A DNA stretch of 64,000 nt from NCBI GenBank assembly GCA_964019135.1, contig OZ025257.1, forward strand, positions 24,350,352-24,414,351, in the 5' to 3' direction. Position 1 is the stretch's first letter. Every line of letters begins with the position of its first letter. The translations under genes and the position numbers were made by a program. Positions 1-64,000 of this stretch are shown piece by piece. Below the pieces are notes generated by a model, which worked only from the letters and a program-made list of their open reading frames with translations, had not been told where the DNA came from and made no database searches. This DNA comes from Arenicola marina (Eukaryota; Annelida; Polychaeta; Arenicolidae).

Positions 1-129
1 TCTCTGCTTGTAATGGTCATGTATGGCTATGGCATATCGTCCTTGGTCTGATTTGACTCTCAGTTAAAGGCACCTGTAACTCGCTAATTCTCGCGCCGTA
101 TACATGTGGATCATCTTTGATTGGTTGGT

Positions 130-330
130 TGGTTATTCAGGACGCTTTAACCACGTTTGGTCATATCGCGTCAATGGGGGAAGGAAGGGAAAGTGGAGCC
201 ATGTCCCCGGGGATAACCTCCTACTCTTTACGAAGGAAGACATGGGATCTTTATCCTGCGACCACACAGACATGGCCAGAGCAGGGCTCGAACCATCGAT
301 CCACGTGCGGTTAGGCTCTCAGATGGCCAG
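130..330 (-). mobile_element. tRNA-derived SINE, copy 1 (L)
   Basis: Read on the minus strand, a tRNA-like head with a B-box-like ggttcgagccc is followed by a body containing gcaggataaagatccc and an allgttatccccgggg-like segment. The same body recurs at 5655-5850, 5905-6135 and, on the plus strand, 11215-11365, which shows a dispersed family. The exact ends are not defined. The 87-codon reading frame across it is not considered a gene. Confidence 0.7.
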
Positions 331-3300
331 AGCACTCAATGCGGGATTATCTTTGGAGATGGGATAAATTAGCTCCAGCGACTCGTGTTGAAGGTAGTAC
401 GCGGGATCCCCGTGACGTACTAGAGAGTACTATTTATTTGTGACCGTTTCTCGACCTTGCGAGCATTTTTTCTTTTCGATATCTCAAGATTAAGTTAATG
501 TATATAACAGTGTAAAATTACACAATATCCATGTTCATTTCCGAAAAAACGAGGCAGGCCTATTTATTTCTTCTTCTTAATTAATTGAACATGCAACGAG
601 CAAGCTTGTGACAGACAATTCTGTATTAATTTTGTCTGAGCAGTTTTTTTTCTGTTGAATATTTCGTGTGGAAATTTCGAAATTCTTCATCGACAGCCAT
701 TATAGCATTAGTTGTGACCCATTTATTTTTTACAGAAGAGTAGGTAGGAGACATCGTTTTTACTTTATTTTATCATTTTGATTACACATTACTAGAAGTC
801 GAAGCAAATTGATGAACACCGCCAATCAATCATCTTTAACACGATAAACTCCACGTTAATATAGCAATAGTCAGGTACAAAGGCAACTCAACGATGGTGG
901 TATATCTTAGCACACTTTTATTTCCAGCCTTCATATCAATGCTATTCTATGGTGTATATTCACATAATAATAGATTGACTAAATGTGTTATCTGTGGAAC
1001 TAACGTTACAATAATCGTGGCTCCCCATACGTCGCTCGCGTTGGGGATTATAGCCAGGAACACTGAACATGACATTTATCACAAAGTATTTCTCACGGTG
1101 CCATTGCTAACTGCCAGCTTATTATATTAAGTTTAATATTGGAATTTTCCTTCTCGTATACATGCGTAAAGTGAACACGAATAATAAGTTGCATCTGTTA
1201 TTCAATATATAAACGCTAGACACGGATAACTTTTCATTCACGGCGTAAAATAGACGACGAGGAGAAAAACAGGAACGATTTGTCAACTTTTCAACATTGG
1301 TCCTAAGTTTGTTCGGCATTACCGAATTACCCATACACTTACAACTACGGTACAAAATATACACATTACCATGACGACATCACCATGACGACAGGACTCC
1401 GACGACGAAACCGATAACAATGAAAGCATGGCGCAAATGAACGTAGGTATAAAATCCGACATGCATTATATACAATATGAGAATCAACTCTGCATCTCAT
1501 GGGATACTATACATATAAACTGAACCATTTGTGGGAAGCAATAGCTGGTTATTTTGATTCTTTACATGCATACCAGTGCAGCCCAGAGGTACGTACAGCC
1601 CGAAATCGGCCAAAGAACAAAGGAAAAACTTGTGTCGACCTCCAGTCACAGAGAGATATATATCACTGGAATAAAACATGAGGCGAGGCCAATAAATGTG
1701 TGTTTGCCTCAACGCAAAACCGTCACGATGTCCATAAGATTTCTCCACCATTACGTCATGGGAAGTCGAGGAACGCAAAATAATTAATTAAAACAAAATT
1801 ACAAGAAAGCCTTGCCTTGCCAATGCCGGGTCAATCTACAAGGCACAATATACGTTTTCGTGAAATGAACTCTAAAATAATTGTAACCCCCGCAACTCAA
1901 CGTAGGCGCAAACTGCGCCTCCTAGAAGCAATTAAGCAGTTTACGATGCCCCAAATCCCAGTAACAGCTCATGAAGCACGCGCATCGCGAACTAGTTAGA
2001 CACAACTAAGCAGCGTTAAGAGGCACTTTTGCCCGGCGATGTGACACCAGATTCTTAATAAACAAGAGAAAGCAAAAGGTAAACAGTATACACAACCACT
2101 GAAACACGTAATGCCACACAATTGTGTTCCCTTTTTCTACTCACACATAGACAAACCATTGTATACATATACATATATATATATATATGGACACGCACAG
2201 AAGAAGCTTTTGTGATGGAATGAAAATATCTAAACAAACACTAGCTCGTTTTAATAAGTAACACCGTTGGTGTGAAACAGATACTCCAAAAGGAAATCTG
2301 CAATTAACATCCAGACATCCCATATTCACTAATTAAAGTAAAAACAGTAGCTGAATCAGACATTTGTACCCTGGGCACCGACACCAAAAAAAAAAGAAGT
2401 ATTTTGTTCCGCCTATTTGTTATAGCAACTGCATACTTTTCACCTATTGAAAGATTCCAAGATTTGACGTTAGCTATCACAAAAGAGCTACTAAACATTG
2501 CAAATGTTCAGAGAAAAATCGTGAACAAATACAGGGAACAAAAACAGGATGGAAAACATGAAAATCAGTGAGAGAATATATAATTGAATTTCCCGGAAAA
2601 ATCGATCCGTAGGTAAAGTACTAAGCATAGCAATTAGTCGAAAGCGACAGTGACACCAAGCGCGTGACAAAGACGTGGCAAAGCCATCAAGAGCGAGATT
2701 TTATTGAGCAAATTTGCACATTGGGCTCAAGGTGGAAAGTAAAGGGCATGAACGGGGGGGGGGGGGGCGCTAGACATCGTATGTGATATGTTATTCGTAT
2801 TAGTAGAATGGATCCTCGTTGGAAAGTTTAAAGTTTAGACAACGACATTGCTGGAACTAAACTTTGCGGAACTTTCAGATGGGCGAGTTAACGTACGTTA
2901 ACGTACGTCCTGATGGAATGAACCACCTTTGACACAATTATTCGGGATTTGATCACCTTCCCTGGCGACAAGACTTTGGATTGTGACACATAGATATAAT
3001 GGGACATTTAGTTCTCGAGGCAATATTTACTGGAAGTAACACAACAAAATCCCAGCTGCAAAAACAACTCTAATCCCTTAAAGCTAATGAGGTAAGGTAA
3101 AACAAACTGATTCCCTCCCCCTGGTATATTCTTAAAGGTATTAGTCAATTATGACGGGAAAAATATGAAGAACAAAAAAAAAAGAGTTACGGAATAAAAG
3201 AAAAAACACACCGTTGATCAGCCAGCTAACTCTACAACATGTAGAGACCAGGGACTGTACATATTACAGAGTTGGACATGCTTATTGACAGAAGCGACAT

Positions 3301-3477
3301 ACAGTCTCGAGTTGTTGGACATATGGTCAACGCGTTACAACACACCGCTAACAAAATACTGCGTACGCCACACTGAAGAAACTTGGGACAATATCTGCAA
3401 GACAAGACTACACACACTGGTGTGAAGCTATAATAATAGGTGATGCCAAACGTGCCTTACCCCAGACATAACATAAA

Positions 3478-3524
<47 letters not shown>

Positions 3525-3905
3525 GTAGATATATATATATATAACGTAGATATATATATAAAGTAGAGATCCAATTACGGTTGGAGTCTTCCTTCCAAGC
3601 CAGTTACATCATGCAAGGAGTTTGTTTATAAAGCTTGCGTACTATAAACTTCTCTATATTATACCATTCGCCGCCAACTCATGACCCTCCACGCCCTCGT
3701 ACCACACCGTACAGTTCAGAACACAGACACCAAATGTGACAGAACATTTTTCGGCGAGCTAAGGAGCCTTATAAAAATACCTATAGACACTTCCTATGCA
3801 CATCTACAGCTCGACTGGCTGGCCTTGACCTCATCCGGGCCTCGCTCGGCGAAGCGGATATGACGTCAGCACAGACAATGGTTATAAAAAAGGGTTGCTA
3901 GGTTA
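331..3905. other. Intergenic DNA downstream of gene P, copy L
   Basis: No supported gene. Short open frames such as 894-1130 and 1497-1778 have no recognised domains or splice context. The stretch holds a G run at 2754-2767, a TA run near 2170-2190, and at 2888-2891 the TTAA that is the unoccupied counterpart of the element insertion at 42226-43590. Confidence 0.6.
3478..3562. repeat. CA/TA microsatellite (L)
   Basis: A (CA)n run passes into (TA)n interrupted by gtaga and cgtaga motifs. The counterpart in copy R (about 44176-44310) is longer and has more gtagatata units, as expected for slippage. Confidence 0.9.
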
Positions 3906-6900
3906 CTACAAGTATAAGAGAAAGCCTTCGGATTCCTTGGTTTCCTTTGGCGTGCAACCGTTTGCCGGCGACTCGGCCCCCGGCGACGGGACGTCTCTGG
4001 ATTGGTCCTTGTCCGGATCATCCTCGGTCAGCTCTGTGGACGACCTGGCGACGAAACAGGGATACGTTACATATAGATGTAGATAAGCCATCTGGCAATG
4101 TTAGTCTTCACTTTATCATCAGTTTAACGGGTTCTTCATGTGTTAGATAATCGCAAACGCTTTCTGGTTGTAAGATAGATTTCATCACATCATGTTAGAA
4201 TCAAAATGTCAAGCTATCTCACGACGTCATAGGCTTCGTGACGGCACAAGGTTCCTGACGTCAAAAGCTAACGACATTATCGCGTATTAATGACGTCAGA
4301 GGCTGGCGACGTCATCACGGAGCGATGGCGCCACCACCCGATAGTGTCATCGCACCGCAATGGCGCCACCACCCGATGACGTCATCACACAGCAATGGCG
4401 CCACCACCCGATGACGCCACCAGCCGATGGCGCCACCACAAGATGACGTCATGGCGCGGCCGACAGGCGTACCTAAGACTGGACCCGGTGGATCCCCGGG
4501 GGCTGGTTCCCAGGGAGTCGCCCCGGTCTCGGCGGCGGCCTCCCTCCGGCTGGCGGGGGTCAGCATCCACGGGTCTGGAGCGGCCGGCCCCTTCGCCCAG
4601 ACCTGTAACACAGACGCCAGGCGCACAGGTCACACCGAGGTCACACCGAGGTCAAACCGAGGGATGGGGTCAACGATATAGGTTAAAGTAAACTAGCGTA
4701 GGCAAGTAATGTGGTCAGGGAGAACGGTGAACAATCACATCAGTTCTAGAACTGATTACGTAAATTCCGCTTCGGACGACCAGAAACCACGTGCAACTTA
4801 GCGTAGGCAAATGATGTATTTAGTCAGAGAGAAAGGTTTACAAATCACGTAAGTTGTAGAACTGATTTCCGCTTCTGGCGACCAAAAACCCCGTGCAAAT
4901 AAATTCCTTTCGCATCTCAATCAGAATGCAATGTTAAGAACAGAGCCTCTGCGCAGAATCCGGACACAGGACTCCATTCTTACGTCTCAGACCAATAACT
5001 TCGAGACGACGTCAATTAAATCCATTAAAACTAATGGTGATTCAGTGTTTTCCAAGGCATAAAACCAAGCAGTTTCTATTGTGTTCTTTGTCCAGATGGT
5101 TGTTGGTGAGAACAGGAGGTACTTTCACTAATATCTCGTAACTTTGCTCGTGAAGTTGAACCCTTATCCTTCAAAAGGTCAAAAGAGTTGACTTTTTTTA
5201 TACATGTAAATAAATATAAATACAGATATGACAAACAACGTGAACATGAATATTGTCTTTTTAAAACAACGGCCCTACATTATCACCCGCTGTCGTTGTT
5301 GGTCGTGAGCATAAATCCTAAACTGACCATGTAACAGATAGGGCTGCGAGGTGACTCGTGGCGAACCTGGACAGTCACGTGTCCTTCACCCTGCCTTACC
5401 TTTATCTGTGGAGTCCTTCCCGCTGCGCACGCTCACACCGAACTCGTTCTGGTTCCGATCCAGAACGGCCGCCTTCTCTCTCACAGATGAACGCTTCCCC
5501 ACGGCTGTATAACCTTGACCTTCAGCCGTTGACCCCTCGCTGGGGTTGTCCTTGGGCGGAGTCCCGCTGCGGGGAGGGGAGGCGGTCTCCGATTTCTCCA
5601 CAGCTTCTGCCGGGGGAAAAAAACAAGTCGAGGGTTGATTGACGGGCATATTGGTTGTATATTCAGGACGCTTTAACCCATTCTGGTCATATCGCGTCAG
5701 CGGGAGAAGGAAGGCGGAGTGGAGCCATGTCCCCGGGGGGTAATCCCTTACCCTTTGCGAAGAAGGACATGGGATCTATGTCCTGCGACCACACAGACAG
5801 GACCACAGCGGGGCTTGATCCACCCATCTAGGCGCGATTGTGGGCAAATTTGTGAACGATAGCTCTGATTTGGCCCGCTTCAAACGACCCTTTACCCTGC
5901 GAGTGGTATATATCGACGGACGATATCAATGGTAGCGCAGAGCCATATCCCCAGAGATAAACCTCTTCTAACTAATTATTCCAAAGATGGACATATTAGG
6001 ATCTCGAGTATATTAACTTTAAACCAAAGTACACATTTGCAACTGAGGGACGCGAAGCCCCGAAACTCTGGCACGATGGCTGGCCTAGCAGAGTTCACTG
6101 AACAAAGCGCGAGCTCGCTAACCACTAGGCCATTCGGGTGGTCCTCAAGAACAATACCTGAATACCCTATTCAGTGGCGCTGTCAGAACATTCACAACGT
6201 CCCCGATGCATCCCTTGGTCGCACAGCCATACAAATTACAAAAGCCAGAAACGAATACTGCCGCAGAAATTTGTCGTCCACAGCACAAAAGACAGTAGAC
6301 AGTGGCTTAAACGTGCCTTGCCAGAGGGAGAGCAGTGTACGTAAGGCTCATTGCTGCATCACCATGGTGTAAATGTAGAAAAATCCCGTCAACGTATTCA
6401 ACTTTACCTCAGTTGCGTCATTTTGTTCATTCTTTCACACAGATTTTCACAAACACAATGAAAAGCATTTTATTAAAGCAGAGGTCTGAGAGCAGCGGCG
6501 CAAAGTTAATATTAGTCTGCAGACTAACCTTCCACAGTGCACAGAAGGTGTATATATTGTAGATGGTTGCATCCACGTCTTTTTGAGACGAGGGTTCTGT
6601 AATTATCGTGTATTAAACCGGCAAAGATAAGACGCACATAATAGCTTCAACATTTAACTGAATATTAAAATTTAACAAGCGTGGAATCATTGCTTACCAA
6701 GGAATTTAAATTTGTAAATTAATTTCTAATATTATTTCTACACATGTGATAAAGCCTAAAAGAGCAACCACTGAGGCTACATTTACCGTGTCCACTTGTA
6801 TGGATCTATCATATCTACCAGATCTAATACACTATATACTCACTATGCAAAAACAACATCACCAAGCCCTGTACCGAAGCACATAGTATAAGTTGTCTAG

Positions 6901-9900
6901 TATAAGTTTTTACTTCATCGACAACTCCCATATTATTAAAGCCAATGACCAATGATCTGAGCAGTTAAGTTGAAATTTAGCCTTATTGCTCTTTTCGTGC
7001 ATTGTCATTGCTATGATATTCAGATAGAAGCAAAGCGAAGCACTATTTGTAAGCTTTCCACGTTGTCATGGTTATGGATACCCCATTGAGACGCCGGCGT
7101 AATGTAAGCCTTCCACATTCCTATGGTTACCGATACCCCATTGAGACGCCGGCGTAATGTAAGCCTTCCACATTTTCATGGTCATGGATACCCCATTGAG
7201 ACGCCGGCGTAATGTAAGCCTTCGACATTGCCATGGTTAGCGATACCCCATTGAGACGCCGGCATTGTCATGGTTACCAATACCCCATTGAGACGCCGGC
7301 GTAATGTAAGCCTTCCACATTGTCATGGTTACCGATACCCCATTGAGACGCCGGCGTAATGTAAGCCTTCCACATTGTCATGGTTACCAATACCCCATTG
7401 AGACGCCGGCGTATTTTAAGCCTTCCACATTGTCATGGTTACCGATACCCCATTGAGACGCCGGCGTAATGTAAGCCTTCCACATTGTCATGGTTACCAA
7501 TACCCCATTGAGACCCTGTGTACTTTAGGGTACAACACTAAGCATTGTTTACACTTCCACCCCTGGATCCGATTTACTTTGACCATTTTACCATATATTT
7601 AACAACTTAAAAATGACAATAGAAGACGACAAACAATAACGTTAAATAACTAAAAACAACAATAAATAACTAATGGCGACTTCACAACGATGTTAACGAT
7701 TTCACCGAGATGGAGAAATACAATTATGAGTGATTTATAACCCCAACAAGCCACAGACGATAGAGGAAACTACATTAACCTTTGAGATTATTATAGGAAC
7801 CCACAAGTTAAATTACACACTAGAAGCACACTTCAAGTCAAGTCAAGTCAATAGCCGCATCGTTAGGCACGTCGACAAGAGCACACCAACAAGAACAACG
7901 ACGACAACACAAGCCAACCTAAACACCGAACAACACTACAACACGTGCGATAAGCCACAAGACACACGTGTTACCATGAATGAGCCTTGACTAGCGGGTA
8001 ATGATTATAACACAGACAAGACGCATGTAAGCGCTGGTAAGACGAAAAGAAAACGACGACTAGGCAAAGTCTAGATGCCACTTTACCTTGGAATCTCCTA
8101 AGATGCGCTCTTACTGCAGTTACGGACAAAGACAAAAATCAGTTGAGATATTGAGGCTCATTCCGATGTATATGCGGTGAGTAGAGTGAAGAAAAGGCAA
8201 TCACAATACAGACAGACAGTAAATGGCAGAGACAGACGGTAAGTAAGAAGTCCGTGGTTATTTATGCAAAGCTACATGTTAGCCTGGTGTGTAAGCAGGA
8301 GTTATTTAAATTCTTTAAAGTATTACGAGAAAATCACACAAAAATAGCTACGGGTCAGATAACCAAGAACCTTATATGAAATGCAAAATTTTATATTTAC
8401 AAAGCTTTTAATGTCAAATTTCTTCTAATGTCCTTGTCTATGTTTAAAATCAATGCTTTACGTAATTTAAAGTGTTTCCATAATTTTATATGAAGACAGT
8501 GAAATACAACCTATTGATAATAATGACTGAATTGTTTAAGATAACAAACTTGGGACTGGTGGATATTTGCTACTAATTCCTGTACATTGTATTTCAAGCA
8601 TTTGCTTTAACCCAACTTCAACACAAGGAAAGGGGTCAATTAGTCGTTACGGTAAATCTAATGTAAGATATCGTTTAATTGATGCTGCGAGGCGGGTTGC
8701 CTCCAGTAGGACCCCCAGCAGAATCATACGTGACGTACCTGAGAATCCCCGGGTAACGGGCACGGCTTTAGGAGGGGAGGAAACGGTATACGGAATGAGG
8801 TACACGGGCGATAAAGTGAGCGCAAGAAGAGTCCATGTTGCGGAGGCGGGAGGTGCAAAGGATGGAAGGGGGGGGGGTGGAGGCGGGGTCCAAAGCGGAG
8901 TGGGGGGGGGGGGTCAGAGGATAAGGTAGGAGGGGGGGTCAGAGGATGGGGTAGGGGTGCAAAGGATGGTGGGCGGGGTCCAAAGCGGAGTGGGGGGGAG
9001 GGTCAAAGCGGAGGGGGGGGGGGGATCAGAGGATGGGGGAGCGGGTGCAAAGGGAATTGTATGGGAAGTGTAAGGGAAGGGCGAGAGGGAACAAAAAGGG
9101 AAGTTTGGGGAGGAGGGGGGGGGGTGGAAACGTGACGAAGCAGAGGTCTGGGACGCGATAGGACGCGACCGGGAAGGGGATGACTGGCGCCTTGAAGCAC
9201 CATCAGGACAAGGGCGGAGTATGGAGCACTAAGCAGGTGCCTGGGGGGGGGGGGGGGTGGACGTTGGGAGCTTGGATGCTCGCACCACATGTTTCCACAG
9301 CCCGCTCAAGCGCTGTACCGCTGGGAAAGGGGTGATTAGAGGTGGGTGGAGGGGGATGGCCCTGATAAGGCGCTGTTCGTGCTTTCCACGATCACCCAAA
9401 TATCGAAATTTCATGAGGTGGGGAAGCAGGACGATAACAGGGCGGTGCGGCAGGGGGGGGGGGGGGTGCCGTAGGGCGGATTATTATAAAATGGAGACCT
9501 TAATTCATATTCATTCACAAACAGCTAATCTGGCCACTGGCCACGTCTATTTTATGAACATATACAAACTACGTAAGCATGACGCCTCTTGTTAGAAGTC
9601 TTAACATTTCACATAAATGTACAATTCGTTAGATGCATTAAAGGCTACATATACAGATGGTCAAGATATTCAAGCCTTTGCAATGTCAAACCAAGCATTA
9701 TCTACAGTAGAAAAAGCGTTAATATTGTATAGACAGGGGGGGAATTAAAAATCCATGCTACTAGATGAAAGCTGGCCGAGTTTATCGCAACAAGAGGGAG
9801 GTGTTACTATAGAATATGACCTCTGGAGTAATCAGGGGAATGTTAGTCACTGAGCATAAAAAAAGTCCCAAAAACTAAATTAGTGCTATAAACTGGGACT

Positions 9901-12900
9901 TTTTGCATGCACAAGAGGAATCATAGCGATCTTATATTGGAAGAAAACAGTCTGAATATTGATCTTGATGAGATAATAGGTAAGTATATAGATAAATAAA
10001 TATAAATAGGGCTCACCACATGTAGTCACTACGTGGAATGTACAATACGTCTGAATGACTGAACGATGGTTTGCAGGTATTCATAACGAAACTCCAGGCC
10101 ATATTCACGTGTTATTTACACTTAAATATGCACACTTCAAACTTGGCTTGGGATTCAGATCTATCTAGGCAAGCCTTTCACCAGAAGGTTAAGAATATAC
10201 AAAAAATAGAAACCCGGACATGACGTCACAAAAAGAGAGTTATCTTACACAGTACCGGACGTCACCCCGCGCGCTGTACGACCCTCAGATTGCACAGCCC
10301 CACCCACCGGGGGGTAGGTGGGGGAGGGGGGAGGGGGGCGAGAAAGTGTGGGTAAGGGTAGGGGGCGGGGGGGTGGGTACATGTTGTTCTCACCAGGCTT
10401 CGGCGATGTCCCTGCCGTGGACTTTCTCCCGGTGGTGGTGGTGGCGGTCGTGGTGGCGGCCGTGGTGGCGGGGGAGGGTGAGGGTGAGGCTGAGGGGGAG
10501 GGGGAGGGGGAGGGGGAAGGCGCGGGGGCGGCGGTGGCCGAGGGGGCGGGTTTACCCCTCAGCTGTACCGTGGTGGCTCTGGTGTGGCCACGGGCCCCCG
10601 CCGCCGCCGCTGCCCCCGCCACCGCTGCGGCTGCCGCCCCCGGGGACGGGGGAGCATTCGAGGCGGAGCCAGGGGAGGGTGGCGCGGTCATTACCGGGCC
10701 CGCGGCCGGGGCCGCCATCACCTGAGGCTTGGGGCGTATGGAGGGCGGCTTGGGTTTGAGGGGTGGAGGGCCGGACCTCCCCCTGCCATCGTCCGCCTTA
10801 TCACCTGTGGGTGGCAAACACAGAGCGAGTCCATTTACGCCAATCATTCAGTACTCATTATTATTATTACTACTAACTAATTATTACTAAAAAAAAAATA
10901 AAAAAAATAAAAATAATAATATGTATATATTATTATTACTAACGCTTTACGTCAAGTAGCATGCAAAGTGCCTAAGCTTAAGTAAATTAAATGAAATGAA
11001 ATCTGGATGTTTGAGATCACTTTCGAACACGCAAGCTACACGAGGTTAATATTTAAACCTCCAGGTAAAATGAAATGGGGATTGACTGAAACTTGCCTCA
11101 GACGCAGGTGCGAAGGCACGAACTGCTAGTTCACTGAGCTTGCAAGACACACGCGTGGGTAATACGTGAGCTATACGGCTATATATATATATATATATAT
11201 GGTCTGCCCTAATAGGACAGCATGGGTCACCCGGTGTTGTGTTCTGCTAGGCCAGCCCAAGTGGCCGGTGCCGGGTTCGACTCCCGCCTGTGCCAATGTC
11301 TGCAGGATAAAGATCCCTCGTCTTTCTTCACCCATTCATGTGACCTACACAGGGTCCCATTCAGAGGAGGGGTGTGTGTGGGTAGACGGATGTGTGTGTG
11401 TGGGTGGGGGGGGGGTTACTTACCCGCGGCAGGGGGTGGGGTACCCCTAGTCTCGGGTTTAGGTTCCTTATCCTTGGTGGATCCGGGCTTCTTCCTGAAG
11501 ACGGGCAGCACTGGGGTGGCCCCGGCCGGGGTGTAGTTACTGAGGCGGGAGGAGGGCGGGGTCGGGGAGGTGACCGGGGCCGGGGTTTCCCTGGCTACCG
11601 TCGACTTGGCCCCAGCGTCGCCCGACTTGGCCCCAGCGTCGCCCTGCCGCGCGCAAAATGACAGAGGGTCATATTAAGATGACATGGGTTAATGCGTCAA
11701 GCGCCGTCCATACAGTGGTTGTCGTGACTCGTTCCGCTTTCCATAGCGAGGCGAGCCTAGTCTTACAAACGCGGGTCGTCCACAACTGACACGTTGTCTG
11801 GCTACTGTCCACCAAGCGTCATTTACAAGGATTTTTGTTTGATTACCCCAATAAACACGATTCAGCAGTCATGTCCAGTCGTCCGTTACTCTTGTTACAT
11901 TAATATCAGTTAGTAATAAATGACCTCATGCCAAATATTCTGTTCTTTCATATCTGCAGTACAGCTTTTAGCAGGCATGAACAAATCTTAAAACAAATTT
12001 ACGCAAGAGATCCCGGTCAGTTTCTTGCTATTGTATACATGTTATTGGAGAATAAATAAATTAATAAACACTATATTACATGACCAATTAATAATCCTGG
12101 TTAAAAATACTTTACATTTAACCTGGATTATGAACAGGTCATGAACACTCTCCCCTCCCATTAGATGGACCATCGTTAACAGACAGAAACACAAGTTACA
12201 ATGGGGTACAGATGGCCTGGCGCCGCCTTACCGAGGACTTCGAGGCAAAGAGAGACATCGACAGACGTTTAGCTTGAACTTCCGCCATCAGGGCGGCGCC
12301 ACCGGGCATGCCCATACCCCTGGGGACACCTAGCGGCAGCTTGGGGGCGGCACGGACCTGGTCCTCGGCCTCCACTGTGTGTGTGTGTGGGGGGGGGGGG
12401 GGGGCAACAGAGACAGGGGTCAGCAATGGGCTACCACGACGTCACGAGTGACATGATGGGACATTCAACCAAACGGAGTGACGTCAGCGTAGTATTGCGC
12501 AGAACAAATATGTTTACAGCGCAGAAAAATATGTATATTGTGCAGAGAAAATATAATATTTGCTATAATAGACAAATATAAATATATACGATTCTTCCAA
12601 AAGCACAGTACGGTCTAAAATAAAACAATATTTATCATGAATAGGTTCTTACTATGCACGCATTAGTAGTATGCGTCTAATAATTGTAACTATTTTAAAC
12701 TTTTAGCATTGACCATTGTTTTCATATGTAGTATTTAAAAATATGGTCGTTCTTGCATGTGTTACGGCCAACCATCTTTTCAGAAGAGCTCACGCATTGC
12801 TCACGCTCAACACTTACTACAATAATCCATATCGTGAGCTCTAAAGTATCAGTCGGATACATACGGGTTGAACCAACGGTCTGTCCCACGGTAAAAACAC

Positions 12901-15293
12901 AGGATCCCGAACGTTGGCATCACCAAGGTTACCCACCTTTGTCCAGTTCCTCCTCGGATTTGCTTCCGGATCCAGACTCATCCCTGTTCTGGGTCTCCGG
13001 GACTCTTTGCCTGTGTTCCTCCCTGGAGGGGTTCCGACGGCCGGGCTCCGGACTCTGCTTGGCCTGGACTGTCGGTTCTGGATCTTTCCGAGCCGATTCC
13101 GGACTCTTCACGGTGGAGGGTCCCGAGCGCTTCGGGAAGAGGGTGCCTATGCTACGCGCAATGCTGAATCAGGATTGAGATTCCTTATTATAGGACGTCC
13201 TCAGTCACCAGAAACATTGAGTGGGGATTCTTCATGTCTGAATCCAGATGGTTTGTATGTCAAGCCACTTTTGTGCACAGTAAGACTAAATTGAGCCAAG
13301 GAAGCCCGTGAGATAATGAGATGAAAGGCCCCATACCCAGGCGGGGCTCGAACCCGCTACCATTTGGTGCGTAGTCGCCAAGTCTCTCGCTCAAGACGGC
13401 TCCACCCCCCTCCACCTCACGCAAAAAGCCGTAGCTCGAAAATCAAATAACATTATAGCGCTAACATTCTGTTTGAGCTCATAATTTTACAATAATTTTG
13501 GAACAAAATAACACTAGGAAGAACTTTTTTTCGAACAAATTAAGGATATCAATAACCAAATAATGTTCGAAACAAATTTCAATGACAATAACAATTTCAG
13601 TAATATTCAACAGATGTCGATCTCTTGCAGTGTTTTCATGCTGCAATGGTGTTTAAAACAAGAAACACCCAGCGCGTTGTTCATGGATAGGATACGCGTT
13701 GCAAAATGAGTTTCGTGGGATTCACGAGAAAGACAAATTACTTCTAGTGTGATCATAGGACATAAGGAAATGACGCTATGTATTTTGCATACGAATTGTT
13801 TCGTATACAGTTTCTAGTAATGAATGTTGTGATCTACGTTTTGAAGCGAAATGTGTATCTGTTTTGGCTGGACTTTTCCATCGGGCGTCAAACTTCCAGT
13901 TGGTCGTCTATTATGGCTGTAACTCGTTTCAGAGAAGCTCACTTATTGTTCATGATTGGTATTGACTGTGCTTGTCGATTTCGTCACAGAAAGAAGATTG
14001 TTCAACAAGGAAAATAGTTTGGCCTCCCTTGAGTCAATCGCAGTTTATCACCTCGCTAAAACAGTACATTCTTGAAAATTAATGTACAGTTTAGACAATA
14101 GGATGACGTCATAACTATTTTAATACGGGTGAAATCACGACGTGAGGTGCAGTCCGACTATACCCTCCAATGAAAGGTGAAATGAAAAGCCCAATCCCAA
14201 GGAACGCAAATACCCCTTGCCCCCGCCCCCCTCCCCCCCCCCCAAGTAAGTGGACTTCCCTCCAGAGAGGCGAAAGATAGAGATAAACACAACTCAAAGA
14301 AAAGTTTCGGAAACTTTGTGTCAGCAGAAACTTTAGCTGTGTACATGTCGGTTTCGGACACAAGGTTTTTAGGTGTGTACTGGGCTTTAGATATCTTTAC
14401 TGGCACTGGCATTAGGCCCAGTACACACCTAAAAGTTTCCGAAACTTTGTGTCCGAAACTTTGTTTCCAAAACTTTGTGTCCGAAACCGACCCGTACACA
14501 CCTAAAGTTTCTGCGACACAAAGTTTCCGAAACTTTTCTTTCAGTTGTATTTACCTCTACCTTTCGCCCTCTCTCTGGAGTTAAGTCCACTTACTGGGGG
14601 AGGAGGGGGGGGGGGGCAAGGGGTACTTGCGTTCCTCGGAATTGGGCTTTTCATTTTACCGTGAACTGGGAATGGAGTATTAGCCGACCGCCGTGATCAA
14701 GGATTTTCATTAAACGTGAACTGGGAATTTTAATATTAAATAACCGTGAATCGGGAAATCGTCAATTTAGTATCGTGTATCCGCCCTTCATTTGCATGCG
14801 GAGAGTTCTGCTTTTAATTCATCGTGACCTGGGAAATTAGTCTTCGTGATCTGGGAACACGACCCCCCCTTGCCTCCCCCCTTACTGGATTTATGCGACA
14901 CAGAGTATCAGCATTTTTACTTATGTCACTTCTTTGGCTAATGGACATTAGCATCAAATAGCTGACAATCGAGAACCACTGGCTTCCTGTGGAGCTGCTG
15001 TTGTTTTATTGAATATTTTGCGACGAAGGCGGCGACGACTACATCCTCAAACATGGGTCCGTGAGTGGATTCGTAATCGTCCTCAGCAAGGCAATCGGCA
15101 ACCACATAAAATTGCGTCTCTGAGTCCATTGTCAGGTTCAATTAAATTCAATTCAATTCAATATCATTTATTTGGGCAAGAACGAGTGCATACAAACGTA
15201 AAAATACAAAACAAAGTGGTAACTTAATTCATTCTTACCCTGGAGACTCCTATTAAGACCACGATGGTCGCTAGCATAGGAGCCACCGCAAAG

Positions 15294-15324
<31 letters not shown>

Positions 15325-15821
15325 ATCGGTTCCATGAGTGCGTATAAATCTGGTGTTGTCACATGATCCCACTCGCTGCCACGTGACGGTGAGTCGAGTA
15401 CTCATTGGTTGTAATACTAATGATGTGGAAACTTTGTTTCCCAAATTCAAACATGGTAAAACTTCGGGCACAAGTTTCGGAAACAAAGTTTCGGAAACAT
15501 CCCGGTACACACCAGCGTGTTTCAACAGAAACAAAGTTTCGGAAACTTTTTTAGATGTGTACTGGGCTTTACCAAGCGTGACATCACTCCTGGGTACTTA
15601 CATTGCTGGGTTTGAGGGGGTTCCAAAGTAAAGCCCCCCCCCTCTTTTCATCGCCAAAATCCGCTCGGTCGTGGCGTTTTACCACCAAAGTCCGCTTTGA
15701 CCTCGTGAGTTGTCTTTCTCAGCGGCCCTTTATTCTTTCAATTTAACTCAGGTTACATATATACTTACCGTCAAACGATACCTTCCAGACAATTGCCCGA
15801 GGGACCGCTTCTTATTGTCAA
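3906..15821 (-). CDS. Gene P copy L, 3' eight exons, Pro/Ser-rich protein
   Basis: Family not recognised. Eight exons on the minus strand can be chained with matching phases and GT-AG borders: 15769-15821, 12937-13129, 12232-12374, 11424-11643, 10394-10804, 5400-5606, 4473-4602, 3906-4044. Together they encode the last 497 residues, ending ...GFLLYL and TAG. In order they give a basic piece (RSLGQLSGRYRLT), a charged Ser/Pro/Glu region, a segment with ALMAEVQAKR, a basic patch (PVFRKKPGS), a Pro-rich exon with SH3-ligand-like PPPLKPKPPSIRPKP and Ala and Ser-Pro runs, then acidic Ser-rich tails. This looks like a disordered scaffold or actin-regulator tail, but that is inference. The first listed exon (53 nt) and the acceptor at 13129 are the least certain; 13146, 13151 and 13163 are alternatives in other phases. 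The 5' exons are not visible. Confidence 0.78.
4215..4455. promoter_or_regulatory. CRE-like palindrome cluster (L)
   Basis: Exact TGACGTCA occurs at 4256, 4291, 4377 and 4444, with near matches at 4221 and 4308, inside a degenerate tandem repeat built on atggcgccaccacccgatga. TGACGTCA is the known CREB/ATF site. The cluster lies in an intron of gene P, between the exons at 3906-4044 and 4473-4602. Function is unproven; the repeat structure alone could explain the clustering. Confidence 0.55.
5655..5850 (-). mobile_element. SINE copy 2 (L)
   Basis: It shares with 130-330 the body segments atgtccccgggg, gacatgggatct and the gaccacacagaca tract. The tRNA-like head is degraded. It lies in a gene P intron just beyond the exon at 5400-5606. 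Confidence 0.65.
5905..6135 (-). mobile_element. SINE copy 3 (L), tRNA-like head
   Basis: On the minus strand an A-box-like tagtggttagcgag (near 6115-6130) precedes a B box near 6050-6060. The B box here is changed to ggcttcgcgtccc, while copy R keeps ggttcgcgtccc. A related body follows. The 147-codon plus-strand frame across it is rejected as a gene. Confidence 0.7.
6136..7048. other. Intronic DNA without recognised content
   Basis: AT-rich DNA within the large gene P intron (5607-10393). No exon, RNA gene or repeat was identified. Confidence 0.5.
7049..7513. repeat. 55-bp minisatellite (L)
   Basis: About eight head-to-tail units of about 55 bp with the cores ccccattgagacgccggcgt and gtcatggttacc. 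One unit has an internal deletion (ccggcattgtcatgg). Copy R holds a longer array that is split by an insertion. Confidence 0.95.
7514..8856. other. Intronic DNA, AT-rich
   Basis: Within the large intron of gene P. The plus-strand frame at 7730-7990 encodes a Thr/Asn-rich string with no recognisable domain and is not conserved through the L/R indel near 7815. No gene is supported. Confidence 0.5.
8857..9262. repeat. G-rich degenerate tandem repeat (L)
   Basis: Units of about 60-70 bp carry gtccaaagcggagtgggg, tcagaggatgggg and gcaaaggatgg, separated by runs of 7-12 G on the plus strand. The DNA has strong G-quadruplex potential. The pyrimidine-rich minus-strand frames are artefacts. Copy R has the same array with different G-run lengths. 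Confidence 0.85.
9615..10010 (+). pseudogene. Unidentified coding-like relic with hairpin (L)
   Basis: An AT-rich stretch starts with a protein-like plus-strand frame (LDALKATYTDGQDI). Here it is stopped by TAA and then frameshifted, while copy R is open for 66 codons. It is followed by an inverted repeat at about 9858-9905 (aaaaagtccca / tgggacttttt) and by a short frame (MHKRNHSDL...) ending at a donor-like ataggtaagt. Origin unknown: mobile element or old viral insertion are both possible. Confidence 0.4.
11215..11365 (+). mobile_element. SINE copy 4 (L), deleted head
   Basis: A plus-strand B box gggttcgactcccgcc is followed by tgcaggataaagatccctcg, matching the body of the minus-strand copies. 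Relative to copy R about 26 bases of the head are missing (cccggtgttgtg here against cccggtagcctaat... there), with ggt shared at the joint. Confidence 0.75.
11650..12231. other. Gene P intron; zone where L/R divergence drops
   Basis: No gene content. Copy L and copy R differ here at about one base. This is the first stretch of the near-identical part of the duplication. Confidence 0.6.
13325..13400 (-). mobile_element. tRNA-like sequence (L)
   Basis: The minus strand shows a T-arm-like gcgggttcgagccccgcc with complementary flanks and an upstream A-box-like cttgagcgagagacttgg. No convincing acceptor stem closes it, so a SINE head or tRNA relic is preferred over a functional tRNA gene. It lies in a gene P intron. 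Confidence 0.5.
13672..14115. repeat. Dispersed 445-bp repeat, member 1 (L)
   Basis: Homologous in the same orientation to 20115-20572, from gcgttgtt...atggatagg through acagtttagacaatag and tgacgtcata. The family is unnamed. The short frame inside (13778-14017) has a counterpart at 20226-20423 but with many changes and no known domain. Confidence 0.85.
14130..14700. mobile_element. Large palindrome / foldback element (L)
   Basis: The two halves are imperfect reverse complements. The left arm runs from about 14180 (gaaaagcccaat, a C/G tract, aagtaagtggactt, gaaactttgtgtc) and the right arm runs back through gacacaaagtttc, aagtccactta and attgggcttttc to about 14660. Weaker pairing extends to about 14130 and 14700. 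The centre lies near 14400. Internal gtgtgtactgggcttt and its complement form an inner stem. Typical of a foldback MITE; no transposase is present. Confidence 0.85.
14700..14880. repeat. Dispersed repeat with gtgaactgggaa motifs
   Basis: Repeated variants of cgtgaactgggaa, gtgaatcgggaaatcg and tcgtgatctgggaacacgac. A second member lies at about 38160-38325, outside the L/R duplication. Confidence 0.75.
15139..15321 (-). mobile_element. Retroelement 3' tail and A/T homopolymer (L)
   Basis: On the minus strand aaataaatgatattgaattg ends in (attga)n, a simple-repeat tail typical of some non-LTR retroelements. A run of about 29 A (plus strand) at 15293-15321 adjoins it. No coding sequence was recognised with this tail. 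Confidence 0.5.
15410..15575. mobile_element. Relative of the foldback element (L)
   Basis: Contains several tttcggaaac / gtttccgaaac motifs plus gtacacacc and gtgtactgggctttacc, which are also the inner motifs of the palindrome at 14130-14700. Probably a smaller or decayed member of the same family. Confidence 0.65.
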
Positions 15822-15859
15822 CTGATCCCTCAGGATAGATATGTTCCTTTATGTAGCTA

Positions 15860-16080
15860 ATCAGGGGCGGATCTAGGAGGGGTGTTTAGGGGGGTTGCAC
15901 CCCCCCCCCCGCCCCCCTTTGAACATTTTTGAAGTCCCTTTTCCTTAATCGTGAGTATAAAATTGACAATCATAGATGATGGTGGGTACAAGTGAGAAAT
16001 ACTCATCTCTGAAACTGACAAGAAAGTGTCATGCTGCTTTGTTTGTCCGACTTGTTTGTCCGACATGACGCACGTACGCG
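15860..16080. mobile_element. DNA-transposon end and associated repeat (L)
   Basis: It begins with caggggcggatctaggaggg, which resembles the CAGGGGCGGATC ends I associate with hAT-type elements of marine animals (from memory, not searched). The adjoining repeat through tgctgctttgtttgtccgac recurs at 29675-29815. The other terminus was not found. Confidence 0.5.
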
Positions 16081-16597
16081 TGGAAAGGCTTTTCTCACCA
16101 CATGATTTTTTTTCCATATTTACTTCTAAATGACTGCTACATGGAAATGATATGCAACTAGTCAAAACCCTAACCTTGTAGGTATGGGTTTTGATGTCAA
16201 AGCTACCTTAGCAGATGCTGATTCGCAGGGTCTCTCATTTTAGGCGGGTTGCGCTATAGGGAAGGGGAGGGGGGGGCGTGTCATACTATGGGCTGTAGCA
16301 ATAAAATATCGCACGTAGCCTATGTTCTGCTTGTTGTTTAAATAAATTTGGATACTTGCTGTATAATTTCCTATCGCCCACATAGCCAAACATGGGTACC
16401 GATTTTTTTCTGGCATGGGGTTGAAAATGTGGGGTTTTCCATTACTTATCATGGAGATGGTTTCTATTGGTGTGTAACCTAAACGCAAAAGTATTATTCG
16501 TTTATATTTCTGTAAAGTTCAATTATAATTGCAATTGAACGCAATTATTAGGAACCTGAACGACACGAATATACTGTGCAATACTGGTTATTCGGAG

Positions 16598-18540
16598 TTA
16601 TGTAAATGAAGGTGGTTTGTCCAGCCAAATGCCGAAAATTAAATGCATGACGTACCGAAAATCGTACAAAAATAAAAGTGCCAAAGCGCGTAAACAGAGG
16701 TGTATTAGCCTTTTACAAATGCGACTGACATGACAGAGGAAGGCTAAGATCTGCCGTAGTCTAAAATCCTCGAGAAGACACAAGTATGGTTCGCGTATGA
16801 GCAACTTCTTATATCCTTTACAATTCGTCAGGTCTGTCTTACTCTGCCAGTTCTGGCAAGCGCACTCAATTACCCTTTTGGAAAATTGTTCAATTAAGGC
16901 CTCAGGATCTCCAAGTTGTTGCTGAAACCAGGCATAGCCGAATCCATAAGAGAAAAGTAAGTGCTTGAGTTTAGAAACCCAGGTCATACGACCAGCTTCT
17001 GGCAGCCTAAATAACATATTGCAAGTACATTTCGTAAGTCTGGTTTCAGGCACTCTTAACAATTTCAACCAGTATTTAACACAACTAATTGTACACCTTA
17101 CCCTTAAAGGTAATCTACCGCACTCACCATAAACCGCTGAATTTGGTGTACTCCATGGTACGCCCAAGACATATTAAAAAATTTAGTGTCCACACGTTCT
17201 ATACAATCTTTGACATCGTAACCCTAAACTTCTGCACCGTATGTAAGAATGGGTACTATCGTTTTGTCAAAGAGATCAAAATATGTCTCTACCTCCAAAC
17301 CACCACAGTTTTTTGAAATTTCTTCAATAATTTTCACTGTTTTACCCGCTTGGGAGGCGAGAGTTTTTTGAGCCACAGACCACATCAATTTGGAAGAAAA
17401 TATGATACCTAAATATTTATAGTAAGATACAACCTGTAGAGGCTTTCCCTTGTAGTACCATTTTTCATTGCTTCTCAAGGGTTCACCATTTCTAAATACA
17501 ATAATCTTACTTTTATCCACATTGATTTGCAATCCCCATTTGCTACTAAAGTCTTCTAAAACATTTAATAGCTTCTGTAAACGACCCACTGCGTCCGTTC
17601 CATTAACAATATCATCTGCGAACATTAACGGAATTACATTAGGGAAGACCTCATTCACATACACACCCTCACAGCCGGCTTTCTTACATGTATATGCAAG
17701 TTCATTTAAATACATATTAAAGAGAAAGGGACTCAATATACACCCTTGCCGCGTACCAATATTGTTGGTAAACGAGTCGGTAAGACCCTTAGAGGTTTGC
17801 ACGCAGGACTGCAGTTTGGTATCCATTGATTGTAATACTTTCATTAAATCACCATGCACTCCCTCACTATATAGTCTGAACCATAGTTGCTTGTGTGGAA
17901 CCCTGTCGAAAGCTTTCGAAAAATCAATAAATGCGCAGTAGAATCTTCCCCTTGCTTTTGACAAGTACTTTTGAATCATAGCCTGTAGTGTAAAAATGTG
18001 ATCTACTGTACTCCTCCCCCTCCTAAAGCCAGCTTGTTCCTCAAGAAACTTGTCAGTCTTCTGCCCATGTAACACACCTTTCATTTACAACTTTGGTGAA
18101 TAATTTAGCCAAGTTGGGTAATAGTGAAATACCCCTGTAATTATTCACACTATTTATAGCACCTGCTTTATGTAACGGAGATATCATGGCTTCACACCAA
18201 CAAGCAGGGTAATACCTATATTGGTAGCATGACAGACTTAATTCCTTAATCATCTCATTCACAATACCATCAATACCAGGTGCCTTTTGAATGGGCAGGC
18301 CATTTATGGCTCTACTGACTTCATCATGAGTAATAATCTCATTGAGTATAACTGGCTCATTAGCTTGGCATTTCTCACAATAAGAATCATGACCAGCTAA
18401 CGTCGCGTCTACATTTCCTTGTGCATCAGTATCTATATCTGGGTTCCCTCCAAGTAAATTATTAAAGTATGTCTTCAACATTGTGTGTTCCTGTTTTATA
18501 CAATAAATGAACTAGCAAATGAACATTTTAATCATTCAAT
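16598..18540 (-). pseudogene. LINE, 5'-truncated with frameshift (L)
   Basis: Non-LTR retrotransposon remnant on the minus strand in three open segments: 18053-18481, 17224-18084 and 16598-17167. The second segment shows reverse transcriptase motifs in order: GFRRGRSTVDHI, AFIDFSKAFDRVPH, GTRQGCILSPFLFNMY, the catalytic FADD box and GLQINVDKSK, ending PILTYGAEV. The third is the Cys/Trp-rich C-terminal region usual for this LINE type in marine invertebrates. The reading frame shifts by one base at about 18065, and another break separates the RT from the C-terminus. No endonuclease domain lies upstream, so the copy is dead. Copy R carries the same lesions, so they predate the duplication. Confidence 0.9.
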
Positions 18541-18779
18541 TCTTGTTTTCATATTTCACGTTTTAGTAAGAGTCGAGTGTCGTTTGTTATTCGCCTCAGT
18601 CACTGACAGTCATCAGAACTGTTTGGAATTCAAGTGACTCAATCAAGAGCTTAAAATTGTGTTAAATACTAAGTTATGCAACATTTTTCTGGGTAACTAC
18701 ATTATTCTTTTAGTGACTGCACAACACTTTACAAAGTTAAACAATGTATGCATGCCAGGACACAACACCAGTGCTGAGA

Positions 18780-19200
18780 TGGTCAAAATACGACCGTGAC
18801 ATTATTAAATGTCAAGACGTCAAAAAACGACCGTTACAAGAACATGTCTTTATATCTCAAAAAAATGTTGTTTGGTTGTGCACCACATTTAGCCAACGCA
18901 GCATTTGTTGTGATATCTTTTCATTTATGCCTGAACGCAGAAAACAACACGAGCAAAGAAAAAAAAGATATGAGTGATGTTTGACCGTCACGACCGTTAC
19001 ATACATGATAGTCTGAATTATTGGTTATTGCATTACCTTCTGCGCTCTGTAAATGTTACATTTCGATAGAGGACCAAACAATGCAAGTAAATCATGGGAA
19101 GTTACTTGAAAAAGTGTTTTCTAAAGTAAATTTGCGGTCATTGTTCATGTCAAAAGTTACGACCGTTACAATTTTTGACATCACGACCGTTACGTTATGA
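18780..19200. repeat. Recurrent cgaccgttac motif cluster (L)
   Basis: The motif acgaccgt(t/g)ac occurs five times in about 420 bases (near 18791, 18828, 18990, 19157 and 19187), all on the plus strand and often next to gacgtca or gacatca. It may be the subterminal zone of an unknown element; no termini were recognised. Confidence 0.5.
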
Positions 19201-19554
19201 AGCTGTTTTTCAACAAACTAGTAAATTTACTATATTTTATCCTTAATAATATAAGAAAAGATACATTTACCCACTATACTCCGGCAAAATTAACCGTTGG
19301 TTTGGCATTTTAAAAGTCAGGGTCCATGTGACACTTTTTGCAATAGGCCGTGGATACACTCATCTTAGAACCCACGAAATGTATTATTGTAGCAATGGCA
19401 AGCTTGAGTCATACGTGATCTAAGCTGAAACAATGGTTCGCCCTGACATGGAAGAACGTCGGACCATGCAGCCACAAGTCAGTTTAGTTCATCTTCAGAT
19501 TGCAAGAATAAAGTCGTGTTTCGCATCAAGGCGCGTAGGCTAATTCGCATGGAT

Positions 19555-20112
19555 TATGTGTCCTTATACAGACGATAATGGTCATTTAAATGTGGAATAG
19601 GATACAATGGTTCACATTATTGGATACTGAAAGGATATGATACGCAGCGATGTTGCCATGGTGTTTGACACAAGTCATTTAAATGTGGAATAGGATACAA
19701 TGGTTCACATTATTAGATACTGAAAGGATATGATACGCAGCGATGTTGCCATGGTGTTTGACACAAGTTATGTGTCCTTATACAGACGATAATGGTCATT
19801 TAAATGTGGAATAGGATACAATGGTTTACATTATTGGATACTGAAAGGATATGACATGTATGATACGCAGCGATGTTGCCATGGTGTTTGTCACAAGTCA
19901 TTTAAATGTGGAATAGGATACAATGGTTCACATTATTGGATAATGAAAGAATATGATACGCAGCGATGCTGCCATGGTGTTTGACACAAGTTATGTGTCC
20001 TTATACAGACGATAATGGTCATTTAAATGTGGAATAGGATACAATGGTTCACATTATTGGATACTGAAAGGATATGATACGCAGCGATGTTGTTATGGTG
20101 TTTGACACAAGT
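19555..20112. repeat. Tandem repeat, about 95-120 bp units (L)
   Basis: Five to six units share tcatttaaatgtggaatagg, cacattattggatactgaaa and gatacgcagcgatgttgcc. Some units add a 25-bp spacer with tatgtgtccttatacagacg. The last unit runs directly into the dispersed repeat at 20115, and a single unit-like remnant precedes the other member at 13672. Confidence 0.92.
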
Positions 20113-20114
20113 CA

Positions 20115-20572
20115 CATCCAGTGCGTTGTTGATGGATAGGATATGAATTGCAAACGAGTTTCGTGGGATTCACGAGAAAGAAAAATGATTTCTAGTGTGA
20201 TTATAGGATATAAGGAAATGTCGGTATGTATTTTACATATGAATTACATATGATCTCAAATTCAGTTTTTCAAGTGGATATTCTGATCTATGCTTGTTTT
20301 GAGGAGAAATTTGTATCTGCTTTTGCTGGGGCTTTCCGTCGGGCGTCAAGTTTCCAGTTCATCATCCATTGTGGTTGTGACCTATTTCAGACAAGCTCAC
20401 TTATTGCTCATGATTGGCATTGATTGCGATGGTCGATTTCGTAACAGAAGGACGATTGTTCAACAGAAAAATTGTTTGGTCTCCTTGAGTCAATCGCAAT
20501 TTATCAGCTCGCTAAAACAGTACATTCGTGAAAAATAATGTACAGTTTAGACAATAGAATGACGTCATAGCA
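20115..20572. repeat. Dispersed 445-bp repeat, member 2 (L)
   Basis: Same orientation as 13672-14115, with clear but diverged similarity along the whole length. It ends at a tgacgtcata motif, as member 1 does. Confidence 0.85.
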
Positions 20573-20582
20573 GTACTTTAAG

Positions 20583-20690
20583 CGTAAGTTAATGTCCGAA
20601 GAACGCGACATTACCGGATAATAATGGTTATCCGTGTTATCCATTGTTATCCGGTAATGTTGTTTTCCGAGGTCATTAACTTATGTAATT
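20583..20690. mobile_element. Small hairpin MITE (L)
   Basis: An inverted repeat pairs gttaatgtcc, acattaccggataa with ttatccggtaatgt, ggtcattaac. The outer taagttaatg / cattaactta extends the stem. The length of about 100 bp and absence of coding capacity fit a MITE. Confidence 0.7.
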
Positions 20691-21079
20691 AACTTATGTA
20701 AAATCCTTCTGACTCAAACCCACTACATTACAGACAAATAATGTCGTGAGAGAACAATAGAGTGACGTCATCAGTGTATTTTACATGTGCCGGTTTATAG
20801 GCCCGGTTTATCCCGGTTCTGAAAACCGGGTACAATAACCGTAGACAACCCTGGGCAATCGTAGCCGTAGTCGATCCGGGGTGTACTGTGGTGAACCGTA
20901 GGTCGCCCCCGGACAATGCAGCCGAACGTAAGATTATTTTCTTCTTTTACTGCAGATGCATATTTCCTACCATTTGGCACAAGAAAATGGCAGCTCTAGC
21001 GTGTTTTCTGATTTGTGACGATTTTTGTACAAAATGGCCACAATTTCCGTTGGAGGACCAGCAAAGGGGCCGAAGCAAC

Positions 21080-21205
21080 CCAGGGCCCAAACCCTGGGCC
21101 CAAACCCTGGGCCCAAACCCTGGGCCCAAACCCTGGGCCCAAACCCTGGGCCCAAACCCTGGGCCCAAACCCTGGGCCCAAACCCTGGTCCCAAACCCTG
21201 GGCCC
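21080..21205. repeat. 13-bp satellite (aaaccctgggccc)n (L)
   Basis: Nine to ten perfect 13-bp units, with one c-to-t variant (tggtccc) near the end. Copy R has fewer units (62551-62640). Open frames here on both strands are artefacts of the period. Confidence 0.97.
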
Positions 21206-21846
21206 CCTGGCGGGGTGGGGGGGTACGGTAATCCAAGGGGGTACTTGATCATGGCCATGCTATTTGCTCTATGACATGCTGTCTCCGCTGCTCCCCCACA
21301 CGCCCTTTACCACATATATGGATAGTTTCACCCATGCCAAGCCAAGCAGACAATGGATTGGTCATGGCTATTTTCAGCCTATGACAAAGTGTCCCTTAAT
21401 CCACATGGCCCGATAATCCCATGCTAAGCTAAGGGACACTTGGTCACGACTATTCTGTCTTTACAATCTGCCGCCCTACACTCCCCCGTCACCAATAGGG
21501 ATCGCTTCACCCTTGCTGACCTTGCTTCAGCCTATGACAATGCCCCCCCCCACCCCCAACAAGTGACTTTCCCCGCGTACTGCAGGGGGGGGGGGGTCAC
21601 TATAATAATAATATTTTTTTACCATAAAGAGTACACAAATCGAAATAATACAAAACTTGTTGGCAAGGAGCTAAAGCCGAGGCTTATTCGCTCAAAGAAA
21701 AAAAACAAAAAACAGCACAAACGGAACAGGGAACAGTACTACAACAATCTAGATAGTATATGTATTTGGCCAAATCGTTGCGCTATAATAGTTCTTTCGA
21801 TGAACAAATTAACAGATAGGATTATATGGAGATGGCTAGTTACACA

Positions 21847-22201
21847 TCACAGGTAACAATCACTCGTATCGATTATATTTAACAAACTATCCTTAGTATT
21901 TCTCTTAAAAAGTTGAAGCGATGATTGAAAGTTTACCTTACCAAACCATTTATTAAATATGTATATCCCATTATATCTCATATATATTTTCTTGCATTGA
22001 CATTTATGTTTAGGATTCTTGTAAGATAAGAAGCTGCAATCCATTGTATTGCTTATATATAAATAATAACACGCTAATCTCGTATAATGATGTGAGCGGT
22101 GAGCGGTAGAATCTTATATTCATTACGAATAACGGTGCTGAATGGGCCCATTTATTAACTCCGGACAATATGCGAACTGCTTTTTTTTTAAATCTTATCA
22201 A
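21847..22201 (-). pseudogene. LINE C-terminal relic (L)
   Basis: The minus-strand frame starts RFKKKAVRILSGVNKWAHSAPLF, resembling the final domain of many LINE reverse transcriptase proteins (KK..RI....AHTAPLF). In copy L an extra gtgagcg repeat near 22100 breaks the frame; copy R is open over 115 codons. No RT core is adjacent. Confidence 0.6.
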
Positions 22202-22377
22202 ATCAGATGGTGTATTAGCTTGGGTTAAAAAGCTAATACACCAGGCTCCCCATACTTCAATACAATATATTAGATATGGAGATCTGGGTTTAAAAACGAT
22301 GAATTTAGAAACGATAAACGAAAGTGTAAGCAGGTGGCACGAACGAAATTGCGAAAAAGAACTGAAGCTTTCATTCC

Positions 22378-22383
22378 TTTATT
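22378..22383 (-). terminator. Polyadenylation signal of A1
   Basis: AATAAA on the minus strand, 20 bases beyond the TGA, implying a very short 3' UTR. It is conserved in A2 and A3. Confidence 0.8.
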
Positions 22384-22403
22384 GCGATTATATTGCAACA
22401 AAT

Positions 22404-25400
22404 TCAACCAAAGTAATTGTAGACCTCAACGCCAGTTCCGAGTACCGTCAAAAGCAGAGAGACCCATTTGCCCTGAGGAACCATCACATCGGGCATCTTA
22501 TTCCCCGTCAGGAGGTCAACGAGTGCCTTGAGGACAGCCTCGCTCTCAGCCGGGGTCAGTTTAAGGTCACCCAACGCCACAGCAGTGCTGGAAAGAAGCG
22601 GCATACGGAAGGATTAAAGTAGTGAGCAGGCAGGCATCCTAGAGCAATTACATAACCTTTGTAGCTATTTATAGCGTTATGCAAATGCCTAGCAAGTCAC
22701 GGGCTGGATACTAACGTCTCTAGGATCAGCTTCGCCACCTCCGCAGTCTTTCCCTCCGATACCATCTTCTCAACTGAAAGAGAAGTATTAACAGTCATAA
22801 ATAACCAAGTGCCAGTGGAATACGGAAGGCAATTTAGGTTGGGGGCCCTCGGGACCCTTAGTAATTGACCAACGACCACAGTAGAACTGTCCTTACCAAA
22901 AGCCGCCAGTCGACCGTCCATGATGACCTCCTCTAAGACCTTGTTGATGGCCGCCATGTGCAACAGCTCATCGGCATCCTCTTCTGCAACAAAACACCAG
23001 GGTCAGTGAAAGTGGCTCAAGGGTCAGTGAAAGTGGCTCAAGGGTCAGTGAAAGTGGCTCAAGGGTCAGTGAAAGTGGCTCAAGGGTCAGTGAAAGTGGC
23101 TCAAGGGTCAGTGAAAGTGGCTCAAGGGTCAGTGAAAGTGGCTCAAGGGTCAGTGAAAGTGGCTCAAGGGTCAGTGAAAGTGGCTCAAGGGTCAGTGAAA
23201 GTGGCTCAAGGGTCAGTGAAAGTGGCTCAAGGGTCAGTGAAAGTGGCTCAAGGGTCAGTGAAAGTGGCTCAATGGCTCAAGGGTCAGTGAAAGTGGCTCA
23301 ATGGCTCAAGGGTCAGTGAAAGTGGCTCAATGGCTCAAGGGTCAGTGAAAGTGGCTCAATGGCTCAAGGGTCAGTGAAAGTGGCTCAATGGCTCAAGGGT
23401 CAGTGAAAGTGGCTCAATGGCTCAAGGGTCAGTGAAAGTGGCTCAATGGCTCAAGGGTCAGTGAAAGTGGCTCAATGGCTCAAGGGTCAGTGAAAGTGGC
23501 TCAATGGCTCAAGGGTCAGTGAAAGTGGCTCAAGGGTCAGTGAAAGTGGCTCAAGGGTCAGTGAAAGTGGCTCAAGGGTCAGTGAAAGTGGCTCAAGGGT
23601 CAGTGAAAGTGGCTCAAGGGTCAGTGAAAGTGGCTCAAGGGTCAGTGAAGGTGGCTCAAGGGTCAGTGAAGGTGGCTCAAGGGTCAGTGAAGGTGGCTCA
23701 AGGGTCAGTGAAGGTGGCTCAAGGGTCAGTGAAGGTGGCTCAATGGCTCAAGGGTCAGTGAAGGTGGCTCAATGGCTCAAGGGTCAGTGAAGGTGGCTCA
23801 ATGGCTCAAGGGTCAGTGAAGGTGGCTCAATGGCTCAGTGAAGGTGGCTCAATGGCTCAAGGGTCAGTGAAGGTGGCTCAATGGCTCAAGGGTCAGTGAA
23901 GGTGGCTCAATGGCCCAAGGGTCAGTGAAGGTGGCTCAATGGCCCAAGGGTCAGTGAAGGTGGCTCAATGGCCCAAGGGTCAGTAAAGGTGGCTCAATGG
24001 CCCAAGGGTCAGTAAAGGTGGCTCAATGGCCCAAGGGTCAGTAAAGGTGGCTCAATGGCCCAAGGGTCAGTAAAGGTGGCTCAATGGCCCAAGGGTCAGT
24101 AAAGGTGGCTCAATGGCCCAAGGGTCAGTAAAGGTGGCTCAATGGCCCAAGGGTCAGTAAAGGTGGCTCAATGACCCAAGGGTCAGTAAAGGTGGCTCAA
24201 TGACCCAAGGGTCAGTAAAGGTGGCTCAATGACCCAAGGGTCAGTAAAGGTGGCTCAATGACCCAAGGGTCAGTGAAGGTGGCTCAATGACCCAAGGGTC
24301 AGTGAAGGTGGCTCAATGACCCAAGGGTCAGTGAAGGTGGCTCAATGACCCAAGGGTCAGTGAAGGTGGCTCAATGACCCAAGGGTCAGTGAAGGTGGCT
24401 CAATGACCCAAGGGTCAGTGAAGGTGGCTCAATGACCCAAGGGTCAGTAAAGGTGGCTCAATGACCCAAGGGTCAGTAAAGGTGGCTCAATGACCCAAGG
24501 GTCAGTAAAGGTGGCTCAATGACCCAAGGGTCAGTAAAGGTGGCTCAATGACCCAAGGGTCAGTAAAGGTGGCTCAATGACCCAAGGGTCAGTAAAGGTG
24601 GCTCAATGACCCAAGGGTCAGTGAAGGTGGCTCAATGACCCAAGGGTCAGTGAAGGTGGCTCAATGACCCAAGGGTCAGTGAAGGTGGCTCAATGACCCA
24701 AGGGTCAGTGAAGGTGGCTCAATGACCCAAGGGTCAGTGAAGGTGGCTCAATGACCCAAGGGTCAGTGAAGGTGGCTCAATGACCCAAGGGTCAGTGAAG
24801 GTGGCTCAATGACCCAAGGGTCAGTGAAGGTGGCTCAATGACCCAAGGGTCAGTGAAGGTGGCTCAATGACCCAAGGGTCAGTGAAGGTGGCTCAATGAC
24901 CCAAGGGTCAGTGAAGGTGGCTCAATGACCCAAGGGTCAGTGAAGGTGGCTCAATGACCCAAGGGTCAGTGAAGGTGGCTCAATGACCCAAGGGTCAGTG
25001 AAGGTGGCTCAATGACCCAAGGGTCAGTGAAGGTGGCTCAATGACCCAAGGGTCAGTGAAGGTGGCTCAATGACCCAAGGGTCAGTGAAGGTGGCTCAAT
25101 GACCCAAGGGTCAGTGAAGGTGGCTCAATGACCCAAGGGTCAGTGAAGGTGGCTCAATGACCCAAGGGTCAGTGAAGGTGGCTCAATGACCCAAGGGTCA
25201 GTGAAGGTGGCTCAATGACCCAAGGGTCAGTGAAGGTGGCTCAATGACCCAAGGGTCAGTGAAGGTGGTTCAATGACCCAAGGGTCAGTGAAGGTGGCTC
25301 AATGACCCAAGGGTCAGTGAAGGTGGCTCAATGACCCAAGGGTCAGTGAAGGTGGCTCAATGACCCAAGGGTCAGTGAAGGTGGCTCAATGACCCAAGGG

Positions 25401-27741
25401 TCAGTGAAGGTGGCTCAATGACCCAAGGGTCAGTGAAGGTGGCTCAATGACCCAAGGGTCAGTGAAGGCGGCTCAATGACCCAAGGGTCAGTGAAGGCGG
25501 CTCAATGACCCAAGGGTCAGTGAAGGCGGCTCAATGACCCAAGGGTCAGTGAAGGTGGCTCAATGACCCAAGGGTCAGTGAAGGTGGCTCAATGACCCAA
25601 GGGTCAGTGAAGGTGGCTCAATGACCCAAGGGTCAGTGAAGGTGGCTCAATGACCCAAGGGTCAGTGAAGGTGGCTCAATGACCCAAGGGTCAGTGAAGG
25701 TGGCTCAATGACCCAAGGGTCAGTGAAGGTGGCTCAATGACCCAAGGGTCAGTGAAGGTGGCTCAATGACCCAAGGGTCAGTAAAGGTGGCTCAATGACC
25801 CAAGGGTCAGTGAAGGTGGCTCAATGACCCAAGGGTCAGTGAAGGTGGCTCAATGACCCAAGGGTCAGTGAAGGTGGCTCAATGACCCAAGGGTCAGTGA
25901 AGGTGGCTCAATGACCCAAGGGTCAGTGAAGGTGGCTCAATGACCCAAGGGTCAGTAAAGGTGGCTCAAGGCCCCAAGGGTCAGTGAAGGTGGCTCAAGG
26001 CCCCAAGGGTCAGTGAAGGAGGAACAAGGCTGGCTGTAACCAGACGCCAGCCCAAGGCTGGCCAGTCAAAGAGAAGCTGTGGTGGACTGTTTACCATCTG
26101 GTGCACTTACTGAAGAACGAGATGAAGCCAGAGACTAAATCTTCAGACGCCATGGCTTCAGTCAGTCCGATGACGATCTCAGCCACCTCAGGAAGGCCCT
26201 TCATCAACTTCCGCGTCACCATAACCTTGATGGGGGCCGGCAAGGTCAAGCTCTGCACGGACGCTTCAAAGCCACCTTGCAAGAAGTCTACGATGGCCCC
26301 AATTCCGGCTTCAATCTGTGGGAGGGCGGCCGACAAGTTGCAAGTGATCCGTCCTGTGGCGAATGGAGCCATGTACTTGTGGATGGAGATGGCCACCATC
26401 TGGAAGAGCTCGCCTACTGGTCTGTCCAGGAAGAATTCCTGGCTTATTAAAGCCTGAATTTCATCAAAGAGGCCATCCATCGGGATATCTCCTGGGGAAG
26501 GACAAAACTGCATTCAGGCTTGTATTCATCGTATAAAACAGGAATGCACGACACAAATATTTGACCAGAAGTAGAACTAATTTCAAAGATTTAGGTCACC
26601 TTGGCATATTAAAGTGATGGTTACCAGATAGTTAGAAGGGGGGCGGGGGGTTCTCACCGATGGCAGATTCGAATACCATTACTTTCTCTTGTAGTGCTGC
26701 AGAGATGAAGTCCACCACCTCCTTCATGTGGGCCGCCACGTCCACCATGGACTGCTTCTTGCCCATCCCACCACCATGACCTCCCTTTCGACGCGCAATC
26801 ATCTCTTCCACGGATTCAATGGATTCCATCGACTCCCCGCTAGCCTTGCCAGGCTTCAGATGGTGCAGATGGTCGATTTCACCAATCTCCTTCCCGGCCA
26901 GCAGCATATCCTCCACCACCAGGTTCCGCACCAGATGTTCCACAAAGCCTGGAAGCATAAGGAAGGAATTGTTCATTGCAAGGGTACCAGTGGAATAACG
27001 AATGGAATAAACAAGAATTCATGTCAATTGCTGGAGAGTGAAGCCCACTTACCGATGACGGCATGCACTGCCACCGCTTGTCCGCATTCTGCAGGCACCA
27101 TCTTTTCAGTCACGGTGGCGGCAATGATTTCAAATGCTTTCCAAGTCTTTACCGGATCCACAGCCGTGATAGGCATAGTGTAGTCTACCCCGACGGCATC
27201 CAGCTTATCCGCTAATGCAACTGCCACTACACGGAACAAACAACGTACACCATCTGCAAAAGCTATAAATGTGAATCCATTCGGCTAACGCCTCGTGCAT
27301 GCTGAACAACAAAATCAACTGTGGAACGTTTTCTCTAAGTTGAAAAGGATCACGATCTTTGAACCTTCCAGATTTGGAAAACCACCAAACGAGTTAATTT
27401 ACTTTCAAAACACTTGATTCGAATAGAACTCTCAAAAGACAAAAGTCACGCGTCATTTATAGTGAATATAGGGTTTGGCTTGCTCAATAACAGCTTCATA
27501 CTCACGGTCGTTGCCCACTGGGGCCAGCAGAGCGACCAGCTCAGAGTTAGTGCGGCGGAAAAGGCGGATCCGTCCACCTAAGACGAAAGGTCATGAAGCC
27601 CAATTAAGCATAAAAATCCCCAAACTCTCAAGCAAACTAAGCAAATCAGAACGATAAAGTGTGTGGATTTACCCAATCAGTTGCGTGCTTACCATGAACG
27701 ACGGCGGCCATACAGATCATGGAGAGCAGAAACAGCTTCAT
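22404..27741 (-). CDS. Gene A1, secreted protein, 8 exons
   Basis: Family not recognised. Exons on the minus strand: 27693-27741, 27506-27577, 27053-27226, 26658-26948, 26111-26491, 22897-22983, 22716-22773, 22404-22587; 1296 nt, 431 residues plus TGA. All borders are GT-AG. Introns 1-6 are phase 1 and intron 7 (donor gttagt) is phase 2. The start MKLFLLSMICMAAVVHG is a signal peptide, so the protein is probably secreted. The mature chain is mostly helical and hydrophobic, with two Cys (88 and 246), one N-glycosylation sequon (NLS, 247) and a polar linker at about 127-163 with a dibasic RRK (151-153) and GGHGGGMGKK. Intron 5 is a 3-kb minisatellite. A TATA box lies 85 bases upstream of the start codon and AATAAA 20 bases past the stop. 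Confidence 0.92.
23000..26019. repeat. Minisatellite in intron 5 of A1 (21/29-bp units)
   Basis: About 3.02 kb of head-to-tail units. It starts with 21-bp units (gggtcagtgaaagtggctca + a), then 29-bp units that add tggctcaa, a second 21-bp block, then 29-bp units that change stepwise to gaagg, tggcccaa, gtaaagg and finally tgacccaa. A three-unit gaaggcggc variant sits near 25465-25525. The last two units have ccccaagg. The zoned variants point to local block amplification. The array separates exon 5 from exon 6. Confidence 0.97.
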
Positions 27742-27890
27742 GATGACGTCAGGAGGTCTGAAGAGACTGGAAGAGGACAATCGACGGGTCACAGGGACTG
27801 AGTGATGACAGGTGGAGACGGACCCCTTTTATAGCCCCCTGTTGTGAGCTGTCTCAGAGAGGAGTGGCGTCTGGTTGAAGCTCATTGGAT
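27742..27890 (-). promoter_or_regulatory. Promoter and 5' UTR of A1
   Basis: On the minus strand a TATAAAA box (27826-27832) lies 85 bases upstream of the ATG, and CCAAT (27884-27888) lies about 52 bases further up. A transcription start near 27800 is inferred. A perfect TGACGTCA palindrome (27744-27751) ends two bases before the start codon. The upstream sequence to about 27950 is conserved at A2 and then stops at the TTAA insertion. Confidence 0.75.
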
Positions 27891-28116
27891 GAAACATGCT
27901 CAGAGGAGTGGTTGGATGCCGAGACGTATGGAAAGCCATAACGTGTCAATTCTTAAAGGTCATCTCTTAAATCTTAACTCGCTTTCCACCGTAAAATCAG
28001 AGTGTTGCAGCCTGTCAGTCTATGCTAAAGAAAGAAAAGAAAATAATAAATAATGATCTTGACTAAATTTGCCACAAAACCCTTGTGATTCCGAAAAATC
28101 TGATGTGAACTTGTGA

Positions 28117-29445
28117 CGTCACAGAAGGCACCCGAGGCGCGGATCATTAGATGACCGGGGCAGGGCCCTACCATTATTACCCGAGGCACGGATCATTAGA
28201 TGACCGGGGCAGGGCCCTACCATTATTACGCGAAGCACGGATCATTAGATTGCAGGGCCCTACCATTATTACCCGAGGCACGGATCATTAGATTGCAGGG
28301 CCCTACCATTATTACCCGAGGCACGGATCATTAGATAACCGGGGCAGGGATTATTAGATGACCGGGCCATGGCCCTACCATTATTACCAGGGGCACGGAT
28401 CATTAGATGACCGGGGCAGGGCCCTACCATTATTACGCGAAGCACGGATCATTAGATTGCAGGGCCCTACCATTATTACCCGAGGCACGGATCATTAGAT
28501 TGCAGGGCCCTACCATTATTACCCGAGGCACGGATCATTAGATAACCGGGGCAGGGATTATTAGATGACCGGGCCATGGCCCTACCATTATTACCAGGGG
28601 CACGGATCATTAGATGACCGGGGCAGGGCTCTACCATTATTACCAGGGGCAAGGATCATTAGATGACCGGGGCAGAGCACTACCATTATTACCCGAGGCA
28701 CGGATCATTAGATGCCCGGGCCATGGCCCTACCATTATTACCCGAGGCAAGGATCATTAGATGACCGGGGCAGGGCCCTACCATGATTACCCGAGGCACG
28801 GATCATTAGATGACCGGGGCAGGGCCCTACCATTATTACCCGAGGCACGGATAATTAGATTGCAGGGCCCTACCATTATTACCCGAGGCACGGATCATTA
28901 GATGACCGGGGCAGGGATCATTAGATGACCGGGGCAGGGCCCTACCATTATTACCAGGGGCACGGATCATTAGATGACCGGGGCAGGGCCTTACCATTAT
29001 TACCAGAGGCACGAATTATTAGATGACCGGGGCAGGGCCATACCATTATTACCCGAGGCACGGATCATTCGATGACCCGGGCAGGGCCCTACCATTATTA
29101 CCAGGGGCACGGATCATTGGATGACCGGGGCAGGGCCCTACCATTATTACCCGAGGCACGGATGATTAGATGACCGGGGCAGGGCCCCACCATTATTACC
29201 AGGGGCACGGATCATTGGATGACCGGGGCAGGGCCCTACTATTATTACCCGAGGCACGGATCATTAGATGACCGGGGCAGGGCCCTACCATTATTACATG
29301 AGGCACGATTCATTAGATGACCGGGGCAGGGCACTACCATTATTATCCGAGGTACGGATCATTAGATGAACAGGGCAGGGCCCTACCATTATTACCCGAG
29401 GCACGGATCATTAGATGACCGGGGCGGAGCACTACCATTATTACT
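28117..29445. repeat. 49-bp minisatellite inside the TTAA element
   Basis: About 27 units built from ggcacggatcattagatgac, cggggcagggccctacc and attattaccc. Shortened variants (attgcagggccc) recur in a higher-order pattern: 28240-28395 and 28440-28610 are near copies of each other. Absent from the A2 flank. Confidence 0.95.
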
Positions 29446-29674
29446 CACACGTCGTAAACTATCACGACGTCTCCTGCTGTTGTAAATGCCATGCCTGAAT
29501 AATACATGAGTTAAGAAATGAAACAATAGGGTGGCGTAGAATAACGACCACACTGTGTGGACGACGAAAGCCGGATCCAGTTAAGTAATTAGTGAGTTGT
29601 GAGAAACAATGCTGATTTCCGGGGAGATCGACAATAGATCTATTGCCCGACACTAAGCCTTGCCCATGCTTGAG

Positions 29675-29815
29675 TCCTTTTTCCTTACTCATGAGTATGA
29701 AACTGACGATTATCATAACTGATGGTAGGTACAAGTGAGAAGTACTCATCTCTAAAACAACAAAGTGCCATGCTGCTTTGTTTGTCCGACTTGTTTGTCT
29801 GACTTGACGTCATGA
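29675..29815. repeat. Repeat shared with 15930-16075
   Basis: Same orientation; shares gtgagaa(a/g)tactcatctct and tgctgctttgtttgtccgac. It lies within the TTAA element, so it was either carried or nested. Confidence 0.75.
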
Positions 29816-30315
29816 TTGGATAAAGCAACAGTGACGTCAGTGGATTATTGACAGCCAGGATCGGTTTATTTAAAGTATCTTGTGAGCCTGAAACCCTTTG
29901 CCGAAGCCCATACGCCAACCCAATTCCGCTGAAATGTTTCGAATTATTGTTTATTGTGTTTTTATCCGTATTGTCAGAATCGGAATGTGGAAAGGTATGT
30001 AATCAATGTATGGGTGTATGCTGACAAATTATTTTTCATCAAGGGACCCATCAATCTTATTTTCCAAATAATTCACTAGTGAAAGACCTCCGCGGCTCTC
30101 GCTTGGCGCGGAAAACTGGAGAGGAGAACCGCGCGTTTTCCATAGTTTTCTGATCATGCCCACTTTTCGCGATTTAGGATCGCAGTATATAAGAAACTAA
30201 ATTACCTCAAACTTAATAGTCAGTGACAATAAATTCCGTATTTAACATTTAACGATTATTTATGTGTCATTCTGCACTCCCAAGAATTAACGAAATCCCA
30301 AGAGATGGACTTTAA

Positions 30316-31000
30316 ATAACCCTTGTACGATGATGTATGCTAAAATGTTTTCATAAACTGCCAATAATACATTACCGAAATGTAGGTATTTTAGGTTATA
30401 TATTGCCTATCATTCGACAGTCACTCTCTGCTTCGACTCCCCTAGGGGATACAAACGCATGTGCTTTTACATTGAGACTCTCTGCTCATTGGCTTGAACT
30501 CAACCAAAAGCATTCAACCATGAGGACAATACAAGCCCTCGACAACAGATTCCTACGCACTGCATCAAAGCTCACCTGTCAATCTTGTGACATCATTAGG
30601 GAATTTCTAAATACCGCCCAGATGCAAAGCTCCCAGAATTAAACCCGCCGAACCTCACTTTTGCTACTTTTGCTACGAACGTATTTATAGTGATATCGTG
30701 GAATAAAAACTCCCATTAAAACAAATTCATATTTGTTTGTCTTCCCTAAATAAAGTTAACTCTGAGCTAAGCAAAATCGTGGCACGAACACTTTAAATCT
30801 CTACTGTAGTATAGGACGTCAGTTCATAAAATAACACTTATGATCTATTCTTGAAAAGGATTATTTAGCAAGAAATTATATTTGGTTTGACAACTTTTCA
30901 AGAACCTTGAAATTGCCCAGGCTGACAGCAGGGGGAATTCGTGTATATATGCGAGCGAAACGTCGGAGTATGCGGAGCTCATGACCGAAAGAAGTTTGCA
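30316..31000. repeat. 5' flank shared by A1 and A2
   Basis: It resumes the collinear flank of A2: the part near 30330-30470 matches about 37290-37380 and the part near 30790-31000 matches about 37690-37830, with considerable divergence. The tandem duplication that made A1 and A2 therefore extended well upstream of the promoter. The 101-codon frame at 30337-30642 has no recognised domain. Confidence 0.65.
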
Positions 31001-31194
31001 ACTAACGTTGTCACTTAGGCTGAGTTAAGTTAACTTGAGTTGATGATTATGTCACTTAACTGCAGGTGCAGGAAATATATTAATATTGAAAGAAATTAAT
31101 TTGAGAATTGTAAGAAAAAGATAGGAGTTCGATTTGTCGAATTTATAATATTTGGAATTGCATTTTACCCCGCAATGTTTTGCCAAAGGCAATG

Positions 31195-31275
31195 GTGTAA
31201 TGAGGGTTGCCGCCGCCCCTCTCTGTGTAGTGGTTAGAGCGCACTGGAACGTAGATCTATAGGTCCTCGGCTCGA
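31195..31275 (+). mobile_element. tRNA-like SINE head between A1 and A2
   Basis: An A-box-like tagtggttagagcgc is followed 35 bases later by a B-box-like cctcggctcgacacc. A cloverleaf is not convincing, so a tRNA-derived SINE is preferred. Confidence 0.6.
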
Positions 31276-31662
31276 CACCAAGACGAAGGGATATAATCTG
31301 GGGCATGTTTAATCCATGTATCGGTCATCGTCCCCGGGAGATGTTTATCCCAGGTTAAGCTCTTGTGTGCGCAAAAAGCAGACTAAAACACCAATTTGCC
31401 ATCGAATCAAACAAGTGCGACCAACTAACACTGCGATACTTGTAATACATACTCAGTACTACATCGAGAAGTTTCGCTACCTTATAATTTCTCGAGTAAT
31501 ACATCAGTAAATATTTTTTAGATTAATTGTCATCTATGTGTTGTGTCGTGTTGTGTCCACAAAAGTTCAGCCTAATTGTACTGCCAAAAATGTCGTGGTA
31601 GTTTGTAGAACACTTTGGCCAGAAATGATAACTTGGCTCTGAATACTAATTTTCCTTCACTC
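31276..31662. other. Spacer downstream of A2
   Basis: Nothing recognised. Homology with the A1 3' flank starts at about 31663 (22284 at A1). Confidence 0.5.
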
Positions 31663-32056
31663 TGGTTTAAAAACCATAAATTTAGAAACGATAAACGAAA
31701 GTGTAAGCAGGTGGCACGAACGAAATTGCGAAAAAGAACTGAAGCTTTCATTCCTTTATTGCGATTATATTGCAACAAAATCAACCAAAGTAATTGTAGA
31801 CCTCAACGCCAGTTCCGAGTACCGTCAAAAGCAGGGAGACCCATTTGCCCTGAGGAACCATCACATCGGGCACCTTGTTCCCCGTCAAGAGATCAACAAA
31901 TGCCGTGAGGACAGCCTCGCTCTCGGCCGGGGTCAGTTCAAGGTCACCCAACGCTACAGCAGTGCTGGAAAGAAGCGATAGAAGTTGTGAGCAGGCATGC
32001 ATCCTTCCAAGCAGGCAGAGCAATTGCGTTCTTACAGCGAGAAGACTCCAGTGGTG

Positions 32057-32481
32057 AGTTCGGATATGAGAGCTGCCTAATCCGACTCCGCGGAGTGCAT
32101 AACCGAACGGAGATTGTGTTCAGATAGCGCGGTCACGTGGTACATTTTACTCCCGGACCTTACTCCCCACCCAGAGGAGGATCACGAGGATTTCGAACAT
32201 GGCGTCCAGGCCCAACAATACGTAATATAAATGAAGTAATATTTAGACCTGCAAACAAATGTGAATATTATAACTAGAATAAAATAATGAACACAACACG
32301 TATCAGTTTATTTATATCCTACTGTTTACCGATCTTCATGATTTGTGCAGCTCAGCATGTACAACATTCACGCGGACCGCGGATTTTGCGTTCGGTTTAT
32401 TTTGATCCGCACATGAGCGGAAAGTATGAGTGCGTATGCCCCAATTATCTGCGCCGATTACTCCGGTCGCATATCCGAACT
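32057..32481. mobile_element. 425-bp TIR element in intron 7 of A2
   Basis: Ends agttcggatatg and catatccgaact are inverted repeats, and further palindromic tracts lie inside. It accounts for most of the longer intron 7 of A2 (690 against 128 bp). An inner part (cataaccgaac, gagattgtgt, gcggtcacgtgg) also occurs near 37816-37885. No clear target duplication is visible. Confidence 0.7.
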
Positions 32482-32938
32482 AAACCCAGGTCTCCCCCTC
32501 CCCCAAAAGCACACACCATGGGACGTGAAGGACCGGAAAAAATTCAGAGACTCATTCAGGAATATGGATGCGGTGTTTCAGCCCGCCCCCAGGCAGCCCT
32601 CGTAACCATTTTATGGAGAGACGCAAATGCAAAAGACACTGGCTGGATACTAACGTCTTTAGGATCAGCTTCGCCACCTCCGCAGTCTTTCCCTCCGATA
32701 CCATCTTCTCAACTGAAAGAGAAGTATTAACAGTCATAAATAACCAAGTGCCAGTAGAATTCGGAAGGCAATTTAGGTTGGGGGCCCTCGGGACCCTTAG
32801 TAATTGGCCAACGACCACAGTAGAACTGTCCTTACCAAAAGCCGCCAGTCGACCGTCCATGATGACCTCCTCTACGACCTTGTTGATGGCCGCCATGTGC
32901 AACAGCTCATCGGCATCCTCTTCTGCAACAAAACACCA

Positions 32939-35372
32939 GGGTCAGTGAAAGTGGCTCAAGGGTCAGTGAAGGTGGCTCAAGGGCCCAAGGGTCAGTGAAG
33001 GTGGCTCAAGGGCCCAAGGGTCAGTGAAGGTGGCTCAAGGGCCCAAGGGTCAGTGAAGGTGGCTCAAGGGCCCAAGGGTCAGTGAAGGTGGCTCAAGGGC
33101 CCAAGGGTCAGTGAAGGTGGCTCAAGGGCCCAAGGGTCAGTGAAGGTGGCTCAAGGGCCCAAGGGTCAGTGAAGGTGGCTCAAGGGCCCAAGGGTCAGTG
33201 AAGGTGGCTCAAGGGCCCAAGGGTCAGTGAAGGTGGCTCAAGGGCCCAAGGGTCAGTGAAGGTGGCTCAAGGGCCCAAGGGTCAGTGAAGGTGGCTCAAG
33301 GGCCCAAGGGTCAGTGAAGGTGGCTCAAGGGTCAGTGAAGGTGGCTCAAGGGCCCAAGGGTCAGTGAAGGTGGCTCAAGGGTCAGTGAAGGTGGCTCAAG
33401 GGCCCAAGGGTCAGTGAAGGTGGCTCAAGGGCCCAAGGGTCAGTGAAGGTGGCTCAAGGGCCCAAGGGTCAGTGAAGGTGGCTCAAGGGCCCAAGGGTCA
33501 GTGAAGGTGGCTCAAGGGCCCAAGGGTCAGTGAAGGTGGCTCAAGGGCCCAAGGGTCAGTGAAGGTGGCTCAAGGGCCCAAGGGTCAGTGAAGGTGGCTC
33601 AAGGGCCCAAGGGTCAGTGAAGGTGGCTCAAGGGCCCAAGGGTCAGTGAAGGTGGCTCAAGGGCCCAAGGGTCAGTGAAGGTGGCTCAAGGGCCCAAGGG
33701 TCAGTGAAGGTGGCTCAAGGGCCCAAGGGTCAGTGAAGGTGGCCCAAGGGTCAGTGAAGGTGGCCCAAGGGTCAGTGAAGGTGGCTCAAGGGCCCAAGGG
33801 TCAGTGAAGGTGGCTCAAGGGCCCAAGGGTCAGTGAAGGTGGCTCAAGGGCCCAAGGGTCAGTGAAGGTGGCTCAAGGGCCCAAGGGTCAGTGAAGGTGG
33901 CTCAAGGGCCCAAGGGTCAGTGAAGGTGGCTCAAGGGCCCAAGGGTCAGTGAAGGTGGCCCAAGGGCCCAAGGGTCAGTGAAGGTGGCCCAAGGGCCCAA
34001 GGGTCAGTGAAGGTGGCTCAAGGGCCCAAGGGTCAGTGAAGGTGGCTCAAGGGCCCAAGAGTCAGTGAAGGTGGCTCAAGGGCCCAAGAGTCAGTGAAGG
34101 TGGCTCAAGGGCCCAAGAGTCAGTGAAGGTGGCTCAAGGGCCCAAGGGTCAGTGAAGGTGGCTCAAGGGCCCAAGGGTCAGTGAAGGTGGCTCAAGGGCC
34201 CAAGGGTCAGTGAAGGTGGCTCAAGGGCCCAAGGGTCAGTGAAGGTGGCTCAAGGGCCCAAGGGTCAGTGAAGGTGGCTCAAGGGCCCAAGGGTCAGTGA
34301 AGGTGGCTCAAGGGCCCAAGGGTCAGTGAAGGTGGCTCAAGGGCCCAAGGGTCAGTGAAGGTGGCTCAAGGGCCCAAGGGTCAGTGAAGGTGGCTCAAGG
34401 GCCCAAGGGTCAGTGAAGGTGGCTCAAGGGCCCAAGGGTCAGTGAAGGTGGCTCAAGGGCCCAAGGGTCAGTGAAGGTGGCTCAAGGGCCCAAGGGTCAG
34501 TGAAGGTGGCTCAAGGGCCCAAGGGTCAGTGAAGGTGGCTCAAGGGCCCAAGGGTCAGTGAAGGTGGCTCAAGGGCCCAAGGGTCAGTGAAGGTGGCTCA
34601 AGGGCCCAAGGGTCAGTGAAGGTGGCTCAAGGGCCCAAGGGTCAGTGAAGGTGGCTCAAGGGCCCAAGGGTCAGTGAAGGTGGCTCAAGGGCCCAAGGGT
34701 CAGTGAAGGTGGCTCAAGGGCCCAAGGGTCAGTGAAGGTGGCTCAAGGGCCCAAGGGTCAGTGAAGGTGGCTCAAGGGCCCCAAGGGGCAGTGAAGGTGG
34801 CTCAAGGGCCCCAAGGGGCAGTGAAGGTGGCTCAAGGGCCCCAAGGGGCAGTGAAGGTGGCTCAAGGGCCCCAAGGGGCAGTGAAGGTGGCTCAAGGCCC
34901 CCAAGGGGCAGTGAAGGTGGCTCAAGGCCCCCAAGGGGCAGTGAAGGTGGCTCAAGGCCCCAAGGGGCAGTGAAGGTGGCTCAAGGCCCCAAGGGGCAGT
35001 GAAGGTGGCTCAAGGCCCCAAGGGGCAGTGAAGGTGGCTCAAGGCCCCAAGGGGCAGTGAAGGTGGCTCAAGGCCCCAAGGGGCAGTGAAGGTGGCTCAA
35101 GGCCCCAAGGGTCAGTGAAGGTGGCTCAAGGCCCCAAGGGTCAGTGAAGGTGGCTCAAGGCCCCAAGGGTCAGTGAAGGTGGCTCAAGGCCCCAAGGGTC
35201 AGTGAAGGTGGCTCAAGGCCCCAAGGGTCAGTGAAGGTGGCTCAAGGCCCCAAGGGTCAGTGAAGGTGGCTCAAGGCCCCAAGGGTCAGTGAAGGTGGCT
35301 CAAGGCCCCAAGGGTCAGTGAAGGTGGCTCAAGGCCCCAAGGGTCAGTGAAGGTGGCTCAAGGGTCAGGGAA
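32939..35372. repeat. Minisatellite in intron 5 of A2 (29-bp units)
   Basis: About 2.43 kb, mostly 29-bp units that end in gggcccaa rather than the tgacccaa of A1. A block near 34760-35100 changes to ggggcagtgaagg with ccccaag spacers, then to 27-28-bp units with gccccaagggtcag up to the end. Both ends match the ends of the A1 array. Confidence 0.97.
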
Positions 35373-37059
35373 GGAGGAACAAGGCTGGCTGTAACCAGAC
35401 GCCAACCCAAGGCTGGCCAGTCAAAGAGAAGCTGTGGTGGACGGTTTACCATCTGGTGCACTTACTGAAGAACGAGATGAAGCCAGAGACTAAATCTTCA
35501 GACGCCATGGCTTCAGTCAGTCCGATGACGACCTCAGCCACCTCAGGAAGGCCCTTCATCAACTTCCGCGTCACCATAACCTTGATGGGGGCCGGCAAGG
35601 TCAAGCTCTGCAAGGACGCTTCAAAGCCACCTTCCAAGAAGTCTACGATGGCCCCAATTCCGGCTTCAATCTGTGGGAGGGCGGCCGACAAGTCGCAAGT
35701 GATCCGTCCTGTGGCGAATGGAGCCATGTACTTGTGGATGGAGATGGCCACCATCTGGAAGAGCTCGCCTACTGGTCTCTCCAGGAAGAGTTCCTGGCTT
35801 ATTAAAGCCTGAATTTCATCAAAGAGGCCATCCATCGGGATATCTCCTGGGGAAGGACAAAACTGCATTCAGGCTTGTATTCATCGTATAAAACAGGAAT
35901 GCACGACACAAATATTTGACCAGAAGTAGAACTAATTTCAAAGATTTAGGTCACCTTGGCATATTAAAGTGATGGTTACCAGATAGTTAGAAGGGGGGCG
36001 GGGGGTTCTCACCGATGGCAGATTCGAATACCATTACTTTCTCCTGCAGTGCTGCAGAGATGAAGTCCACCACCTCCTTCATGTGGGCCGCCACGTCCAC
36101 CATGGACGGCTTCTTGCCCATCCCACCACCATGACCTCCCTTGCGACGCGCAATCATCTCTTCCACGGATTCAATGGATTCCATCGACTCCCCGCTAGCC
36201 TTGCCAGGCTTCAGATGGTGCAGATGGTCGATTTCACCAATCTCCTTCCCGGCCAGCAGCATATCCTCCACCACCAGGTTCCGCACCAGATGTTCCACAA
36301 AGCCTGGAAGCAGAAGGAAGGAATTGCCCATTGCACGGCTACCAGTGGAATAACGAATGGAATAAACTAGAATTCATGTCAGTTGCTGGAGAAAGAAGCT
36401 CACTTACCGATGACGGCATGCACTGCAACCGCTTGTCCGCAGGCACCATCTTTTCAGCCACGGTGGCGGCAATGATTTCAAATGCTTTCCAAGTCTTTAC
36501 CGGATCCACAGCAGTCATAGGCATCGTGTAGTCTACCCCGACGGCATCCAGCTTATCCGCCAATGCAACTGCCACTATAAAAACATGTAACGTTATCTTC
36601 GCAAGCTATCAATGGTATAGACGGAGAATATACGAGAATATATTTAGAGGGAGTTATCTTACTTAAAGATGCCACGGTCTTCGAACAGTCATTATTAGAA
36701 GCACCAACGGAAGTTATTCAACTGGCTAACTGTATATTCGTAAATAAAAATAAATAAATGTTTGGCTTTCTCAATAACAGCTTCATGCTCACGGTCGTTG
36801 CCCACCGGGGCCAGCAGAGTGACCAGCTCAGAGTTGGTGCGGCGGAAAAGGCGGATGCGTCCACCTAAGACGAAAGGTCATGAACCCCACATTAAGCATA
36901 AACATCCACTAAAGCACAAATTTTGTCTTCCATCAATATATATGTATATAAAAAAAAACTAAGCTAATCACAAAGATAAATTGCATAGATTTACTCAACC
37001 CATTGCTTACCATGAACGACGGCGGCCATGCAGATCAGAGTTAGAAGAAACAGCTTCAT

Positions 37060-37270
37060 GGTGACGTCGGGAGGTCTGAAGAGACTGGAAGAGGACGATC
37101 GATGGTCACAGGGGCTGAGTGATGACAGGTGGAGACGGACCCCTTTTATAGCCCCCTGTTGTGAGTTGTCTCAGAGAGGAGTGGCGTCTGGTTGAAGCTC
37201 ATTGGATGAAGCATGCCCAGAGGAGTGGTGGGTACCCAGGTACCGAGAGGTATGGAAAGCCATGACGTGT
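37060..37270 (-). promoter_or_regulatory. Promoter of A2
   Basis: The same layout as A1: TATAAAA (37144-37150), CCAAT (37201-37205) and a CRE-like site next to the ATG that has one mismatch (cgacgtca). Similarity to A1 stays high to about 37270. Confidence 0.7.
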
Positions 37271-37890
37271 CCAATCTGAAAAATTGTTGGTAAAATGCTA
37301 ATTATACATTGCGACATGTTCGTATTTTCCGTCATATTACCTTTCATTCGATAGTTACTTTCGGCCTTAGCCTCACCTGGGAGCTCCATTATATCTTTTT
37401 TGTCGGCTACTTCTTCAATGCATTCGCATACTCGCCCGCCAGGGCGGCGCTCGCAAATTGATGGGACCAATGCTCCGCGTATTTCTACAAATGAGTGCCG
37501 GGGAGTCTAATAACCTAATAACACAAGGTACCCTATTTAAACAAAGTAAACAGTTCCCTCTCAGTTTGTCAAAATGCTGCACTGACGTATTAAATACGCC
37601 AGGTTCCCTACGGTGACACGAAGACTTTTTCAAGAGGCAATGTATTGCCGGGTTGTGCGTCACATGACGTCTCGAGTTCGTGCATTACTTCAATCAATTA
37701 AATCTCTTCTGTAGTATGACGTCAGTTTATGAAATAATGGTTATGCTTTAGTGTCAAAAATGATTGACGGCTGACAATTGGGTGAGTTCTTGTGTGCGAG
37801 CCTAGTAGTCGGAGTACGCGGAACGCATAACCGAACGCGGAGATTGTGTGGTCCGATAGCGCCGTCACGTGGAGCAATTTACTCTCGGAT
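37271..37890. repeat. Upstream flank of A2
   Basis: Diverged counterpart of 30316-31000. It lacks the TTAA element. Sequence at 37816-37885 is also found in the intron 7 element of A2. Confidence 0.6.
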
Positions 37891-39367
37891 ATCTTCTAGA
37901 TGTACTAGTTAAAGAACGAGCTGGAGTGCATTCTCTAAAATCAAGCACGAGACGCGAAAGCGTCGAGTGGTTTATTTGGTGTACTGGGAATAGGGCATAT
38001 AGCAGTCTGCGAATTCCTCGATATTCGCGATATTACCATTAAGGCCTTTTTTTCGCGCCCAGATTTAAAATCTCCCAACCTTGGAGATTTGATATTACTC
38101 TCCCTAATTTTTGAGGATTCGCGATTCAGAAGGGGTATCCCCCGCCCCCTCTCTTTATTTCGAACTGGGAATGTTGATATTTGATAACCGGTAATCGGGA
38201 AATCGCTAATTTATATCATGTATCCGCCCTCATTATCACATGCAGGGAGTTCATCTTGTAACTCACTGTGAACTGTGAATAAAGATATGTATTCTTCATG
38301 ATCTGGGAACATGACCCCCCCTCCCCCTCCTTCGATGCCCGCAACCAGTGTCTGGGTCGCTTTGCCTCCTCTATCATAAAAGAACGAAACAATAATTGTT
38401 ATTATTGCGAGTTGATTATTGTGGTAACTGGTACAATAAGGCTGCACAGTTCTCACGGGTTCTATTTCCGGTTTAGGTGCCTTGGGGACAAAAAAACCCC
38501 CCACAAAAAACACGTGCTCTAAGAACGAGTGTCCATCACGCTGGTTCCCTGCTACAGCTGCGGGACGCGCACTCATTGTAGTCAATGTTTCAGCTTTGGG
38601 AACCGGCTGGCTGCGCGGTTTAATTGCGCGTAAGCAAACGAGTGAGTGTCAAAGTGTATTTTATTTGTTTTGATCCAGGCATTCTTAACTATAAACTACA
38701 AAACTACAAACTAGCCGGGACGGGACCGGTTATTGCAGCTTACATCATGGGGATCGATTGTTTTCTAAATAACTAAACGTAGCGGCAAGATATAGTTAAA
38801 GATAAGACATTGATCTTCCATAATGCATGTGGTCCGTTCGATGGTACCATTGGAAGCGTTGTATTTTGAGGCAAATCGTCGATGTGTACATTTCGTCGAC
38901 AAATGGGGCACCATTGTGTTCGCCTGCTCAGTCTCCGCCAGCTCATACTATGTTTTTTTACGTAACCATAGACATGATGAATACCGAGTGCAGTCATGCG
39001 AGTCATGGTGAGTATTTCGCCATACGACAGGAAAAGCCCCACGCAACCGATTAGCTCACCTGACACCGAGCCTGGAGTCAGAGTATAATCGTCTCATCTC
39101 TTCCAGGAAGAGAAGAGCTCATCCAAGAATAAAAAATATGAGCGATGAATCGATCCGACAAGTTGGAAGAGTAGTTTCAATACGGTCAACGCAAACTCAC
39201 ATATAGCTCACAATTTTGAACGGGGCACATCGGCATACCGAAATGATGCGCGCGCACCCATACCAGGGTGAAGGAAGGGTCGGGCGGTGAACCGAGGCGT
39301 AATGTGCGTATTCGGTCCACCCTAGGGATACACCCGGGTTACCAAAGAAATGCGCCCAGTGTCACAT
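37891..39367. other. Spacer between A2 and block R
   Basis: Not duplicated in the window except 38160-38325, a second member of the gtgaactgggaa repeat (14700-14880). Near 38010-38120 an imperfect palindrome with ttcgcgat motifs suggests a MITE. No gene is supported; the frames at 38773-39066 lack recognisable domains. Confidence 0.55.
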
Positions 39368-39467
39368 TGGCATATCGTCCTTGGTCTGATTTGACTCTCA
39401 GTTAAAGGCACCTGTAACTCGCTAATTCTCGCGCCGTATACATGTGGATCATCTTTGATTGGTTGGT

Positions 39468-39668
39468 TGGTTATTCAGGACGCTTTAACCACGTTTGGTC
39501 ATATCGCGTCAATGGGGGAAGGAAGGGAAAGTGGAGCCATGTCCCCGGGGATAACCTCCTACTCTTTACGAAGGAAGACATGGGATCTTTATCCTGCGAC
39601 CACACAGACATGGCCAGAGCAGGGCTCGAACCATCGATCCACGTGCGGTTAGGCTCTCAGATGGCCAG
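39468..39668 (-). mobile_element. SINE copy 1 (R)
   Basis: Counterpart of 130-330, unchanged in head and body. Confidence 0.7.
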
Positions 39669-42225
39669 AGCACTCAATGCGGGATTATCTTTGGAGATGG
39701 GATAAATTAGCTTCAGCGACTCGTGTTTAAGGTAGTACGCGGGATCCCCGTGATGTACTAGAGAGTACTATTTATTTGTGACCGTTTCTCGATCTTGCGA
39801 GCATTTTTTCTTTTTGATATCTCAAGATTAAGTTAATGTATATAACAGTGTAAAATTACACAATATCCATGTTCATTTCCGAAAAAACGAGGCAGGCCTA
39901 TTTATTTCTTCTTCTTAATTAATTGAACAGGCAACGAGCAAGCTTGTTACAGACAATTTTGTATTAATTTTGTCTGAGCAGTTTTTTTTCTGTTGAATAT
40001 TTCGTGTGGAAATTTCGAAATTCTTCATCGACAGCCATTATAACATTAGGTGTGACCCATTTTTTTTTTACAGAAGAGTAGGTAGGAGATATCTTTTTTA
40101 CTTTATTTTATCATTTTGATTACACATTACTAGAAGTCGAAGCAAATTGATGAACACCGCCAATCAATCATCTTTAACACGATAAAATCCACGTTAATAT
40201 AGCAATAGTCAGGTACAAAGGCAACTCAACGATGGTGGTATATCTTAGCACACTTTTATTTCCAGCCTTCATATCAATGCTATTCTATGGTGTATATTCA
40301 CATAATAATAGATTGACTAAATGTGTTATCTGTGGAACTAACGTTACAATAATCGTGGCTCCCCATACGTCGCTCGCGTTGGAGATTATAGCCAGGAACA
40401 CTGAACATGACATTTATCACAAAGTATTTCTCACGGTGCCATTTCTATCTGCCAGCTTATTATTATATTAAGTTTAATATTGGAATTTTCCTTCTCGTAT
40501 ACATGCGTAAAGTGAACACGAATAATAAGTTGCATCTGTTATTCAATATATAAACGCTAGACACGGATAACTTTTCATTCACGGCGTAAAATACACGACG
40601 AGGAGAAAAATAGGAACGATTTGTCAACTTTTCAACATTGGTCCTAAGTTTGTTAGGCATTACCGAATTACCCATACACTTACAACTACGGTACAAAATA
40701 TACACATTACCATGACGACATCACCATGACGACAGGACTCCGACGACGAAACCGATAACAATGAAAGCATGGCGCAAATGAACGTAGGTATAAAATCCGA
40801 CATGCATTATATACAATATGAGAATCAACTCTGCATCTCATGGGATACTACATATAAACTGAACCATTTGTGGGAAGCAATAGCTGGTTATTTTGATTCT
40901 TTACATGCATACCAGTGCAGCCCAGAGGTACGTACAGCCCGAAATCGGCCAAAGAACAAAGGAAAAACTTGTGTCGACCTCCAGTCACAGAGAGATATAT
41001 ATCACTGGAATAAACCATGAGGCGAGGGCAATAAATGTGTGTTTGCCTCAACGCAAAACCATCACGATGTCCATGAGATTTCTCCACCATTATGTCATGG
41101 GAAGTCGAGGAGCGCAAAATAATAATTAAAACAAAATTACAAGTAAGCCTTGCCTTGCCAATGCCGGGTCAATCTACAAGGCACAATATACGTTTTCGTG
41201 AAATGAACTTTAAAACAATTGTAACCCCCGCAACTCAACGTAGGCGTAAACTGCGCCTCCTAGAAGCAATTAAGCAGTTTACGATGCCCCAAATCCCAAT
41301 AACAGCTCATGAAGCACGTGCATCGCGAACTAGTTAGACACAACTAAGCAGCGTTCAGAGGCACTTTTGCCCGGCGATGTGACACCAGATTCTTAATAAA
41401 CAAGAGAAAGCAAAAGGTAAACAGTATACACAACCACTGAAACACGTAATGCCACACAATTGTGTTCCCTTTTTCTACTCACACATAGACAAACCATTGT
41501 ATACATATACATATATATATATATATATATATGGACACGCACAGAAGAAGCTTTTGTGATGGAATGAAAATATCTAAACAAACACTACCTCGTTTTATTA
41601 AGTAACACCGTTGGTGTGAAACAGATTCTCCAAAAGGAATCTGCAATTAACATCCAGACATCCTATATTCACTAATTAAAGTAAAAACAGTAACTGAATC
41701 GGACATTTGTACCCTGGGCACCGACACCAAAAAAAAAATACCCAGAAGTATTTAACTCCGGCTATTTGTCATAGCAACTGCATACTTTTCACCTATTGAA
41801 AGATTCCAAGATTTGACGTTAGCTATCACTAAAGAGCTACTAAACATTGCAAATGTTCAGAGAAAAATCGTGAACAAATACAGGGAACATAAACAGGATG
41901 GAAGACATGAAAATCGGTGAGAGAATATATAATTGAATTCCCCGGAAAAATCGATCCGTAGGTAAAGTACTAAGCATAGCAATTAGTCGAAAGCGACAGT
42001 GACACCAAGCGCGTGACAAAGACGTGGCAAAGCCATCAAGAGCGAGAATGTAATTTGCACATTGGGCTCAAGGTGGAAAGTAAAGGGCATGAACGGGGGG
42101 CCGCTAGACATCGTATGTGATATGTTATTCGTATTAGTAGAATGGATCCTCGCTGGAAAGTTTAAAGTTTAGACAACGACATTGCTGGAACTAAGCTTTG
42201 CGGAACTTTCAAATGGGCGAGTTAA
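39669..42225. other. Intergenic DNA, copy R
   Basis: Counterpart of 340-2890 with scattered substitutions and small indels. The short frames change length between copies, for example a 3-bp insertion near 40465. No gene is supported. Confidence 0.55.
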
Positions 42226-43590
42226 AGTCCATCTCTTATGTCCTTTGTTACTTTGCACATATTTGATCCATTTGCACTATATTAACGATATTCCATACGC
42301 ACTGAATTTATTTGCCACCAATATTAACAATATTAGCCATTTTATCACAGACCTACCTAAAAAAGTAGAAGATAGACAGGGGCAACTTTTTCATTGATTC
42401 GTGACGTCACAAGATGAACCGGTTTCGTTGCGCAATACGGTAAACGCGACTTTTGAGCATGGCGTCTATAGGAGGGCCATCGTCCTTCCGCATCGATCGG
42501 GATGCAGCTATGCCAGCGCGATTATTTGTAATTAATCATAGTGAGGGTGAAGAAGAACAAGTGGAGGTATTCGGGCAACCGGAGCATGTGGTCTGCCGCC
42601 GTACGTATCGCTTCGAGCCATCTCGACTGGAGATTGCTAAGGAACTGTAAAAGTTGAAAACCTCAAAACGCCCTTCGCAAAACAGTAGTGCGAACGCCTC
42701 ATTCATAAAAAGTGATGCTTATTATATCATGGAATCTAGATCAAAAACCTACAAATATGTCTTATAATCAAATAAAATATTAATTGGGCGACCAGCAGAC
42801 AAATTGGTGAAAGCTACTTAGTTATTTGTCCCAACCGGACACCATAACGTTCGGGTTTCCACAGGTATTACTATAAAATGTACGTGATGAATAGTATGAC
42901 TAGATTAGTACGCTGCGTGTTTTTTGGGCTAGGCCGATAAATGCCGCCCTCCCTCCCTTTTGATGTGCATAAAGAACTTCTTTTAGTACATACATTTAAC
43001 CCTGGATCTAGATTGTATGTCTATGACTGGACGGACGTCCCCGAGACGGCCCGTCCCCTACTGTAGCCTAACCCACCGACTCCATTTTTGGGAAGAAACG
43101 TAGCCCGTAGGCTGGCAACACACTGGCAGTGGCAGTGACCACTGCATCTGTTTGTTTGCAGTAACAGGCTGTGAGTCATATGTCACGAATGTTGCTCTAA
43201 CCAACAAGGCCACACCTCTAATGTCATAGATCTAGGTCTATCTAGATCTACATGTGGCAAATGTTCATCATGAGTTAATGTTAACCGAAATAAACATCTA
43301 AGTTAGAGCTTCCCTGCTGCCCGTACATTCATTCAAACAGCGCGGGCAGTCGAAGCGAGCGAGGCGCACTCAAACCGGTTCATCTTGTGACGTCACAAAT
43401 CTCTACTCTGGGCGGGGGTTTGGAAATGGATCGTTCGCTGCTTGAGTTTATTTTGGTGACTTTAGATATTAATATTTATGGCATAAGAGACATTGTAAAA
43501 TAATTGCATCTAATAAATGGCTTTAGTAATCACTGGGAAATGTATATTTGGAAGTGGTTTTGTAACAAATACCCTCCCAAGAGATGGACT
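42226..43590. mobile_element. 1365-bp TTAA-flanked TIR element, only in block R
   Basis: Flanked by TTAA at 42222-42225 and 43591-43594. The ends agtccatctctt are perfect 12-bp inverted repeats. Block L has the empty site (gagTTAAcg at 2885-2893). Inside is a second, 29-bp inverted repeat pair (42397-42425 and 43372-43400) containing gtgacgtcacaagatgaacc, so the element is composite or nested. A 65-codon frame at 42453-42650 lies within the inner pair. The element is non-autonomous. Confidence 0.88.
42453..42650 (+). pseudogene. Possible transposon protein N-terminal fragment
   Basis: 65 codons, MASIGGPSSF...VCRRTYRFEPSRLEIAKEL. The YRFEP motif recalls the start of transposon-related proteins with a P2X7-like Cys domain in marine invertebrates, but this is from memory and weak. 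It stops before any conserved domain. Confidence 0.3.
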
Positions 43591-44175
43591 TTAACGAACG
43601 TACGTACGTCCTGGTGGAATAAACAACCTTTGACACAATTATTCGGGAGTTTATCACCTTCCCTGGCGACAAGACTTTGGGTTGTGACACATAGATATAA
43701 TGGGACATTTAGTTCTCGAGGCAATATTTACTGGAAGTAACACAACAAAATCCCAGCTGCAAAAACAACTCTAATCCCTTAAAGCTATTGAGGTAAGGTA
43801 AAACAAACTGATTCCCTCCCCCTGGTATATTCTTAAAGGTATTAGTCAATTATGACGGGAATAATATGAAGAACAAAAAAAGTTACGGAATAAAAGAAAA
43901 AACACACCGTTGATCAGCCAGCTAACTCTACAACATGTAGAGACCAGGGACTGTAAATATTACAGAGTTGGACATGCTTATTGACGAGAAGCGACATACA
44001 ATCTCGAGTTGTAGGACATATGGTCAACGCGTTAAAACACACCGCTAACAAAATACTGCGTACGCCACACTGAAGAAACTTGGGACAAAATCTGCAAGAC
44101 AAGACTACACACACTGGTGTGAAGCTATAATAATAGGTGATACCAAACGCGCCTTACCCCAGACATAACATAAAA

Positions 44176-44310
44176 CATACACACACATATATATAATGTA
44201 GATATATATATATACATATAATGTAGATATATATATACATATAATGTAGATATATATATATATAGATAATGTAGATATATATATATATAACGTAGATATA
44301 TATATAAAGT
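44176..44310. repeat. CA/TA microsatellite (R), expanded
   Basis: Contains four to five units of tatataatgtagata separated by TA runs, more than copy L at 3478-3562. Confidence 0.9.
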
Positions 44311-44651
44311 AGAGATCCAATTACGGTTGGAGTCTTCCTTCCAAGCCAGTTACATCATGCAAGGAGTTTGTTTATAAAGCTTGCGTACTATAAAGTTCTC
44401 TATATTATACCATTCGCCGCCAACTCATGACCCTCCACGCCCTCGTACCACACCGTACAGTTCAGAACACAGACACCAAATGTGACAGAACATTTTTCGG
44501 CGAGCTAAGGAGCCTTATAAAAATACCTATAGACACTTCCTATGCACATCTACAGCTCGACTGGCAGGCCTTGACCTCATCCGGGCCTCGCTCGGCGAAG
44601 CGGATATGACGTCAGCACACACAATGGTTATAAAAAAGGGTTGCTAGGTTA

Positions 44652-47600
44652 CTACAAGTATAAGAGAAAGCCTTCGGATTCCTTGGTGTCCTTTGGCGTG
44701 CCCCCATTGGCCGGCGACTCGGCCCCCGGCGACGGGACGTCTCTGGATTGGTCCTTGTCCGGATCATCCTCGGTCAGCTCTGTGGACGACCTGGCGACGA
44801 AACAGGGATACGTTACATATAGATGTAGATAAGCCATCTGGCAATGTTAGTCTTCACTTTTATCATCAGTTTAACGAGTTCTTCATGTGTTAGATAATCG
44901 CAAACGCTTTCTGGTTGCAAGATAGATTTCATCACATCATGTTGGAATCAAAATGTCAAGATATCACATGACGTCAGGATCGCGACATGACGTCATAGGC
45001 TTCGTAACGGCACAAGCTTCGTGACGTCAAAAGCTGACGACATTATCGCGTAGTAATGACGTCAGAGGCTGGCGACGTCCTCACGGAGCGATGGCGCCAC
45101 CACCCGATGACGTCAGCACAGAGTAATGGCGTCCCCACCCGATGACGTCATCGCACAGCAATGGCGCCACCACCCGATGACGTCATCACACACCAATGGC
45201 GCCACCACCCGATGGCGCGGCCGACAGGCGTACCTAAGACTGGACCCGGTGGATCCCCGGGGGCTGGTTCCCAGGGAGTCGCCCCTGTCTCGGCGGCGGC
45301 CTCCCTCCGGCTGGCGGGGGTCAGCATCCACGGGTCTGGAGCGGCCGGACCCCTCGCCCAGACCTGTAACACAGACGCCAGGCGCACAGGTCACACCGAG
45401 GTCACACCGAGGTCACACCGAGGGATGGGGTCAACGATATAGGTTAAAGTAAACTAGCGTAGGCAAGTAATGTGGCCAGGGAGAACGGTGAACAATCACA
45501 TCAGTTCTAGAACTGATGACGTAAATTCCGCTTCGGACGACCAGAAACCACGTGCAACTTAGCGTAGACAAGTGATGTATGTAGTCAGAGAGAAAGGTGA
45601 ACCAATCACGTCAGTTGTAATACTGATTTCCGCTTCAGGCGACCAAAAACCACGTGCAAATAAATTCCTTTCGCATCTCAATCAGAATGCAATGTTAAGA
45701 GCAGAGCCTCTGCACAGAATCAGGAAATGAGAGATGACTTTTTTTTATACATGTAAATAAATATAAATACAGATATGACAAACGACGTGAACATGAATAT
45801 TGTCTTTTTAAAACGGCCCTACATTATGACTCGCTATCGTTGTTGGTCGTGAGCATAAATCCTAAACTTACCATGTAACAGATAGGGCTGCGAGGTGACT
45901 CGCTGTGAGCCTGGACAGTCACGTGTCCTTCACCCTGCCTTACCTTTATCTGTGGAGTCCTTCCCGCTGCGCACGCTCACACCGAACTCGTTCTGGTTCC
46001 GGTCCAGAAATGCCGCCTTCTCTCTCACAGATGAACGCTTCCTCACGGCTGTATAACCTTGACCTTCAGCCGTTGACCCCTCGCTGGGGTTGTCCTTGGG
46101 TGGAGTCCCGCTGCGGGGAGGGGAGGCGGTCTCCGATTCCTCTACAGCTTCTGCCGGGGGAAAAAAACAAGTCCAGGGTTCATTGACGGGCATATTGGTT
46201 GTATATTCAGGACGCTTTAACCCATTCTGGTCATATCGCGTCAGCTGGAAAAGGAAGGGGGAGTGGGGCCATGTCCCCGGGGGTAACCCCCTACTCTTTG
46301 CGAAGAAGGACATGGGATCTATGTCCACACAGACAGGACCACAGCGTGGCTTGATCCAACCATCTAGGCGCGATTGTGGGCAAATTTGTTAACGATATCC
46401 CTGGTTTGGCCGTCTTCAAACGACCCTTGACCCTGCGAGTGGTATATCGACGGACGTTATCAATGGTAGCGCAGAGCCATATCCCCCGAGATAAACCTCT
46501 TCTAACTATTAATTCCAAAGATGGACATATTAGGATCTCGAGTATATTATCTTTAAACCAAAGTACACATTTGCAACTGAGGGACGCGAACCCCCGAAAC
46601 TCTGGCACGATGGCTGGCCTAGCAGAGTTCACTGAACAAAGCGCGAGCTCGCTAACCACTAGGCCATTCGGGTGGTCCTCAAGAACAATACCTGAATACC
46701 CTATTCAGTGGCGCTGTCAGAACATTCACAACGTCCCCGATGCATCCCTTGGTCGCACAGCCATACAAATTACAAAAGCCAGAAACGAATACTGCCGTAG
46801 AAATTTGTCGTCCACAGCACAAAAGACAGTAGACAGTGGCCTAAACGTGCCTTGCCAGAGGGAGAGCAGTGTACGTAAGGCTCATTGCTGCATCACCATG
46901 GTGTAAATGTAGACAAATCCCGTCAACGTATTCAACATTATCTCAGTTGCGTCATTTTGTTCATTCTTTCACACACATTTTCACAAACACAATGAAAAGC
47001 ATTTCATTAAAGCAGAGGTCTGAGAGCAGCGGCGCAAAGTTAATATTAGTCTACAGACTAACCTTCCACAGTGCACAGAAGGTGTATATATTGTAAATGG
47101 TTGCATCCAGGTCTTTTTGACACGAGGGTTCATAATTATCGTGTATTAAACCGGCGAAGATAAGACGCACATAATAGCTTCAACATTTAACTGAATATTA
47201 CAATTTAACAAGCGTGGAATCATTGCTTACCAAGGAATTTAAATTTGTAAATTAATTTCTAATATTATTTCTACACATGTGATAAAACCTAAAAGAGCAA
47301 CCACTGGGGCTACATTTACCGTGTCCACTTGTATGGATCTATCATATCTACCAGATCTAATACACTATATACTCACTATGCAAAAACAACATCACCAAGC
47401 CCTGTACCGAAGCACATAGTATAAGTTGTCTAGTATAAGTATTTACTTCATCGACAACTCCCATATTATTAAAGCCAATGACCAATGATCTGAGCGGTTA
47501 AGTTGAAATTTAGCCTTATTGCTCTTTTCGTGCATTGTCATTGCTATGATATTCAGATAGAAGCAAAGCGAAGCACTATTTGTAAGCCTTCCACGTTGTC

Positions 47601-50600
47601 ATGGTTATGGATACCCCATTGAGACGCCGGCGTAATGTAAGCCTTCCACATTACTATGGTTACCGATACCCCATTGAGACGCCGGCGTAATGTAAGCCTT
47701 CCACATTGTCATGGTTACCAATACCCCATTGAGACGCCGGCATTGTCATGGTTACCAATACCCCATTGAGACGCCGGCGTATTGTAAGCCTTCCATATTG
47801 TCATGGTTACCAATACCCCATTGAGACGCCGGCGTAATGTAAGCCTTCCACATTGTCATGGTTATCGATACCCCATTGAGACGCCGGCGTAATGTAAGCC
47901 TTCCACATTGTCATGGTTACCGATACCCCATTGAGACGCCGGCGTAATGTAAGCCTTCCACATTGTCATGGTTACCAATACCCCATTGAGACGCCGGCGT
48001 ATTTTAAGCCTTCCACATTGTCATGGTTACCGATACCCCATTGAGACGCCGGCGTAATGTAAGCCTTCCACATTGTCATGGTTACCCATAGCCCCATGTG
48101 ACGTTGTTGGGAAACATGTCCAGTCTATCAAATCCTGTACGGCATTTTACAAACACGCGTGGCGAGAAGCGGTGCTGATGGCGAGAACTTTTTGGGGTAT
48201 GGCAATAGTTTCTAAAAGTATGCATCTTACAACTTATCTTGTTATTTTGGTTGAAGTCTCCGTGATTACGACGATATCGTCTGTTGATTTTTCGAAGCAG
48301 CGGACAACTCAGTTCTGTCCGCCGCCTTGCCCACCCAGTGGAGAAACTGCGCATGCGTGCATGTCGTTAAAACCGCACCATTCGCTTGGTGGCGCTTCAT
48401 ACACGCAGCCATTGACACGCAACAAGCGAAACGCCACCTGGCGAAAGCCGCAGGTGAAGAATGACCAAACACAAAATGCCGCGGTAAACAACAAGAAAGT
48501 CTCATTTCAACCGACTTGATAGTAATGCGATACTTTGTGAGTTCATATGCATGTGGGTTTTGTGGTAAATATGAAGTTTAGGTATCAGAGTACAAAATTA
48601 CCAGGGTTTGATGGATCGTGCGGTTAACAACACTTAGTCGCCCACAAAAGCTAATCTTACACCCTCATTTTGTACATGAGAACATGAGACTGTTGTGTGT
48701 AGCAACAACTGTCTCATATGGGACTAGGTTACCCATACCCCATTGAGACGCCGGCGTAATGTAAGCCTTCCACATTGGCATGGTTACCAATACCCCATTG
48801 AGACGCCGGCGTAATGTAAGCCTTCCACATTGTCATGGTTACCGATACCCCATTGAGACGCCGGCGTAATGTAAGCCTTCCACATTGTCATGGTTACCAA
48901 TACCCCATTGAGACCCTGTGTACGTTAGGGTACAACACTAAGCATTGTTTACACTTCCACCCCTGGATCCCATTTACTTTGACCATTTTACCATATATTT
49001 AACAACTTAAAAATGACAATAGAAGACGACAAACAATAACGTTAAATAACTAAAAACAACAATAAATAACTAATGGCGACTTCACAACGATGTTAACGAT
49101 TTCACCGAGATGGAGAAATACAATTATGAGTGATTTATAACCCCAACAAGCCACAGACGATAGAGGAAACTACATTAACCTTTGAGATTATTATAGGAAC
49201 CCACAAGTTAAATTACACACTAGAAGCACACTGAGACTAAACGCGTCAATAATTCCAACGCATTTGATGGAAAATAAGTCAATAGCCGCATCGTTAGGCA
49301 CGTCGACAGGAGGACACCAACAAGAACAACGACAACAACACAAGCCAACCTAAACACCGAACAACACTACAACACGTGCCTTAAGCCACAAGACACACGT
49401 GTTACCATGAATGAGCCTTGACTAGCGGGTAATGATTATAACACAGACAAGACGCATGTAAGCGCTGGTAAGAGGAAAAGAAAACGACGACTAGGCAAAG
49501 TCTAGATGCCACTTTACCTTGGAATCTCCTAAGATGCGCTCTTACTGCAGTTACGGACAAAGACAAAAATCAGTTGAGATATTGAGGCTCATTCCGATGT
49601 ATATGCGGTGAGTAGAGTGAAGAAAAAGCAATCACAATACAGACAGACAGTTAATGGCAGAGACAGACGGTAAGTAAGAAGTCCGTGGTTATTTATGCAA
49701 AGCTACATGTTAGCCTGGTGTGTAAGCAGTAGTTATTTAAATCCTTTAAAGTATTACAAGAAAATCACACAAAAATAGCCACGCGTCAGATGACCAAGAA
49801 CCTTATATGCAATGCAAAATTTATATTTACAAAGCTTCTAATGTCAAATTTCTTCTAAAGTATTTGTTTCTAAAGTATATGTTTGAAATCAATGCGTTGT
49901 GCAATTTAAAGTGTTTCCATAATTTTATATGAAAGCAGTGAAATATACAACCTATTAATAATAATGACTGAATTGTTTAAGTTAACAAACAAACTTGGGA
50001 CTGGTGGATATTTGCTACTAATTCCTGTAGATTGTATTTCAAGCATTTGCTTTAACCAAACTTCAACACAAGGAAAGGGATCAATTAGTCGTTACGGTAA
50101 ATCTAATGTAAAATATCGTTTAATTGATGCTGCGAGGCTGGTTGCCTCCAGTAGGACCCACAGCAAGGTCATACGTGACGTACCTGAGAATCCCCGGGTA
50201 ACGGGCACGGCTTTTGGAGGGGAGGAAACGGTGTAAGGAATGAATGAGGTACACGGGCGATAAAGTGAGCGCAAGAAGCAGATTTGGACGAGTCCATGTT
50301 GGGGAGGCGGGAGGTGCAAAGGATGGAGGGGGGTGGGGGGGGAGGCGGGGTCCAAAGCGAAGTGGGGGGGGGCAGAGGATAGGGTAGGAGGGGGGGTCAG
50401 AGGATGGGGTAGGGGGTGCAAAGGATGGTGGGCGGGGTCCAAAGCGGAGTGGGGGGGTCAGAGGATGGGGTAGGGGGTGCAAAGGATGGTGGCGGGCGGG
50501 TCCAAAGCGGAGTGCGGGGGTGGGGGTCAGAGGATGGGGGAGCGGGTGCAAAGGGAATTGTATGGGAATTGCAAGGGAAGGGCGAGAGGGAGCAAAAAGG

Positions 50601-53600
50601 GAAGTTTGGGGAGGAGGGCGGGGGGTGGAAACGTGACGAAGCAGAGGTCTGGGACGCGATAGGACGCGACCGGGAAGGGGATGACTGGCGCCTTGAAGCA
50701 CCATCAGGACAAGGGCGGAGTATGGAGCACTAAGCAGGTGCCTGGGGGGGGGGGTGTGGACGTTGGGAGCTTGCATGCTCGCACCACATGTTCCATAGCC
50801 CACTCAAGCGCTGTACCGCTGGGGTAGGGGTGATTAGAGGAGGATGGAGGGGGATGGCCCTGATAAGGCGCTGTTCGTGCTTTCCACGATCACCCAAATA
50901 TCGAAATTTCATGAGGTGGGGAAGCAGGACGATAACAGGGCGGTGCGGCAGGGGGGGGGGGGCGTAGGGCGGATTATGATAAAATGGAGACCTAAATTAT
51001 TATTCATTCACAAACAGCTAATCTGGCCACTGGCCACGCTAAGTCTATTTTATGAGCATATACAAACTACGTAAGCATGACGCCTCTTGTTAGAAGTCTT
51101 AACATTTCACATAAATGTACAATTCGTTAGATGCATTAAAGGCTACATATACAGATGGTCAAGATATTCAAGCCTTTGCAATGTCATACCAAGCATTATC
51201 TACAGTAGAAAAAGCGTTAATATTGTATAGACAGGGGGGGAATTTAAAATCCATGCTACTAGATGAAAGCTGGCCGAGTTTATCGCTACAAGAGAGGTGT
51301 TACTATAGAATATGACCTCTGGAGTAATCAGGGGAATGTTAGTCACTGAGCATAAAAAAAGTCCCAAAAACTAAATTAGTACTATAAACTGGGACTTTTG
51401 CATGCACAAGAGGAATCATATCGATCTTATATTGGAAGAAAACAGTCTGAATATTGATCTTGATGAGATAATAGGTAAGTATATAGATAAATAAATATAA
51501 ATAGGGCTCACCACATGTAGTCACTACGTGGAATGTACAATACGTCTGAATGACTGAACGATGGTTTGCAGGTATTCATAACGAAACTCCAGGCCATATT
51601 CACGTGTTATTTACACTTAACTATGCACACTTCAAACTTGGCTTGGGATTCAGATCTATCTAGGCAAACCTTTCACCAGAAAGTTAAGAATATACAAAAA
51701 ATAGAAACCCGGACATGACGTCACAAAAAGAGAGTTATGTTACACAGTACCGGACGTCACCCCGCGCGCTGTACGACCCTCAGATTGCACAGCCCCACCC
51801 ACCGGGGGGTAGGTGGGGGAGGGGGGAGGGGGGCGAGAGATTGTGGGTAAGGGTAGGGGGCGGGGGGGTGGGTACATGTTGTTCTCACCAGGCTTCGACC
51901 CTGTCCCTGCCGTGGACTTTCCCCCGGTGGTGGTGGTGGCGGTCGTGGTGGCGGCCGTGGTAGCGGGGGAGGGTGAGGGTGAGGCTGAGGGGGAGGGGGA
52001 GGGGGAAGGCGCGGGGGCGGCGGCGGCCGAGGAGGCGGGTTTACCCCTCAGCTGTACCGTGGCGGCGCTGGTGAGGCTACGGGCCCCCGCCGCCGCCGCT
52101 GCCCCCGCCACCGCTGCGGCTGCCGCCCCCGGGGACGGGGACGGGGGAGCCTTCGAGGCGGAGCCAGGGGAGGGTGGCGCGGTCAGTACCGGGCCCGCGG
52201 CGGGGGCCGCCATCACCTGAGGCCTGGGGCGTATGGAGGGCGGCTTGGGTTTGAGGGGTGGAGGGCAGGACCTCCCCCTGCCATCGTCCGCCTTATCACC
52301 TGTGGGTGGCAAACACAGAGCCCATTTACGCCAATCATTCAGTACTCATTATTATTATTACTACTAACTAATTATTACTAAAAAAAAAAAAAATATGTAT
52401 TATTATTACTAACGCTTTACGTTAAGTAACATGCAAAGTGCCTAAGCTTAAGTAAATTAAATGAAATGAAATCTGGATGTTTGAGATCACTTTCGAACAC
52501 GCACGCTACACGAGGTTAATATTTAAACCTCCCGGTAAAATGAAATGGGGATTGACTGAAACTTGCCTCAGACGCAGGTGCGAACGCACGAACTGCTAGT
52601 TCACTGAGCTTGCAAGACACACGGGTGGGTAATACGTGAGTTATACGGCTATATATATATATGGTCTGCCCTAACAGGACAGCATGGGTCACCCGGTAGC
52701 CTAATAGGTAGCTAGTGACGAGTGTTGTGTTCTGCTAGGCCAGCCCAAGTGGCCGATGCCGGGTTCGACTCCCGCCTGTGCCAATGTCTGCAGGATAAAG
52801 ATCCCTCGTCTTTCTTCACCCATTCATGTGACCTACACAGGGTCCCATTCAGAGGAGGGGTGTGTGTGGGTAGACGGATGTGTGTGTGTGGGTGGGGGGG
52901 GGGGTTACTTACCCGCGGCAGGGGGTGGGGTACCCCTAGTCTCTCCTAGTTTGGGTTCCTTGTCCTTGGTGGATCCGGGCTTCTTCCTGAAGACGGGCAG
53001 CACTGGGGTGGCCCCGGCCGGGGTGTAGTTACTGAGGCGGGAGGAGGGCGGGGTCGGGGAGGTGACCGGGGCCGGGGTCTCCCTGGCTACCGTCGACTTG
53101 GCCCCAGCGTCGCCCTGCCGCGCGCAAAATGACAGAGGGTCATATTAAGGTGACATGGGTTAATGCGTCAAGCGCCGTCCATACAGTGGTTGTCGTGACT
53201 CGTTCCGCTTTCCATAGCGAGGCGAGCCTAGTCTTACAAACGCGGGTCGTCCACAACTGACACGTTGTCTGGCTACTGTCCACCAAGCGTCATTTACAAG
53301 GATTTTTGTTTGATTACCCCAATAAACACGATTCAGCAGTCATGTCCAGTCGTCCGTTACTCTTGTTACATTAATATCAGTTAGTAATAAATGACCTCAT
53401 GCCAAATATTCTGTTCTTTCATATCTGCAGTACAGCTTTTAGCAGGCATGAACAAATCTTAAAACAAATTTACGCAAGAGATCCCGGTCAGTTTCTTGCT
53501 ATTGTATACATGTTATTGGAGAATAAATAAATTAATAAACACTATATTACATGACCAATTAATAATCCTGGTTAAAAATACTTTACATTTAACCTGGATT

Positions 53601-56600
53601 ATGAACAGGTCATGAACACTCTCCCCTCCCATTAGATGGACCATCGTTAACAGACAGAAACACAAGTTACAATGGGGTACAGATGGCCTGGCGCCGCCTT
53701 ACCGAGGACTTCGAGGCAAAGAGAGACATCGACAGACGTTTAGCTTGAACTTCCGCCATCAGGGCGGCGCCACCGGGCATGCCCATACCCCTGGGGACAC
53801 CTAGCGGCAGCTTGGGGGCGGCACGGACCTGGTCCTCGGCCTCCACTGTGTGTGTGTGTGGGGGGGGGGGGCAACAGAGACAGGGGTCAGCAATGGGCTA
53901 CCACGACGTCACGAGTGACATGATGGGACATTCAACCAAACGGAGTGACGTCAGCGTAGTATTGCGCAGAACAAATATGTTTACAGCGCAGAAAAATATG
54001 TATATTGTGCAGAGAAAATATAATATTTGCTATAATAGACAAATATAAATATATACGATTCTTCCAAAAGCACAGTACGGTCTAAAATAAAACAATATTT
54101 ATCATGAATAGGTTCTTACTATGCACGCATTAGTAGTATGCGTCTAATAATTGTAACTATTCTAAACTTTTAGCATTGACCATTGTTTTCATATGTAGTA
54201 TTTAAAAATATGGTCGTTCTTGCATGTGTTACGGCCAACCATCTTTTCAGAAGAGCTCACGCATTGCTCACGCTCAACACTTACTACAATAATCCATATC
54301 GTGAGCTCTAAAGTATCAGTCGGATACATACGGGTTGAACCAACGGTCTGTCCCACGGTAAAAACACAGGATCCCGAACGTTGGCATCACCAAGGTTACC
54401 CACCTTTGTCCAGTTCCTCCTCGGATTTGCTTCCGGATCCAGACTCATCCCTGTTCTGGGTCTCCGGGACTCTTTGCCTGTGTTCCTCCCTGGAGGGGTT
54501 CCGACGGCCGGGCTCCGGACTCTGCTTGGCCTGGACTGTCGGTTCTGGATCTTTCCGAGCCGATTCCGGACTCTTCACGGTGGAGGGTCCCGAGCGCTTC
54601 GGGAAGAGGGTGCCTATGCTACGCGCAATGCTGAATCAGGATTGAGATTCCTTATTATAGGACGTCCTCAGTCACCAGAAACATTGAGTGGGGATTCTTC
54701 ATGTCTGAATCCAGATGGTTTGTATGTCAAGCCACTTTTGTGCACAGTAAGACTAAATTGAGCCAAGGAAGCCCGTGAGATAATGAGATGAAAGGCCCCA
54801 TACCCAGGCGGGGCTCGAACCCGCCACCATTTGGTGCGTAGTCGCCAAGTCTCTCGCTCAAGACGGCTCCACCCCCCTCCACCTCACGCAAAAAGCCGTA
54901 GCTCGAAAATCAAATAACATTATAGCGCTAACATTCTGTTTGAGCTCATAATTTTACAATCATTTTGGAACAAAATAACACTAGGAAGAACTTTTTTTCG
55001 AACAAATTAAGGATATCAATAACCAAATAATGTTCGAAACAAATTTCAATGACAATAACAATTTCAGTAATATTCAACAGATGTCGATCTCTTGCAGTGT
55101 TTTCATGCTGCAATGGTGTTTAAAACAAGAAACACCCAGCGCGTTGTTCATGGATAGGATACGCGTTGCAAAATGAGTTTCGTGGGATTCACGAGAAAGA
55201 CAAATTACTTCTAGTGTGATCATAGGACATAAGGAAATGACGCTATGTATTTTGCATACGAATTGTTTCGTATACAGTTTCTAGTAATGAATGTTGTGAT
55301 CTACGTTTTGAAGCGAAATGTGTATCTGTTTTGGCTGGACTTTTCCATCGGGCGTCAAACTTCCAGTTGGTCGTCTATTATGGCTGTAACTCGTTTCAGA
55401 GAAGCTCACTTATTGTTCATGATTGGTATTGACTGTGCTTGTCGATTTCGTCACAGAAAGAAGATTGTTCAACAAGGAAAATAGTTTGGCCTCCCTTGAG
55501 TCAATCGCAGTTTATCACCTCGCTAAAACAGTACATTCTTGAAAATTAATGTACAGTTTAGACAATAGGATGACGTCATAACTATTTTAATACGGGTGAA
55601 ATCACGACGTGAGGTGCAGTCCGACTATACCCTCCAATGAAAGGTGAAATGAAAAGCCCAATCCCAAGGAACGCAAATACCCCTTGCCCCCGCCCCCCTC
55701 CCCCCCCCAAGTAAGTGGACTTCCCTCCAGAGAGGCGAAAGATAGAGATAAACACAACTCAAAGAAAAGTTTCGGAAACTTTGTGTCAGCAGAAACTTTA
55801 GCTGTGTACATGTCGGTTTCGGACACAAGGTTTTTAGGTGTGTACTGGGCTTTAGATATCTTTACTGGCACTGGCATTAGGCCCAGTACACACCTAAAAG
55901 TTTCCGAAACTTTGTGTCCGAAACTTTGTTTCCGAAACTTTGTGTCCGAAACCGACCCGTACACACCTAAAGTTTCTGCGACACAAAGTTTCCGAAACTT
56001 TTCTTTCAGTTGTATTTACCTCTACCTTTCGCCCTCTCTCTGGAGTTAAGTCCACTTACTGGGGGAGGAGGGGGGGGGGGGGGCAAGGGGTACTTGCGTT
56101 CCTCGGAATTGGGCTTTTCATTTTACCGTGAACTGGGAATGGAGTATTAGCCGACCGCCGTGATCAAGGATTTTCATTAAACGTGAACTGGGAATTTTAA
56201 TATTAAATAACCGTGAATCGGGAAATCGTCAATTTAGTATCGTGTATCCGCCCTTCATTTGCATGCGGAGAGTTCTGCTTTTAATTCATCGTGACCTGGG
56301 AAATTAGTCTTCGTGATCTGGGAACACGACCCCCCCTTGCCTCCCCCCTTACTGGATTTATGCGACACAGAGTATCAGCATTTTTACTTATGTCACTTCT
56401 TTGGCTAATGGACATTAGCATCAAATAGCTGACAATCGAGAACCACTGGCTTCCTGTGGAGCTGCTGTTGTTTTATTGAATATTTTGCGACGAAGGCGGC
56501 GACGACTACATCCTCAAACATGGGTCCGTGAGTGGATTCGTAATCGTCCTCAGCAAGGCAATCGGCAACCACATAAAATTGCGTCTCTGAGTCCATTGTC

Positions 56601-57287
56601 AGGTTCAATTAAATTCAATTCAATTCAATATCATTTATTTGGGCAAGAACGAGTGCATACAAACGTAAAAATACAAAACAAAGTGGTAACTTAATTCATT
56701 CTTACCCTGGAGACTCCTATTAAGACCACGATGGTCGCTAGCATAGGAGCCACCGCAAAGAAAAAAAAAAAAAAAAAAAAAAAAAAATTATCGGTTCCAT
56801 GAGTGCGTATAAATCTGGTGTTGTCACATGATCCCACTCGCTGCCACGTGACGGTGAGTCGAGTACTCATTGGTTGTAATACTAATGATGTGGAAACTTT
56901 GTTTCCCAAATTCAAACATGGTAAAACTTCGGGCACAAGTTTCGGAAACAAAGTTTCGGAAACATCCCGGTACACACCAGCGTGTTTCAACAGAAACAAA
57001 GTTTCGGAAACTTTTTTAGATGTGTACTGGGCTTTACCAAGCGTGACATCACTCCTGGGTACTTACATTGCTGGGTTTGAGGGGGTTCCAAAGTAAAGCC
57101 CCCCCCCCTCTTTTCATCGCCAAAATCCGCTCGGTCGTGGCGTTTTACCACCAAAGTCCGCTTTGACCTCGTGAGTTGTCTTTCTCAGCGGCCCTTTATT
57201 CTTTCAATTTAACTCAGGTTACATATATACTTACCGTCAAACGATACCTTCCAGACAATTGCCCCAGGGACCGCTTCTTATTGTCAA
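44652..57287 (-). CDS. Gene P copy R, 3' eight exons, Pro/Ser-rich protein
   Basis: Exons at 57235-57287, 54404-54596, 53703-53845, 52913-53114, 51889-52299, 45944-46150, 45234-45363 and 44652-44790; all splice sites match copy L. It encodes the last 491 residues. Differences from copy L are whole codons: one GDAGAKS unit instead of two and LGE for PE in the fourth exon, and a lost and a gained Ser-Pro pair that leave the fifth exon at 411 nt. Known substitutions include a silent CTC/CTG in the first listed exon. Such frame preservation over low-complexity GC-rich DNA supports real coding sequence. Family not recognised; a disordered, SH3-ligand-containing tail is inferred. The 5' part is not visible. 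Confidence 0.78.
44965..45215. promoter_or_regulatory. CRE-like palindrome cluster (R)
   Basis: Seven exact TGACGTCA sites in about 210 bases (tgacgtcagg, tgacgtcata, tgacgtcaaa, tgacgtcaga, tgacgtcagc and two tgacgtcatc), more than in copy L, with the atggcgccaccaccc repeat between them. Confidence 0.55.
46196..46380 (-). mobile_element. SINE copy 2 (R)
   Basis: Counterpart of 5655-5850, with a small deletion after ggatctatgtcc. Confidence 0.65.
46440..46675 (-). mobile_element. SINE copy 3 (R), intact A and B boxes
   Basis: Minus strand: tagtggttagcgag (A box) and gggggttcgcgtccc (B box) are both consensus-like. The body with ggggatatggctc follows. Confidence 0.72.
47584..48913. repeat. 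55-bp minisatellite (R), interrupted
   Basis: Array at 47584-48092 and 48727-48913 with the same 55-bp unit as 7049-7513. The gap is filled by unrelated DNA (next entry). Confidence 0.93.
48091..48728. mobile_element. Insertion of about 0.64 kb in the minisatellite (R only)
   Basis: Flanked on both sides by ggttacccata. The ends are loosely inverted (ccccatgtgac and, complemented, tcccatatgag), and a hairpin (atgagactgttgt / caacaactgtctcat) lies at the right end. The transposon class is unclear. The 148-codon frame inside (48073-48519) has no recognised domain. Confidence 0.65.
50300..50560. repeat. G-rich degenerate tandem repeat (R)
   Basis: Counterpart of 8857-9262 with shorter G runs and an additional unit arrangement. 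Long minus-strand frames are compositional. Confidence 0.85.
51085..51510 (+). pseudogene. Unidentified coding-like relic with hairpin (R)
   Basis: A plus-strand frame at 51115-51315 is open for 66 codons (MYNSLDALKATYTDGQDI...ERCYYRI), with an amino-acid mix unlike random DNA. It is followed by the same hairpin and short ATG frame with donor-like ending as copy L. No family recognised. Confidence 0.4.
52680..52860 (+). mobile_element. SINE copy 4 (R), fuller head
   Basis: The head includes gcctaataggtagctagtga before gggttcgactcccgcc. Body as in 11215-11365. Confidence 0.75.
54790..54870 (-). mobile_element. tRNA-like sequence (R)
   Basis: Counterpart of 13325-13400. One base change lengthens the T-arm stem (ggcgggttcgagccccgcc). 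Confidence 0.5.
55139..55582. repeat. Dispersed 445-bp repeat, member 1 (R)
   Basis: Counterpart of 13672-14115, essentially identical. Confidence 0.85.
55597..56167. mobile_element. Large palindrome / foldback element (R)
   Basis: Counterpart of 14130-14700. Arms are preserved and only the C and G tract lengths differ. Confidence 0.85.
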
Positions 57288-58065
57288 CTGATCCCTCAGG
57301 ATAGATATGTTCCTTTATGTAGCTAATCAGGGGCGGATCTAGGAGGGGTGTTTAGGGGGGTTGCACCCCCCCCCCCCGCCCCCCTTTGAACATTTTTGAA
57401 GTCCCTTTTCCTTAATCGTGAGTATAAAATTGACAATCATAGATGATGGTGGGTACAAGTGAGAAATACTCATCTCTGAAACTGACAAGAAAGTGTCATG
57501 CTGCTTTGTTTGTCCGACTTGTTTGTCCGACATGACGCACGTACGCGTGGAAAGGCTTTTCTCACCACATGATTTTTTTTCCATATTTACTTCTAAATGA
57601 CTGCTACATGGAAATGATATGCAACTAATCAAAACCCTAACCTTGTAGGTGTGGGTTTTGATGTCAAAGCTACCTTAGCAGATGCTGATTCGCAGGGTCT
57701 CTCATTTTAGGCGGGTTGCGCTATAGGGAAGGGGAGGGGGGGGGCGTGTCATACTATGGGCTGTAGCAATAAAATATCGCACGTAGCCTATGTTCTGCTT
57801 GTTGTTTAAATAAATTTGGATACTTGCTGTATAATTTCCTATCGCCCACATAGCCAAACATGGGTACCGATTTTTTTCTGGCATGGGGTTGAAAATGTGG
57901 GGTTTTCCATTACTTATCATGGAGATGGTTTCTATTGGTGTGTAACCTAAACGCAAAAGTATTATTCGTTTATATTTCTGTAAAGTTCAATTATAATTGC
58001 AATTGAACGCAATTATTAGGAACCTGAACGACACGAATATACTGTGCAATACTGGTTATTCGGAG

Positions 58066-60008
58066 TTATGTAAATGAAGGTGGTTTGTCCAGCCAAATGC
58101 CGAAAATTAAATGCATGACGTACCGAAAATCGTACAAAAATAAAAGTGCCAAAGCGCGTAAACAGAGGTGTATTAGCCTTTTACAAATGCGACTGACATG
58201 ACAGAGGAAGGCTAAGATCTGCCGTAGTCTAAAATCCTCGAGAAGACACAAGTATGGTTCGCGTATGAGCAACTTCTTATATCCTTTACAATTCGTCAGG
58301 TCTGTCTTACTCTGCCAGTTCTGGCAAGCGCACTCAATTACCCTTTTGGAAAATTGTTCAATTAAGGCCTCAGGATCTCCAAGTTGTTGCTGAAACCAGG
58401 CATAGCCGAATCCATAAGAGAAAAGTAAGTGCTTGAGTTTAGAAACCCAGGTCATACGACCAGCTTCTGGCAGCCTAAATAACATATTGCAAGTACATTT
58501 CGTAAGTCTGGTTTCAGGCACTCTTAACAATTTCAACCAGTATTTAACACAACTAATTGTACACCTTACCCTTAAAGGTAATCTACCGCACTCACCATAA
58601 ACCGCTGAATTTGGTGTACTCCATGGTACGCCCAAGACATATTAAAAAATTTAGTGTCCACACGTTCTATACAATCTTTGACATCGTAACCCTAAACTTC
58701 TGCACCGTATGTAAGAATGGGTACTATCGTTTTGTCAAAGAGATCAAAATATGTCTCTACCTCCAAACCACCACAGTTTTTTGAAATTTCTTCAATAATT
58801 TTCACTGTTTTACCCGCTTGGGAGGCGAGAGTTTTTTGAGCCACAGACCACATCAATTTGGAAGAAAATATGATACCTAAATATTTATAGTAAGACACAA
58901 CCTGTAGAGGCTTTCCCTTGTAGTACCATTTTTCATTGCTTCTCAAGGGTTCACCATTTCTAAATACAATAATCTTACTTTTATCCACATTGATTTGCAA
59001 TCCCCATTTGCTACTAAAGTCTTCTAAAACATTTAATAGCTTCTGTAAACGACCCACTGCGTCCGTTCCATTAACAATATCATCTGCGAACATTAACGGA
59101 ATTACATTAGGGAAGACCTCATTCACATACACACCCTCACAGCCGGCTTTCTTACATGTATATGCAAGTTCATTTAAATACATATTAAAGAGAAAGGGAC
59201 TCAATATACACCCTTGCCGCGTACCAATATTGTTGGTAAACGAGTCGGTAAGACCCTTAGAGGTTTGCACGCAGGACTGCAGTTTGGTATCCATTGATTG
59301 TAATACTTTCATTAAATCACCATGCACTCCCTCACTATATAGTCTGAACCATAGTTGCTTGTGTGGAACCCTGTCGAAAGCTTTCGAAAAATCAATAAAT
59401 GCGCAGTAGAATCTTCCCCTTGCTTTTGACAAGTACTTTTGAATCATAGCCTGTAGTGTAAAAATGTGATCTACTGTACTCCTCCCCCTCCTAAAGCCAG
59501 CTTGTTCCTCAAGAAACTTGTCAGTCTTCTGCCCATGTAACACACCTTTCATTTACAACTTTGGTGAATAATTTAGCCAAGTTGGGTAATAGTGAAATAC
59601 CCCTGTAATTATTCACACTATTTATAGCACCTGCTTTATGTAACGGAGATATCATGGCTTCACACCAACAAGCAGGGTAATACCTATATTGGTAGCATGA
59701 CAGACTTAATTCCTTAATCATCTCATTCACAATACCATCAATACCAGGTGCCTTTTGAATGGGCAGGCCATTTATGGCTCTACTGACTTCATCATGAGTA
59801 ATAATCTCATTGAGTATAACTGGCTCATTAGCTTGGCATTTCTCACAATAAGAATCATGACCAGCTAACGTCGCGTCTACATTTCCTTGTGCATCAGTAT
59901 CTATATCTGGGTTCCCTCCAAGTAAATTATTAAAGTATGTCTTCAACATTGTGTGTTCCTGTTTTATACAATAAATGAACTAGCAAATGAACATTTTAAT
60001 CATTCAAT
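58066..60008 (-). pseudogene. LINE, 5'-truncated with frameshift (R)
   Basis: Open segments at 59521-59949, 58692-59552 and 58066-58635 give the same translations as copy L, with the same frameshift and breaks. The near absence of differences in dead coding sequence indicates recent exchange or duplication. Confidence 0.9.
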
Positions 60009-61022
60009 CCTTGTTTTCATATTTCACGTTTTAGTAAGAGTCGAGTGTCGTTTGTTATTCGCCTCAGTCACTGACAGTCATCAGAACTGTTTGGAATTCA
60101 AGTGACTCAATCAAGAGCTTAAAATTGTGTTAAATACTAAGTTATGCAACATTTTTCTGGGTAACTACATTATTCTTTTAGTGACTGCACAACACTTTAC
60201 AAAGTTAAACAATGTATGCATGCCAGGACACAACACCAGTGCTGAGATGGTCAAAATACGACCGTGACATTATTAAATGTCAAGACGTCAAAAAACGACC
60301 GTTACAAGAACATGTCTTTATATCTCAAAAAAATGTTGTTTGGTTGTGCACCACATTTAGCCAACGCAGCATTTGTTGTGATATCTTTTCATTTATGCCT
60401 GAACGCAGAAAACAACACGAGCAAAGAAAAAAAAGATATGAGTGATGTTTGACCGTCACGACCGTTACATACATGATAGTCTGAATTATTGGTTATTGCA
60501 TTACCTTCTGCGCTCTGTAAATGTTACATTTCGATAGAGGACCAAACAATGCAAGTAAATCATGGGAAGTTACTTGAAAAAGTGTTTTCTAAAGTAAATT
60601 TGCGGTCATTGTTCATGTCAAAAGTTACGACCGTTACAATTTTTGACATCACGACCGTTACGTTATGAAGCTGTTTTTCAACAAACTAGTAAATTTACTA
60701 TATTTTATCCTTAATAATATAAGAAAAGATACATTTACCCACTATACTCCGGCAAAATTAACCGTTGGTTTGGCATTTTAAAAGTCAGGGTCCATGTGAC
60801 ACTTTTTGCAATAGGCCGTGGATACACTCATCTTAGAACCCACGAAATGTATTATTGTAGCAATGGCAAGCTTGAGTCATACGTGATCTAAGCTGAAACA
60901 ATGGTTCGCCCTGACATGGAAGAACGTCGGACCATGCAGCCACAAGTCAGTTTAGTTCATCTTCAGATTGCAAGAATGAAGTCGTGTTTCGCATCAAGGC
61001 GCGTAGGCTAATTCGCATGGAT

Positions 61023-61580
61023 TATGTGTCCTTATACAGACGATAATGGTCATTTAAATGTGGAATAGGATACAATGGTTCACATTATTGGATACTGAAA
61101 GGATATGATACGCAGCGATGTTGCCATGGTGTTTGACACAAGTCATTTAAATGTGGAATAGGATACAATGGTTCACATTATTAGATACTGAAAGGATATG
61201 ATACGCAGCGATGTTGCCATGGTGTTTGACACAAGTTATGTGTCCTTATACAGACGATAATGGTCATTTAAATGTGGAATAGGATACAATGGTTTACATT
61301 ATTGGATACTGAAAGGATATGACATGTATGATACGCAGCGATGTTGCCATGGTGTTTGTCACAAGTCATTTAAATGTGGAATAGGATACAATGGTTCACA
61401 TTATTGGATAATGAAAGAATATGATACGCAGCGATGCTGCCATGGTGTTTGACACAAGTTATGTGTCCTTATACAGACGATAATGGTCATTTAAATGTGG
61501 AATAGGATACAATGGTTCACATTATTGGATACTGAAAGGATATGATACCCAGCGATGTTGTTATGGTGTTTGACACAAGT
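61023..61580. repeat. Tandem repeat, about 95-120 bp units (R)
   Basis: Counterpart of 19555-20112 with the same number and order of units; one substitution noted (gatacccagcg). Confidence 0.92.
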
Positions 61581-61582
61581 CA

Positions 61583-62040
61583 CATCCAGTGCGTTGTTGA
61601 TGGATAGGATATGAATTGCAAACGAGTTTCGTGGGATTCACGAGAAAGAAAAATGATTTCTAGTGTGATTATAGGATATAAGGAAATGTCGGTATGTATT
61701 TTACATATGAATTACATATGATCTCAAATTCAGTTTTTCAAGTGGATATTCTGATCTATGCTTGTTTTGAGGAGAAATTTGTATCTGCTTTTGCTGGGGC
61801 TTTCCGTCGGGCGTCAAGTTTCCAGTTCATCATCCATTGTGGTTGTGACCTATTTCAGACAAGCTCACTTATTGCTCATGATTGGCATTGATTGCGATGG
61901 TCGATTTCGTAACAGAAGGACGATTGTTCAACAGAAAAATTGTTTGGTCTCCTTGAGTCAATCGCAATTTATCAGCTCGCTAAAACAGTACATTCGTGAA
62001 AAATAATGTACAGTTTAGACAATAGAATGACGTCATAGCA
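61583..62040. repeat. Dispersed 445-bp repeat, member 2 (R)
   Basis: Counterpart of 20115-20572. Confidence 0.85.
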
Positions 62041-62050
62041 GTACTTTAAG

Positions 62051-62158
62051 CGTAAGTTAATGTCCGAAGAACGCGACATTACCGGATAATAATGGTTATC
62101 CGTGTTATCCATTGTTATCCGGTAATGTTGTTTTCCGAGGTCATTAACTTATGTAATT
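62051..62158. mobile_element. Small hairpin MITE (R)
   Basis: Counterpart of 20583-20690 with an unchanged stem. Confidence 0.7.
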
Positions 62159-62550
62159 AACTTATGTAAAATCCTTCTGACTCAAACCCACTACATTACA
62201 GACAAATAATGTCGTGAGAGAACAATAGAGTGACGTCATCAGTGTATTTTACATGTGCCGGTTTATAGGCCCGGTTTATCCCGGTTCTGAAAACCGGGTA
62301 CAATAACCGTAGACAACCCTGGGCAATCGTAGCCGTAGTCGATCCGGGGTGTACTGTGGTGAACCGTAGGTCGCCCCCGGACAATGCAGCCGAACGTAAG
62401 ATTATTTTCTTCTTTTACTGCAGATGCATATTTCCTACCATTTGGCACAAGAAAATGGCAGCTCTAGCGTGTTTTCTGATTTGTGACGATTTTTGTACAA
62501 AATGGCCACAATTTCCGTTGGAGGACCAGCAAAGGGGCCGAAGCAACCCA

Positions 62551-62640
62551 GGGCCCAAACCCTGGGCCCAAACCCTGGGCCCAAACCCTGGGCCCAAACC
62601 CTGGGCCCAAACCCTGGGCCCAAACCCTGGTCCCAAACCC
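62551..62640. repeat. 13-bp satellite (aaaccctgggccc)n (R)
   Basis: About seven units, fewer than copy L, with the same tggtccc variant near the end. Confidence 0.97.
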
Positions 62641-63290
62641 TAGGCCCCCTGGCGGGGGGGGGGGGTACGGTAATCCAAGGGGGTACTTGATCATGGCCAT
62701 GCTATTTGCTCTATGACATGCTGTCTCCGCTGCTCTCCCACACGCCCTTTACCACATATATGGATAGTTTCACCCATGCCAAGCCAAGCAGACAATGGAT
62801 TGATCATGGCTATTTTCAGCCTATGACAAAGTGTCCCTTAATCCACATGGCCCGATAATCCCATGCTAAGCTAAGGGACACTTGGTCACGACTATTCTGT
62901 CTTTACAATCTGCCGCCCTACACTCCCCCGTCACCAATAGGGATCGCTTCACCCTTGCTGACCTTGCTTCAGCCTATGACAATGCCCCCCCCCCCACCCC
63001 CAATAAGTGACTTTCCCCGCGTACTGCAGGGGGGGGGGGGGTCACTATAATAATAATATTTTTTTTACCATAAAAAGTACACAAATCGAAATAATACAAA
63101 ACTTGTTGGCAAGGAGCTAAAGCCGAGGCTTATTCGCTCAAAGAAAAAAAACAAAAAACAGCACAAACGGAACAGGGAACAGTACTACAACAATCTAGAT
63201 AGTATATGTATTTGGCCAAATCGTTGCGCTATAATAGTTCTTTCGATGAACAAATTAACAGAGGATTATATGGAGATGGCTAGTTACACA

Positions 63291-63638
63291 TCACAGGTAA
63301 CAATCACTCGTATCGATTATATTTAACAAACTATCCTTAGTATTTCTCTTAAAAAGTTGAAGCGATGATTGAAAGTTTACCTTACCAAACCATTTATTAA
63401 ATATGTATATCCCATTATATCTCATATATATTTTCTTGCATTGACATTTATGTTTAGGATTCTTGTAAGATAAGAAGCTGCAATCCATTGTATTGCTTAT
63501 ATATAAATAATAACACGCTAATCTCGTATAATGATGTGAGCGGTAGAATCTTATATTCATTACGAATAACGGTGCTGAATGGGCCCATTTATTAACTCCG
63601 GACAATATGCGAACTGCTTTTTTTTTAAATCTTATCAA
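63291..63638 (-). pseudogene. LINE C-terminal relic (R)
   Basis: Open over 115 codons, beginning MIRFKKKAVRILSGVNKWAHSAPLF. It lacks the 8-bp repeat that breaks copy L. Still only a C-terminal fragment. Confidence 0.6.
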
Positions 63639-63826
63639 ATCAGATGGTTAAGAAGCTAATACACCAGGCTCCCCATACTTCAATACAATATATTAGATAT
63701 GGAGATCTGGGTTTAAAAACGATGAATTTAGAAACGATAAACGAAAGTGTAAGCAGGTGGCACGAACGAAATTGCGAAAAAGAACTGAAGCTTTCATTCC
63801 TTTATTGCGATTATATTGCAACAAAA

Positions 63827-64000
63827 TCAACCAAAGTAATTGTAGACCTCAACGCCAGTTCCGAGTACCGTCAAAAGCAGAGAGACCCATTTGCCCTGAG
63901 GAACCATCACATCGGGCATCTTATTCCCCGTCAGGAGGTCAACGAGTGCCTTGAGGACAGCCTCGCTCTCAGCCGGGGTCAGTTCAAGGTCACCCAACGC
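63827..64000 (-). CDS. Gene A3, last exon (partial)
   Basis: Terminal exon of a third member of the secreted-protein family, cut by the window edge; by comparison it should end at 64010. It matches exon 8 of A1, with TGA at 63827-63829 and the AATAAA 20 bases further on. Whether the rest is intact cannot be seen. Confidence 0.85.
   Translation of the reverse strand, partial: ALGDLELTPAESEAVLKALVDLLTGNKMPDVMVPQGKWVSLLLTVLGTGVEVYNYFG

Follow-up and report, generated by a model that had tools for sequence, protein, structure and literature searches.

Gene content of the window

The window, that is, the whole stretch of 64,000 nucleotides that was analysed, contains two eight-exon genes, A1 and A2, and the last exon of a third, A3 (Table 1). 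The spliced model of A1 proposed in an earlier note on this DNA was confirmed: it gives 431 residues, with GT-AG borders at all seven introns, no internal stop, and intron phases (1,1,1,1,1,1,2) that are almost uniformly 1, as had been described. A signal peptide can be recognized by eye, and the mature part has the two expected cysteines, Cys88 and Cys246, while Cys10 lies inside the signal peptide. The linker between the two ends comprises approximately 30–35 residues, as judged by eye, and no Gly/Ala-rich repetitive core is present there. Coding retention of an A1-type intron 5 was considered and rejected; a TAA occurs a few codons beyond the exon 5 donor. With a GRAVY of +0.36, A1 is hydrophobic by the standard of soluble secreted proteins.

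A2 had been taken for a second 431-residue protein, and this does not hold. None of the eight exons or their splice sites is missing, but exon 3 measures 167 nt rather than 174, and the missing 7 bp take out the codons around Cys88. Because this deletion shifts the frame, A2 as assembled encodes no 431-residue protein. A3, when read from the genome beyond the window, is complete and open and encodes 431 residues.

Table 1. Features of the A1, A2 and A3 genes in the window.
Feature	Position	Strand	Remarks
A1 gene	22404-27741	-	eight exons, spliced model
A1 exon 1	27693..27741	-	49 nt; signal peptide MKLFLLSMICMAAVVH
A1 exon 2	27506..27577	-	72 nt; RRTN motif
A1 exon 3	27053..27226	-	174 nt; N domain including Cys88
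A1 exon 4	26658..26948	-	291 nt; N-domain end, short Gly/His/Lys linker, C-domain start
A1 exon 5	26111..26491	-	381 nt; C domain including Cys246
A1 exon 6	22897..22983	-	87 nt
A1 exon 7	22716..22773	-	58 nt
A1 exon 8	22404..22587	-	184 nt, stop codon included
A1 intron 5: 21/29-bp minisatellite	22999..26019	.	
A1 CRE-like palindrome TGACGTCA	27744..27751	-	just 5' of start codon
A1 TATA box CTATAAAA	27827..27834	-	-93
A1 CCAAT box	27884..27888	-	-147
A2 gene	31781-37059	-	
A2 exon 1	37011..37059	-	
A2 exon 2	36793..36864	-	
A2 exon 3	36408..36574	-	167 nt, 7-bp deletion, frameshift
A2 exon 4	36013..36303	-	
A2 exon 5	35466..35846	-	
A2 exon 6	32836..32922	-	
A2 exon 7	32655..32712	-	
A2 exon 8	31781..31964	-	stop codon triplet included
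A2 intron 5: 29-bp minisatellite	32953..35364	.	
A2 TATA box	37144..37151	-	-92
A3 exon 8	63830..64000	-	continues beyond window end

Family size, exon plan and selection

A genome search with the A1 exons gave 131 exon matches and at least 43 family loci on five large contigs (a lower bound, counted by hand from the exon-match table), which confirms the tandem copy gain that had been suggested. The exon plan of the family, in nt, is 49 / about 72 / 174 / variable / 381 / 87 / 58, and the C10 copies fit it. In the C6 copies, exons 1, 3, 5, 6 and 7 have the family lengths and the length of exon 2 is not fixed; in C20, exons 3 and 4 are fused into one exon of 474 nt. The subfamilies are about 50% identical with conserved exon lengths. 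Within the C10 cluster, dN/dS is 0.18 over 78 pairs (14 names, 13 distinct sequences, with A2/L013 and L018 dropped), and between the remaining loci compared it ranges from 0.28 to 0.53. The number of exon matches, the exon lengths kept at such identity, and dN/dS values well below 1 argue that the family is more than a product of chance.

A functionless, decayed repeat array that spread via segmental duplication is a highly improbable reading of these loci. It could draw on a stretch that recurs within the window at a spacing of about 41.5 kb with 98% identity, and on the broken copies, which are A2, L018 and several distant ones. Nevertheless, exons 1–5 are open in 13 of the 15 C10 copies examined, the dN/dS values point the other way, and both the exon plan and the start-site element described below are retained at a dS of about 1 and more.

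Exon 4 was read at 26 of the at least 43 loci; 23 are coreless, and three have a Gly-rich core. The linker is a short stretch in those copies of C10, C20 and C6 that were read, and A1 and A2 are therefore coreless.

Paralogs with a glycine-rich core

At three C1 loci, a long Gly-rich repeat is found in place of the short exon-4 linker of A1. These newly found paralogs have A1-type end domains around the repeat. In the genome search, their exon 5 matched that of A1 with E values of 1.1e-21 (C1:68.59), 9.7e-19 (C1:68.607) and 1.9e-13 (C1:49.08), and in a search within one locus, a C1 flank was 38% identical to part of A1 exon 3 (E 2e-9).

At C1:68.59, exon 4 has 5,289 nt and stays open, with no stop, over 1,764 codons (split codons included). 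The core itself comprises 1,664 residues, including 934 Gly (56%) and 237 Ala. The exons measure 49, 66, 174, 5289 and 381 nt and are followed by a shifted exon 6/7 junction; exons 1, 3 and 5 have the same lengths as those of A1 and canonical splice sites. The protein begins with MKTLLLTLVTIFSVCS, a putative signal peptide by eye. Judged by eye and by count, C1:68.59 combines a signal peptide with a Gly-rich low-complexity protein, the mark of silk-like structural proteins that A1 lacks, and its Gly/Ala-rich core between non-repetitive ends corresponds to the layout of spidroins, in a gene with one non-GT donor. Mismatches between the core repeats fall at third codon positions in 47% of cases, with overlapping pairs, as compared with 37% in a non-coding minisatellite read in an arbitrary frame.

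Defects under the strict exon plan occur at all three Gly-rich loci. Since the usual exon-6 donor of C1:68.59 has no GT, this gene is not called intact; it reads through to a stop, with 2,109 residues, only if both donor and acceptor are moved and an exon 2 that aligns weakly is accepted. At C1:68.607 (exons of 49, 66, 174, 382, 87 and 58 nt), exon 5, of 382 nt, has a stop and a deletion, and exon 4 has two frame changes. At C1:49.08, the frame breaks in exon 5, and exons 1 and 2 were not found within the sequence stretch examined. As none of the three loci is clean, the silk-like C1 branch could be dying or recently dead.

Promoter and start-site element

The TATA/CCAAT promoter reported earlier is a constant feature of the C10 copies, with CTATAAAA at -92/-93 and CCAAT at -146/-147 in all 14 that have a modelled start. 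Such a promoter and the many near-identical copies would also suit egg, yolk or coelomic storage proteins produced in bulk. This is an unlikely explanation, however: a Pfam search found no known storage domains, and a Gly-rich core of about 1,660 residues would be odd in such proteins.

A second element lies directly at the start codon. The sequence TGACGTCATC abuts the ATG (TGACGTCATC-ATG) in genes of four subfamilies, and the ten bases 5' of the ATG are identical in four genes, one from each of them. In the 30 bases upstream of these ten, just 4 to 13 positions match. The start pattern, TGACGTCAT abutting ATG, has 22 matches in the genome, every one of them at a family locus (14 were assigned by gene model, the other 8 from their position and strand; the family has at least 43 loci), and the reversed pattern, used as a control, has none. 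The palindrome TGACGTCA at -10 is missing from 4 of 14 C10 copies, A2 included. The start-site element is kept at both C1:68.6 Gly-rich loci, C1:68.59 and C1:68.607.

Searches for relatives and predicted fold

That the family is unrecognised was upheld, as no relative was found in the family libraries (Pfam, NCBIfam) or in PDB. A1, C6 and the C1 end domains have no Pfam match, and TerB (E 0.31, C20), an epimerase (0.14) and a V-ATPase subunit (0.085) were taken as noise. A sequence search of PDB returned no relative and a profile search only two OGT chains at E 2.3, which were rejected; spidroin N- or C-terminal domains were not recognised with Pfam or with the PDB profile search. Helical secreted proteins of the insect allergen-related (Bla g 1) type are marked by the Pfam insect-allergen repeat, and no match to this repeat was found up to E 10. 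Viral or prokaryotic relatives were rejected (pattern matches, none confirmed), as was an origin of the two halves by internal duplication (the best hhalign E was 0.009, across 25 columns). Within the window, no Rfam family reached the gathering score.

Support for a helical mature protein is weak: modelled on their own in AlphaFold, exon 5 and exon 4 each come out as all helix, but with low confidence (mean pLDDT 57.9 and 63.9, respectively). A fold match for exon 5 was rejected (best E 0.74, with the low-confidence model as the query).

The composition of the coreless proteins could also fit a role as soluble carriers, which would bind lipids or other hydrophobic ligands in the body fluid, the gut or mucus and would have multiplied to raise the dose; the Gly-rich C1 genes would then be a later offshoot, perhaps in decay, that serves a different role. 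GRAVY is +0.36 for A1 and C20 and +0.64 for C6, the pI is about 4.9, and mature A1 and C20 have no 19-residue window above 1.6. Purifying selection without diversification, the coreless majority of the loci read, and the lack of a defect-free C1 copy are in line with such a role. However, carrier families gave no match in Pfam up to E 10 or among PDB sequences, both end domains are kept in the silk-like paralogs, and two of these also keep the start-site element. On balance, a carrier role appears rather doubtful.

A role in defence, in which secreted proteins would target membranes by means of amphipathic helices and the hydrophobic C-terminal tail of C6 would act on membranes or anchor to them, is very unlikely. 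One stretch of A1 has a high helical moment (0.52 at residues 289–306), and the hydropathy of the C6 tail reaches 2.03. Nevertheless, the C20 protein has no tail, no family match was found, and the dN/dS values both within C10 and between the other loci give no sign of an arms race.

A proposed family of secreted structural proteins

In a sister gene elsewhere in the genome, the same two end domains enclose a huge Gly-rich, silk-like middle, a layout suggesting that the product of the family is a secreted material. The explanation favoured here, tentatively and at somewhat less than an even chance, is that these are secreted extracellular structural, silk-like proteins of an annelid and that the copies in the window are coreless members. 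Two features of the genome indicate an annelid host: the mitochondrial gene order nad3-nad2-cox1-cox2-atp8-cox3, which is that of annelids, and giant-haemoglobin chains that are closest to those of vestimentiferans. The proposal that the product is a secretion made in quantity is indirectly supported by the silk-like paralogs, as far as sequences can indicate.

Under this structural reading, the signal peptide would be followed by two domains with one conserved cysteine apiece: the N domain, encoded by exons 2 to early 4, and the C domain, from late exon 4 through exon 8. The linker between them varies in length. At the three C1 loci, the linker seen in the DNA is a long Gly-rich repeat, which would give the layout of a silk protein. 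The end domains, which may be helical, may drive storage and assembly, and the Gly-rich members may give rise to a fibre or a gel. Coreless members, presumably amplified for dose, could either yield a separate material or assemble together with the Gly-rich chain via the homologous end domains, much like the companion subunits of other silks. The common start-site element might direct the expression of all members in one and the same type of secretory cell. A tube, a mucus thread and an egg coat are candidate materials.

A bolder version is doubtful as a whole: annelids would have evolved their own silk from a two-end-domain family that reached the spidroin layout independently, with giant Gly-rich cores, dozens of coreless companion paralogs for capping, storing or co-assembling, and a CREB/ATF-type palindrome at the start codon as the switch.

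Comparison with known systems

Among the matches listed from the open-access literature, none described an annelid silk gene whose end domains are defined, and none dealt with the worm gene family itself. According to an excerpt of McDougall et al. 2016 (PMC4944945), uncharacterised silk-like structural proteins (SLSPs) occur in annelids; like the C1 genes, they are secreted, low-complexity and silk-like. As far as their description goes, the SLSP class is set by sequence character, whereas the worm family is set by the homology of its end domains and by a multigene branch that is coreless. Tubes and threads are built by many annelids. The tube matrix of Alvinella pompejana, as excerpted, is rich in Ser, Gly and Ala, with an amino-acid composition likened to silk fibroin (PMC12403961). 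By that description, its tube candidate was chosen by composition and modelled as beta sheet, and the genome is given as 367 Mb, versus 867 Mb here. The excerpt of a study on a tubeworm chitinous tube (PMC8476170) does not mention silk. The conserved end domains, the coreless branch and the start-site signature provide a concrete gene set for tube, mucus and egg-coat proteomes.

In insect silk, a giant repetitive chain is accompanied by the fibroin light chain and P25, both small and secreted, and by analogy these can serve as a role model for A1 as a small partner. Unlike them, A1 has no Pfam match and is itself paralogous to the giant chain with which it is proposed to pair. Spidroins, like C1:68.59, start with a signal peptide and have a Gly-rich repetitive core between N and C domains that are not repetitive. 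Their end domains are helical and Met-rich and are represented in PDB. In contrast, the end domains of the worm family have no Pfam or PDB sequence match, and the family is an annelid one with eight-exon genes whose members, as read, are mostly coreless. The worm family also offers a separate, independent setting in which to ask what end domains contribute to silk proteins.

Gene Structure and Family Size

The A1 gene is spliced as the earlier note had proposed, with 431 residues from eight exons and GT-AG at 7/7 introns, and the introns are indeed nearly uniform in phase (six phase-1, one phase-2). In the neighbouring A2, described there as a second 431-residue gene, all the exons and splice sites of A1 recur, but exon 3 has lost 7 bp, and the resulting frameshift leaves the gene broken as assembled. 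The final exon of A3 lies at 63830-64000, and the complete gene, read from the genome beyond the window, is open and encodes 431 residues.

A protein search of the 867-Mb host genome gave 131 exon matches for the family protein, which were grouped by hand into at least 43 loci on contigs designated C1, C6, C10, C12 and C20. The window belongs to the C10 cluster, where exons 1–5 are open in 13 of the 15 copies with exon 5 fetched (the exceptions are A2 and locus L018). Recent growth of the family is shown by a 13.6-kb stretch duplicated in the window at ~41.5-kb spacing (98%).

This repeat is the visible portion of a tandem unit bearing A1 and A2. The duplicated unit also contains reverse transcriptase open frames with identical translation; the first frame, scanned alone, matched RVT_1 in Pfam (E 6e-29). 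The Pro/Ala/Ser-rich open frames, of which the first alone was scanned and had no Pfam match, are probably low-complexity DNA. The minisatellite in intron 5 of A1 and A2 has 21/29-bp units that are similar to the intron's 3' end and contain the branch-point-like word CTGAC, which is present 110 times in A1 intron 5. Intron 5 is 143 to 3127 bp long in the measured copies. The mitochondrial contig has the gene order nad3-nad2-cox1-cox2-atp8-cox3, which we take to be annelid, and the genome encodes giant extracellular haemoglobin chains nearest to those of vestimentiferan worms.

Features of the window and of the family (window coordinates unless a contig is named)
Feature	Location	Strand	Details
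Duplicated stretch	8954-22577; 50454-64000		
Reverse transcriptase frames	17224-18084; 58692-59552	minus	
Pro/Ala/Ser-rich frames	10245-10847; 51740-52312	minus	
AACCCTGGGCCCA repeat	21077-21205		~10 copies, 97% matching
A1	22404-27741	minus	
A1 intron 5 minisatellite	22999-26019		
Repeat upstream of A1	28130-29444		tandem, 49 bp; arrangements of 43 bp and 207 bp
A2	31781-37059	minus	
A2 intron 5 minisatellite	32953-35364		
A3 final exon	63830-64000		
TGACGTCA sites (examples)	4256-4451; 44969-45185		
Family loci	C10 24.29-24.67 Mb		17
Family loci	C10 23.35-23.47 Mb		4
Family loci	C6		14
Family loci	C20		3
Family loci	C12		1
Family loci	C1		4
Short-linker loci			15 C10, 4 C6, 2 C20, C12, C1:30.5
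Exon 1	C1:68.59	minus	49 nt, MKTLLLTLVTIFSVCS
Exon 3	C1:68.59	minus	174 nt; 38% identical to A1 across aligned part
Exon 4	C1:68.59	minus	5,289 nt = 1,764 codons including split codons; stop-free
Exon 5	C1:68.59	minus	381 nt

A Glycine-Rich Branch

Exon 4 was read at 26 of the 43 loci; the linker is short at 23 (coreless members) and Gly-rich at three. At the latter, located on C1 at 49.08, 68.59 and 68.607 Mb, a long Gly-rich frame (the core) replaces the A1-type short exon-4 linker. The junctions of exons 1, 3, 4 and 5 at C1:68.59 have canonical splice sites, and the core of 1,664 residues (Gly 934, Ala 237, Ile 156, Val 140, Ser 120) repeats with a period of ten residues. Third codon positions hold 54,346/115,685 core-repeat mismatches (47%); for comparison, the minisatellite of A1 intron 5, which is non-coding and was given an arbitrary frame, has 6,584/17,695 (37%) there. 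The excess in the core is supportive only, because the compared pairs overlap. The start of exon 4 resembles that of A1 exon 4 (42% over 31 residues, E 8e-4 within the locus), and the SIES seen by eye in both ahead of the glycines may be chance.

None of the three copies is defect-free under the strict exon plan. The usual exon-6 donor of C1:68.59 is not GT, and a single frame that stays open for 2,109 residues, with EKWWPFNVIAGLFEPRPLLGR at its end, needs a shifted donor and acceptor and a weakly aligned exon 2. In C1:68.607, which lies head-to-head with C1:68.59, a stop interrupts exon 5 and the frame of exon 4 is altered at two points. At C1:49.08, where the repeats are (GGSSGIGGSSGSG)n-like, the frame of exon 5 is broken; exons 1 and 2 of this copy were not found in the fetched stretch. 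These defects, together with the hydrophobicity of the coreless proteins, are the grounds for the main rival reading, that the coreless proteins are a carrier of hydrophobic ligands. An open exon of 5.3 kb speaks against C1:68.59 having decayed for long.

Start-Site Element and Promoter

The ten bases preceding ATG, TGACGTCATC, are identical in A1, one C20 gene, one C6 gene and C1:68.59; in an ungapped comparison, 4 to 13 of the 30 bases upstream of them match. Genome-wide, a pattern that joins this element to a secretory-type start has 22 matches (C10 7, C6 9, C20 3, C1 3). All fall at family loci, where gene models place 14 of them and position and strand the other 8, and the reversed control pattern gave none. 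A narrower pattern gave 20 matches, each among the 22. The element should not be over-read, because the palindrome TGACGTCA is common in the window (30 sites versus 0.65 expected from shuffles) and is missing at the pre-ATG place in 4/14 C10 copies, and 21/43 family loci are outside the matches. The TGACGTCA sites lie partly in tandem repeats and are partly dispersed.

The suspected TATA/CCAAT promoter is present in 14/14 C10 copies as CTATAAAA and CCAAT at fixed distances, and one C20 gene has a similar pair. Within 500 nt of the C1:68.59 start, neither CTATAAAA nor the CCAAT consensus was found, only the TATA-like CATAAATAG.

Constraint and Searches for Relatives

The family is under constraint, with no sign of diversifying selection. 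Among the C10 copies (13 distinct sequences, 78 pairs, exons 1–5), mean dN is 0.0149 and mean dS 0.084 (ratio 0.18). The dN/dS of A1 is 0.31 against C20 and 0.28–0.29 against three C6 genes, within a range of 0.28–0.53 over all ten comparisons among these genes. Exons 3 and 4 form a single 474-nt exon in the C20 members L040 and L059, by either intron loss or non-gain. The L040 protein lacks a hydrophobic tail at its C-terminus; the C6 proteins L054 and L044 end in a strongly hydrophobic one (averaged over 19 residues, up to 2.03 and 1.83), perhaps a signal of the membrane or GPI type.

Family libraries and PDB gave no relative, in agreement with the earlier failure to recognise a domain. Pfam had no match up to E 10 for A1, the C6 protein and the C1 end domains and only TerB (E 0.31) for the C20 protein, and NCBIfam gave weak matches alone, far under cut-off. 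Among PDB sequences, A1 had no match and a five-row profile reached two OGT chains (E 2.3); viral and prokaryote collections held no confirmed relatives. The mature protein had been called helical, and AlphaFold models of exon 5 and of exon 4 alone are all-helical, but of low confidence. Foldseek with the exon 5 model found no match below E 0.7.

Interpretation

In searches of the open-access literature on silk, no annelid silk gene of such a kind is among the matches listed; given the restriction to open access, this is weak evidence of novelty. The genes in the window are read here as coreless members of a secreted structural family, amplified for dose. The coreless proteins would pair with the Gly-rich chain; this pairing, like the producing cells and the final material, we infer. 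A secreted structural protein has just such a layout: a signal peptide, an N domain, a variable linker and a C domain, with a cysteine conserved in each end domain and, in one branch, a linker rich in Gly.
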